Assembly (NCBI GenBank): GCA_905221605.1
Contig: CAJNDS010000060.1
Span: forward strand, 179,130-243,129
Origin: Symbiodinium natans
Lineage: Eukaryota > Sar > Dinophyceae > Suessiales > Symbiodiniaceae
DNA length: 64,000 nucleotides
Reading direction: 5' to 3'
The notes under the pieces were generated by a model. The model saw only the letters and a program-made list of their open reading frames with translations. It was not told the origin of the DNA and ran no database searches. The position numbers and the translations under genes were made by a program. This document shows, piece after piece, positions 1 through 64,000 of this stretch (within the stretch, counting starts at the first letter, position 1; every line of letters starts with the position of its first letter).

Positions 1-2520
1 GCGCGCGCCGAACGTCTTGACCATCAAGACCCGACCGCAGATGGCAAGACGGCGATGGCTGTCACCACGGCAATGGTGATCGGCTCTGTTCTGTTGGCTT
101 TTGAGCTCCTTGTATTGATGCGCGTCGTGACGATAAAGGGTGTCTCGAGCTCTTGGGCGTTCCAGCTCTTGGGCGCAGGTGTTTCATTGGTGGCAGCAGT
201 GCAGTACTCGTTTATCATCCCAATGTCCTATGACCTCAGCCGCTATGCCGGCGGGGGCGCTGCCGCATCGGGGTTTTTTATCGGCTCGAACGGCATTGGC
301 CTGTTTGCCGGCATTTGCGCTTCGAGGCTTGCTTGGCACACGATGTCTCCCAGCCAGATCCACACTGCCATAGTCCTCCCTGTGGTGGCCAACGCGGGCC
401 TGGGTGTGGCCCTGGCGGGCTTGCTCGCCTCTGGCACCCCAACGCAGCATGAGCTGCTAGGGATGCGAGTCGCAATGGGGTTGTTCGAGGGTGTGGGCCA
501 GCTGATCCATTATCTCGTGCGCCAAATGACCCCGCCACGTGAGCAGGTACGCGCCGCGGTCATGGAGTACTCCGCCTACGCCTTGGGCATGGGTCTTGGC
601 CCCCTATTGAGCAGCATGCTTGGAGATGGGCCGGGCTTGGGGAGCAACACGCCCTTCCAGCCCAGTGCAGCAGCTGCAGTGTCAGTTGCAGTCGCATTCC
701 TTTGTCTTTGCATGGCTGCAATCCTGGTGCTGGCAGTCCCATCTTCGCCGAAGGGCTTCGAACAGGAGCAGGTTTCAGCGGACGGAGAGCAGGAGTTAGC
801 CGGACCCAGCCTTTCCAACCGTCCTGCAATCGTGTTTCTGTGCTTGATGCTGGAATTTCTTAGTTTGGGAGTGGCAGCCTCGGTTGAAGTGACCACCGCT
901 CTGCTCCTCGAGGTAGACGGCGGGTGGCAGTACCGCACAATTGGCACGGGCATTGGGGCTGTGCTTGCCGCGACTGCCGTGGCCGGGGCTGGCCTCATGG
1001 CTGTTCAAGAGAGCGGCCTTGTGGATGAGGCTCTGGCTATGTGGGTCATGCTGATTGTGGCTGCAGCTGGGGCAATGCTGCTCCTCAGGAGCCATGGAAT
1101 GTCGGCGGCCCTAGCAGCAGACTTCCTGATGTATCCCACCCTCGTCTGCGTCGCGAGTATCGGGGAAGGCACCGCCATGCAGGCGAGCAGCTCACGGTCA
1201 GTCTTCTCACAGCCAAACATCATCGTGATGTGCGCCTTTGCAGACGCAGCAGCGAGGGCCTTCTTCACACCATTGGGGCGGTACGTTTTCGACGAAGGCG
1301 GCAGAACTGGCTACGCATGGATGTTGCTCATGATCGTGGCCATCATTGCAGTGGCTGATGTCCTTGTCAGGCTTTTGCGACGCACTGCATGGCCTGCAAC
1401 CGACGGATACGACAAGCTGAGCATGAAGTTGGGGGGCGGGCCGGAGAACGGCCCTGACTTCATCAAGGTGCTTGATGTCCCTCTCATTGAGAAAGTGGAG
1501 GTTAGAGACTCGGAACGTGGCAAGGGCTTGTTTGCCAAAAGTGCTATCCGCCACGGCGAGCTTATCTACCGGGCGAAGTTCCACTTTCTGCCCGACCTTC
1601 CTGGGAAGGTGCTGCTGCGCTATGGCAGCGAAGAGTATGTGCTCGATGTTTTCACGCATGCCCCTCTTCATGGTGCAAACATTCGCGAATTGAACGAGCT
1701 CGACAGCTTCACGAACCACAGCTGTGAACCAAACATATTTTACGAGAACACGCGCTTTTTGACTGAGTCAAGCGGGGATTACGAGGTTTACGCACTGAAG
1801 AACATTTGCCCCGGCGCCGAGCTCACTGCCGACTATGACCTGTTTGCCTTTGAGACTACTCCAGAGGACCTCTTGCCGTGCAGGTGCAATTCATCCACAT
1901 GCCGAGGTTCCGTCCGTGGATCGAAATACTGGCCCCTGGAGCTGCTTCTACGGCGCCTCGCGGAGGTAGAGCCCATCCCGAGAGCTTGCCTCTTGCAGCA
2001 GCACCTTGAAGTGAAGTTCCTCGACTTTGGCCGCAGCGTTGGTGTGGTTGCAGGGCCATCAGGGCCATCAAGGCCATCAAGGCCATCAGAAAAGCGTGGC
2101 TGGACCATCACGGCCGCATGCGACTTTGAGCCCGGGGTTGTGATGTTTGAAGGGCCCAGCTGCATTGTGGACTGTATGATATGCCACGTGGTTGTGAACT
2201 TGCCGGTGCAGCTGGGCCCTGAGTGCTGGCTTCCACGAACGCTGGTCTTTAGCGGCGAAGATCTGGTGCGTGCTTCGATTCCAGTCAGACCAGTCAACGG
2301 AGACATCGGGGTGGGTGGCCACTGTGGCCACCGAGGAGAGCGTCAGTTTTTCGGGTTCGAGTTTGCTGCACACGGCCACCACGCCGACGCGGAGATTCGG
2401 ATGCTCGCGCATGGAGAGGGCAACCGTGCACCAGAAATCTTCCAGGTCCGCTCAAAGACCCGCATCAAGGCAGGGCAGGCGTTCAGCTGCGTGGCACCAT
2501 CATTGAGTCATGCGCAATGA
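1..2520 (+). CDS. MFS-like membrane protein fused to SET domain(s), 5' partial
   Basis: The frame is open from the first base of the window to a TGA at 2518-2520, so the true start probably lies upstream; the first Met is at 55. Counting from that Met, residues about 8-440 hold some 12 hydrophobic segments in two halves, as in a major facilitator transporter. Residues about 479-620 are a SET domain: the GKGLFA start, NHSCEPN at 554-560 (cofactor and pseudoknot motif), GAELTADYD at 587-595 with its Tyr, and a CxCx4C post-SET cluster at 609-616. Residues about 660-821 look like a second, decayed SET domain: a DFEPG-like start and a KTRIKAG end, but no NHS motif. SET proteins usually methylate lysines. 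The membrane fusion is unusual, and neither substrate nor location can be read from the sequence. A 9-bp repeat at 2056-2090 encodes a Pro/Ser/Gly/Arg linker. There is no intron over 2.5 kb. Confidence 0.8.
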   Translation, partial: ARAERLDHQDPTADGKTAMAVTTAMVIGSVLLAFELLVLMRVVTIKGVSSSWAFQLLGAGVSLVAAVQYSFIIPMSYDLSRYAGGGAAASGFFIGSNGIGLFAGICASRLAWHTMSPSQIHTAIVLPVVANAGLGVALAGLLASGTPTQHELLGMRVAMGLFEGVGQLIHYLVRQMTPPREQVRAAVMEYSAYALGMGLGPLLSSMLGDGPGLGSNTPFQPSAAAAVSVAVAFLCLCMAAILVLAVPSSPKGFEQEQVSADGEQELAGPSLSNRPAIVFLCLMLEFLSLGVAASVEVTTALLLEVDGGWQYRTIGTGIGAVLAATAVAGAGLMAVQESGLVDEALAMWVMLIVAAAGAMLLLRSHGMSAALAADFLMYPTLVCVASIGEGTAMQASSSRSVFSQPNIIVMCAFADAAARAFFTPLGRYVFDEGGRTGYAWMLLMIVAIIAVADVLVRLLRRTAWPATDGYDKLSMKLGGGPENGPDFIKVLDVPLIEKVEVRDSERGKGLFAKSAIRHGELIYRAKFHFLPDLPGKVLLRYGSEEYVLDVFTHAPLHGANIRELNELDSFTNHSCEPNIFYENTRFLTESSGDYEVYALKNICPGAELTADYDLFAFETTPEDLLPCRCNSSTCRGSVRGSKYWPLELLLRRLAEVEPIPRACLLQQHLEVKFLDFGRSVGVVAGPSGPSRPSRPSEKRGWTITAACDFEPGVVMFEGPSCIVDCMICHVVVNLPVQLGPECWLPRTLVFSGEDLVRASIPVRPVNGDIGVGGHCGHRGERQFFGFEFAAHGHHADAEIRMLAHGEGNRAPEIFQVRSKTRIKAGQAFSCVAPSLSHAQ

Positions 2521-3916
2521 CTCACTGCTCACCCTTATTATAAGCAGGTCAGTTGTCGTGGGCCAATGGGCTCTTCGAAGCTAGGGTTTTCACCCTGAAG
2601 CCAACTCCTTGCTGCGCTAAGCAGTGTTTGTGCGGGCCTTCGGAATGGTCCGGTCCTTTCGCGCGGCCGAACGCTTGAAATTGCCCCTGCAAGAGAGATC
2701 AAAAGTTGCAGCTGCCCGGCTGGCCAGAAATTACAGGAATCTACAACACCTTGAGAATTTCGCCCCACTCCACCTAGCAGGACGAGAGAGTTCGCAAGCA
2801 GCTCCTCTTCGCGCGGCAGCCGACACCACCGGCACAACTCCAGGAGCACAGCGTTAATGTCTTCCAGGATTGGCGGTTTCAGAATCAGGATCTGCTTATC
2901 TTCCAGGATGATATTGCTGGAATGGTTTCTCCATGACTTCAAGAAGCTCGCCCTTTAAAGGGCGAAATTTGAAAGACCTCATGAGGTTCGCAAGTCCATC
3001 ATCAGCTGACGTGTTGGGGCAGGAAGGGTGTGTTTGTGTTTGTGTTCGTGCTATGTGGGGTGGTAAAACGTTAGGAGAATCCTGGGGTTTTCTGGGATGA
3101 ACCCCTTGGCGACTTGGTCCCCAAGCTGACCCTCCAAGCCCTCGCCAGCCTTGCGGCCACTACGAAGTCTCTGCCTACCCGGCATCTTGGCATCCGAACT
3201 TCAAAGCACACTTCAGTACGACTCTCATGTTGGAAACCTTTGCCAAGTTCCCATGGACCTCACGGCATCACAAGCAGAGGCCTGGAAGCAGCGGCAGCGG
3301 AAGACGCTTGAATCACGGTCGGACATTCGGCCTGTTCAGCTGGAACTCGAAGAAAAGAATCTGCAGCGCCCTGAGTTGCGTTCCCGTTCTCTTCCTGGGT
3401 CAGTTGCTTCAACGTCTTCCCTCCCACGGAGTTGCCTAGTCGGGGAGTTCAATTCGGTCTTGGAGATGGCGTCCTCCATCCTCCAAAGACGAGTTGCGTA
3501 TTGGATCCCACGAAACCTTCAATGTCTCCAACTCAACTATACCCAACTCCCAATACTTCTTCACCTATTCACCCTGAAGGCAGGCATATCGCTTCCTGGT
3601 GACCTCATTAACAAAGAGCGAACCCCTTAGGACCTCCAGGCAGGTGGAAGACTCGTGGGATAGATCACTGATAGATCCATGCAGTCGGCCTTGCCAACGC
3701 ATGGAGTTCTCGAAGCCAGAACCCTCAAATGAGCTCTTGACAGGGCTTTTTGTATGAATGAAGCTTTGAGCTCGGCACGAGTATCAACAGAAGCAACAAG
3801 CGCATTCCTGGCGCCTTCCTGAAAGTCTAGCGCATTCCCGGTTCAGCCTGTGAAGTGTAAAGTGTGGTCTAACCGAGTCCATAGGTCCATAACCCCGGGA
3901 TTAGCTCCCATGCTCC
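2521..3916. other. Stretch without a resolved gene
   Basis: Mixed-composition DNA after the SET gene. A + strand frame open over about 3151-3630 has an acidic/basic, Gln-rich stretch near 3250-3400 that could be an exon, but no start, splice sites or homologous motif settle it. I see no repeat or RNA gene. Confidence 0.4.
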
Positions 3917-4126
3917 ATGAATGCTCGTCTGAGCTGCTGCCTCTGCGCCGTCTGCGCCTTGCTAGAATTAGCGGCCGCCGCTCCGACGTTTTCGCACCTG
4001 GCGAGCCTGCTGCCCTTCGAAGATCCTGGTCAAACCGTGGCACTTGCGAGCTGGCTGCATGCACGCGATGTGGCAAAAGCTGCTGGAAGGCAAGCAGGAG
4101 CAGTCAGGGGCGGAGGAAGATGCTCT
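3917..4126 (+). CDS. Candidate first exon, function unknown
   Basis: ATG at 3917 begins a frame with a hydrophobic, Cys/Ala-rich N-terminus (MNARLSCCLCAVCALLELAA), like a signal peptide or anchor. A strong donor (GTGAGT) follows base 4126. An alternative frame over 4021-4126 also reads as protein (residues such as WQKLLEGKQEQSG), so the phase is not settled. It is probably the start of the intron-rich gene whose further exons follow on the + strand. Confidence 0.35.
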
Positions 4127-4228
4127 GTGAGTTTGAGTATGTTTGGGCGGTGGGAAATTGCATCAGAGCAAACCCCACCTCCCAGATGACAAGTCGTGCT
4201 ACATGCGACATCCCGTGACTTTCGACAG

Positions 4229-4388
4229 AATGCTAGGCTGCCAAGGCGAATCAAAGCCCAACGTCCTTGCACTCAGCCATACTTCGCCCTAGATAGCCTA
4301 AGACTTAGCCACCCTTCTTTGGTCAAAGAAGCCCACGGCACCGAGGCTCAGAGAATCGATGTGTCCCTCCACACTGTGGAGGTCGCAG
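4229..4388 (+). CDS. Candidate internal exon
   Basis: The frame is open from an acceptor-like CGACAG ending at 4228 to a GTGAGC donor after 4388. The last 20 codons (KEAHGTEAQRIDVSLHTVEV) have typical coding composition. No family is recognised. Confidence 0.4.
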
Positions 4389-4724
4389 GTGAGCCAAGTG
4401 CGCTTGGGCTTTAAAGTCGGCCCATCCCCCGCAAGGTAACAGCTTTCCTGCCATGAAAGAGAAATCCTTCGCAGGGCGGATGCTCTGTAGGCTCCTGAGT
4501 TGAGTTTCTTTTTGGGCGGGTCTTGGGCGTGTGGAATGGAGGCCAGGCCCCAGATCTGAAACATCGAATGGCGCCCTTAAAGCTTTGACAGGCCCTAAAC
4601 AGGCCAAACAGCCCAGGTTTGGCGAGATGCTGCTTTTGAGCGACTCCCAGACCTCATGCGAACCACGCGCCAGGCCTGTGTGCCGAGTTGAGCTAGAGCT
4701 GTATTTGCACGGAAAAAGGGGGCC

Positions 4725-4743
4725 GGGGGGGGGGGGGGGGGGG
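4725..4743 (+). repeat. Homopolymer run of 19 G
   Basis: An uninterrupted run of 19 G, a likely G-quadruplex former and a site where read length errors are common. Confidence 0.95.
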
Positions 4744-4928
4744 TGGCCTAAGCTCGAAGCTATGGACCCATCGGGTCTCTGTTTAGTGCATATTCTTTAC
4801 CGTTTCAGGGTGCCAAACATAAGGACATATAAGGACCCTTACAATTAAATCCCCGTTCGTGATGAACTGCCTTGCACACAACCCTCCCTTGCACATCCTT
4901 GCACATAACATATTCGGTTCATGTCCAG

Positions 4929-5030
4929 GTCCTGTCCACAGTCTTCAATGACGCCCCAAACCTGCCTCTCCTGCGCGATGTCTTGGAGCGGGCCCTTCTG
5001 CTGCCGGGGGAGTTCATCGTGCTGATCCTC
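4929..5030 (+). CDS. Candidate internal exon, hydrophobic end
   Basis: Follows a TGTCCAG acceptor and ends before a GTAATT donor. It encodes an amphipathic stretch (FNDAPNLPLLRDVLERALLL) running into hydrophobic residues (GEFIVLIL), suggesting a membrane segment or helix. Family unknown. Confidence 0.5.
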
Positions 5031-5104
5031 GTAATTGCATATATGATCCTTCTTGTGCCGCCCTCCCCAGAACTGCTTGACTCGGGAGAGTGTCCTCTCC
5101 GAGG

Positions 5105-5190
5105 ACCAACGCGGACATTGGCCTGGTACCCAACTTCTACTCTGAAGTCCTCGCCATCCTTCAAAGGGTGGCCGTGAAGGCTCTCAGCAC
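5105..5190 (+). CDS. Candidate internal exon
   Basis: The frame reads TNADIGLVPNFYSEVLAILQ then RVAVKAL, typical of a folded protein. It lies after a CTCCGAG acceptor-like site. The right boundary is uncertain: the frame stays open to a stop at 5234-5236. Confidence 0.45.
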
Positions 5191-5317
5191 CTTAACATAC
5201 CTTAACTGTCTGGGTTTCGGAGCTTGGGGGACTTAAAGAAAGGCTTCGGAAAACCACCTCTTAAGATCTCTTAAGCGGGAGAAAGCCAACCCTTCGGACT
5301 GCAAATTGGGTTGACAG

Positions 5318-5485
5318 CGGCAATGGAACTCACGAGCTTTTCGGGTTGGTCAACAGTGCAACCAGCGCGATCTTTAAGAAAGTCGAGCCCTGCAGCAAGG
5401 CATCAACCGCGTCGGCGTTGGAAACTGGACCGGCTTCGTGCCGGAGAAAGCAGGGGAGGCTCCCAGGGTTACAGGCGTTCGCTAG
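5318..5485 (+). CDS. Candidate exon(s), possible C-terminus
   Basis: Two protein-like stretches in different frames meet here. From 5318, after a TTGACAG acceptor, the frame reads GNGTHELFGLVNSATSAIFK. From 5396, after CCCTGCAG, another reads INRVGVGNWTGFVPEKAGE and stops at TAG 5483-5485. Either a very small intron or one spurious frame is involved. Confidence 0.4.
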
Positions 5486-6187
5486 TGCTACTCATGTGAA
5501 TCCATGGTTCCAATCTCTTGGGTCTTGGAGTCTCACGGAGTCTTTGCGTGGTTCGGCTTCCTGCCCGCGTCGGCAAAGCCAGGCAGTCGACCTCGGTCCT
5601 GTCCTTCAACTGTCGAGGCACTTTCCGCAGTCGCTCAGCCCAGACACCGGATTGCTGCTTCCTTTCTTCCTGGCGGTTTTGGAGGGATGTCTTTCCCAAA
5701 GTTGTTGAAGGCAAAGCGCGATGTGCTCCCAAACATCAAGCCGAACGCCGAAGGAACCACTTGGATTTGCCAGTGCAGAGCCAGCGGCATCATCTTGCAG
5801 AGTCTTGTTGCCTTGCTTCTCGAAGCAAAACCCCCCAGATGGCTTTTGCGCGTATTCTCTACTCCAAACTGGGATCGTCATCTCGAACCTGCCAAAGCCG
5901 GAAAAGTCAAACAGAGCAAAGCTGGCAAAGCCCCGGACTCCACAAAGAATGTAAGAGAAACCTTTTAGGAGAGCTCGTGTTGGCCTTTCCATGCCTTTGC
6001 AGTCCGATACCATCCCAGGGCGCATCCTGGCAGTGATTGCTTCGTCTTCCAGCGCCACACCGCACCCCAGCTGAATCCGTCAACCCCGTAATCCCGGAAT
6101 CCGCAAAATCCGTGGCCAATCCTTTGTGGATTACCCCAAACCTTGGGGCTCCTCGCACCCCAAACCTTGCACCCTACTTGGATTCAG

Positions 6188-6289
6188 GTGGAGCGAATGA
6201 TCTCGGCAGTTGGCTACGTCTTCTATGGACAGGCACCGTTCGGCCAGCTCATGCTGGACCCTACGCCGAAATGCGGAAGGAAGATGGAA
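6188..6289 (+). CDS. Candidate internal exon
   Basis: Between a GGATTCAG acceptor and a GT donor at 6290. It encodes VERMISAVGYVFYGQAPFGQ followed by LMLDPTPKCGRKME. The aromatic and Gly pattern and clean borders support a real exon. No domain is recognised. Confidence 0.5.
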
Positions 6290-6525
6290 GTTGTGGGGAA
6301 TTAGGGCTTCAGGGGTGAGAACTGGGGCTTCAGGGGCGTACAAGCCTCGACCTTTCTTCACACCGGCTTTTCATTGCACCGGCCCAAGTTCGACAGACCT
6401 CCATGAGAACATGCTAGCTTTTTAGGGCAAGACTTTGGAGAACGACAGTGGTAGAACATCGCAGTTCATATCAAGTCGATAAACTTGCAGCTCAACGCTC
6501 TTATCTGTTTGCAAGGAGTCCATAG

Positions 6526-6618
6526 TAGACGGCCACACGGTCCTGTATGCTCGTAGACTCTTGGGGCACGTCGACCAAACAGATGCCCAAGACGATCAGA
6601 AGCCCTCAGAAGGGAAAG
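6526..6618 (+). CDS. Candidate internal exon
   Basis: Between a CCATAG acceptor and an AAAG/GT donor after 6618. It reads DGHTVLYARRLLGHVDQTDA, then an acidic, Gln-rich tail. Probably the same intron-rich gene as its left neighbours, though this cannot be proved without transcripts. Confidence 0.45.
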
Positions 6619-7439
6619 GTCCCGGTCCAATCCGTTCCAGGGTGAGTAAAGCTGGCAGAAGCAGTGAAGCATGTGGTACGGAACGCCCTTGCAAGATGAG
6701 GCCCCCCTTGCCACGAAGCCCCCAAAGAAGCCGAGGAGGCCATGCGCTCTGCGACGGGTCTGGAGCCCATCGCCGCTGGGCCTTTTTTTGGGGGGAGCGT
6801 GGGGGGTTCAATTGGAGCCCGGCATACCATCGGCATACCCTTTGGAGATCCAAGGCTTAGGGCAGCTTAGGGATGTTTCGAGTTGAGAGGAGAATAATTT
6901 GGTCTCGTGGCCTTCAGGGGTGAATTCCTGGTTTCCGACCAGGTTCCTACAGCGTCAGCGCGCGGGTTGGCATGCTAAGGTGGCGGTCCCTTTGCCTACC
7001 ATGGCTAAGTGGACGCGCCCAATGCGTGCAGAGAGAGGTACGTGCAAAGTTTGGACTGTTACGTCCGGGAAACCTAATTTCCGTCGTGCCTAAACCCGCG
7101 AGCGCTGAACTCTGAACTTGTATGATTGGTCTTGGAAGTAGGAATTAGAAAATAGTTGGAAAGTCCCAGGAGATCGCCAGACGGAGGTTGACCTTCCACC
7201 TTGACCCCATTGAGACGAACCGAAAGTTCGAATGGGCGGACCGGGCATTCTTTTCGGGAGTTGAAGGGCTTAAGGGGCTTAAGATGGTTGAGGAATGTTG
7301 AGGATGTAGGGCGCGGGCCTTTTGACTTCGAGCATGGGCTCGGGGATCAGGTATTGTCAGCTTACAAGGATTCAGGTGAAAGGATCAGAGTTTAGGATGC
7401 GGGTGCCTTGCATCAGCGTGACGCTGCATGCGGGATGAG

Positions 7440-7718
7440 CAGCAGGACAAGTCCGACAAGAGTCTGGAGCTGCTCGCGTTCAACAACCTGGTGGGGGTGA
7501 TGGAGAGAGAACTGAGAGACAGAGAGACAGAGAGGGAGGCCCTGTCCTCCAAGCCCTGCAGCAGAAGAAGCAGAGGAAGAAGCAGAGGAAGAAGAAGAAG
7601 GAGAAGAAGAAGAAGAGGAAGAAGAAGAAGAAGCGGAAGAAGAGGAGGAAGAAGAAGCAGAGGAAGAAGAGAGAGGTACAATCACACATAGAGCAGGCTC
7701 AATATGCCCAGGCACAAG
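7440..7718 (+). CDS. Candidate exon(s) with a charged repeat tract
   Basis: 7440-7555 encodes a Leu-rich, charged stretch (SLELLAFNNLVGVMERELRD). From 7562, after a CTGCAG acceptor, a polypurine (GAA/GAG/AAG) tract to about 7676 encodes either poly-Glu or Lys/Arg-rich protein depending on frame. The Lys/Arg frame continues into VQSHIEQAQYAQAQ and meets a GT donor after 7718. It looks like a coiled-coil or basic region, with phase not settled. The polypurine run itself could form triplex DNA. Confidence 0.45.
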
Positions 7719-8347
7719 GTAGAGATTTCACGGTCAAGGATTCTGCAGCGCATCCAGGATGCATCGGCTGAAGCAAACGCAGCACAGGGTTGTTGTTGAC
7801 GTTGCTATGAGAGATGAACGCACGCACGACGCAAGCACCATTTTAGACACTACCCGAGACAACTCGAAGAAATCAGTTCAAAGCTCGTCGTACGCATCGA
7901 AAGGGCACTGCGAGCAAGCCCCAAAAGCCCTAAAACCCCAAGGCCAAAGATGTGTGTACAACGTAGCATTGGGCTAAAGCCGCTAAAGCATCACTCCGGT
8001 GCAGGCCGGATTTGGCCTCGCTCCGGGGAAGCTCGTGTTTCAGAGCCTCGGGACTCCCGGCCGTGTTGTGACCTGGGGCTTGGGGTGAACGTGGTAAGTA
8101 GCTGAAGGTTGCTTCTGCGAAGCCGCCACTGCACAGAAAGGGTGTTGTAGGTACATCTCGGCCGGCATGAGAGGAAACTCTCCATGAGTTCCTTCCCCGG
8201 AACAGCCGACAGCAGTTCCGCAATGGCTATGGTCCTCTGGTAGAACTCGGTAGAACTCGAGCACGGTAATGGACAGGTTGAAGGTATCTGCATCCCTGGC
8301 CTGACTGACCCAACAAACTCCTGGAAACTTGCGAAGGAGCCCTCCAG

Positions 8348-8419
8348 CCACAAGCGACTTGATGGAACGCGTCTCCCACAACTTCGTCGTTCCACGCGAG
8401 GTGGCGATGGACAAGACAG
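8348..8419 (+). CDS. Candidate internal exon
   Basis: Between a CCTCCAG acceptor and an ACAG/GT donor. It encodes SDLMERVSHNFVVPREVAMD. Well-bounded and coding-like; family unknown. Confidence 0.45.
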
Positions 8420-10888
8420 GTGCCTCGGATGCCTCGGCATGCCCCAAATTTCATTATGCACTCTGAGTGATTATCACAACACCTCGTGAAGGAGGAGCAG
8501 CAAAGATTGAACAGCACATGCTCCCCACCAAGCTCACTTCCTAACTCTTCTTTGTGTTCTCTTTCTCGGCCCGGCCTTCCTCTCATACTCTGCCTAAACA
8601 ATTTGCTCTTCTTTCCGCCTCCCACCGCACACAACTCACAGACATGTGCATATTATCTCCAAAGATCTGCCTTGCTTTGGCTACAGTCGATATTCGGATC
8701 CATGTCTACTTTACTACCTGTCTTCTCAGTAAGATGACTGCCGATGCTGGATGAGTTTGCGCTATGAGTGCTTGTGCAGAAGACCTAAGATCTATGAGTT
8801 GTGTCATTCATCTGGAAAGGAGGAAATTGACATGTAAAGAGTTCAGATAGCGACTTGATTGAAACCTTGTCATTCCAAGCCCTGCCTTTGTCACGTCCAA
8901 GCCTATTCCCCAAATCCTTGGTGCTAAATCCTATAGAGCGGGATCCCTCAATGTTCTTCCGTTGATTTCACTCCCTGACACCTTTTCCCTAAGCTCTAAA
9001 GTCTCTAAAGAGGGCCTAAACCTTAAGTCCTTGTCGCTAAGTTCTACAGAGCGGGATCCCCAAATCTTGTTTCCAAAATCTTGTTCCCTTAATTTTGCTC
9101 CCTGCTCGTACGTCGTATTCCCTGAGCCCTAAAGAGGGGGTGGGGGCCTTAAATACTGCAGAGTAGAGCCCCTAGGAGAGCCCTTAACCCCCAAAAGAAA
9201 TAACCCCATTTACTAAATCTTGTTGATAAGTGTTAAAGGGCGGCATCCCTAATTCCATTTCTTAATCAATTGCTAGTTGAACAAACACACATGCTACAGC
9301 AGATGTCGATTGAAATGCCTGCGACTAAGCTGAGTTTCAGCGACCAAAGCAACCTCTGAGACTTTATCATTGAGAGAAACCGCGAGCCCGATTACGATTA
9401 AATCGATTGGGGGCCAGGATTGAAGATTGAAAAGTGAAGATTCCCAGAAAACTTTTTTCTGGGAATCTTCAATCTTCAATCTTCAATCTTCAATCTTCAA
9501 TCTTCAATCTTCAATCTTCAATCTTCAATCTTCAATCTCAGTCTTGGCCCCGATTGAAATTCAATTGGCATACGGCTTTAATCGGCTTCAGGATATGCAT
9601 AGTAACCTTACAAGCACAATATTCACGCAACTTTCCGACACACCACGCATAGCATGTACTCATGCCGCATGCCACGCGCACAGCCTCCCAAGTACGTGTC
9701 TACAAGCATCTACGTGCCAGAGGCATAAAACTCAATGCAGGATGGTGGACTCCCCCCGGTTAAATGCAATAAAAATCTCCGAGTAAAGTGCTTTGTGCAG
9801 CTGCTTCGGAATTGGATCCTGACACCCACTTAAGCACAATGTAAGCCTGGAGCTTGGGAGTACTCCCCCAAGCATCTCTTGGGACGTAAGCCCGAGGCTA
9901 CTTCGTGGATCCGGGTCAGTGTTTCTCGGAGAATGGCACTATCAGCATCTTGGATTGCTGAATTCAAGCTTGAGCCGTCTTGAACCGGGTGCAGCTACAT
10001 TTGATGCCGCGGCTGCCTGAGCCAGACTTCGTAGTACCCATCTGGACAGAGGGAGGATTTAGGCTTCGAGTGCAAGCTAAGCAGCCGCACCAGTGATGCT
10101 CAGAGCAGGATGCTAACCTCTGGGCTAGGGCAATAGATTCCAGCAGGGGCATTCCAGGTGGGGTCGCGCTGGTGGCAATGTGTACTTCTCCGACTCCGCA
10201 GGAGCCCGCGCTGGTCACCCGGCTGAGAATTCAAGCGGTTCCAATTTTAGGGTTTGGGGTTTGGGGAAGCAGCTCTCTGTTTATCCTCCCCTCTTTTAGG
10301 AACATGAACCTCCTAAGCTGAAAGACGCTGGGAGGTGCTGACAACCTGCTACGACCCATGCTTGGCAATGATGATGCACTGGAAACACACTGAGCTCTTG
10401 TTCTGCTTCTTTAGCTCGAAAGGCAATTCCCCACCCATGTTCTCTCGCTCTCTCTCCTCCTCTCTCTCTCTCTCTCTCTCTCCCCCTGTTCCTCCTCCTC
10501 CTCCTTACTGTGAGCTCTCGCCAGGGTCCCCAGACGTGGCCCAAACACGGGCCAGTAGTGCACCCTGCTGCAGCCTGTAGGCCCGAGTCACAAACTTCCG
10601 GCAAGGACACGCAGCCAGTGCTCCACATGTTTGTATGCCCCCGAAAAGGAATACAAACACCACAACCACACCGCTCCAAAGGTGCTGGGCATCGACCGCA
10701 TCCGAATGGAGAATGCCACCTCAGGGCGATATCGTGGCCGGCGGCGACTCGTTGTGCCCCACCCGCAGGATATGGACCAAGGGCTTCGGCTGGAGATTCA
10801 GGGCTCAGGGCTGGCGAGGGCTTGTGGTTCCAGAACCTCAGAACTTGACAGCGGCTGATGCATCTCAATTTCAACGGCCCCTTCCTTA
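8420..10888. other. Stretch with degenerate repeats and no clear gene
   Basis: 8890-9260 carries three or four diverged copies of a roughly 110-120-bp phrase containing CTAAA..CTA(T/C)AGAGCGGGATCCC. 10440-10505 is a CT-rich run. 10630-10860 has two overlapping + strand frames that could be coding, but neither has convincing borders. Confidence 0.4.
9436..9537. repeat. Perfect 16-bp hairpin joined to an AATCTTC array
   Basis: GAAGATTCCCAGAAAA at 9436-9451 is the exact reverse complement of 9455-9470 across a 3-nt loop. The right arm opens directly into about ten head-to-tail copies of AATCTTC up to about 9537. The left flank (9419-9430) also carries the complement of this 7-mer, so the hairpin can extend. 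Confidence 0.85.
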
Positions 10889-10990
10889 ACCGAGGGCTTG
10901 CCACCGGATCTGCAGAACAAGAAGTTTGGACCCAGCGTGATCATCATCCGCCTCGAAATGGACTTTGCTGCTGGGGAATGTCTCGGATTC
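10889..10990 (+). CDS. Candidate exon
   Basis: The frame reads TEGLPPDLQNKKFGPSVIII then RLEMDFAAGECLGF, with a possible GT donor after 10990. Its composition is clearly protein-like. I do not recognise the family, and the left border is uncertain. Confidence 0.45.
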
Positions 10991-13062
10991 GTGTGGTGCC
11001 ATGCCCCTTGGCGTCAGCAAAAGAAGCTGTCTGCAACCTGAGACAGACACGAGAGTCAAATTGTCAAAGATCGCCCCTTTTTTGCGATGCTTGGACTCCA
11101 CAAAGATGCTTGGGCTCCACAAAGTCTCAAGCACCGCCTTCCGACAGTAAAACTCTTGGCAGGGCCAACTTTGTTGACCATAGGGGCGTGATTCCGAGGA
11201 CTGGGCTGGCCTGATCCTGGGCGCAGAAGATGCCAGTGATCAACCCATACAGTACCGGGGACTGGACAGGGACCAGGACCCTGATGTGCCCGAGTCGCAA
11301 GATCATGAGCTTAAAGAAGTAGGATCCTACATGTGCTGCTTTGTACAGCTGAGAGCAGCTTGAGACAAGCTCTTTGTGTAGCCATGGGTGCCCTTCGCTC
11401 AGAATTTGTTCTTCCCTGCTTGGTGCTAAGCTCAGACAGGAAGGTTGCAGGACTTGTCAGCGGCAGGAGACACACACACACACACACAAGTCCTGACTAG
11501 AACTACGCAGTCAGCGCACGAGGAGAATATATCTTCGTCATGCTTCATCCCTTTGTTGGATGACGACTCAGGCAAGCAGCACTGGCAGCTTCATGTATCC
11601 CGTCCGCCTCCAGCAACGACTTGCAGTGCGGGCAATCGTGCACTTCGAGTCCGACACGCAAAAGTGGTTCAATCAAACCAGATCAGGAGGTTCGAAGGAA
11701 AAGACCGACGGCTGGAGATAGCTGCTAGGGGAGCCAGAAACGCGAGAAGTAGCGCCTATTGAGCCCAAGCTGCCGTAAACCCCTGAGCTTCGAAGTTCGA
11801 AGCTTAAACAAACCGCTTTGCCTGGCCCGAACTTCAACTCTGAAAACGTCCAAATTCACGAGTAGTTGACTCGTTTCCGATGCACACAAGACCCTGCATT
11901 TGCAAGGACGCAAATTATGTCTTATAGATGCCATCCCGAAGCTAGCTACGTATTCTACCTTCCAAAGGCCATTCCTGAGAAGGCTAGAAGTACGCCTCCT
12001 TCACGGTGAAAGAAACGAGTACCATTCGCGCTCTCTCCACATAGCTCGACTTGATGTTGAAGTGCTGGACGTGCCCGCCACACCCCTCAACCCATAAATT
12101 CACAAAACACACGGTTCATGCAGTAGCGATTTCTACCAGCGGCGTACTAGCGTACATTGTGGCAGCACTTCCTGTAAATTTCGTCACGCATGCGGGTTTG
12201 CAAACACTACGGGGCATTCCCGAAGCCTGTCGTCTCTTCAGAGCTACGTAGTACAATGGCCGTTCCCTCTCGAGACGACTTGCAATTATGCATCTTTGCA
12301 CAAACCAGAAACGAGTTACGCCACACATGCGCACACACACACACGTGGAGGAAAGCTTGAAGTGCACATCTTCAGTCAATGTGTGTGGAATGGGAAAATC
12401 ATCCACATATGAGTCTGAGTTCCCTGTAGCGCCCTGGCAATAAGTTTGACACCGCGCTCATCCGCCATTTGCGCAGCAACCGGCTCGTTACAAGATGTTG
12501 CACGTGTTTGTTCCCGTAGACCCAAAACCGCTATGAAATTGAGAGGCTTGTTTGCTTTTCAGCAAGTATCGTAGCATGATCTAAATAGGCCTAAAACCTT
12601 CCACGCTGTGCACATCCCGCCATGCCTTGCAGGACCACGAGCCCGGTAAGCCCAAACCATGCACTGCCAGCATCCCTGAAGATTCAATGTGAGGCGCCCA
12701 ATTGAACCCGGAACATGTCAAAATGCTTGGACAGACTTCTTAACCTTTGATGGCCGTGCTGACCGCACCACAGCACTGCTTCGATGGTTACTTTACCGCC
12801 TTGGCGTGCTGCGGTCCGGTGGACAGACTGGGCTGCTGGACCAAGACGTTCGACGGAAACCTGGCTTTGCTTCCATTTAACTTGACATGTCAACCATCGA
12901 AATAGCCCCAGTTGTAGAAGCTTCCTCCGCGCCAGCCTCCCTCAACCTGCCATCCCGGCACTGGCTCCCATTTCTTCCACATCCAGATCTCTTTGCCGAC
13001 ACCCCTAAGCTGCTTGCCTTCAAGGACACCGGGCACACTGCTGTCACGGTTGGGCTTTGCAG
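10991..13062. other. Stretch without a resolved gene
   Basis: Unique-looking DNA. CA dinucleotide runs occur at about 11471-11488 and 12330-12346. I see no convincing exon, RNA gene or larger repeat. Confidence 0.4.
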
Positions 13063-13122
13063 GCGCGAGAGCTGCTCCAGAAGAAGCTGGCACAGGTCCA
13101 GGACATCCTCAAGTACTTGCAA
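13063..13122 (+). CDS. Candidate 60-nt exon, coiled-coil
   Basis: Exactly 20 codons between a CTTTGCAG acceptor and a GTACG donor, phase 0 at both ends, reading RELLQKKLAQVQDILKYLQ. Leu/Ile spacing suggests an amphipathic or coiled-coil helix. Confidence 0.5.
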
Positions 13123-13648
13123 GTACGAAAAAAAGGGCTGACTTGAGACTAGTTTTGTAGAAACCTCTATAGGAGTCAAGCATATTGCCCATGCAGAAAA
13201 TGGGTGTGCGCATGTTTGCATGTCACAACACGTGTAAAGTTCCAGACCCTGTGCTTCCGCTCAATGCGTAGTCACTCCACCTTCCAGAAGGAAAATGCCG
13301 GCCTGAAGCCGAGAATGTCGTGAAGCAAGAGTGAGAAGTACCCACGAAAGCAAGTGCTAGGTCCCAACAAGAATCACTCATGCCAGAATGAGATGACATG
13401 AATTCCACATCCGAAGCCACAGCGCACATGGAAGTGGAGTTTAGGTTTGCGTGGGATACTTCGACTTCGGCTGAAGTGTGTGCCTACATAGAGCCCAAAC
13501 ACACTGGCAGAGGACATGAATGAGACTTAGATGTATGAAAGATGCCAGCTTGTCTCATGTCACAGCTTAGAAAGTTGGGCTGTGACTTCTCACATGCACC
13601 AGCTTCGCGAACGAATACGTAAAGACAGCTGTTGAGACCCCACGCCAG

Positions 13649-13790
13649 CTTCAATTTTTCGATATCGGTAAACCCTGTAAAGAGGACTCCGAGGGTCCCT
13701 GCCCTGCCTCCTTCGACCTCTTCCACTTCCGCAGCATGGGCATGCCCCTGTCGGCCACGAAATGGGTGGTGACCGACGCGGATGCTGGGA
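13649..13790 (+). CDS. Candidate exon
   Basis: After a CACGCCAG acceptor the frame reads LQFFDIGKPCKEDSEGPCPA then FDLFHFRSMGMPLSATKWVV and TDADAG. The aromatic-rich globular sequence is strongly protein-like. The 3' border is not certain; a non-GT donor is possible. It may belong with the exon at 14447-14545. Confidence 0.5.
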
Positions 13791-14446
13791 TAAGCTAAGA
13801 TTTGATGGTTTCTTTTTGCTTTTAAATGGTCCCAGATGGTCAGACAGTGAAAGTAACAAGCTCAGGACGTGCAGGAACGAGAAGCTTTTCAGCTGGGGCA
13901 TCGCCAGCTTGCGGATCGGTGCTCTCATGAAGCACTGCATGAGGACTTGTTGTGCTAAGCCGTTGACGAGGATTTAGGGGGTTGACTGGGCAGTGTACGG
14001 TTGAAGCTTGGGATGTTGCGTCATAGAACGTTGCCAGCCTGCAAGCTTCCTGCATATTGCAATCCACAGGCAAAGCTCGGAAAACAAAGGCTCCAGACCC
14101 TTTTGCGAATTCTCAGCTGGGGGTGCTCTGAGAATGTCGATTTAGAATGCTGGTCTCGACTCTCGCGTTTTTTTTTTGAGGACGAAGAGGAAGCCACAGT
14201 CCGCCTGTGGGATTCGCGGCTCAGGACATGTCAGAACCTGTTCTATGCTTCTTCAAGTCTTCCACTCAGAAGGCCCAGTGTCGGGATATCAGGGATATTT
14301 GGGACATCATGGGGATCCTCAGCCTCGAGCACTGAATGTGATGGTCGTCGAGCCCACCATTCATCTATGAATATCTGTGACCACGTCTATAGAGAATCCT
14401 TAACACAATGAATCCCTTTTTAGCAGCCTAGGCTGCCTGATCGCAG

Positions 14447-14545
14447 CGGGCGCATCGTGAACTTCGGCGCCGGTAGCTGGGTCGATCCGCTGTGGGCCGT
14501 TGCGCTGCAGCGGAACGCCACGGGCCCCTCAGCTCACAAAACCAG
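14447..14545 (+). CDS. Candidate exon with a SAM-binding-like motif
   Basis: Between a GATCGCAG acceptor and an ACCAG/GT donor. It encodes GRIVNFGAGSWVDPLWAVAL. The hydrophobic-N-F-G-A-G pattern followed by DPL matches motif I of FkbM-like SAM-dependent methyltransferase proteins, from family knowledge. Function beyond that is inference. Confidence 0.5.
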
Positions 14546-14647
14546 GTTGGGGCAGGGTGACTTTGCAGATGGGGAAGTGTCCAAGATACAAGCCTGACAT
14601 GGTCTGACGTGGTAAGGTTCAGCTCATAGCACTGACAAGATGTGCAG

Positions 14648-14778
14648 ATGTTGGACCTTCTCAAGTCTCATTCTTCGCGCATCCTAGGCCTGTTTGTGGA
14701 CCCGATGGGCCCGCCAAAGGAGCTGCCACCTCCACCAAGAGGCATTCGCAGCGTCTTTGGGGGGACCACAGAATAAGG
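14648..14778 (+). CDS. Candidate exon
   Basis: After a TGTGCAG acceptor the frame reads MLDLLKSHSSRILGLFVDPM then a Pro-rich PPKELPPPPRGIRSVFGG. GLFVDP could be the acidic motif II that follows the NFGAG motif of the preceding exon. Direct joining to 14545 gives an early stop, so another exon or another border must lie between. Confidence 0.45.
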
Positions 14779-15856
14779 CGCTGCAAAGATAAATGACAAA
14801 GATGAGAAGCACGTACAAGGATAATCCGGGCAGGCCCAAAGCTACGCAGCGCAGAAAATTCTGAAATCGAATGGAAGGAACACTCTTGGAAAACCTCTTG
14901 GACTGTCCCGGACCTGCTGCCTGTGGAACACGTTGGGCATTGTAGCCTGCCTTCGCTACAACAACTAGCAGAGGCAAGATACTGTAACAGAGTGAGCGAT
15001 GAGAAACCACAACCGCTTGATGGCCGTTGCGTGTTGCAGTATTCGTGCAGAAGTCCAGGGACACAGCACATGGGAGATTCGACTGTAGTAACTGTAGTAG
15101 GCTTTCTTTGACTACGTGCGGCTTGGGATTGCTCCGCAATACTTTTGGCTTGTGGCCCCGTGCTGATCAGGAATCCAGTTTGTCAGTGGCTTTGTGCGGT
15201 CTGACAACATTCGCCAGCTGCTGCGTCGCTCGGGTTTTGGAGGGACGCCCGCTTTCAGATACAAAGCCCATGCACACAGTTTGCCTTAAGCCCTGCAGCC
15301 CTGTTGGGAATCATCTCGAAGAACATCGGCCGCCCGGAACTCATTTCTTTGTCCACCCGAAATTGCATCCAACTTGTAAGACACTCTCCGATGTGGAAAG
15401 TGCCAGGCTTCTTTCATGTTTCAAATCATTGCGGCTGAAGTTCTCAGATCTGGGGCTTGCATGAGCCTGCACAGGAATCTACGTCCTGCGCAAACACGAG
15501 CCATCCAGCTGGATGAAGCATTTCGCTTAACAGACCCTAAGCCATGCATGACTTAATGAAGACCAGCAGCCAACCAGCAAATCTGCGGCAACTCTGCGTG
15601 CATTTCTAGTCGTGCACCACAAGTACCCAACCCACCGACCACCAAGAGTGCCTTGAAAGACAAGTACAGCCGAAACACAGATGTACCGAACGCAACTTTG
15701 AGAGCCTAGCAAACGCCCTCCAAGAGTCAAATTTGCTGCAGACTTCAAAGCCTCGCAAGGAAACCCGGGCATCCCAAGGAGATCGACCTTCTGAAGGAAG
15801 GGAGAAGTTGTGGGATCTGGGATTGTGCGGTATCTTCGCGTAAGATAATGTTCGTA
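14779..15856. other. Stretch with one weak exon candidate
   Basis: A + strand frame is open over about 14830-15111 with coding-like composition (ENSEIEWKEHSW). Its borders are unclear. The rest up to the microsatellite shows no gene or repeat. Confidence 0.35.
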
Positions 15857-16153
15857 CGTATATACATATATGTATATATATATATATACATATATACATA
15901 TATATATATATATACATATATATATGTACATATATATATACATATATATATACACATATATCTATATATACACATATATATATATATATATACATATATA
16001 TATACACATATATATACATATATAAATATATACATATATACATATACACATATATACATATATACATATATACATATATACATATGTACATATATACATA
16101 TATACATATATACATATATACATATATACATATATACATATACATATATATAT
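15857..16153. repeat. AT/ATATAC microsatellite, left half
   Basis: Almost pure alternation of TA and ATATAC units. The apparent Tyr/Ile reading frames in it are artefacts. The same microsatellite resumes at 33061, on the other side of the LTR element, which marks it as the insertion target. Confidence 0.95.
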
Positions 16154-16462
16154 TGTGAGCTGACATGAGTGCATATGCATCTTCTGCTCTGTGATGCATT
16201 AGGACTCGGCAGACCACCTTGTAGTTTTCCTTTGCATGTAGAGTTTTGCAATTCGTAACAATGCCAATATTTTGGCTCAAGTACCGAGCTTGTGCCTTTG
16301 AGCACGGTAGAGTCGTACAGTAGCTCCTAGGTTGCTGTGCGGTCCGACCGGACGCACTCAGGCGTAGCTGCACAAGTGCTTGGACTCACGAAGTCGTAAA
16401 ACAGCGTGACCGGGCTGTGATTGCATTGGCTTAGTGCAAGTCCAGTGCTGGTCGACTTCACA
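16154..16462 (+). repeat. 5' LTR
   Basis: 309 bp, TG...CA ends with a short terminal inverted repeat TGTGA/TCACA. The same sequence recurs at 32752-33060. Bases 16269-16281 read ATTTTGGCTCAAG, the 3' 13 bases of the dinoflagellate spliced leader, with GCCA three bases further upstream. Confidence 0.95.
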
Positions 16463-16666
16463 ATTGGGGGCTGTTCTGGGAAACGTACAGCTCTTGTGCC
16501 TACGGCCCGAGTGGGCAAGCATTGCTTTGCTTGTCTGTCGCGGTCCGTGACCTGGACGCGTGGACTGTGTGCCACGCTTGCGGCCTGTTAACCAAGGCGC
16601 GGCGCTTCGCGTGCCACGCCTGCGGCCTGCTAACCAAGGCGCGGCTTTTCGCCTTGTGTTGCGGCA
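16463..16666 (+). other. Element leader, including primer-binding region
   Basis: Follows the 5' LTR and starts ATTGGGGGCTGTTCTGGG, the place of the primer-binding site; I cannot match it to a tRNA from memory. At 16540-16559 lies the first hairpin of the covarying family. About 16568-16655 holds two near-identical copies of a roughly 42-bp phrase containing CCACGC.TGCGGCCTG.TAACCAAGGCGCGGC. Confidence 0.6.
16540..16559. repeat. Covarying hairpin copy 1
   Basis: GCGGTCC, loop GTGACCT, GGACGC. The stem pairs fully when the fourth base (G) is bulged. Confidence 0.7.
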
Positions 16667-18288
16667 ATGTCCGCAGAGGTTGCAGGTCAGGCTGAGGGCG
16701 TCACCCTCCTCGAAGCTATCGAGGGTGGAGACGTTCCCTATCCCGAGCGGATGAGCTACGTCGCTTGGCTTAAGTGGCGTAGGGAGACTGGCAGCCGTCC
16801 ATTGTCCAAGCGGGATGGGGTCAGCACTACGCCAGAGCAAGAGGCGGCTCTCTGGCGGAAAGTCATGAAGTTCCTCCATGACGCCGAAGAGGAGGACGAG
16901 GATGAAGAGGAAGAAGAAGAGGACTCCGAGCTAGTCCCTGAGGCCTCGGGCGCTGGAGGCGACAGTCCGCCGCGGGTGGACGTCAGCGCCGCGGCTAGGG
17001 AGCTGGCCATGGTCCCTACCGGTGCTGCCTATGTCCCTGCTACGGCACCAGGGTCCCGCCCGGCGGGACCGTCCGGTCCGCCGTCGACAGCAGGTTCAGT
17101 GCCAGGCACCGCAGAGGGCTTGCAGGCGGAGCTGCGCGCGATTTTCCGTCCAGACCAAGAACCGGTCGCGGACTACTTGACGCGCGTTTCGCGGATTGTC
17201 CTCGCGCTGAAAGCGCATGGAGTCACGGTGAGCTCCCGTGACCTTGACGCCTTAAGCACCAAAGCCACCCTCCTTGCGGATGAGTTCTCCAAGATAGGCG
17301 GGGACTGGCATCCTACGAAGATGGTCCGTCGGCTGCGGACCAGGTTCTCGGTCGCGGCTTTGCGCGGTGGCGAGGACCCCGAAGACGCAGAGGAGATTCA
17401 GCGCGAAATCCAATGCATCGGGGAGCTTATCCTCGCGTTAGGGGGAAAAGAAAGCTCGAGCCAAGAGAAGGTTTGGAGCTCCCCGTCCGATGTGCCAGTT
17501 GAAGCCGTGGGGCCGCGTTCCCCAGGGCTCCCACAGCCTGCGACTGCAAGTGGGTTGGGGGTAGGATTGGACCGTGGAGGTTTGCACACTGCTGAGGTTG
17601 CAGGTGGTCCTTCCGCGGCCCGTGTCCTGGGCGCGACGGACGGCGATTCCCCTTTGCGCGCGAAGCTTGCTGCGCTAGAGATGGAGATAGAAGCCCTGAA
17701 GCGAGGTTCAGACGGCGGAGGTTCGCAGACCGGGTCCCAACACCCGGCGGGCGATCTCGCCGCCGCACTCGCCGCCCAAACTGAGGCGCTGAAAGAAGCG
17801 TTAGCGCAGAGGGGCGGGCAAAGCTCCATAACTACGGTCAAAACTGACCTCACGTGGCCGACGCTGACCGACGACAAGTCGGACGCGCGAGACGTTGTCC
17901 TGTTCTACGAGGAGTTCGAGGACGTCTGCGCGCTGGCCAACAACTGTCGCGGTATGAGTGCGCGCGAAAAGCTGTTAGCGCTACGCGGGCGCTGCCGCGG
18001 CTCGCGCATGAAGACGTACACGAACGCGTACCGCGCAGCGTGGAAATCGGGAGAGGTTCTCTCAGATCCACAGGCGGTGTATGACCGCATCAAGAACAAA
18101 CACTTGATGTTCGGGGAATCGCGGGAGGAAAGAGAAGTCCGCGTGGATGGTGAGCACGCCTCTCTCGCTAAGGGTAAGCTCACAGGCCACCAATTCGAGC
18201 CTTTGTTTGAGGCCTCGATCGCGGACCTTGAGGCAGTAGGTCTCGGGAAGACCCCTCGAGAGTTGTATCTCTCATACCTCCGCAAGAT
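16667..18288 (+). CDS. Gag-like protein
   Basis: ATG at 16667 starts a roughly 540-residue frame ending where the sense frame changes at about 18289; the frame stays open to 18919 but turns Arg-rich and non-native. It has an acidic run (about residues 73-88), a Pro/Gly-rich linker with a hairpin-forming GC palindrome at 17051-17069, a helical heptad region (AALEMEIEALKRG), and a C-terminal block (WPTLTDDKSDARDVVLFYEE onward to YLSYLRKM) resembling the capsid region of retrotransposon Gag. Gag packages the element RNA into particles in the cytoplasm. After YLRKM the matching continuation is found in the -1 frame, so a small deletion or a frameshift separates it from the nucleocapsid part. Confidence 0.75.
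17615..17634. repeat. Covarying hairpin copy 2
   Basis: GCGGCCC, loop GTGTCCT, GGGCGC, inside gag; an outer GTCC/GGAC pair flanks it. Confidence 0.7.
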
Positions 18289-20238
18289 GATCTCCAAAAG
18301 GAGATCCGGAACGACAAAAGGTTGTGGCCTGGCGACCCCAAGGATGGCGGGTTGCGAGGACCGCAGACTTGGGAGGAGAGCCACAAAGTCGTTCTGGAGT
18401 ACGAGCAGAGAGAAGCAGCGCACAGGGCTGTTTCCCACTCTGTGTACACGGCCACCGGTTCGCAGAGCGCGGACCCGGCGGTCGCGCTGGCTGAGGCTCA
18501 GAAGGAGATTAAGAGTCTCAAGGCCGCTGCGAAGGCTGCTGCGAAAGGAGCAGCTGCCGCGGCCAAAGCTGGCGCGGACCAGACGTATGCTGCTACGTCG
18601 AAGGGAGCTGGCAAAGGAGCGGACAAGAAGATCTGCTTCCACTTTCGCGATCATGGGAATTGCCCGAAAGGGGATGCCTGCCCGTACAGCCACGACAAGG
18701 AGCTTCGCAGAAAAGCTCTCGCGGCCAAGAAGGGTGACCAAACCTTTGCCACTGCGAAAGGTAAAGGCAAAGGGAAGGGAGGTGGCAAAGCAAAAGCCAA
18801 CGCAAAGCCTAAGGCTGCGGCCAAAGGCGCGGCAAAGCCACCAGGCACTGTTTGCCCCTTTTTCTCCAAGAATGGGTCGTGCAAGAAAGGAGCCAACTGC
18901 GACATGGTCCACAACCTGACGACCTCAGGAGGGACGCCGGCCTTGCCTGCCAACTGGGCCCCGCCCTCCGGCGCTTCCATGTCTAACCCCTTCGCCGCGT
19001 TCAGTGTCCAGATAGGCAGCTCAGGCGTCCAGGCAGGCGTCCTAGGAGCCGCAGGACACGCCGCGGTGCAGCAGCACGCGCTTCCGTTAAGCAAGGGCGG
19101 GCGGGACAAGTTCGCCACCTTGGACGATCTACCGAAGGACTGGTGGAACCTGGCGGACAACGAGCCAGGAGGCTACCAGTACAGAACGGTGGTCCAGGTC
19201 CTCGACCGCAAAGTCGAGTGCATGCTTGACGGTTGCGCCGGCGCAAACCACGTGACTGAGGAACTCGTGGTAGGCATGATGAACCGGGCTGCAGAGCTTG
19301 GGATCGGCACTGAGGATCCTGGCTTTCCGGTCGTGAGACTTGAGAAGTGGGTCCACCCCGAATATGTGCATGGAATCGCATCGGGGGCCCCAGTTCCTTT
19401 GAAAGGGGCAGCAGTCTTGCGCGTCACGCTGCTGGAAGGCAAGACGGCGGACGATTGTCGCCCCAACACCGAGATTTTTGTGCGGTGTAAAATCGCAGCC
19501 AGAGGCACGTCCGATTGGCACGGACTTATCCTTGGCGGCAGAGCGCTGGACTGCGCCGGAAGGATGGGCTTGGGATTCAGGCCGGGTCCCGACTTTCATG
19601 TCCTCGACACGCTGGGAATCAGGATGCCCAGATGTGAGGATCACAGTAGGACTCGGAAGGACAGGGCCTATGCCTTTGAAGCGCGGTTGTCAAGCCTGGA
19701 CGACGCGTCATGCACCGAGCCTGGGGGCGGAAGTCGTGAGCTTCTCCGCTATGACGGGGAAGAGCCGCTCGAGCTCTCGCCAGGTGATGGGGTGCTGGTG
19801 CCAGTCGTGCGGGAGTCAGGAGTCTCCGCAGAGGGATCCCTGTCCGAGGTTGTGCTTCCGGTTGAGTGTGGGGTTGAGGCTGTGCCAGGTCTCTGGCCCA
19901 CAGGAGAGGGTAAAGGGTTTGTTTTGCTTGCAGCCCAAGAGTGTGATCACTCTCTCCAGCCGGCGAGGTTGTTGCGGAAGTGCGTTCCGGCCTCGTCAGC
20001 ACTGCGGCTTGTGGTTGTGGCGCGATTGAGACGGTGTTCGAGTCAGAGCCGTCTCCGCAGGCATGTGCGGATTGTGGGGTCGCCGTTGCTTCGGTTGACC
20101 ATGACCCGTGCTTTGCTTGCGGGTCCGCGTCCAGGGCCGCGGCAAGAAGCTTCCAAGGTTGTTCCTCGTGTGCGCGGTCCTTTGGGCGGCTGCGTACTGG
20201 CGCCAGGATCGGTGTGCTATCGGTCCTTGCTGCGGTGA
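18289..20238 (+). CDS. Gag nucleocapsid CCCH fingers and aspartic protease
   Basis: The frame continues the Gag C-terminus (LQKEIRNDKRLWPGD) into an Ala/Lys-rich helix, then two CCCH zinc fingers of spacing C-x8-C-x5-C-x3-H (CFHFRDHGNCPKGDACPYSH near 18630-18690; CPFFSKNGSCKKGANCDMVH near 18850-18910) separated by a Gly/Lys-rich basic linker. Most LTR elements use CCHC knuckles here instead. A pepsin-like retroviral protease follows: LDGCAG with its Asp at 19228-19230, and the partner LILGGRALDCAG near 19525-19560. The protease would cut the polyprotein. DGCA replaces the usual D(S/T)G. The frame loses sense after about 20000. Confidence 0.75.
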   Translation, partial: DLQKEIRNDKRLWPGDPKDGGLRGPQTWEESHKVVLEYEQREAAHRAVSHSVYTATGSQSADPAVALAEAQKEIKSLKAAAKAAAKGAAAAAKAGADQTYAATSKGAGKGADKKICFHFRDHGNCPKGDACPYSHDKELRRKALAAKKGDQTFATAKGKGKGKGGGKAKANAKPKAAAKGAAKPPGTVCPFFSKNGSCKKGANCDMVHNLTTSGGTPALPANWAPPSGASMSNPFAAFSVQIGSSGVQAGVLGAAGHAAVQQHALPLSKGGRDKFATLDDLPKDWWNLADNEPGGYQYRTVVQVLDRKVECMLDGCAGANHVTEELVVGMMNRAAELGIGTEDPGFPVVRLEKWVHPEYVHGIASGAPVPLKGAAVLRVTLLEGKTADDCRPNTEIFVRCKIAARGTSDWHGLILGGRALDCAGRMGLGFRPGPDFHVLDTLGIRMPRCEDHSRTRKDRAYAFEARLSSLDDASCTEPGGGSRELLRYDGEEPLELSPGDGVLVPVVRESGVSAEGSLSEVVLPVECGVEAVPGLWPTGEGKGFVLLAAQECDHSLQPARLLRKCVPASSALRLVVVARLRRCSSQSRLRRHVRIVGSPLLRLTMTRALLAGPRPGPRQEASKVVPRVRGPLGGCVLAPGSVCYRSLLR

Positions 20239-20540
20239 CTGTTCTCGCTTCGGTGTGGGGCGGGAGCGACCCGGTTGGGCGCCCTGTTGAGGAGCCTGGA
20301 GTGCTTACTTGCTTGGACCACCTTCCAAGCGTCGACAGCTGGTGGGAGGCGCCAGGTGGTTACGCGTCTGTGTGGGGTAGGCGCCCTGCGCAGAAGGACC
20401 TTGGGACCGTGGCGGTCGAGAAGGCGCCTTACGAAACGTGCTTGCTTCAGCGCGCAGGTGAGGCGTGGCGTCTTTGGGACACGAGGGATTTGCGTGTGGC
20501 GGAAAGCGTTGCGTGCAGCGATGAGGTTCGCGGTCTTTAG
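19980..20540 (+). CDS. Cys-rich segment with a hydrophobic helix, unknown
   Basis: In the next frame, 20000-20540 encodes paired cysteines (CGCGAIE, CADCG, CFACG), as in a zinc ribbon, then a hydrophobic run (GVLSVLAAVTVLASVWGG) and a Trp-rich tail, ending at a TAG. It lies between protease and RT thumb, where the RT palm would normally be. I recognise no family. It may be a linker of the polyprotein displaced by an indel. Confidence 0.45.
   Translation: MRSGLVSTAACGCGAIETVFESEPSPQACADCGVAVASVDHDPCFACGSASRAAARSFQGCSSCARSFGRLRTGARIGVLSVLAAVTVLASVWGGSDPVGRPVEEPGVLTCLDHLPSVDSWWEAPGGYASVWGRRPAQKDLGTVAVEKAPYETCLLQRAGEAWRLWDTRDLRVAESVACSDEVRGL
20119..20140. repeat. Covarying hairpin copy 3
   Basis: GCGGGTCC, loop GCGTCCA, GGGCCGC; one wobble pair and a bulged G. 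Confidence 0.6.
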
Positions 20541-23500
20541 GACGCGCAAGGGGCCACGCTGGGCTGGCTGGCGTGAGGGATCGGCCACGGCTGAAAGGGG
20601 CGCAAGTGATGCTGTGCGCCCAGCAGACGCGGTCGACACGGCGCGCTGCCCGAGCTATCGTATCGTGGAGAGCTGGGACATCGATAAGATGATCGAGGAA
20701 CCTCCAACGGACTATTATTATGAGCAGCTCGCGGCAGATATGCGCGCCCGGCACCCTAAGGCGTGCCCGCACCTCCTCGACCACCTCGTTTCCTTAGAGG
20801 GTTTCCTAGATAAGTCAATCTTGTTTGGGTTCTCGTTTGGGATCAGTAAGGCCGAAGTTTGTGTCTCCAAAGGTAAGCTCCCAGGACACAACATTGGGCG
20901 GGACGGGAGTTCGCCTGACGAAGAGCGTTGTCAGGCGGTGATTGACTTTCCCCCGCTCTGGGAGAAGCTTCACATTCAGCAATTTTTGGGTTGCGCAAAT
21001 TGGTTGCGCGGCTACCTGCCTGTTGAGTATGGGCACGCAGCCAAGATTTTAGGGCAGTGGCAGAAGCCAGGCGCCGTCTTTCCTGAAGGCGGGCTGGGCT
21101 CAGCCGCCACCGAGGGTTGCAAAGCCTTTAAAGCGATTAAGCGCATGATGCAGAACCGCATCAATTTGGCTACCTTCGATGAGGCCTCTGCTGCGGATGG
21201 GTCGTGTCCCCTTGAGCAGATCGCGGATGCGTCGGGCATCGCGGTAGGGGGCAGCGTCGTGCAGATGACGCGTGACTTGAGTCAGCTCAAAGTGCTTATG
21301 ACGCACTCAAAGAGCTTGACCCCCGCGCAGCAAAACTGGCCGCCCTTGATACAGGAGGCGTTTGCCCAGCTCGAGGTAAAGCGGGCGACACGCCGCATGT
21401 TTGGCTCTATTCGGACTCTGTGTTGGACAGATCATGCCAACCTTACCCGAGCGCAAACGTCGGACATCGGAATGGATCCGAAACTCGTCCGGTGGGTTGC
21501 GGAAATCCTTATGGATGGGTCCGAAATAAGGAGCCTTAGCGGTCGCTCAGCGACGCTGGGTGACAGTTTTAGCCGCAATCCCAAAGATCGGGATGCGCTC
21601 CTTGCGGCGAGGACGAAAGATCTCGAGGGCCTTTCGGGCCAACTCCGAGGTTTCGACCTGGACCAGTACCTCGGAGAGGGTACTGAGGGTGACGGACCCG
21701 TGCCCTGGGCGGTCGGCAACGACGCCGTCCCAGAGCCTGCGGGCCGTGTCCAGGCCGCGGCTGTGCCGATGTGCGTCGTCGCAGCCCTTCCGGTGCGCGT
21801 CATGGTTGTCTTTGACTACGCGCGTTGGAAAGAGCAGGACGCAGAGCTGACTGAAATCAGGCGCGTTTTTCAAGCGAGCCTCCCTGGAGTTTCTGTGGCT
21901 GTCAGGGGTTGTTGGGGTCCGTTTGAGGATACCGACGGGCTTGCCTCGCATTTTGATTGCGGGGCCGGCAGGCTCGCAGGGACCAAGAAGATCAAGCGGA
22001 TCAGGGTCGACTTGCTTACTTCGTGTGCCAAGGTTCTTAGGGAAGCTTCGGGGTTTCGTCCGCAGTTCCTCGTAGGACTAGGGCAAGGCGGGCTTGTCAC
22101 AGCCGTCCTTAGGTGGCCTTTGGTTGTTGAGCTCACGCTCCAAGCAAGGAACCTGCAGCGCAAGGAAGCCAGGGCTGTAGGAGAGGCTTGGGCAGGCATC
22201 AAGGCTATCTGGGCGGTGCGGCCACGCCTTTGGCGCACGCAGCAAGGCCACTTGGAAGTGGCCGAGGCTTGTCCGGAACTCAAGAAGGATTTTCCGGAGC
22301 CTCCCCTGCGAGGTTTTGGGATCGTAGGGAAGCAGGCATTGGGGGCGGAGGTTCTGCGGTCCTTGAGGCTGGACGCGGTTCGTTCCATTGATGATGCCAG
22401 CATTAGAGGGATGCTGGACGAACCGTCACGACCCCTCTGGGACCATGAGGGTCTGTGCATCTGCGGCAAGCGGACCTACCTGTTTTCTCGCTGCCCCGCC
22501 TGCATCGAGAAAGAGGCAGTCGATATCTCGGTAGAGATAGCCGAGCGGGAGGAGCCCGAACCTCCGCTTGAGGGCGACCTTGAGGCCCATGAGGTGGGCC
22601 TAGAGGTCAACTCCGTCCTTGCAACTTTGGATAGGACAGGAGGTTTGGTTAGGGTTAGGTCCTCAACCATCCAGCAATGGGCGGTAGGGTTTAGGACTAC
22701 GCCCAAAGATGCTCCAGTTCCCACTGCATATGGCATGCTGAGTGGGAAGATATGGAAGAAGAGCCATTCCATGAAGCTCAGCCTCGGCTCCCAGCACAAG
22801 GATCTTTCCAAGTGGGGCGATGTGAAGCCTTACTGGACCACATGGGTGGTTAGAGAAGATGGTGCTGTGGTGGCGGGGCACAACTGCTCGCCCCTGAATG
22901 TGGTTCAGGGCGACATCGTCGTGCATTGGTCGTCAGTGGTGAACTGGCACGGCCACAGACATGTCGTGAATGAGCAGTGTGAAGTGCTCTGGAGGTCTAA
23001 TGGTAAAGAGGTTGCCTTAGACCCCTCCTTCGGCAAGCTGATAGCCCTTGTGGGTAGGGTTACTCAGGTCATTGGCTGGCGGGCAACCGGAGAAGCAGCT
23101 TCGGATCCCCGCAGGTCTACCCTGCAGGCGTCAAGGGTCCTTGCTCAATTCTCTTCGTCCAACGAGGGCGTAGAAGGGCATTGGACCGCGGGCGCTATCA
23201 GTCGCGGGAAGAATGCCAATGAGTGCAAGCTGAAGGGTAGAGTTTTGGCGTTTATGGGTGAAGAGCACAAGGGCCCTGCAGTGGTTCTAGAGCTCGTTAG
23301 CCATAGCCCCATCCTGTGCATTTGGGACCATTCCTCAACCAAGGTCAAGGTCGAGTTTAAGGGCGGTGTTCCGTCTTTGAGCCTGATCGCGGAGGAGGAC
23401 GAAAATCGTCGTGAGCAGCTTGCGGTCGAGGCAAGGGACGCGGCGAACATTTCGGAGTTCCGAGTCACGGGATCCCTTCGTACGGCGTGGTACGAGGGTC

Positions 23501-23880
23501 AGCGGCGCGATCCCTCATTGGCGGGCTCGATTCGCAAGCCAGAGCCGCCAATGGAGATATCCGGAGACGGGTTGCTTGAGCGCGAGGTGACCCTCAGGAC
23601 GGGTCAAACCGTCGTAGTCCCAGTGGTTCCCAACGGGGCTGCGGGCGCGAATGGGGTGACCTGGCGCCGCGCTTGCTACAATTCAGTCCACTGTGGAGTC
23701 CTTGGGGCCCATAGGTCTGCTGAGGTTACCGTCAAGCTGCTAGAGAGGGCAGTCTGGTGGCCCGACTTAGAGAAAGATGTGCGGACCTGGGTCGCCAAAT
23801 GTCTCGCTTGCATTAAAGGCCGCTCTCGACCGACGAAGGTTGAAGCTCGTCGAGCCGATGAGGTCTCTGACTCATGCTGA
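20541..23880 (+). CDS. RT thumb/connection, RNase H, linker, integrase zinc finger
   Basis: The frame is open 20275-23880. About 20775-21050 matches the Ty3/gypsy RT region that follows the catalytic YxDD: a FGISKAEV block, GKLPGHNIGRDG, VIDFPP, and HIQQFLGCANWLRGYLP. About 21160-21470 is RNase H of the same family: ADASGIAVGG (catalytic Asp at 21226-21228), SKSLTPAQQNW, QEAFAQLE and CWTDHANL. About 2 kb of linker follows with a GLGQGG loop, a CICG...CPAC zinc-ribbon-like pair and beta-rich repeats of unknown role. The integrase HHCC finger ends it: H at 23689, H-x6-H-x29-C-x2-C with Cys at 23800 and 23809. The RT palm is missing upstream and instead lies at 26.3-26.9 kb. Confidence 0.8.
21739..21758. 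repeat. Covarying hairpin copy 4
   Basis: GCGGGCC, loop GTGTCCA, GGCCGC; outer AGCC/GGCT. It is read in frame as PAGRVQAA in the pol linker. Confidence 0.75.
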
Positions 23881-26800
23881 AGTCAGGAGGGCGTTCGTGC
23901 GCTGTGTGCTTCGCAGCAGGACGATCCCGAGCCTCATCAGGTCGGATAGAGGGCCAGAGTTCAAGAATGCGCTCATGGCAGAACTCAGCGCTATGCTTGG
24001 GACCGAGTGGCGGTTCAGCGCGCCCTTGAGGCCTTGTGAGTTGGGCGCAAACGAGCGAGTCCACCAAGAAGTTCAAAAGGTGCTGGGGGCGGTCGTCAGG
24101 CAAGTCGGCGCCTCCCTTTCCGAAGCTTGGTCGGATTGGCTCGTGGTGGCGGAGTACGTCATAGATAACACTCCGGGACCCCACGGGTATACCCCGAGGG
24201 ACCTAGAGCGGAGCTGGTCGCTCGCTCTACCACTTGAAAAGGACGTCCTGCGAGACGCCTTGCAGTTCGAACCCATCTCTGATTGGGCTCGGAGCCAGTT
24301 TAAGCAGTTCTCGGAACTAGCTGCTGCGGTCCGAGAGCACTGGACGCGGTCTTCAGAAGCGCGGGCGAAACTTGCAAATCGCCATAGGCGCACTGTGGAC
24401 CTTAAGCCAGGAGACCGAGTGGTCTGGAACGCTCCGAGGGCCCGTTCAGAGGGGGCGGGGCGTGTGCCTTGGAAACCGGGTCTGACCGGCCCCTGGCGCG
24501 TGTTGGAAGTCAAGGGCCACAGGCTCACCTTGGAGCCCGTGTCGATGGAGTCGGGGGGTACTTCTTCCGCCCGGCGCGGCCCGATGGAGGCGCACGCGGA
24601 AGACTGCATTCTTGTTCCTGCGGATGCAGATGGCGCGGAATCCCGCGAGCCGGTCGTCTTTGAGGACGATGGAACCGGCGGGGACGGCTTGTCTCGCCCC
24701 AGCTTAGGGCAACAGGTTCAAGGCGACGCCAAGCAAGTGGAGTTCACGCTGACCAGGCGCGGGAGGGACTTCGTCCTCCGCCTTGGCGACCGCATTGCCT
24801 ATCGGGGTGTAGGTGGAGGCCCTAAGGTGTGCAGGTTAGGACGGGTTACGCAGGTAGATGCTGCCCGTGCGCAGGTCGGCGTGCGCCGCTATCTCCCCGA
24901 TGCCAGCGGGGTTCGCGTCAAATGGCGGCTTGCATACATCGCCGAGGACGGTGCGCTCACGCTTTCAGAGGGGACTCGTCCGGCCCACGAAGCGGTTACC
25001 GTCAGGGAGATCATTTCCAAGGTCGACCTGAACCGCGACGGCGTGCTTGCTGCAGCCTCGGCCAGGAAGTTGGACAAGGGAGCGTACTCGTTACAGGACA
25101 GGACGCTCGAGAGAGCGTCTCGCGCCAGAACGGGTGTGCTCTCGATCCGAGAGGCCCTCGCGGACCTCTTGGTCGCGGAACCTCGCGTGTTGCAGCCTAG
25201 GGCTTCCCCAGAGTCGGGTGCTGTCGAGAGTTGGTTCCGGCAGTATTTCCTTGGAGGGGTTGCCGATGTCTTAGAGGTTGCTTGGGGTGACGCGGTCGTT
25301 TCCGACGCGGCTAGGAGGCACGGGTATAGGGTTGTTCCAGCTTTTGCGCAAGGCAAGCAGGCCTACGGGATCACCTGGAACCTGACCGCAGAAGGGCACT
25401 TAGAGGCAATTAGCGGCGCTGTTTTGCGCGCAGAGCCGAAGGTGCTCGTGATTGGGCTTGAGGGCAAGAATGTGCCCCGAGCTTTCCTTCAGCTAGTCGT
25501 CCGGTGTGCGCAGGAACGCACGCGCACGGGCGCCCACGTCGCGCTGCATTTGCAGGCACAAAAAGGCGAGTGGGAACCCTGGCGGCTAGAGGAGTGGGGC
25601 GCCTTGTTTGGGACGCTCGCAGAGCCACGCTGGCCTTGGGCTTTCGTGCGGGCTGACATATGCCAGTTCGCGCGGGCCAGTGGCCGCGACAACCTCGTTG
25701 AGAGCGGGGCCCTGTGGCTCGCCGATTTCAGCTTAGAATCGGTAGGTTTGAGGTGTAGTAGGCCGGATGCGTTAGGCGCAGTGCAGCACAAGCACGTTGG
25801 GCGCGCGCAAGCCGACTACAACCTCATAGGGGCGGCTTTCTGCGCATCACTCCAGGACCTTGGTCTGAGGGGCGCAGAAGAGCTGTGCACCGCTGCAGTT
25901 GAAAGCTTTCCAGCCACTGCGGGTGCGGATAGCGCCGCGGCTGCACCACAGCCCTCTCCAGTCATTCCCCTCCCGGACGTGCGCTCGGGCGAGGACCTCA
26001 CGCCAGCAGAGCGTGCGGAGCTGGATAAGGAGGTGGATAAGTACGCCGCTGAGAAGGAAGCGTTTTGGCGAACCAAGGCGGACGCCAAGGACTGGGATTC
26101 CGTCCGGGCTGACCTTGAGGTCTATGCTCTTGCGGGCGAGAAGGTCGCGGAGGATCCTAGGCGCACCGAGGCCTATAGAGACCTCGTATGGTCGGGTTTG
26201 AAGATCGAGCCTGGACCAACCAGACCAGGGCTGACCGATGCTGACATCGCAGCCGTCAGGGAGGTCATACGGCGAAAGGCCGCTGGGTTCTGGGTGGAGG
26301 ACACCACCAGGACCACGGTCAGGAAGTTCGCCCATGACTGCATCCCCACCGGGCCGCCGGTCTCGTCCCAGCCTCACAGTCTGAGGGGCGAGTCCGCGCA
26401 ATGGGTCGACGACAAGCTTGAAGAAGAATGCAAGCGGGGTCAGTTGATCCGCGGCAGCTCGGCTTGGGGATCTGCGCCGTTTCCGACCAAGGAAATGCCC
26501 AGCTACAAGCGGCATAGGAAGCGACGCTTGGTGGTTGACTACCGCCGTGTGAATGCCCGAATTAAGCGCTCCACGTACTATTGTCGGCGGGGTAGCGATG
26601 TGCTCGCCGCCGCAGTAGGTTCGGTTTGGTATACCTTCGTGGATGCGGTTAGTGGGTTTAATCAAATTAGGAACACCAAGCGTGCTCGCGAGGTGTTGGC
26701 CATTGTGGCAAGATCAGGGAAATATCTCCCTGTCGGCCTCACCTTTGGCCCGATTAACGGCCCAGATGATTTCAACTTTGTGGTTGATAGGGCCTATGCC

Positions 26801-27100
26801 CCCGGCAGAGGTAGGCGCCTTAAGTATACTAAGGAGTGGATAGCCTACGTGGATGATCTTACTGTTAGGACGGGTAGGGTCATTGATGGGCAGTTTTTCA
26901 CTGATGCCCAAGCCGAGGGGGCGGTGCGCGAAGCGTGCGCCAAAGGGGCAGTCGCAGCTCCGCAGAGCGCGTCGTCTGCTCTTGAAGCCTTAGGCGTTCG
27001 CGGTGCGCACAACACCAAGCGCGCGAACCATGACGCGGCGCGCTCAGACCAGAATCACCCCACGCGCGTTCTGATGCTCAGGATGTTGGGGCTGTTCGGG
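23777..27100 (+). CDS. Integrase core (truncated), linker, RT fingers/palm
   Basis: From about 23850 the frame reads LTHAEVRRAFV, IRSDRGPEF (second catalytic Asp, codon 23945) and GANERVHQEV (Glu, codon 24053), a D-x35-E spacing. Only about 44 codons separate the last finger Cys from this Asp, where roughly 100 are usual, so the segment with the first catalytic Asp is gone. Next come the integrase C-terminal region (LKPGDRVVWNAP), a long linker with a degenerate Rossmann-like part near 25240-25680, and the RT: VDYRRVNARIK (near 26530), FVDAVSGFNQI (26637), YLPVGLTFGPINGPDDFNFV, and YVDD at 26846-26857. The thumb and RNase H that should follow are upstream at 20.7-21.5 kb. The frame is uninterrupted from integrase to palm; sense fades after about 27000. 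Confidence 0.8.
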
Positions 27101-27107
27101 TGTTTCT

Positions 27108-29290
27108 GTGTTCAGGGCGGGTGTTTTTGGGGCGGGCCGTTTCCCAGGTCGCCGGTCTGCGGGCAGAAGGATTTCTCGTCGTTCGTCGCGTGCGGCTTCG
27201 TTCCTCTGTCTCGCAGCCAGTGTTTTGCAAGCAGGCCTATATAGAGGTTCGGTCCTAGGTAGTCCCTCTCCGCGTTCGTGCCTGTGCACTGCGCCCCGCT
27301 GCGGGTCGCGACCAGACCGCGCGGGAGCGACCGATCGGTCGCCCGGACCTTCGTGGTCAACCACAAGGCCCCCGCTGCGGGCCGTGCCCTGGCCGCGCGG
27401 GAGCGGCTGCCTACCACTACTGCACACCGGCCCCTTGCAGCGGGCCGTGTCCTGGCCGCTCAAGGGCGCGTCGGGTTTTCCTCGCCCATCGGAGGTCCAG
27501 CGAAGCCGCGGGCCTCAGTGCCGCGATGGGTGGAGGAGGGTCGAAGGGTCCGCTCCGGGCGGCCTCTACCCGGTTGATGAGTTGATCGAACAACTCGGCA
27601 TCACCATCAACCAGTACAACCAGGCGGTCGCGCACGACGCCAACCAGCGGAAACCGAGGTTGGATACCTCGTACGCTGGCTACTTGCGTGCCTTCCAAGG
27701 CCACTCGGCCGATTGCGGCCATCCTATGGGATTCATGATGGAGGGCCTAAGTGAGACCGCCATCAACGATCTTATATATCGGTATGGCCCGGCCATGTGG
27801 CACGGCACGGACTTGCATGTCGTGCCGAGCCTGATCGAGAATGGCTTGATCCCCGGCGGCGGGCCGGGAGGCCGCCTCGGGGTGCACTACGTCCTAGGGC
27901 ACTGCCCCACGCAGTGGGAGGACGGGAGACGCGGGTTCCGCCGCGGATCGACTTGCATAGTCGAGGTCCGGTTGGCGGTCCTGCGGGACGCCGGAGTGCC
28001 TATCTATGCGGGAGCAGATGGGGTGGCTCTCACTGGCCAGATTAGAGCCACCGGCATCTCCCGCATCTGGGCACTCCCCAAAGGCTCAGCTGTTTACTCC
28101 ATCTTAATAGCTGAGTTAGAAGTGGATCGGTTGATCCAGCATGTCGACCTAAGGAGTTTAGGCGACACCAGTGCGGGCCCCCACCCGCCGTTGGGGCGAG
28201 GACCGAAACTGGGCACGGTCCAAGCGTCCCAAGCTGCTGCGGCCAGCAGTGGCGCGGCGAGCTCCTCGACGGTTGTGCTGGCCCCTGCGGGCCGTGTCAT
28301 GGCCGCGGGGGCCGCCCAACCTGTTACCCCTCCTAAGGCCGCGCCTAAGGCCAAAGGGCGTGCTTCAGGGGCTCCTAAGACTTCGATCTTTCCAGCGAAG
28401 CCCAAGGAGTATCCTAGGCGCAACATCCCTGGCCCCAATGCCCTCGAGGCCGAAGACTCGCTCGAGGAAGAGGCAGCCCAAGAAGCTGAAGGTGTCGAGG
28501 AAGATAGTTCCAGCTCGGATCTTCCCGACACGCGGGCGCCCCAAGCCGCGGTCAAGGTGAAGGAGGACGAAGAGCCCGCTGGTGGGGCCCAGGCCGGGAG
28601 CATAGAGGAAGGAGTCCTCGAACTTGGCCAATCGGTGGTCAGCACCGCGAAGGAGTACCTCGCGCGGTCCGAAGCTCTTCTGAGAGCGCAGAAACTCCAG
28701 TCGAGAATACTGGAGGTGGCGGGAACCGCGATGGTGAAGTTAGAAAAGATCACCAAGCGTGAGGAATCCCTCAAAACTCTGCGCCGTGGGGGAGAGAATC
28801 GGGCGGCCGAGGAAGGCGCCGACGGGGAAGAGGTGTCTGACGATGGTCAGGATGCCCCCGGGGGTGCGGGATCGAGCAGTTCCGCCAGGCCTTCAAGAGG
28901 CGGGACCGTCCGGTCCGCCCCGGCCCCAGAGGTGCCTCGCCCCAATGCTGACGGCCACTATGGATGCTCAGCTCCTGGATGCGGGCTGGCCTTTGAGTCG
29001 CTGGTGCAATACCACTTGCATCAGGCGGCCTGCCATGGCGCCTCTCTTCCGCCCAACCTGGGGATCAGCCCCTCCGCACCTCTTGACCCTTTTCGTCAAG
29101 ACTGGCGGGGACGGTTGTTCCGCCGAGGAAAGGACGGTGGGTATGGGGAGGTGCCCATGCTCCGAGTGATTCGGTACCACAAAGCCAACGGGTACGATCA
29201 CTCGAAGGTCCCGCTCCTGAAGAGAGGGGACCGAATCCAGCTTGAGGACGGATCGCACCGCATTTATGGTGGTAGTCATGGTGGGGGTGG
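27108..29290 (+). CDS. Tpt1/KptA-like RNA 2'-phosphotransferase domain with C2H2 finger
   Basis: The frame is open 27108-29498; meaningful from about 27560. 27573-28072 follows the Tpt1/KptA family: an N-terminal winged-helix part (VDELIEQLGI...LRAFQGHS), WHGT (His codon 27801), NGLIPGG, VHYVL, GFRRGST, then IYAGADGVALTGQI matching the FYxxxNGVWLTxxV end. This family removes splice-junction 2'-phosphates from RNA using NAD and can ADP-ribosylate nucleic-acid ends. Arg of RAFQGHS and Arg of GFRRGS fit two essential arginines; the N-terminal LLRH Arg-His pair is not seen, so activity is uncertain. A low-complexity Ala/Pro/Glu linker follows, then a C-x4-C-x12-H-x4-H finger near 28960-29030. After about 29280 the sense frame shifts beside a run of five G. 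Confidence 0.75.
27301..27320. repeat. Covarying hairpin copy 5
   Basis: GCGGGTC, loop GCGACCA, GACCGC; outer CCCGC/GCGGG. A perfect 16-bp palindrome GCGACCGATCGGTCGC follows at 27327-27342. Confidence 0.75.
27377..27396. repeat. Covarying hairpin copy 6
   Basis: GCGGGCC, loop GTGCCCT, GGCCGC; outer CCCGC/GCGGG. Confidence 0.75.
27440..27459. repeat. Covarying hairpin copy 7
   Basis: GCGGGCC, loop GTGTCCT, GGCCGC; outer CCCTTG/CAAGGG, a compensatory change relative to copies 5 and 6. Confidence 0.8.
28287..28306. repeat. Covarying hairpin copy 8
   Basis: GCGGGCC, loop GTGTCAT, GGCCGC; outer GGCCCC/GGGGCC. Read in frame as PAGRVMAA in the cargo linker. Confidence 0.75.
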
Positions 29291-31285
29291 CTTCGCGATG
29301 ACCCCGAGCTGGATCCCGCTCCAGAGAGTAGCGGTGGAGGGTCCACGCCCAAGAGCGAGCCCACGGAGGAGGCCGAGCATAGACCTCCGCGGGAGGCCGC
29401 TCCGCGCGGGCGGGCCCTCGGGCCGCCGACGAGCGACGTTCAGCAACGCCTTGCAGAACGTCGTCGTTCCAAGCGGGATTACTCGCCAGACCTGGTGACG
29501 CCTCTTGACGATCTCCATGCCCAGGAGATCGATTCCTTCTTCGCGGGCGACCCAGCCGCGGATAGCCTTGACGTCATTTTGATGCGCGCCGAGGTTCGCA
29601 CTGAGTCCCACCTCAACGTTGGCCGGGAGCAAGAAGAGCCCCTGGTCAAGGAGGAACAGGAGGAGGAAGCTGAGGTTGTCAAGGACGAGGAGGTCTCGGT
29701 TGAGATGGAGGCAGGCACCGCGGATGAGGCGGACGATGTCGCCCTCCCAGCCAACCGAGCCTACGTCGAAGGCCGCTTTTACCCCTACGGCAGCTGGCGG
29801 TGCTTCTTCTGCGAAGCCATCAACCCGGTTACCGAGGACCAGTGCCTCACCACGCACGCGGGCGGCCCGAAAGCGGGCGCCCCGTGCGACGGCCGATGGA
29901 TCAACGGGATCGACATCGGGTGGTGGGAGGTAGACCCTCAAACCGCGCCCGAGCAATGGAGGCGGAGGTTTTCTGCCGAAGCGCTTGAAGACCAACAAGC
30001 GCGGGCGGATGCCGCGAGGCTTCTCAGCGATGAGGAACTCGCTGAAGCCCTCCAGGCGGCCGAGGAGGCGCAGGCGGCCGAGCGCGCCAAGAAGCGAGAG
30101 CGGCGCCAGGCGGAGAAGGCGGAGCGCGATGACCACATCAGCGAAGCGCTCCGCATTGCAGGGTGGCAGTGCCCTAACTGCTATGAATGGAATCTTTCAT
30201 TCAGGCAGCTGTGCTTTCGCTGCAGCACCCCTCTCCGTTTGGCAGAGGTCGTCTCTCGCGGGATCCCTGATCCGCGGCGTGGCGAAGAGAGGGACTCTGG
30301 CTCCGAAAGCAGCCAGGACGAGCTGGAGCACGAGATCCTTCTGGCCAATCTTGCGATGGACCAAGAAACCATCCAACCTCTTCTTAGAAACAAACACAAG
30401 AAGAGGGGCGGTAAGCGACGTCGCGAAGAAGCGACGTACGGCAAGGGCCGCGACCCTTGGAGTGCTTGGGCAGATGCCCGTGGCAAGGGCCAGGGCAAGC
30501 CGAAGGGCAGAGGCAAGTCCGATGCCAAGGGCAAGCCCAAGGGGAGGGGCAGGTACGCCTGGGGCGCTTACGCCGCGGGCATAGTTGCCGCGCTCCAACC
30601 CCGCCCAAGCACAAGCTGGGTCCCAGCCTTCCCGTGCGGGTCGGCCCGGCCGCCGCCAAGTGTTCCGCTTCCGCCGCGGACCCCCTTTTTCCTGGGTCGC
30701 GGGCTCCTCAATCGGTTGATGCACGCCCTCAACGGGAACATCAACGGCTGGTGGGGCCTGGCGGCTGCAGCGTCGGCGCCGATTGCCTTGCAGTTGCACC
30801 GCGGGGCTGTGCATGTTGTCGAGGACTCCATGCACGCGGTTGCAACAATTTCGGCCGACGTGGTCGAAGAAATCGGTCATGGGGCCAGGCGGACAGTGTG
30901 GGTCGCCGGAACAGCCATCACTCTGGTAGTAGTGATCTTGTGCAGCGCTGTTCTGTGGTACGTGAGTCGTGCCGTTGCCAATCGCATTGCGCATCTGCGA
31001 CATGGCAACACCGCGGCCCCTGAGGCGCGGCTGTCTCAACTCCTTGGCTCCGAAGCGACGTTTGAGGTCGCGAGCACTAAGAAAGGGGTGACCCATAAAG
31101 TTTGGGTGCACCTCAAGGAGGAGACAGCTGCCTGTGGCTGTCGTGCTTACCTAGCAGAGGGACGTTGCGGGCATTGCGATGCCGCAATGGACACCGCTCG
31201 ATCCCTAGGTTTTTGCACGCGGCCCAGCGAGGCGCGGGTCCTGCGCTCACAGACTCCATTCGGAGTACCGCCTCCGAAGCCCTAG
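29276..31285 (+). CDS. RanBP2-type zinc fingers, membrane helix and SWIM-like finger
   Basis: The frame opens after a TAG at 29273-29275 and has no required ATG; its start (DPELDPAPES) fits as the shifted continuation of the preceding frame. It has an acidic Glu-rich region, a RanBP2-like finger (SWRCFFCEAIN, near 29800), a helical Glu/Ala/Arg segment, and a second RanBP2 finger (WQCPNCYEWNLSFRQLCFRC, near 30165-30225). RanBP2 fingers often bind single-stranded RNA. A Gly/Lys-rich basic tract follows, then one hydrophobic helix (TVWVAGTAITLVVVILCSAV, near 30895-30955), and a SWIM-like CxC-x8-CxH (CGCRAYLAEGRCGH, near 31130-31175). This points to a membrane-tethered nucleic-acid-binding protein. 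It is not a recognised retroviral Env. Confidence 0.65.
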   Translation, partial: SWWGWLRDDPELDPAPESSGGGSTPKSEPTEEAEHRPPREAAPRGRALGPPTSDVQQRLAERRRSKRDYSPDLVTPLDDLHAQEIDSFFAGDPAADSLDVILMRAEVRTESHLNVGREQEEPLVKEEQEEEAEVVKDEEVSVEMEAGTADEADDVALPANRAYVEGRFYPYGSWRCFFCEAINPVTEDQCLTTHAGGPKAGAPCDGRWINGIDIGWWEVDPQTAPEQWRRRFSAEALEDQQARADAARLLSDEELAEALQAAEEAQAAERAKKRERRQAEKAERDDHISEALRIAGWQCPNCYEWNLSFRQLCFRCSTPLRLAEVVSRGIPDPRRGEERDSGSESSQDELEHEILLANLAMDQETIQPLLRNKHKKRGGKRRREEATYGKGRDPWSAWADARGKGQGKPKGRGKSDAKGKPKGRGRYAWGAYAAGIVAALQPRPSTSWVPAFPCGSARPPPSVPLPPRTPFFLGRGLLNRLMHALNGNINGWWGLAAAASAPIALQLHRGAVHVVEDSMHAVATISADVVEEIGHGARRTVWVAGTAITLVVVILCSAVLWYVSRAVANRIAHLRHGNTAAPEARLSQLLGSEATFEVASTKKGVTHKVWVHLKEETAACGCRAYLAEGRCGHCDAAMDTARSLGFCTRPSEARVLRSQTPFGVPPPKP

Positions 31286-32157
31286 CTAAGGGTAAGGTTG
31301 TGTTGGGTTTGGGGAACAGTGAAGGATGTTTCTCCCAACTTGCGGCCAAGAGCCGCGGGCTCTCCTGCTTTCAGGGGCTCGCGGGTCGTGACCTGGCCGC
31401 GGCCCCAGCAGATGGAGCGAGCGCAGCCCACGCACAGTCCGGCTTCGTGCAACGTGCCGCCACTGCCACTGTGGCGCGCACACCCAGCCGGAGGAACAAG
31501 GGCCCAGTCCCCGCTAGGAGTTCTCCAGTCAAAGAAGCGGAATTCCTTGCGGGCGGGCCATACGTTCAGGCCGCCCAAACGCTGCTTGGGTCTGGAGCAG
31601 CAGAGGATGTGATCTACATCCGGGCGTACAGCTTAGATTGCCCATCCTGCATCGAGGCAATCGAAGCGTCGCTTAGCAAGGGCGCAGGCGTTCGGATTGT
31701 CGCCGACATGGGACAATGCCACCGCACCAAACTGCAGTGGCAAGCGTTGAAACGCTTGGCGGCTGCAGGCGCCGAGGTGAAGGTGGGTTGCGGCACATCC
31801 GTGCGCGACGCCGATGCTCGCGACGGCCGCGGGGCTAAAGTAGGTACCGGTATCCAAGGGCTTCACCATGCCAAGGCCCTTTGCCTACTGCGGCCTGATG
31901 GCGCGGTGGTGCTGATTGGGAGCCTCAATTTTACCACAAGCAGCAAAGCCAATGCGGAGGCAGGGCTTAGGCTTGAGGTCGCCAAGACGCACCCGGTCGC
32001 GCAGTCCTACATCGAGGATTTCCAGAGGGTGTCGGCTGAGGCATTCTCCCTCGATGAGGCGGTCGCAAGGCGCCCTCAGTTGGAGCGAGCCAGTAGCTCC
32101 AACGTTGCTGGCATCGCCACTCGTGCCCCCATCACTGCTCCACAGGGTATCGAGTAG
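31250..32157 (+). CDS. Phospholipase-D superfamily (single HKD) domain
   Basis: The frame is open 31102-32157, sensible from about 31250, ending at TAG 32155-32157. A roughly 100-residue Ala/Ser-rich leader precedes a compact domain (about 31600-32000): VIYIRAYSLDCPSCIEAIEA, GVRIVADMGQC, AAGAEVKVG, then HHAKALCLLRPDGAVVLIGS with LNFT. The HxK (His 31867-31869, Lys 31873-31875), the Asp and GSLN form one HKD motif. Single-HKD proteins act as homodimers, and the family includes bacterial Nuc, Zucchini/PLD6 nuclease-like enzymes and cardiolipin hydrolases. It lies just after the zinc-finger/membrane frame, perhaps a fusion now separated by a frameshift. Nuclease versus lipase activity cannot be told from sequence. 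Confidence 0.75.
31381..31400. repeat. Covarying hairpin copy 9
   Basis: GCGGGTC, loop GTGACCT, GGCCGC (one wobble); outer GGGGC/GCCCC. Confidence 0.75.
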
Positions 32158-32740
32158 GCTGCGGCCAGTCGGCGCAGCGTGGAATCGTTTCCACGCGATT
32201 TCTTAGGCGTCACAGCGCGGCACGCTGTCGTGCCTCTTTTGATTGTATTTTGCTAGCGGGCGAAGAGCCGCGGCAGGGTTTGCCCTGCCCAGTTTGCCTA
32301 CCCCGCACTTTTCTTCTCAGCCCGTTGCGGCTGCTGCGGACCGTGTCCTGGTCGCGGCAATGCGCTCGCCGAAGCGCGTGTGAGCTGCATTGCCTGCGGC
32401 ACAAGCCATGTGCGCGGCTCTCGCTGAGTCTGGTAGCCCGTAGGGTAGTTCCGGATAGGTGAGTAGCCGTAGCCGTAGCTTAGGACCGGCCGTGTACAGT
32501 GTACCATCTGTACCATAGATTTCAGTGTCTGCCGTAGCAGTCCTCAAGGCACTCAGTGGGCTCTGTGTACTGGAGCCTCGACTCAGGTCATGCAAAAGAC
32601 CGGTCCGCCTGGTTTAGGCTGGTTTTGGAGGGTCGCTCGTTTGGGTCGTCTCGTTTCGCGTGTCTTCGTTTGCGGGCTTGCGCCCAAAGCCGCGACGGAC
32701 GCCCGCCCTCCTTGTGGAAGTCACTCACCGGAGCCTCGGC
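32158..32740 (+). other. 3' untranslated region of the element
   Basis: No frame of interest. It contains the tenth hairpin copy and short direct repeats such as AGCCGTAGCCGTAGC at 32466-32480. Confidence 0.6.
32336..32355. repeat. Covarying hairpin copy 10
   Basis: GCGGACC, loop GTGTCCT, GGTCGC; outer TTGC/GCAA across an asymmetric loop. Confidence 0.65.
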
Positions 32741-32751
32741 TGAGGGGCGAA
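32741..32751 (+). other. Polypurine tract
   Basis: TGAGGGGCGAA directly abuts the 3' LTR, the expected place and composition of the plus-strand primer of an LTR element. Confidence 0.75.
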
Positions 32752-33060
32752 TGTGAGCTGACATGAGTGCATATGCATCTTCTGCTCTGTGATGCATTAG
32801 GACTCGGCAGACCACCTTGTAGTTTTCCTTTGCATGTAGAGTTTTGCAATTCGTAACAATGCCAATATTTTGGCTCAAGTACCGAGCTTGTGCCTTTGAG
32901 CACGGTAGAGTCGTACAGTAGCTCCTAGGTTGCTGTGCGGTCCGACCGGACGCACTCAGGCGTAGCTGCACAAGTGCTTGGACTCACGAAGTCGTAAAAC
33001 AGCGTGACCGGGCTGTGATTGCATTGGCTTAGTGCAAGTCCAGTGCTGGTCGACTTCACA
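32752..33060 (+). repeat. 3' LTR
   Basis: 309 bp with no difference from 16154-16462 on direct reading. The spliced-leader-like 13-mer lies at 32867-32879. The LTR ends TTCACA directly against the AT microsatellite. Confidence 0.95.
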
Positions 33061-33178
33061 ATATATATGTATATACATATATATATATATATATGTACAT
33101 ATATATATATATACACATATATATATATATATACATATATGACATATATGTATATATACATATTCATATATATGTATG
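33061..33178. repeat. AT microsatellite, right half
   Basis: TA/ATATAC-type repeat continuing the tract at 15857-16153. The two were presumably one array before the element inserted. Confidence 0.92.
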
Positions 33179-33309
33179 AGGCAGGAACCTTTATGTATGA
33201 TTTGACCTCTTTCTTTGTTTTCATACTAGCCTATACTACTGCTACGATTAACAGAGTTATCGAATAGGGCCATCACGCTCCTCTGAAGACTGCTTCAAAA
33301 CCCCAACAC

Positions 33310-33332
33310 TAAACCCTAACCCTAAACCCTAA
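33310..33332. repeat. Interstitial telomere-like repeat
   Basis: TAAACCC and TAACCC units in a row, the complement of plant/dinoflagellate-type TTTAGGG. Single TTTAGGG-like phrases recur nearby at about 33834-33880 and elsewhere in the window. Confidence 0.6.
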
Positions 33333-34279
33333 GCCCGAAAAATAAGAAATATAATAAAACAAGAGCCTACCTACCTCCCTAGAGGCGAAACAGAGAGACT
33401 ACACCGTGTGTTTCTTTCGCACTGAACCCCAAAGACCTACCCCTAAGCTCTAGGGGAGAGGACGCCGTGGGAACCTATTCTTGGGATAGGTTGTTTTTTA
33501 AAAAGATTATGAAACATTCGGACACGGTATCACGAGAATACTGTGAGCAGATACTTCATTTTTTGAATTCATGCCCGTGCATGCGAGTTCATGCCCTTCA
33601 TGCCCCGTGCACGCGAACGCCCCGCAAAACGGAATAACAACGATATACCCTCCAACTAACCTATTGTTGGGACAGGTGCTCGAACGAAAATTACTGTGAA
33701 ACATTCTTGTTGTTAAATACACGGTGAATCTGAAAGGTCTGGGGTTCATGGTTGAACAATAAACCCTATAAGGCTTCAAGGTGTGGGGACTACAAACCTG
33801 AAACCCTATAGGGACCCGCCCCTTGTGGAGCATTTAGGGTTTCACGTGTAGGGTTTACGGTGAAGTGTCTAGGGTTTTCTTTTCAAGCTCATCTATGCGA
33901 CTCGAACGATTTCTGATGGGAGAGCGGGCGTGCAGCTTCGCACAATGGCACACTGTGGGTCGAAATGCAACGGCAGCAAAGAGGCCGCAAGCAAAAGGCA
34001 AGGCAACACGTTTCGGACAGGCAGGAGCAGTGTCAGAGACCAAATGGTTGGGTTGCAGGCCAGCCATTTGAATAGCCCAGCCAAAATGACTTAGTAGAGG
34101 GGCCCCGACTAAAGCAGGTAGACCATTAACTTTCAGCCTTTCGCAAAATCGCCACGTTCGTTGCAAGAAGGGACCTCCTCCCCTGCAGCGGCTGAGTTCC
34201 CTTATACCATCTCTTTTGTTTTCTTTCTGTCCCTTGTTCCTATGTCTCCAATTTTGTCGATTGTAGGTATTCAAGGGAA
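33333..34279. other. Stretch without a gene
   Basis: Mixed-composition DNA between the telomere-like motif and the pyrimidine-rich block. Open frames on either strand are short and lack motifs. Confidence 0.4.
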
Positions 34280-36230
34280 GTGCTAAGCTACTAAAGAGGA
34301 CAAATAAGGTTTCCCTGTCCCCTTTGGCTGTCCTGAATTAATCTTGTCTTTTCTCAGTCTGCACTCTGCGAGAGAGGAATGGACAGTAGAAGGGAAACAA
34401 CAACGCATGGGCAAGAATGCTTCTCTCTCTTTTCTTATTGAGATGACTGGGCACATAAGACTGAGAAGAGACTCCCCTCCTGTCTGAATCTCTGCTTTGG
34501 CTCTTATCTTGCAGAGGAGAAGAACTTTTATATAAGAAGAGGAACCAGGAACAGACACCAGAGAGAAAGTGCAAGGAGCTGACAAGAGTGCTTCTCTCTT
34601 CTCTTTTTGACAAAAACCGAGGGAAAGAGCGTGAAAACAAGAAGCTTTGTTTTGTCCGTTGCAGAAAGGGGGTTGATTTCCCGTGTTCGCTCCCGTTTGC
34701 CTTCTTTCTCTCCTGCGCTCCTATGTCTTCTGTTCCTTTTTTTGAGGAGATTCAAAGGGATAGATAAACGAAAAAACCCCTGCGCTGTCCTTGATCTTGT
34801 CTTTTCTCAGTCAGCGAGAGAGGAAGACACAGTAGGAGGGAAGCTGGACAAGAGTGCTCCTCTCTCTCTGATCAAAATTGAGAAGACTGGGTACATAAGA
34901 CTGGGAAGAGACTCCCCCTCCTCTCCGATTCTCCGCTCTGGCTGTTTTCTTGCAGGGGAGAAGAACTTTTATACAAGAAGAAGGGGCCAGGAACAGACAA
35001 GAGAAAGAAAAGTGCATGGAACTGACAAGAGTGCTAAGAGAAAGGGAAGAAAGCTTTGTTTTGTCCGTTGCAGAAGGAGGCTCCCTCTTCCCTGGAGCAG
35101 GGTTGATTTCCCGTGTTCGCTCTCATTTGCCTGCGATCCTATGTCTTCTGTTCCTTTTTTAGGGATAGATTGGTTTCCCTGTCCCTTTGATGTCCTTGAT
35201 CTTGTCTTTTCTCAGTCAGCCAGAGAGGAAGGCACAGTACTGGACAAGAGTGCATCTCTCTCTGTTTTCTTGAGAAACAACGGATAAATAAGCGGAAAAG
35301 AAGAAACTCCCTCTCCTCTCCTCTAGATCTGTTCAGCTCTGATCCTGGGAAGTAAAAACATGAACACGCAAGGAAACATCTCATCCTTCTCTCTTCTCTC
35401 TTCTCTCTTCTCTCTTCTCTCTTCTCTCTTCTCTCTTCTCTCTTCTCTCTTCTCTCTTCTCTCTCCTCGCTCCTCGCTCCTCGCTCCTCGCTCCTCTCTC
35501 CTCTCCCCTCTCCGCTCTCTCTCCCTAGAGCAGGCTTGAGTCCAATTATTCTCCCACTGCTGCCTTCTTTCTCGTGCTCCGACGTCATGTGTTCCGTCTT
35601 CTCTTCGAGCAGATTGAAGGGAATAGGTCGACAAAAGGTTTTCACACTCCCTCTCACTTCTTCAGCCTCTTCTTTGCCGTGTTCTTACAACGGAGAAGAG
35701 TAAAACGTAAGAAGATGAGGAGTCAATCTCACTACCTTCATGCCTTGTCGTCTTTCTTCTGTTCACTTTTGCTCTTACACACGCGAAAATTGAAAATGCA
35801 AGAAGATAAACTGACGAGAAGGCAGGGAAGGAGACAGTCTTTGGCTCGCTGCCAAAATGAGAGAGCGACGCAACAAGGACATGACAAGAGTGCTTCGCTG
35901 TTCTCTTTTTGTGAGGATCGGGCAAACAACAGGGGGAAGAAATTCCTTCTCCCTCTTCTCCCTGTTCTTTGGCTCTCTCCTTACACAAAGACAAATAAAA
36001 ACACAAGGCAAACAAATTTCAGTCACTACGTTCATCCGTCCTCGGGTTTCTTTTCCCCTGCTGTCGCTCTCTCCTTACAGAAAGACATTCACATATACAA
36101 GGCAAACCAAAACCACTCACTACGTTCATTCTCCGTCCTCTTTAGTTTCCCTCTTTGTTCACTCTGTTCTTACAGGGAGGAACTGAACATGCAAGAGCAC
36201 ACCCCGATCTCGATACCATCATCCTCTCCC
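34280..36230. repeat. Diverged tandem units of about 445 bp
   Basis: Phrases recur at a fixed offset; for example the GAGAAGAACTTTTATA phrase near 34513 returns near 34957, and the CAGTCAGCGAGAGAGGAAG phrase recurs throughout. 35387-35524 is a run of TTCTCTC and CTCCTCG 7-mers. Long frames here on both strands are low-complexity artefacts. Confidence 0.7.
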
Positions 36231-38206
<1,976 letters not shown>

Positions 38207-39219
38207 GGAAATTCAAGGGAACTGCTAAAAAAGGAGGAAGGAGTTTTTCTTGTCTCTTTTCGTTGCCCTTGCTGGCCCTTGCTCTTTTCTTTTTTGTTCA
38301 GCGAGAGAGGAAGAGATTGTAGGAGGAAAACAGCAAAGAATGGACCAGAGTGCTTCTCTCTTATGTTATTGAGAGAGACGGGGAAGAAGTTCATCCTCCT
38401 CGCTTTTTCCGTATGCTTTGGCTCTTGTTTTGCAGACGAAAACATGAATACACAAGAAGACATGAAGAGGCAACTGGGATAAAACGACAAGGAGCTCGCA
38501 CGGGTGCTTCTCTTTTCTTACTGGCAAAATAAGACATGTTGGGTTGATTTCCTGTGTTGGCTCTCATGCGCCTTCTTTCTCTCCTGCGTGCCTATGTCTT
38601 CTGTTCATGGTTTGAGGAGATTCAAAGGGACAGAAAAGATAGGCGACAAAGGTTTACCTGTCCCTTTCGCTGTCCTTGATCTTAAGAATCTTGTCTCAGT
38701 CAGCGAGAGAGGAAGGCGCAGTAGAAGCGAAACAGTAGGAATGCTTGAAAAAACAACGGATACATAAGAGGAAGAAGAAGAAACTCCCGCTCCTCGCTTC
38801 TCGATCTTGTTCAGCTCTCTTCACGCAGAGTAGCAACATGAACACGCAAGGAAAAATCATCTCCTACCTTTATCCTTCCTTTTCTCCCTTCTCCCTTCTC
38901 CCTTCTCCCTTCTCCCTTCTCCCTTCTCCCTTCTCCCTTCTCTCTTCTCTCTTCTCTCTGCTCTCTGCTCTCTGCTCTCTGCTCTCTGCTCTCTGCTCTC
39001 TGCTCTCTGCTCTCTGCTCTCTGCTCTCTGCTCTCTGCTCTCTGCTCTCTGCTCTCTGCTCTCTGCTCTCTGCTCTCAGCTCTCAGCTCTCAGCTCTCAG
39101 CTCTCAGCTCTCAGCTCTCAGCTCTCAGCTCTCAGCTCTCAGCTCTCAGCTCTCAGCTCTCAGCTCTCAGCTCTCAGCTCTCAGCTCTCAGCTCTCAGCT
39201 CTCAGCTCTCAGCTCTCAG

Positions 39220-39281
<62 letters not shown>

Positions 39282-41199
39282 TTGTCCCTTTCTTCGAGAC
39301 GAGAAGCAGATGGATAAGACGAGATGGAAAGAGAGATTCTTTGCTTCGCTGCAGAATGTGGGGTGAAAACAACAGTAGACTGTTTGGGGAGCAAGTCTTC
39401 CCTTTGCTCTTTTTGGGCATACAACAGGGCGAAGAAATTCCTTCTCCCCTCTTATCCCTGTTCTGTAGTCTATCGTTACAGAAAGACAAATACATATACA
39501 AGGTGCCAGTTTCACTCTTGTCCCACTCCTTTAGCGCTTTTCTTACAGCAGAAAAGCTGAACATGCAAGAATACAGCCTCCTCTCTCTTTGTTCTCTTGT
39601 ACGTGACAAATGAATACACAAGAGGACAAGGAAAAGAGAAGTTAATGGGCGGGAAAGAGGGCAGGGTGGATTGCTTTGTTCCTGGCAAGAAGGGAGCCCC
39701 CCCCCCCCCGTAGAGCAGGGCTGAGAGCCCTTACACCCTCTCTTTTGCTTTCTTTCTCTCCTGCGTTCCCAGGTCTTCTGTTCTTTTGCGTTTAGGAAAT
39801 TCAAGGGAACTGCTAAAAAAGGAGGAAGGAGTTTTTCTTGTCTCTTTTCGTTGCCCTTGCTGGCCCTTGCTCTTTTCTTTTCTCGTTCAGCGAGAGAGGA
39901 AGAGACTGCAGGGGGCAAGCAACAAAGAATGGACAAGAGCCCTTCTCTCTTATCTTATTCAGAAATTGATAGGTAAGAGGAGGAAGAAACTCCCCTCCCC
40001 TCAGTCTCCATCTCTTCTCTTCTTTTCTCTTCTTTACGTGCTCCTCTCAAACCGAAGACAAAAGAACAAACGATGAAGGGAACATGATATCGACTGTTTT
40101 GGCTATCCTTCTTGCTTCTCATTGCTGTTCCATCGTTCTCTTCTCTCTTCAAGTCTATCCAGATATTTTCTTTTTTCCTTTCGACGAGGAGAATGGGAAG
40201 AGAAGGTCCTTTCTCTTCGTCCCTCGTGTTCCTTCCAAAACACGAAGGGCGTGCGGCGTGTGAAAAGGTAGAATTTCTACCCGCGTCGCGCAGGTATATA
40301 GGATGTATGTGTTGCATGAGCAGCTAGAATTTCTACCCACATCTTGTAGGTATGTATCGTATATGTATTGTATATCACATAGAGAAATGGAGAGGAAAGG
40401 GCGGGAATCCTCAAACCGTCAGACTAGGATTTGAGGGCATTGGGTTTTTGTATGTAACCCCGATCCAGCGAGAATATTGTGAGCAAGTATCTGGGTTCCG
40501 GGCCTTCCCACAAGCCCAACTTGCTCGCAAGTACATGGGTTGTCATTTCAATGTTTCCCAAAGGGTCACCCAGAACAATTCTCATTTCTCACACACACAT
40601 CATCCCCAATACTCACAAATACATATCTCATAAACCCTTCTCGTTTAAGGTTTAGATTTCTAAACAGCGTATTCGACGAAGGCTTAGGGTAAATTCCAAG
40701 ATTTACACATGCTTCTTATTTAGTTTTGGGACATAGCCTTATTCCTAAACCTATTCCTTTAACGTTTAAGGCCAAAACGCACGCATGAGCCTTAGTTGTT
40801 TAAGGTTTTGCGCCGGACACTGAGGTCTATTTATTCTAGATTCTTAAACCACGCACCTGGGCACGACGAGGTTGCGGGAAAGGGGGGAGAATCGCGAACC
40901 TTATGGCTGAAGCTTAAGCCTAACCCTATTCCAAACCATATTCGCTGAAGATCTAGTGAATTCAGATCGGATTTAGGGGAAAACAATGAGTGAACGCTTC
41001 GCTTAGCATTTTCCTTTTCCTCTTTTCAGGAGATAAAACTCGGAGGGTTCTTTCAGAAGAAGATTGCTGATACTTAACGAATATGCCACAGAGGCCCCTT
41101 AAAATTAGAAAAAACCTCTTACATTCTTTAAAACCCTTGAAGATTGAAAAGGAACAAGTCTTCTGAGCAAGGACTCGGAAGGACCCTTTACACAGCTCC

Positions 41200-42130
41200 A
41201 TCTCAGACCAAAACATAAGGGTTTTCACCAAATTGCTCATTTTGTTGGATTTTTCACCTTTTTTTGCTCCTTCAGGGACCCCAACTTAACATAAGGATTT
41301 TCACCAAATTGCTCATTGCGGTGACTTTTTCCAATTTTGCACCTTCACGGACCCCCAATGAAGGCCAAAAACAAAAGGGTTTTCATCAAATTGCTGATGT
41401 TGATGATTTTGCGTCTTGCACGGACCCCAGCTAAAGCCAAAAACATAGGTGTTTTCGCCAAATTGTTCATTTGGGCGATTTTTGGCAATTTTGCACCTTC
41501 ACAGACCCCCAGGTAAGGCAAAACATCCGGATTTTCAATTTTTCGTGATTTTTTGCAATTTTGCGCGTTCACCGACCCTCAGCTAAGGCCAAAACAAAAG
41601 GATTTTCATCAAATTGCTGATTTTTGTGATTTTCCTGAGTTTGGTTGTTTTTTGCAATGTGGCGCCTTGACGGACCCCTATCCAAGGCCAAAACATAAGG
41701 ATTTCCATCAAACTGCTGCTTTTGGTGCTTTTTGTAATTTTGCGCCTGCACCCACCCCCAGCTAAGGCCAAAACATAAGGATGTTACCAGATTGCGACTT
41801 TTGGCAATTTTGCGCCTTCACCGGCTTATTTAGGTGATTTGTTTGCAACGTGGCGCCTTGACGAACCCCTACCTAAGGCCAAAACATATTTTCGTGATTG
41901 TTTGCGATGTGGCGCCTTGACGGACCCCTATCTAAGGACAAAACATGAGCATTTTCACCAAATTGCTCATTTTTGTGCGCCTTCACAGACACCAATCTAA
42001 GGACAAAACACAAGGATTTTCACAAAATTGCTAGTTTTTGTGATTTTTGGCATCTAACAGAAGGATTTTCACCAAGTTGCTCATTAGGCGCAATCTTGCA
42101 CCTTCACAGACCCCCCTATCTAAGGCAAAA
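41200..42130. repeat. Degenerate tandem repeat, about 75-bp unit, copy A
   Basis: A dozen imperfect units with the phrase CTAAGGCCAAAACATAAGG, then ATTTTCACCAAATTGCT, then TTTTGCGCCTTCACGGACCC. Unit length varies through small deletions. Confidence 0.85.
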
Positions 42131-42269
42131 AAAGGATTTGACTGGAGCAAAAATTGAACCCAAAATCTCAGGGACCAGGTCTTGCGATTTGCCTCTTTGA
42201 AGCAAAAACTGAACCCAAAATCTTAGGGACCAGGGCTTGCTATTTGACTCTTTGGAGCAAAAATTGAGC

Positions 42270-43203
42270 CCGAATAAATTATGAGTCTGGGCCTCCCCCC
42301 AATACTAAATTACGAGCCCGGGCCTTCTCCCAATACTAAATTACGAGCCCGGGCCTTCTCCCAATACTAAATTACGAGCCCGGGCCTTCTCCCAATACTA
42401 AATTACGAGCCCGGACCTTCCCTCAATATAAAATAACGAGCCCGGCCTTCCCCCAATACTAAATTACGAGCCCGGGCCTTCCCCCAATACTAAATTACGA
42501 GCCCGGGCCTTCTGCCAATACTAAATTACGAGCTCGGGCCTTCTTTTCTTTCCAGACTGGTCTCCCCGGGCCCCCCCCTCCCCAAACTGTTCGAACTATT
42601 CGAAATTATTCGAACGATTCGAACCCCCTTGGTTCGAATTTTCGAATAGTTCGAATAGTTTGAATAGTTTGGGCGCCCCAGGCCGGGCCCCAAACTATTC
42701 GAACACCCCCCCTCCCAATACTAAATTATGAGCCCGGGCCTTCTCCCAGAACTAAATTACGAGCCCGGGCCTTCTCCCAATACTAAATTACGAGCCCGGG
42801 CCTTCCCCCAATACTAAATTACGAGCCCGTGCCTTCCCCCAATACTAAATTACGAGCCCGGGCCTTCCCCCAATACTAAATTACGAGCCCGAGCCTTCCC
42901 TTCCTTTCCAGACTGGTCTCCCCGGGCCCCCCCCCAAACTATTCGAACTATTCGAACTATTCGAAATTATTCGAACTATTCGAACCCCCTTGGTTCGAAT
43001 AGTTCGAATCGTTTCGAATAGTTCGAATAGTTTGAATAGTTTGGGCGCCCCAGGCCAGGCCCCAAACTATTCGAACACCCCCCCTCCCAATCCTAAATAC
43101 GAGCCCGGGCCTTCTCCGAATACTAAATTACGAGCCCGGGCCTTCTCCCAATACTAAATTACGAGCCCGGGCCTTCTCCCAATACTAAATGACGAGCCCG
43201 GAC
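42270..43203. repeat. 30-bp minisatellite with fold-back inserts, copy A
   Basis: Head-to-tail units reading CCCAATACTAAATTACGAGC then CCGGGCCTTCT, broken at 42553 and 42912 by CCAGACTGGTCTCCCC blocks and inverted CTATTCGAA/TTCGAATAG arrays. Cut off by the N gap. Confidence 0.92.
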
Positions 43204-43303
43204 NNNNNNNNNNNNNNNNNNNNNNNNNNNNNNNNNNNNNNNNNNNNNNNNNNNNNNNNNNNNNNNNNNNNNNNNNNNNNNNNNNNNNNNNNNNNNNNNN
43301 NNN
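43204..43303. other. Assembly gap of 100 N
   Basis: Exactly 100 N, a usual placeholder for a gap of unknown size, between the minisatellite and a CT run at the join of the two duplication copies. Confidence 0.99.

Positions 43304-43389
<86 letters not shown>
43304..43389. repeat. CT dinucleotide run
   Basis: Pure CT apart from one CTTTCT, starting directly at the gap edge. Confidence 0.95.
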
Positions 43390-43392
<3 letters not shown>

Positions 43393-43422
43393 GCGTTCCC
43401 AGGTCTTCTGTTCTTTTGCGTT

Positions 43423-47720
<4,298 letters not shown>

Positions 47721-49754
47721 AGACTGGTCTGCCCGTGCCCCCCCCTCCCCAAACTATTCGAACTATTCGAAATTATTCAAACTATTCGAACCACCTTGGT
47801 TCGAATTTTCGAATAGTTCGAATAGTTTGAATAGTTTGGGCGCCCCAGGCCGGGCCCCAAACTATTCGAAAATTATGAGCCCGGGCCTTCTCCCAGAACT
47901 AAATTACGAGCCCGGGCCTTCTCCCAATACTAAATTACGAGCCCGGGCCTTCCCCCAATACTAAATTACGAGCCCGGCCTTCCCCCAATACTAAATTACG
48001 AGCCCGGGCCTTCCCCCAATACTAAATTACGAGCCCGAGCCTTCCCTTCCTTTCCAGACTGGTCTCCCCGGGCCCCCCCCCCAAACTATTCGAACTATTC
48101 GAACTATTCGAAATTATTCGAACTATTCGAACCCGCTTGGTTCGAATAGTTCGAATAGTTTCGAATAGTTCAAATGTTTGAATAGTTTGGGCGCCCCAGG
48201 CCAGGCCCCAAACTATTCGAACACCCCCCCTCCCAACACTAAATACGAGCCCGGGCCTTCTCAGAATACTAAATTACGAGCCCGGGCATTCCCCCAATAC
48301 TAAATTACGAGCCCGAGCCTTCTCCCAATACTAAATTACGAGCCCGGACCTTCCCCCAACACTAAATTACGAGCCCGTGCCTTCCCCCAATACTAAATTA
48401 CGAGCCCGTGCCTTCCCCCAATACTAAATTACGAGCCAGGCCCTTCTCCCAATACTAAATTACGAGCCAGGGCCTTCCCCTCCTTTCCAGACTGGTCTCC
48501 CCGGCCCCCCCCCCAAACTATTCGAACTATTCGAAATTATTCCAATAATTCGAATAATTTCGAATTGTTCGAATAGTTCGAATAGTTTGGGCGCCCCAGG
48601 CCGGGCCTCAAACTATTCGAACACCCCCCTCCCAATACTAAATTACGAGCCGGGCCTTCTCCCAACACTAAATGACGAGCCCGGGCCTTCTCCCAATACT
48701 AAATTACGAGCCCGGGCCTTCTCCCAATATTAAATGACGAGCCCGGGCCTTCCAATTACGAGCCCGGCCTTCCCCCAATACTAAATTACGAGCCCGGGCC
48801 TTAGCCCAATACTAAATTACGAGCCCGAGCCTTCCCTTCCTTTCCAGACTGGTCTCCCCGGCCCCCCCCCCCCCAAACAATTCGAACTATTCGAACTATT
48901 CGAAATTATTCGAACTATTCGAACCCCCTTGGTTCGAATAGTTCGAATAGTTTCGAATAGTTCGAATAGTTTGAATAGTTTGGGCGCCCCAGGCCACGCC
49001 CCAAACTATTCGAACACCCCCCCTCCCAATCCTAAATCGGGCCTTCTCCCAATACTAAATTACGAGCCCGGGCCTTCTCCCAATACTAAATGACGAGCCC
49101 GGACCTTCCCCCAATACTAAATTACGAGCCCGGACCTTCCCCCAATACTAAATTACGAGCCCGTGCCTTCCCCCAATACTAAATTACGAGCCAGGCCCTT
49201 CTCCCAATACTAAATTACGAGCCAGGGCCTTCCCCTCCTTTCCAGACTGGTCTCCCCGGGCCCCCCCCCAAACTATTCGAACTATTCGAACTATTCGAAC
49301 TATTCGAAATTATTCGAACTATTCGAACCCACTTGGTTCGAATAGTTCGAATAGTTTCAAATAGTTCGAATAGTTTGAATAGTTTGGGCGCCCCAGGCCG
49401 GGCCCCAAACTACTCCCAATACTAAATTACGAGCCCGGGCCTTCTCCCAATCTTAAATTACGAGCCCGGGCCTTCTCTCAATACTAAATTACGAGCCCGG
49501 ACCTTCCCCGAATTCTAAATTACGAGCCCGGGCCTTCCCCCAATACTAAATTACCTGCCCCGAATACTAAATTACGAGCCCGGGCCTTCCCCCAATACTA
49601 AATTACGAGCCAGGGCCTTCTCCCAATCGAGCACGAGCCTTCTTTCCAGACTGGTCTCCCCGGGCACCCCACCCCCCTGAACTATTCGAACTATTCGAAC
49701 TATTCGAAATTTTTCAAACTATTCGAACCCCCTTGGCTCGAATAGTTCGAATAG

Positions 49755-51400
49755 TTTTGGGGCATCAGTTTTGTGCGGCATTTGCAGGACTTTTGCAGGG
49801 TGCCAAGGGGATCCCGGCAAATTTCGACCCGCAAAGTTGTTCCTACCCGTTCCCGTTTTGTGTGATATTTGCGGGACTTTTGCAGGGCGCCAAGGGGATC
49901 CCGGCAAATTTCGACCCGCCAAGTTGTTCCTACCCGTTCCCGTTTTGCGTGGCATTTGCAGGACTTTGTCAGGGCGCCAAGGGGATCCCGGCAAATTTCG
50001 ACCCGCAAATGTTGTTCCTACCCGTTCCCGTTTTGTGTGGTATTTGCAGGACTTTTGCAGGGCGCCAAGGGGATCCCGGCAAATTTTGACAGGCAACGTT
50101 GTTCCTACCTGTTCCCGTTTTGTGCGGTACTTGAAGAACTTTTCCAGGGTGCCAAGGGGATCCCGGCAAATTTCGACCCGCAAAGTTGTTCCTACCCGTT
50201 CCCGTTTTGTGTGATATTTGCGGGACTTTTGCAGGGCGCCAAGGGGATCCCGGCAAATTTCGACCCGCCAAGTTGTTCCTACCCGTTCCCGTTTTGTGTG
50301 GCATTTGCAGGACTTTTTCAGGGCGCCAAGGGGATCCCGGCAAATTTCGACCCGCAAATGTTGTTCCTACCCGTTCCCGTTTTGTGTGGTATTTGCAGGA
50401 CTTTGCAGGGCGCCAAGGGGATCCCGGCAAATTTCGACCTGCCAAGTTGTTCCTACCTGTTCCCATTTTGTGCGGTACTTGAAGAACTTTTCCAGGGTGC
50501 CAAGGGGATCCCGGCAAATTTCGACCCGCAAAGTTGTTCCTACCCGTTCCCGTTTTGTGTGTTATTTGCGGGACTTTTGCAGGGCGCCAAGGGGATCCCG
50601 GCAAAATTTCGACCCGCCAAGTTGTTCCTACCCGTTCCCGTTTTGTGTGGCATTTGCAGGACTTTTTCAGGGTGCCAAGGGGATCCCGGCAAATTTCGAC
50701 CCGCAAAGTTGTTCCTACCCGTTCCCGTTTTGTGTGATATTTGCGGGACTTTTGCAGGGCGCCAAGGGGATCCCGGCAAATTTCGACCCGCAAAGTTGTT
50801 CCTACCCGTTCCCGTGTTGTGTGGTATTTGCGGGACTTTTGCAGGGTGCCAAGGGGATCCCGGCAAATTTCGACCCGCAAAGTTGTTCCTACCCGTTCTC
50901 GTTTCGTGTGGTATTTGTAGGACTTTTGCAGGGTGCCAAGGGGATCCCGGCAAATTTCGACCCGCAAAGTTATTCCTACCCGTTCCCGTTTTGTGTGGTA
51001 TTTGCGGGACTTTTGCAGGGCGCCAAGGGGATCCCGGCAAATTTCGACCCGCCAAGGTGTTCCTACCCATTCCCGTTTTGTGTGGTATTTGCGGGACTTT
51101 TGCAGGGTGCCAAGGGGATCCCGGCAAATTTCGACCCGCAAATGTTGTTCCTACCCGTTCCCGTTTTGCGTGGTATTTGCGGGACTTTTCCAGGGTGCCA
51201 AGGGGATCCCGGCAAATTTCGACCCGCAAAGTTGTTCCTACCCGTTCCCGTTTTGTGTGGTATTTGCGGGACTTTTGCAGGATGCCAAGTGGATCCCGGC
51301 AAATTTCGACCCGCAAAGTTGTTCCTACCCGTTCCCGTTTTGTGCGGTATTTGCGGGACTTTTGCAGGGTGCCAAGGGGATTCCGGCAAATTTTGAATTT
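49755..51400. repeat. 87-bp satellite, 19 units
   Basis: The phrase GGGGATCCCGGCAAATTTCG recurs every 87 bp (occasionally 86-88) from 49807 to about 51380. 87 is a multiple of three, so both strands show long artefactual frames. Units are 90% or more alike by eye and vary at a few set positions. Confidence 0.95.
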
Positions 51401-51436
51401 TGGGGGCCCCAGGCCGGCGCGAACCCCCCTTCCTCC

Positions 51437-53110
51437 CAAACTGGTCTCCCCGGGCCCCCCCCAAACTATTCGAACTATTCGAACTATTCGAAACTATTCG
51501 AACTATTCGAACCCCCTGGTTCGAATAGTTCGAATAGTTCGAATAGTTTGGGGCACCAGCCCTCGCCCCCAAACTATTCGAACTATTCGAACCCCCCTGG
51601 TTCGAATAGTTCGAATAGTTCGAATAGTTTGGGGCACCAGCCCTCGCGCCCAAACTATTCGAACTATTCGAACCCCCCTGGTTCGAATAGTACGAATAGT
51701 TTCGAATAGTTCGAATAGTTCGAATAGTTTGGGAGCCCGGCCTGGGGCCCCCACACTATTCGAACTATTCGAACCCCCCTTCCTCCCAAACTGGTCCCCC
51801 CGGGGACCCCCCAAACTATTCGAACTATTCGAACTATTCGAAGCTATTCGAACTATTCGAACCCCCCTGGTTCGAATAGTTCGAATAGTTCGAATAGTTT
51901 GGGGCACCAGCCCTCGCGCCCAAACTATTCGAACTATTCGAACCCCCCTGGTTCGAATAGTTCGAATAGTTTCGAATAGTTCGAATAGTTTAGGGGGCCC
52001 GGCCTGGGGCCCCCACACTATTCGAACTATTCGAACCCCCCTTCCTCCCAAACTGGTCCCCCCGGGGACCCCCCAAACTATTCGAACTATTCGAAACTAT
52101 TCGAACTATTCGAACCCCCCTGGTTCGAATAGTTCGAATAGTTCGAATAGTTTGGGGCACCAGCCCTCGCGCCCAAACTATTCGAACTATTCGAACCCCC
52201 CTGGTTCGAATAGTTCGAATAGTTTCGAATAGTTCGAATAGTTCGAATAGTTTGGGGGCCCGGCCTGGGGCCCCCACACTATTCGAACTATTCGAACCCC
52301 CTTCCTCCCAAACTGGTCTCCCCGGGGACCCCCCAAACTATTCGAACTATTCGAACTATTCGAAACTATTCGAACTATTCGAACCCCCCTGGTTCGAATA
52401 GTTCGAATAGTTCGAATAGTTTGGGGCACCAGCCCTCGCGCCCAAACTATTCGAACTATTCGAACTATTCGAACCAGGGGGGTTCGAATAGTTCGAATAG
52501 TTTCGAATAGTTCGAATAGTTCGAATAGTTTGGGGGCCCGGCCTGGGGCCCCCACACTATTCGAACTATTCGAACCCCCTTCCTCCCAAACTGGTCTCCC
52601 CGGGCACGCCCCAAACTATTCGAACTATTCGAACTATTCGAAACTATTCGAACTATTCGAACCCCCCTGGTTCGAATAGTTCGAATAGTTCGAATAGTTT
52701 GGGGCACCAGCCCTCGCGCCCAAACTATTCGAACTATTCGAACCCCCCTGGTTCGAATAGTTCGAATAGTTTCGAATAGTTCGAATAGTTTAGGGCACCA
52801 GGCCGGGCCCCCAAACTGTTCGAACTATTCGAACCCCTCTGGTTCGAATAGTTCGAATAGTTTCGAATAGTTCGAATAGTTCGAATAGTTTGGGGGCCCC
52901 AGGCCGGGCCCCCAAACTATTCGAACCCATCTGGTTCGAATAGTTCGAATAGTTTGGGGCACCAGGCCATGCCCCCAAACTATTCGAACTATTCGAACCC
53001 CTCTGGTTCGAATAGTTCGAATAGTTTAGAATAGTTCGAATAGTTCGAATAGTTTGGGGACCCCAGGCCGGGCCCCCAAACCATTCAAACTATTCGAACC
53101 CCCGTTTGAA
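51437..53110. repeat. Fold-back array of CTATTCGAA / TTCGAATAG 9-mers
   Basis: Alternating direct and inverted 9-mer runs around CCCCCCTGG loops, joined by GGGGCACCAGCCCTCGCGCC and GGGCCCGGCCTGGGGCCC blocks, with CCAAACTGGTC blocks at 51437, 51788, 52045, 52310 and 52585. No protein-coding content. Confidence 0.93.
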
Positions 53111-53389
53111 AGTTCAGAAAAGACGCATGGTCACATAATACAGGAAGGTTCCTCGTACATATATGTATATATTCATGCTAACCCCCCCCCCATTGACCTA
53201 TGCGTTTTTGGTGTTTTCGGAAATGCTGGTGAGCATGAGGCATCTGAGACGCATTTTTTCCGAAGAAGATGAAAAATAGCCACACCCCCCCCCCCCCCCC
53301 CAGCGACCTTCCTTTTTTAGGCCTGTTTAACAACAAGAACAACGAAGGTTCAAAATCGCGTAGTCCCCCGATAAGCCAGCATTCTATGC

Positions 53390-54110
53390 AAATTGTGCGT
53401 TTAAAGGGCAAATAATGTTTTGTTGAGCAACTAATGTATTTATACACTTGTGTTTGTACGAGGCAAAGCATTAATCAAATACTATCTGAAAAGTCCACTG
53501 AAACACCTTATGTTTACATATTCATGAAACATGTTTATTTTTGAAATCATCATTCTATGCGAATTTAACTACTAGAGTAATGATTAAGCAAGCCGACTCA
53601 AGTGAATGCTATGTAAAGGACCAACTCGACCAAAAACACGAAATCAACACCATGCTCAGCTAAAATATGGCAAAGTGTGCGTTTAAAGGGCAAATAATGC
53701 TTTGTTGAGCAACTAATGTGTTTATGCAATTGTGTTTGTACTAGCCTAAGTATTAATCAGATACTATCTGAAAAGTCCACTGAAACACCTTATGTTTACA
53801 TATTCATGAAACTTTTTTCTTTTGATATAATCATTCTATGCGAATTTAACTACTAGCAAATAGCCCAATTTTCTCAAGTGAATACTAGTTAAAGGACCTT
53901 TATATGCGATTTGAACTACTAGAGAAATGATAAAGCAAATCGCCCAATTTGACTCAAGTGAATCCTAGTTAAAGGACCGTGCTCAACCAAAATACGAAAT
54001 AAACACTAACGGACATGGAAGCGGTTTTACTTACATAACAATGAAACAAAGATTTCTGAAGTATTCAATAGAGACCACTTGTATACTATGTCTGAAAAGC
54101 ACTAGGCGGC
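53390..54110. repeat. AT-rich imperfect tandem repeat
   Basis: The phrase TTGTTGAGCAACTAATGT followed by CTATCTGAAAAGTCCACTGA occurs at about 53420 and 53702, a spacing of some 285 bp, with a third partial unit. The end of the block (about 53990-54108) resembles 56690-56820. Confidence 0.75.
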
Positions 54111-54820
54111 ACCGGCGCTGGCACCGCTGCCTCCGATCAAGGCCGCGGCCATCTGGACTCTCTTGGTCGTAATGCACAAAGTCCGGCCAGAACACTATCT
54201 ACTATCTTGTCAAATTTTTGGCACGACGGTGCTGCCGAAGGCCGCAAGAACGCTTGCGTAGGCTTGAGCAGTCTTGATCCTCGGGGTGCATGCCATTGCT
54301 TTGCGCACGAATCAGGCCACGCGCGCGCGAGCCACTCCCATGGCACCAAGTGCCAAGTTTGTTTGCGTGTTCAGCAGAAGATCACCTCGTTTCCAGGAGA
54401 AGGAGAAGTTCGTTGCGCCTGATGATTTAACAGCCTGAAAGCTCATTGCGGGTTGAGCGACTTGACGCAGATTCTAGTCAGCTTCCAATGTGTGTGGATT
54501 GTTTTTGAACAGCTGTTCAAGGAATCCTGCTGCGCCGGACAAGAAGCCCCGCATTGTATGCGGGCTTGTTGGCATAGGGGCGGAGGCATGCAGTGTTCAG
54601 GCTCATGATCTCCAGCACTCCTGGCATTCGCAACGTTCCTGGCCATGGGCACCTCTCCCCGCCCTCACACATCTATTTCCCGACGCATGTACTCCCGCAA
54701 GGCCATTTTTGCTGATTGAGGCGCAACTTTGTGCAAACCTTCAGGCAATCGGCACCCGGCCTTAGCACTTTCTTGGACGCAGAGTGCGGGCTTTGCTTCG
54801 CATTTCTTTGCAAGTTCCAG

Positions 54821-55003
54821 GCAGGCACAGCGGCCTCAAGCAGCGGAGGCAACGTGCACTCCGCCTTGGAGGCGGCTGCCTGCAGCCAGCTGGGCCGAGA
54901 AAACTTTTCTCGGTTCGCGAAAATGCGCCCAATGGATACTGATGCTGCTGATGTGAAGTTGGCCACGTCAGTTTGGCTGTCAGCTGGTTGGTGCAATTGG
55001 TGA
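54821..55003 (+). CDS. Candidate exon
   Basis: After a GTTCCAG acceptor the frame reads AGTAASSSGGNVHSALEAAA then LGRENFSRFAKMRPMDTDAA, ending at TGA 55001-55003. It overlaps another candidate in a different frame, and the minus strand is also open here, so support is moderate. Confidence 0.35.
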   Translation, partial: AGTAASSSGGNVHSALEAAACSQLGRENFSRFAKMRPMDTDAADVKLATSVWLSAGWCNW

Positions 55004-55400
55004 TCCGACCGGATGTCCCAGACACTTTCTTGGGGGTCCTGGGCCCAGTTTCCGCGAGTTCGGGGATGGTTTTTTGTTTGGAAAAGCGTGTGCTTTTTGT
55101 GGAGAGGCCGCCTCTTCGTCATTGGGTCCTACTGGCCTGTCAGACAACCGGACAATATGGCCCCTTGTTCCTATCGTGCGCAGTTCCGTTGGGACACAAG
55201 GAAAGCAGCCAAATCTCATTGGAGCAAAGCCGGCCAGGCAAATCAGCCAAAACCTAGTTTTTCAGCAACGAGGAGAGCATGAGGATCGAGGGCAAGCTGG
55301 CAGCGAAGCAGTCAACATGCGTTTGCACCTCACTGAGCCAGGTGCAACATCCCTTGGGGCGACTTTGCTGCCCCCTGGTGCTGCCCCCTGGTGCTCCTGA
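54984..55400 (+). CDS. Candidate exon
   Basis: Opens after a GCTGTCAG acceptor and reads LVGAIGDPTGCPRHFLGG, KACAFCGEAASSSLGPTGLS and on to a stop at 55398-55400. Gly/Ser-rich; no family recognised. Confidence 0.35.
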   Translation: MVGAIGDPTGCPRHFLGGPGPSFREFGDGFLFGKACAFCGEAASSSLGPTGLSDNRTIWPLVPIVRSSVGTQGKQPNLIGAKPARQISQNLVFQQRGEHEDRGQAGSEAVNMRLHLTEPGATSLGATLLPPGAAPWCS

Positions 55401-55501
55401 CATGCCGTTGCTGCGCAATGCTCCGCATGCTGACTAGGCCATGAGGGTCAGCCTGCTGAAGCAGGCCTGCCTTTCCATTCCATGAGCCCCGCGCCTCACA
55501 G

Positions 55502-55565
55502 TGTTCGGAAGCCCTATCAGGCAGTCGCGCTCACGCTTCCCGAACCTATGGAGGCCTGCGAACAG
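55502..55565 (+). CDS. Candidate exon
   Basis: After a CCTCACAG acceptor the frame reads VRKPYQAVALTLPEPMEACE. Short but strongly protein-like; the right border is unclear. Confidence 0.4.
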
Positions 55566-55654
55566 TTGAGTGTTGAGGTTTTGCATCATTCACAAACTCC
55601 GGCAATGAGATGTCTAGGCAGGTACGAGACCCTCAATCCCAGAACCCTGTGAGA

Positions 55655-55786
55655 TCCTTGCAACTTGTCGCGGTTGTTCTTGATCTGCCGCTGTCTCCTA
55701 AGACAGCAAGCTGGCCTACTTATCTCAGCACGTGTGTGGACTGGCAGCAGATTGAAAGGTTCGATGCTTCGAGGGTCAGAGGATAG
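55655..55786 (+). CDS. Candidate exon
   Basis: Reads LQLVAVVLDLPLSPKTASWP then TYLSTCVDWQQIERF, up to a TAG at 55784-55786; a GT donor inside (after AAAG near 55759) may end the exon earlier. Family unknown. Confidence 0.5.
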   Translation, partial: SLQLVAVVLDLPLSPKTASWPTYLSTCVDWQQIERFDASRVRG

Positions 55787-56401
55787 ACGCCCCGTTGCCA
55801 CCCCCCGTTGCCACCCTCATGTGTTTGATGTTTGGTTTGTTGACCACTGCCAGCTCCGAGAAAGCCACAGTGCAAAACCCCGAAACTGGCCAAAGCCCCA
55901 AAATCCAAACCTTACAACGTAAGCGCTGCAAACCCTTGGGCAAAGAACCCCAAACACTTGAAATCCGGTCAAGGGCGATGATGAGCCCTGGTATGATCCC
56001 ACGGCGCCCCAGGAGAATCCTTGTTTGGGGGAGTCAGGGAGATTCAGGAACACACCGAGATGCAAGGTTCGGCTCAGATAGTTCTTTGTTGGTAGGATGG
56101 AGAGGGTGGAGCTAGAGGAAGGAAAGTGCCGCAAAGTGCGAAGTCATGAAGTTTGTCTGCACGGCTTTCAAGCAGGAAGCGTAAGGCACTCCAGGCAGCT
56201 CACACAGATGCAGCTCTGGCATGTTGCGAGCACTTTCATAGTGCAACAGGAGCTGCACCCCTGTGGCAAATCCCGCAAGTCCTGACCCCCGGCTTCCCGG
56301 AGATGAGGCTGGAGGCAAAGCTGCAACAAAGAGGCATGCCTTCGTGATTGCACGCAGCATTGCTAGCCTCGACGCAATTTCATGTTTAGCCTGCGCTGCA
56401 G

Positions 56402-56555
56402 GGTAAATGGAGCAACTCTGAGCCCGGCTACTGTGACGATGAGCACTCTGAGCACTGGGAGAAGTACGCCAAAGATGGCAAGCACACGCACCACAATTTG
56501 CTGCACAAGCAAATTCACAAATACAAAAAAAGCATCCAAAAGCGCAAGATCTCTG
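56402..56555 (+). CDS. Well-bounded candidate exon, His/Lys-rich
   Basis: Between a GCGCTGCAG acceptor and a CTG/GTGAAG donor, 154 nt. It encodes KWSNSEPGYCDDEHSEHWEK, then a HTHHNLLHKQIHKYKKS helix-like tract. One of the clearest exons in the window. Function unknown. Confidence 0.6.
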
Positions 56556-56609
56556 GTGAAGTTTGGATTGTAGGGTTTTGGAGTATCCCTGGACGCGTAG
56601 GAGTCACTT

Positions 56610-56830
56610 TTTAAATGCTTCTTCTAGATAATTATTGCGTTTACTAGGCAAACATTATCTATGCGAATTTAGCCACCAAGTAATGGCTGAATAAGGTCTA
56701 CTACACTTGAGCACAACCAAAAGATACACCGAACACTAGTTGAAATAGAAGCGAAGCACGAAACAACTAATTCTGAAGCACTAAAAAGACCACTTGTATA
56801 CCATTTCTGAAAAGCACAATTTGCATAAGC
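56610..56830. repeat. AT-rich dispersed repeat
   Basis: Shares CTATGCGAATTTA and a TAGAGACCACTTGTATAC-like phrase with 53550-54105. With that block it flanks the 54.1-56.6 kb coding-like segment in the same orientation. Confidence 0.6.
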
Positions 56831-57545
56831 ACACTTAAACATGCGTAGCCATTGCATCGTACAGGCGAACCGAAAAACCAAAATACCAAAAACACAAAAC
56901 CAAGAAACAAAAGATTCAATTTTCCGGAACTCTTGGAGAAGCCTCATAGGGATTACTGAGAGTTCCAGAAAATTGTTTTTTTTGTTTTTTCGGTTTTGGT
57001 TTTTTGTTTTGGCTTTTTGGCTTTTTTGGTTTCTGGTTTTGGCCTTTTTGGTTTTTCTACTGTCCCGTGATTCGGATTTTAGTTGTATTTTCGTCTACGC
57101 CCTAGGAAATACGCAATATTGCACACTGAGTTTGCTTGCAGTGCAGCTGGGTGACTTGAGACAAGGCGAAAAAGGGTAGGTCACTGGGGGAAGGGGGTGA
57201 CAGAATAGAAAGAAAAGGCATAGGTCAATGGAGGGGGGTACCATACTGGGGTACCATATAGAATATAGATATATGCAGGTGAGCTTCAGAAAGGGCTAAG
57301 GGACCTCTTGGCATCTTTTGTTTGTTGGCTACTGTTGAAATTGCAGAGGTTTCGAACGTTTCAGATGGCAGCGAGTTCCATGGGCCTCCGATATCCGCTA
57401 GCTGCTTGCTCAACAACACTGCACCCTTCCGATCTATACATAGAGGCTCGAACCATCTTGAGAGCACACTGGCAAGCATTCCTGCTCATGTAGCAACTAA
57501 TGTCATGTTTGTCATATTATAGGCGTATAATACATACGTGAGCAG

Positions 57546-57662
57546 GTGGATGTGGATTCTTGCGACTGTGTGCTGGCATCGCTGGCGCTGCGCTTTGTTC
57601 GGCCAAAAGTCATCATCATGGAGAGCCCTGGTTGCTCAGATTCTGCTATTTCTCACATTCAG
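57546..57662 (+). CDS. Candidate exon of an FkbM-like protein
   Basis: After a GTGAGCAG acceptor it reads VDVDSCDCVLASLALRFVRP then KVIIME. This matches the D(I/V)DSxDC...P(K/R)(V/L)I..E signature of FkbM-like methyltransferase proteins (family knowledge). The exon ends either at 57662 before GTGAAG, or at 57622 before a GA donor. Confidence 0.6.
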
Positions 57663-57690
57663 GTGAAGTGATAAAATTCAGTCAACCAAG

Positions 57691-57789
57691 GATCAACTGG
57701 AGTATGCCTCCCCCTCTGCGGTTCATGAGACAATGCCACGCTGACTGGACCGGCTCAGTCGAACTGTCTGCAACCGCAAAGCCCACGGT
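57691..57789 (+). CDS. Candidate exon of the same FkbM-like protein
   Basis: Starts after ACCAAG and ends before a perfect GTAAGT donor. It reads INWSMPPPLRFMRQCHADWT. Joined to 57622 in phase it gives VIIMEINWSMPPP, the E(V/I)N..PPP continuation expected for the family, which supports a GA-AG intron between them. Confidence 0.6.
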
Positions 57790-58110
57790 GTAAGTCCCGA
57801 ATGTTTGATAGCTCCTACATACCAAAAGCTATAGCCTTCGCAATCGCTGAGGGTTCTGCGTTAGATTCTTGGGAAAATGAGCAGCATGTGGCGGAGACGT
57901 CAAAACGAGCCGGCGAGTCCAGTCAGGCCTCTTAGAGTTCGAAGATGTCATAACGAAGCATTGGTGACCATCTGCGACGTGCCGAGCGCCTTGCATACCC
58001 CACTCTCAGCCTACACGTGTATCTACACTCATCTACACACCCTAAACCCTCGACTTTGAACCTCACTCGGGGTTGCAAGAGGCCGCCAGAGGTCGCACGG
58101 GGTTGCGGAG

Positions 58111-58244
58111 GTTCTGGATGTCTATCCTGTCAGGAACCAGAAGAAGCTGTCTTGGAACTCCGTGGGGCTTCTCGGATGGCCCGTCCAGGATGGCTCAGGT
58201 TTAATGTCTGGGACGGTGAATTGGTGGCTGCCGTTTTGGAAAAG
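58111..58244 (+). CDS. Candidate exon
   Basis: Between a TTGCGGAG acceptor and a GTACGT donor. It reads VLDVYPVRNQKKLSWNSVGL then GWPVQDGSGLMSGTVNWWLP. Clear coding composition; no family recognised. Weaker coding-like stretches follow at 58250-58310 and 58350-58440. Confidence 0.55.
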
Positions 58245-58633
58245 GTACGTTCCGCATTCAGACCAGGATTTCAGACGGAGCTTCCTTGAATTGGAGCTCG
58301 CGCACGGGGTGATGCGGATCGACGTTGCTTCGTAGAACTTCGTAATATGACCCAGGACCCAAACTGTGCAGAACTCCACTTCAAACATAGCCTCCAGGTT
58401 CCAATTCACGACCCACGGTTGCTCGCTCTCAGCTGCGCTGGCTGTGCCTCTGCAGCACAAAGCCGGGTCTTTGGAAGGCATTCTTCTTGGACCATTCTTC
58501 GAGCCCATAGGGCTCCGAATACTTCCCAAAGCATGTTTCATGAGACAGGACGTGATGCCTTTGAAGATCTGTAAGATGCAACGGAAGCAAGGCAGATCGG
58601 CACAGCGGCACAGCACTAGATTTAGATAGACAA

Positions 58634-58780
58634 CTGCTGGATGCCTGGCAGGAGTTCGCACAGTTCGGCTATTCTTTATTCCGCTTGTCCGGTGGTTTCA
58701 ATGCCCTCTTCGTCCACCGTGACGTTGCACCATTCCTGGGAGGAGCAGAGGCAGCGTGCCCCGTATGTCCAAACTTTCTG
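58634..58780 (+). CDS. Candidate exon of the FkbM-like protein
   Basis: Reads LDAWQEFAQFGYSLFRLSGG then FNALFVHRDVAPFLGG. The Y.L.R.S..(D/N)A.FVH pattern fits the C-terminal part of the same FkbM-like family. The 3' end has no GT; a GC donor after 58780 is possible. Confidence 0.55.
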
Positions 58781-58829
58781 TTTGCAAGAGTCGGTTTTCC
58801 GGTTTGCTGCTAGTTCTGGTGCCAGCCAG

Positions 58830-58874
58830 GTTGATGAGATCTTCTGCTTCAACCGCGTCTGGCAGGACGCATAG
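58830..58874 (+). CDS. Candidate short exon
   Basis: After GCCAGCCAG it reads VDEIFCFNRVWQDA and stops at 58874 if not spliced earlier. It is the expected continuation of the FVH segment (VDE....C..R). Confidence 0.45.
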   Translation, partial: VDEIFCFNRVWQDA

Positions 58875-59277
58875 CTTCACGGCGCATTCCAAGACGTAGG
58901 CTCAAGGCTCCTAGGTTTGAGTTCTGGTGTAAAGCTTCGGCTTGAGGATGAGAGGTGAGACATGTGTCGACGTAACACAGAGCTGCCTGAGTCTGCACAA
59001 GCCTCTTGGAAGAAAGGGGTTGCTGTAGTGTTAGGCTCTTCCTTTCAAGAGCTGCACGGCAGCAGCGCGCCAGAACTGACTCAGGTCCGAATCCGAACTG
59101 CCCCAGATTTCCGATCATCGTATCGCATAAATCCAGCCAAATGCTTTCCGATTCCGTGAAAACCAAGACCCGTTTGGTGATGTTTGGCGATGTTTGGAGG
59201 TCGAAGTGTGTCAAGAGTGGCCTTACTTACAAACTGCCCTCGAAAGGAACCCGATAATGCTTGCGGTTCTAGACCAG

Positions 59278-59334
59278 GACAACGTGCTGCGTTACCTCCA
59301 TTGGCGCCTCACTGACGACTGGCGAAGGGGCTCT
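59278..59334 (+). CDS. Candidate 57-nt exon
   Basis: Nineteen codons between an AGACCAG acceptor and a GT donor: DNVLRYLHWRLTDDWRRGS. Phase 0 at both ends; the frame also stays open leftwards. Confidence 0.5.
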
Positions 59335-59434
59335 GTGGAAGATTCTTGTTGGCAAGCCACCTTCAGCAGTGCCAGATTCGAAGGAAGCTTCCAGAAATTC
59401 AACAGCATGTTGGCCATGATGCAACCTTTTTCAG

Positions 59435-59566
59435 CTTGCAGTTTCAAAGAGATATTCGTTCGAGCATGGCTTGCCTCAGGATGCGTTGCGCCATGCGTGG
59501 GGCAACTTCACTTGCTACGACTGGATCTTCAACATTTCTCACATACCCTTTACGTTGGCTGTGTAA
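59435..59566 (+). CDS. Candidate terminal exon
   Basis: Follows a textbook acceptor (CCTTTTTCAG). It reads SFEHGLPQDALRHAWGNFTC then YDWIFNISHIPFTLAV and a TAA at 59564-59566. It includes two N-glycosylation sequons (NFT, NIS). Likely the C-terminus of the + strand gene in this cluster. Confidence 0.55.
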   Translation, partial: LAVSKRYSFEHGLPQDALRHAWGNFTCYDWIFNISHIPFTLAV

Positions 59567-59821
59567 CCAATCAAAAATTAAGACTTCTCAACATCTTTGA
59601 TACGTCAGCGACACGCAAGTATGAAGTCAAAGCAGTAATCAAAGAGCCGAAGGTTGCGCAGCCACGTTTGCAGAAAGGTTGACTGAGAACTTGTAGCCTT
59701 GCCTCAGCCTCAGCAGAGGAAACGGAGCGCTGAGGCAGCCTGCCACACTTACTGGTGATTTGCAAACTAGGCTAGCGATTTCCTTCAGCCTTGAGATTGA
59801 GATTGTGAAGATAGTTGGAAC

Positions 59822-60040
59822 TTGGCCAAAGAAAGGCGGGTCAGTATTCGCATATCAGCATCATCCACAGAAGTGACTAGCTTTCGCCAAGATGCCCCAG
59901 CGTCGTGCTCAGAGGTCTTGGTTCCCGAAGCTATAAGTCTCGAGCGCCCATCGGCACACCTAGCGAAAATCCTGCGTGATCCTTTGCTGCAGGACAAGGC
60001 TCCAGCATACAGATTCAAAATCTATAAATCTGTATTCTGA
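59822..60040 (+). CDS. Open frame, possible exon
   Basis: 72 codons without ATG, ending at TGA 60038-60040. Composition is coding-like (RPSAHLAKILRDPLLQDKAP). No motif; could be an independent exon. Confidence 0.3.
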   Translation: MAKERRVSIRISASSTEVTSFRQDAPASCSEVLVPEAISLERPSAHLAKILRDPLLQDKAPAYRFKIYKSVF

Positions 60041-61351
60041 CTCTGGTCTTATGCGTGGAGGACAGACGTGCTAAGTTCGGCCTGGCATAAGCCCTCAGCC
60101 CTCAACCCCAACTCCGGCCACCTCTGAGTGGTGTTTGGGCTTGGGATACGCAAAAGAATGAAATACATCTTCTTTTACGAACTTGCCGTAGCCGTGATGC
60201 AGAATACTGTTCCATGAGGCTGGGCATTGGAGTGGGTTCGTTCGGGGCCCCCAGAAGATGCCCCGAGTGGCTTCGGAGGAGAAGCATCCCGCATACCTCA
60301 AATTGTTCCGGTTCGTGGTTTAGGGTTCATAGGCTTTAGGGCCTTCAACGTTCAGGTCTAGAGAGCCTCAGTCCTCGAGCCCCAAACCGCTGAACGAAGC
60401 GCAAGGGGCCCTTCTTGGAAGAGTCTTCATTGCTACACACCCTACATGCCCCAAAACCGAAGCCGCCAAACCTTTCAGGGTGTAGGCTTTAGGTTTTGGA
60501 TTTACGCTTCGGGTCTGCAGCGGACTGCCAAGGCGTGAAGGGTAGAAAAGGGTCTCTGGGTTAGGGTTATTGGGGTTACTGGGTTTCTTCGGGTGTACCC
60601 CGAATCCCTCGAAGAATGAGCAGAACATCCGAGCAAAAGCCCGAAGCCCTCAACATATACAAGTTATGTATTAGTATCGCAATATCATATACAACATTCT
60701 AACAAACCTAATAATACGTCAATAAACACATATATACATATATGTAGCATGGTAGGCGACATACTCGTACACTAACAACATACTGCAATAATATAGCAAT
60801 CGAAAAGTATAGTACTGCAATCATATACTAGCAACACAGTAAGAGAATAACAGAATATCATGATTTAATAAAGAATATTTAGATGTGTTAACAACAATAG
60901 TAGAAGCGCATAAAAAGGTAGTAGCATTGTACTAGTATCATGTATTGGTTGTCATCAACACAGCAGTCACTCCTAAGCCCCTATACCCGACACCCAAAAC
61001 CCTAACCCCCCCCCCACCCCCTACGGAGATCTGGAGCCTGTAGGTCATGGGCGCTGAAGTCGCTGGTAGCAGCCTTGCTGAGCTGACTGCGGTCTGAAAC
61101 TTAGGCCCCTTGCATGGCTTGAATAACTTGGGGAGGTTGGCATTCGATGCGTGACGAGAAGACCTGGAAGGATTGTTCAGTGTGTTCAAGTGATGTTCAG
61201 CTTCAGAAGTTGCCCGCCGCTCATGCCTTGATCCCACGTATAGTAGGGTGCATATGAGGGTTTGACGAGTGCATTCGCTCCTGAGGAGCATTGGTGAGTG
61301 TGCTGTTGAAGGATGATAGTGACATAAGACCCTATTTTCACATGATCTCGA
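60041..61351. other. Stretch without a gene
   Basis: Contains GGGTTAGGGTT-like phrases near 60550, an AT-rich tract at 60650-60950 and a C run near 61006-61014. An in-frame stop at 61343-61345 lies just before the next gene. Confidence 0.45.
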
Positions 61352-62620
61352 ATGCGTTGGCGACTGCTTGATGCCTGCTTGTATGTCGCCGTCTTTGGTG
61401 GAGGCCCAGCTGTGGGCTACGACTGCGAAGGATGGCCCAATCGGCTCGTAAGAAGATTTGGAGAGCCCGTGATCCCAGTACGGAGGCTGCTGAAGGTGGA
61501 AAGAAACCTGGAGGACCTTGATCTCCCACGCAGAAACTCCAGCCGGGGACTCTTCCTGGTGCTGGATCTACGGCATCTACAGAGACCGCACAGGGGATCG
61601 CGCGGGGGACCGCAGAGGTCAGAGGACACTCAAGGTGTGACGCAAGGCGTGATTCGGGCTTGGGCTGCGCTGTCAGCACACTCGCTGCTGGCCTTGCGAG
61701 TGGCAGAAAACCCCACCGATGATGTCCTCGAGCTCCTGCGCCGCTTCTTTTTCGCCACGCAGCAGAGACATTGGTACAAGAAACCCGGTCCCATGCCTGC
61801 CATCAGCGATGCAGATGAAATTTGCTGCGACCCTTGCGGCTGCCTTGCTCAGAAATCCATTTCTGCAGAACTGCAACCGCATGACTACCACTATGCAGCC
61901 GCCAACTACTTGAGGTGGGAAGCCCGAGTGAGAGGCCAGCACCCCTTCTTTTCTGAAGCCCTCAAATATCAAACAGACAAGGTGACCTACCACCGCTATG
62001 AGCTGCTCTACCACCGGACACTGCCCAGAAGCCTGGATCATGAGGGTCAGGCGGGATGCTTCCTGGAGATTGGCTTCGGTTGCGTCGAGTTCGTCCGGGA
62101 CGTTGCTCTCTCCGCAGGTATTTGGCCGGTCATCTTTCCAGGGGCCAGAGTGCACATTCTGGAAATCGACATGCCTTGCGTCCAGAAGCTCTCGACCTGG
62201 CTTCGGGAGCAGAACTACAGCGTTCACGTAGTGGACGTGGGTGCTGTTCTGGAGCTGGAGCGGCTGAAGCACGATGTTTTTCGGCCAGAATGCCCGCACG
62301 GGTTACTCAGCGTGGTCGTGGACGACGGTTCGCACAATAGCTCCGACCTTGTGACCACTTTCTTGAGCGTGTATCCCTCCTTGAAACCTGGTGGCCAATA
62401 CTACATGGAAGATCTAGGCCTCACCTCCTACAACGTGTACGACTCCCTCGAGCCTATGACGACCAAAGGTGGGGAACGACCAGGCACGGCGTTCTTCTTC
62501 GTTACCTCCCTTCTCAGCGGCCTCTTTGCCAAGGGGCCCCGGTCCTATGCGCCCTTCCAGGATGTCGGGCTCCTCCGCTGCTGGCTTAACATCTGCCTCA
62601 TCGAGAAAGCGTTCCTTTAA
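61352..62620 (+). CDS. SAM-dependent methyltransferase-like protein with secretory N-terminus
   Basis: Single-exon frame of 422 codons; the ATG at 61352 is the first after an in-frame TGA at 61343. Residues 1-23 (MRWRLLDACLYVAVFGGGPA...) look like a signal peptide, so the product may enter the ER/Golgi. The C-terminal half is a class I methyltransferase fold: DKVTYHRYELLYH (about 213-225), LEIGFG (238-243, SAM loop), VHILEID, DDGSH (324-328), then LKPGGQYYMEDL and TSY. The arrangement resembles demethylmacrocin O-methyltransferase-like proteins (sugar or small-molecule O-methylation), by family knowledge; the substrate here is unknown. The end at IEKAFL is close behind the fold, so a further exon is possible. 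Confidence 0.75.
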   Translation: MRWRLLDACLYVAVFGGGPAVGYDCEGWPNRLVRRFGEPVIPVRRLLKVERNLEDLDLPRRNSSRGLFLVLDLRHLQRPHRGSRGGPQRSEDTQGVTQGVIRAWAALSAHSLLALRVAENPTDDVLELLRRFFFATQQRHWYKKPGPMPAISDADEICCDPCGCLAQKSISAELQPHDYHYAAANYLRWEARVRGQHPFFSEALKYQTDKVTYHRYELLYHRTLPRSLDHEGQAGCFLEIGFGCVEFVRDVALSAGIWPVIFPGARVHILEIDMPCVQKLSTWLREQNYSVHVVDVGAVLELERLKHDVFRPECPHGLLSVVVDDGSHNSSDLVTTFLSVYPSLKPGGQYYMEDLGLTSYNVYDSLEPMTTKGGERPGTAFFFVTSLLSGLFAKGPRSYAPFQDVGLLRCWLNICLIEKAFL

Positions 62621-64000
62621 CACCTACAGGGCAGCAGGATGTGGGCTTTAACGTGAGCAACTGGTTCCGGCCCGAAGGACACGGTGGAGTCTGCTGGAGC
62701 TCGCTAGTGCTCCCAGCCGTTAGGACGGATGTAAGGAGTCAGTTTGCCTGAGCGTGGGCAGTCTGGATCGCGAATTGAGAGCACTGTACGTTGTTGGCGT
62801 TGCTGTGCCAGAGGCTGACCGGAGGAAGGCACATCTGCACTTACAGACTTCAGGCCTAGACTGCAGCGTCGACCCAACCACGGCCGCGGTGCTCAGAATT
62901 CCTGTGCCGTTTCGGCCTGTGACACACGCGCTGCTTGTGCCCCGTCACATGAGAAAAAAGCTCAGCTGTCCAGAAGCCGTTGAAAGCCGTTGATCTTCAG
63001 GTCCTTTGATCAATGTCATCGTCGGGAGCGGACTGACACCGTGCGCGCCAGTTGAAAAACGTATACGTGGGGGTGTCCACTGAGCTCATTCCCATATCCT
63101 TCATGAATCATGAATCATTCTCATAAGATCTAACATTGGGTACACACAATTCTCCCTCAAATTGTTTCCATTTTTTGTCGTATACTTCATGATGGACGGC
63201 TTTAAAGGGGTGAGAGAGATGAATGGTACGGTTTCTAGAAGCGGCTCCTGATGAAGATATAGTCATGAGTGAATAATCCGTGAACAAGGCTGTGGACCTA
63301 TCTTTACTGCCTCAATGGTTTAGTTTGCTGGCTCATGATTCCAAGGCTTTGACTTCGTACCCCCATGAGTCCTCTTAACAAGGGTGTGAACGGTCAGACC
63401 AAGATATGAGGGTTAGGGTCTCAAGGTATGACAGGGAGATTCCGGAAGGTTAGGCGGTTGGGGTCCCGAGGGTGGGTTCTTAGTGGTTTCTTAGTGGTTT
63501 GGAAAATAGAGGTTGGGTCTCAAGATACATCCTAATGGTAATACTATTATGAATCTAATAATGGTTTCTTCCTAAGGGTCATATTATGTATAAATTAAAA
63601 ATTGAATTATGAATTGAAATGATCGACCAATTTTTATCGATAATAAGTTCTATCGATCGTGCACGTCGTTCGGGTTCGATGGATATATGGATGGATTATC
63701 TTGATTCTTTCATTGATTGAGGATTCTTTCTTCTTATTTAATATTATATTTTCGGATTATGTGTCGTTATGATTTAGGAGCTGGTGAATGATTATTCTAT
63801 TATGAGGAGGATGATGCATGGGTATATTATGTTTTATTATATATACATACTAGAGGGGACCCGTCGATTCCATCGACGGCATATACGTCTGCCAATCTCT
63901 AAAAGAAGCTAAGGAATATCAAGAAAAAATGCGGACGGAAAATACGGACCAAAGATCAGAATAAATAGAAAAGAATTAAACCTCACGTCCTAAAATATAT
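62621..64000. other. Stretch without a resolved gene, AT-rich to the right
   Basis: 62630-63000 has weak + strand open frames, perhaps 3' UTR of the methyltransferase gene. From about 63050 the DNA becomes AT-rich. 63861-63879 is a 7-bp-arm palindrome (CCGTCGA, loop TTCCA, TCGACGG). No other feature is seen. Confidence 0.45.

Follow-up and report, generated by a model that had tools for sequence, protein, structure and literature searches.

A Tpt1/KptA-type domain under purifying selection in an LTR retrotransposon family of Symbiodinium natans

Why would an LTR retrotransposon carry a domain of the Tpt1/KptA family, whose role outside tRNA splicing remains elusive (PMC6582358) and whose widespread presence has been described as a longstanding conundrum (PMC6333775)? 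The question arises from a 64,000-nucleotide stretch of the Symbiodinium natans genome (the window), in which a sequence-only reading had placed such a domain inside an LTR retrotransposon. The assignment stands: the domain scores above the cut-off of the Pfam profile PF01885, its predicted structure has the Tpt1/KptA fold, and the surrounding element is bounded by identical 311-bp LTRs. The association of KptA with retroelements is real, and it is broader than that reading had stated.

The element in the window is 16.9 kb long, spans positions 16154–33062 with all of its features on the + strand, and is inserted in an (AT)n repeat, where a target-site duplication would be masked. The 5′ LTR (16154–16464) and the 3′ LTR (32752–33062) are identical at 311 of 311 positions, run from TGTGA to TCACA and are both followed by AT. 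This identity suggests that the window copy is a recent insertion. A candidate primer-binding site (16465–16490), so called by position, begins with TGG directly after the 5′ LTR and matched no tRNA. The purine-rich stretch before the 3′ LTR (32742–32751) is a candidate PPT by its sequence. The gag-like region (16667–19227) contains two CCCH zinc fingers (18634–18693 and 18853–18912), for which the homologous part of another copy, L009, matches Pfam zf-CCCH. The following protease-like region (19138–19911) is named for its position and for the motif MLDGCAGANH at 19222, recognized by eye; it gave no Pfam protease match. The integrase (23665–24034) comprises an H2C2 zinc domain (PF17921, E = 2.6e-10) and a partial rve core, which at E = 4e-4 and 21.2 bits does not reach its cut-off of 32.6. 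Between integrase and reverse transcriptase (RT) palm, some 490 residues (24500–25966) have no Pfam match, and one part of them looks methyltransferase-like by eye only. Neither an Rfam family above its gathering score nor a tRNA turned up when the window was searched for RNA genes.

The accessory ORF downstream of pol starts with MGGGGSK (27526–27546) and continues with the Tpt1/KptA domain (27547–28150). A C2H2-type zinc finger-like motif follows (28965–29036), identified as a sequence pattern without a Pfam match; a relative named C2H2-type (P0060) aligns there. The same relative aligns with both of two Cys-rich zinc-ribbon-like patterns (29795–29845 and 30164–30223). The ORF also encodes a PLD-like phosphodiesterase domain (31600–32028; HxK at 31861, GSLNFT at 31918; PF13091, E = 2e-10, 41 bits against a cut-off of 27). 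Besides the window, nine of ten fetched 3′ parts of copies contain this domain (it is absent from L018). Against the PDB it produced weak matches only, with copper transporters on top, which we judged not meaningful.

The reverse transcriptase of this element is encoded as two halves in reversed order. The C-terminal half (thumb/connection) with RNase H (20704–21612; PF17917, E = 3.9e-9 in the window and 5.3e-10 in L009) lies 5′ of the integrase, and the N-terminal fingers/palm half (26516–26866; motif A at 26636, YVDD at 26846) lies 3′ of it. The latter covers positions 7–158 of the 205 in the RVT_1 profile and scores 29.4 bits, just below the cut-off of 29.6; L009 reaches 29.9. Both halves of L009 align with the Ty3 RT chain, positions 2599–3537 (thumb and RNase H) with residues 253–475 (E = 7e-6) and positions 8020–9078 (YVDD) with residues 108–197 (E = 9e-5). 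The window shares this arrangement with all ten fetched copies that span both halves (L009, L011, L013, L015, L017, L019, L021, L024, L026 and L028); of the 150 copies, 11 were fetched at length, and most of these had been chosen for long frames. A second, complete RT before RNase H was considered and rejected, as L009 contains no RVT_1 match in 1–2628 or 2629–3537, and 6700–9291 matches profile positions 7–158 only.

With a gypsy-type RNase H, an H2C2 integrase and Ty3 RT as best PDB match, the element resembles Ty3/gypsy LTR retrotransposons; RT_RNaseH and Integrase_H2C2 score above their cut-offs, RVT_1 at and rve below. It departs from the PR-RT-RH-IN order with a continuous RT in that the halves are reversed and separated by RNase H and integrase. 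A split and reordered RT would be an unusual way to build a retrotransposon polymerase. Domain shuffling in Symbiodinium retroelements does have precedent, since SymbioDIRS has been described in two structures with different Pol domain orders (PMC5890265). Penelope-like elements with permuted domains offer a further likeness, drawn from a title alone, in that the order of a retroelement polyprotein is likewise permuted.

How secure is the identity of the KptA domain? The motifs noted by the sequence-only reading are present on the + strand where it had put them: RAFQGHS (27687–27707), WHGTD (27798–27812), GGRLGVHYV (27867–27893) and GFRRGS (27933–27950). The HMM search proposed as a check matched the PTS_2-RNA profile with the window ORF and with two other copies. 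In the ORF at 27075–29498, PF01885 covers residues 162–320 (27558–28034) with E = 1e-6 and 29.3 bits against a gathering threshold of 26, and the window domain searched alone gives E = 6e-8. The two copies that contain an Arg-His segment give E = 6e-10 and 3e-10 (39.8 and 40.7 bits). PDB searches with the single domain sequence found nothing, and profiles were needed. In profile alignments, R38-H39 and R94 lie opposite ALRH and IRALYGHS of the solved Tpt1 6e3a (a weak alignment, E = 0.2), and R156 is matched to the Arg of the GKRQYVH segment of 8tfz, an entry titled P. horikoshii Tpt1 (E = 0.0011). The essential tetrad of CthTpt1 consists of Arg18, His19, Arg68 and Arg121, and its HGT motif (residues 101–103) contacts NAD (PMC6333775).

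Structure prediction, the second proposed check, also returned the Tpt1/KptA fold, in a model of moderate confidence (mean pLDDT 59.6). The 22 top-ranking PDB matches to this model were all Tpt1/KptA structures, aligned over about residues 22–242 and thus over both lobes. Against the 21 Tpt1 chains that matched at E < 0.001, TM-scores by target length were only 0.37–0.60, and alignments covering both lobes had rmsd values of 4.8–7.6 Å. The family domain is therefore predicted to combine a winged-helix RNA lobe with an ART NAD lobe, and we regard its Tpt1/KptA identity as near certain. With known Tpt1/KptA/TRPT1 proteins (PF01885) it shares the profile match, the predicted two-lobe fold, the Arg-His-Arg-Arg tetrad and the HGT motif. 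It differs from them in a four-residue insert before the fourth Arg and in its location inside a retrotransposon, in a long ORF with zinc finger-like motifs and a PLD-like domain.

The sequence-only reading had not found the Arg-His pair and had concluded that the domain may be altered or inactive. This is correct for the window copy and incorrect for the family. Relative to the three copies compared (L002, L003 and L008), the window lacks 118 bp between 27546 and 27547. With this deletion the Arg-His segment is gone and the frame is lost seven codons past the ATG at 27526, which leaves the tetrad incomplete and makes the window copy a broken member of its family. The same comparison revealed 99–108 bp missing at 27255. 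Further defects are a frame switch in gag (between about 18274 and 18373), a stop at 20236, another switch between 23771 and 23877 within the integrase region, and switches near 29270 and near 31210, the last deduced from split ORF matches. Since the window copy is defective in several frames, it was probably mobilized in trans by proteins of other copies.

These other copies are numerous. A search of the 759-Mb assembly (2543 contigs) identified at least 150 on many contigs with 91–100% identity, a lower bound in that 150 of 348 candidates were scored and all 150 match. The domain stretch is free of stops in 144 of the 150, and open frames extend up to 5309 residues. Codons were compared among 38 copies including the window, 20 of them picked for low identity and 10 mostly for long frames. 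The Arg-His pair is present in 35 of these and absent from the window, L041 and L043. R38, H39, R94, R156 and the triplet H132, G133 and T134 are all found in 34 of the 38; L032 has RGT in place of HGT, and L043 additionally lacks R94. Inactivity of the enzyme throughout the family, suggested by the window copy alone, was rejected once these copies were compared. We also consider it excluded for practical purposes that the domain reflects an assembly artefact or chance similarity of motifs. The window copy by itself is only moderately above the profile cut-off, but the family occupies many contigs, independent protein records exist, and one copy, read in two pieces, stays open in one frame from pol through KptA.

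Because the retrotransposon is present in many genomic copies, selection on KptA can be measured. The 38 copies fall into subfamilies A (14 copies) and B (24 copies). We used Nei–Gojobori-type pairwise estimates of dN/dS, computed without a tree from pairs that are not independent. Between A and B, codons 50–244 yield a ratio of 0.17 (0.14 at kappa 1 and 0.19 at kappa 5), and within the subfamilies the ratios are 0.25 and 0.32 (kappa 2.5). Codons without a variant shared between subfamilies contain 14 synonymous and 5 nonsynonymous changes. None of 500 random placements, made with five A–B pairs, had as few nonsynonymous changes as observed. KptA is under purifying selection in this family and not in random decay, which is the outcome of the test among copies that the sequence-only reading had suggested. 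The domain could still be a passenger captured by chance and without function for the element, an idea that draws on the three copies without the Arg-His segment and on two protein records (P0004 and P0005) that lack most of the domain and may be gene-model artefacts. We disfavour it as very improbable in view of the ratio of 0.17, the 144 copies without a stop and the full-length homologues retained at 42–64% identity.

A scan along the element compared one A copy with up to five B matches per 300-bp window. Ratios were 0.00–0.09 in three windows from 8101 to 9001 (RT palm) and 0.00–0.01 in the three that span 2701–3601 (thumb and RNase H), so that both RT halves are strongly constrained at the amino-acid level. 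Windows touching KptA gave 0.16–0.32 and those in the PLD-like domain 0.16–0.56. KptA is less constrained than pol, and part of the domain has been lost in some copies. Comparisons within subfamily A along the element involve few changes, and their ratios scatter up to 1.05. Just 5′ of the accessory ORF, positions 9301–9601 of L009 are open in frame with a ratio of 1.15 from few changes. Divergence in this stretch is 0.001–0.046 per 100-bp bin, compared with 0.000–0.024 in the RT palm and 0.046–0.078 in KptA from 9700 on, and the same stretch of a relative has no detectable protein similarity to it. Given this low nucleotide divergence and the relative without protein similarity, we take the interval that separates pol from the accessory ORF to be non-coding and the accessory protein to have a start codon of its own. 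The stretch behaves as conserved non-coding sequence and might hold a promoter or a trans-splicing site.

Does the domain persist beyond this genome? Protein searches returned 5, 42 and 74 rows, and the 34 sequences examined represent the same kind of protein. All six relatives with a named source are from Symbiodinium: two from S. microadriaticum, two from S. necroappetens (annotated 'pol') and two from Symbiodinium sp. KB8 ('pol'). The 42-row search extended from close copies to diverged relatives with as little as 32% identity. Outside the close copies, rows that cover at least 70% of the query are 42–64% identical, with the exception of a single short row at the 32% minimum. In P0053 the RT palm is joined to KptA as in the window, with identities of 80% across the 154 columns of RT plus tail and of 47% across KptA. 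The S. microadriaticum protein P0060 is collinear with the accessory ORF at 46% identity in KptA, 42% in the C2H2 part and 38–42% in the zinc-ribbon part. Since relatives keep KptA at lower identity than RT, the domain is retained while diverging faster than RT. The diverged relative P0014 has the full tetrad and HGT. No protein of its type turned up in the genome of the window, where none of the 143 matches scored exceeds 49% identity. One scan for related loci in genome contigs yielded no confirmed relative.

Within the same genome, KptA also occurs outside the LTR family. A PF01885 search scored 150 of 474 candidates, which we sorted into groups on the basis of score and frame length rather than sequence. 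Group i comprises at least 3 places near 170 bits. Group ii includes at least 12 (144–146 bits, frames up to 4767 residues) and group iii at least 33 (129–141 bits, 18 of them with frames of 655–656 residues). At least 19 places belong to group iv (116–122 bits, frames up to 3125 residues) and at least 2, on contigs C2444 and C1926, to group v (104 bits). Group vi has at least 28 (76–82 bits, profile positions 8–176, frames up to 2937 residues), and group vii at least 11 (42–45 bits, profile positions 30–176). The remaining scored places are five of the window's family together with fragments, singles and host-type genes. Three of these loci, one each from groups i, ii and iv (L054, L059 and L060), are LINE-like, with KptA joining or adjoining an APE-type endonuclease and single frames up to 4767 residues. 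In L059 (contig C345) and L060 (C223), endonuclease and RVT_1 are in the same frame as KptA, as checked by coordinates. In L054 (C2235), KptA (E = 8e-49) is followed by an endonuclease in another frame, and the fetched stretch ends before any RT. The LINE-like families with KptA in this genome number at least two, and probably three. The three copies of LINE family i differ at 3–4 positions per pair, too few for dN/dS. Four loci represent further KptA groups (L062 on C1882, L063 on C1557, L064 on C236 and L065 on C2444); L062 and L063 have HRT for HGT and may encode altered enzymes.

A tree of the KptA domain was computed from 17 rows, three of them long-branched, after one relative (P0018) had been dropped. 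All LTR rows group together in one clade, whose branch is long (4.0 changes per column); its neighbours are groups iii and v, with support of about 80. The AU test does not reject a common origin for the KptA of LTR and LINE elements (p 0.25) or for the LINE domains alone (0.44). The tree is compatible with one capture as well as with several. The long branch, the faster divergence of KptA than RT between relatives (47% against 80% identity) and the replacement of HGT by HRT in two other KptA families of the genome and by HAT in one would agree with a domain that has lost its action as an RNA phosphotransferase and drifted to RNA binding, protein modification or counter-defence. For the LTR family we consider such drift unlikely, as the tetrad and HGT are complete in 34 of 38 copies and in the diverged P0014.

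What may the enzyme do for the element? Element RNA, or tRNAs that the element needs, might be cut to 2′,3′-cyclic ends and then healed or ligated. KptA would use NAD+ to remove the 2′-phosphates from these molecules, which would keep reverse transcription or translation unblocked, and could thus serve as RNA-repair or counter-damage cargo. The PLD-like domain of the same ORF might at best open or cut RNA ends, because the Asp of what we take to be its HKD motif lies off the usual place. Among the Pfam hits of the parts scanned there is neither an RNA ligase nor a 2H domain, and the host would therefore have to supply the reaction that creates the 2′-phosphate. The explanation we prefer as a whole, and hold to be probable with considerable room for doubt, is that a multi-copy LTR family with Ty3-like enzymes encodes, 3′ of pol, an accessory protein with an N-terminal, catalytically complete Tpt1/KptA, that the window copy is a recent but defective member, and that the enzyme strips 2′-phosphates from RNA as repair cargo. 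It builds on the family membership shown by profile and predicted fold, on the conserved putative active-site residues and on purifying selection. As read from these sequences, an action on RNA ends of some kind is likely, and the specific 2′-phosphate role is moderately likely.

The main rival follows from the observation that human TRPT1 and a Streptomyces KptA ADP-ribosylate 5′-phosphorylated RNA, the former with the same residues, and that alanine mutants of the four tetrad residues of TRPT1 lose this activity (PMC6582358). Since the same tetrad supports both chemistries (PMC6582358), conserved residues cannot separate them. The element enzyme might then be a genuine Tpt1-type protein whose useful reaction is NAD+-dependent ADP-ribosylation of 5′-phosphate ends of element RNA or cDNA, as a reversible cap with a role in end protection or in preventing unwanted ligation. 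The element produces both RNA and cDNA ends, and a KptA complex in the PDB (9lda) is titled 5′-p-ADPR-DNA. We found no sequence feature in the element that separates capping from phosphotransfer, and regard capping as a serious possibility but a doubtful one. Under either reaction, family-wide selection on KptA suggests that these elements have to repair or tag RNA ends. Since the domain is under purifying selection in a selfish RNA-copying element, its benefit could be measured as transposition.

Comparable cargo is known from other selfish elements. KptA has been described in polyproteins of RNA viruses, namely a Beihai picorna-like virus and the Botrylloides leachii nidovirus, along with a similar functional proposal (PMC9503650). 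There too an RNA-replicating selfish element carries KptA; the carriers here are, by contrast, retrotransposons with many genomic copies, and the main text of that paper does not use the words retrotransposon or retroelement. SymbioLINE-Dnmt, SymbioDIRS-Dnmt3 and KnitGypsy-Dnmt3, the first two from Symbiodinium, are retroelements with a captured host-type enzyme; the LINE layout with a cargo ORF upstream of RT is shared, and the KnitGypsy cargo has Ka/Ks < 0.2 (PMC5890265). Their cargo is a DNA methyltransferase and not KptA. The term 'phosphotransferase' does not occur in PMC5890265, and C5 cytosine methyltransferase (PF00145) is not among the Pfam hits in the scanned parts of the window element and its copies. 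With the present families, the enzymes captured by retroelements in Symbiodinium come to include RNA-end enzymes in addition to DNA methyltransferases. Our literature search, mostly at the level of abstracts, recognized no report of KptA/Tpt1 in a retrotransposon, nor did term searches in the text of PMC6338049, PMC5890265, PMC8045281 and PMC8775202; absence from print is not thereby established.

We put forward tentatively, as a proposal short of an even chance, that KptA is recurrent cargo of dinoflagellate retroelements. The LTR family and several LINE families would each have acquired or kept an NAD+-dependent RNA-end enzyme, their RNA or cDNA meeting a common kind of damage or attack inside dinoflagellate cells, and the LTR family would replicate with RT halves that are made in reversed order and reassembled. 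In the same genome, two loci (L053, 323 residues, and L057, 245 residues) look like host-type Tpt1 genes; L053 scores 181 bits with the KptA profile, far above the approximately 40 bits of the element domain.
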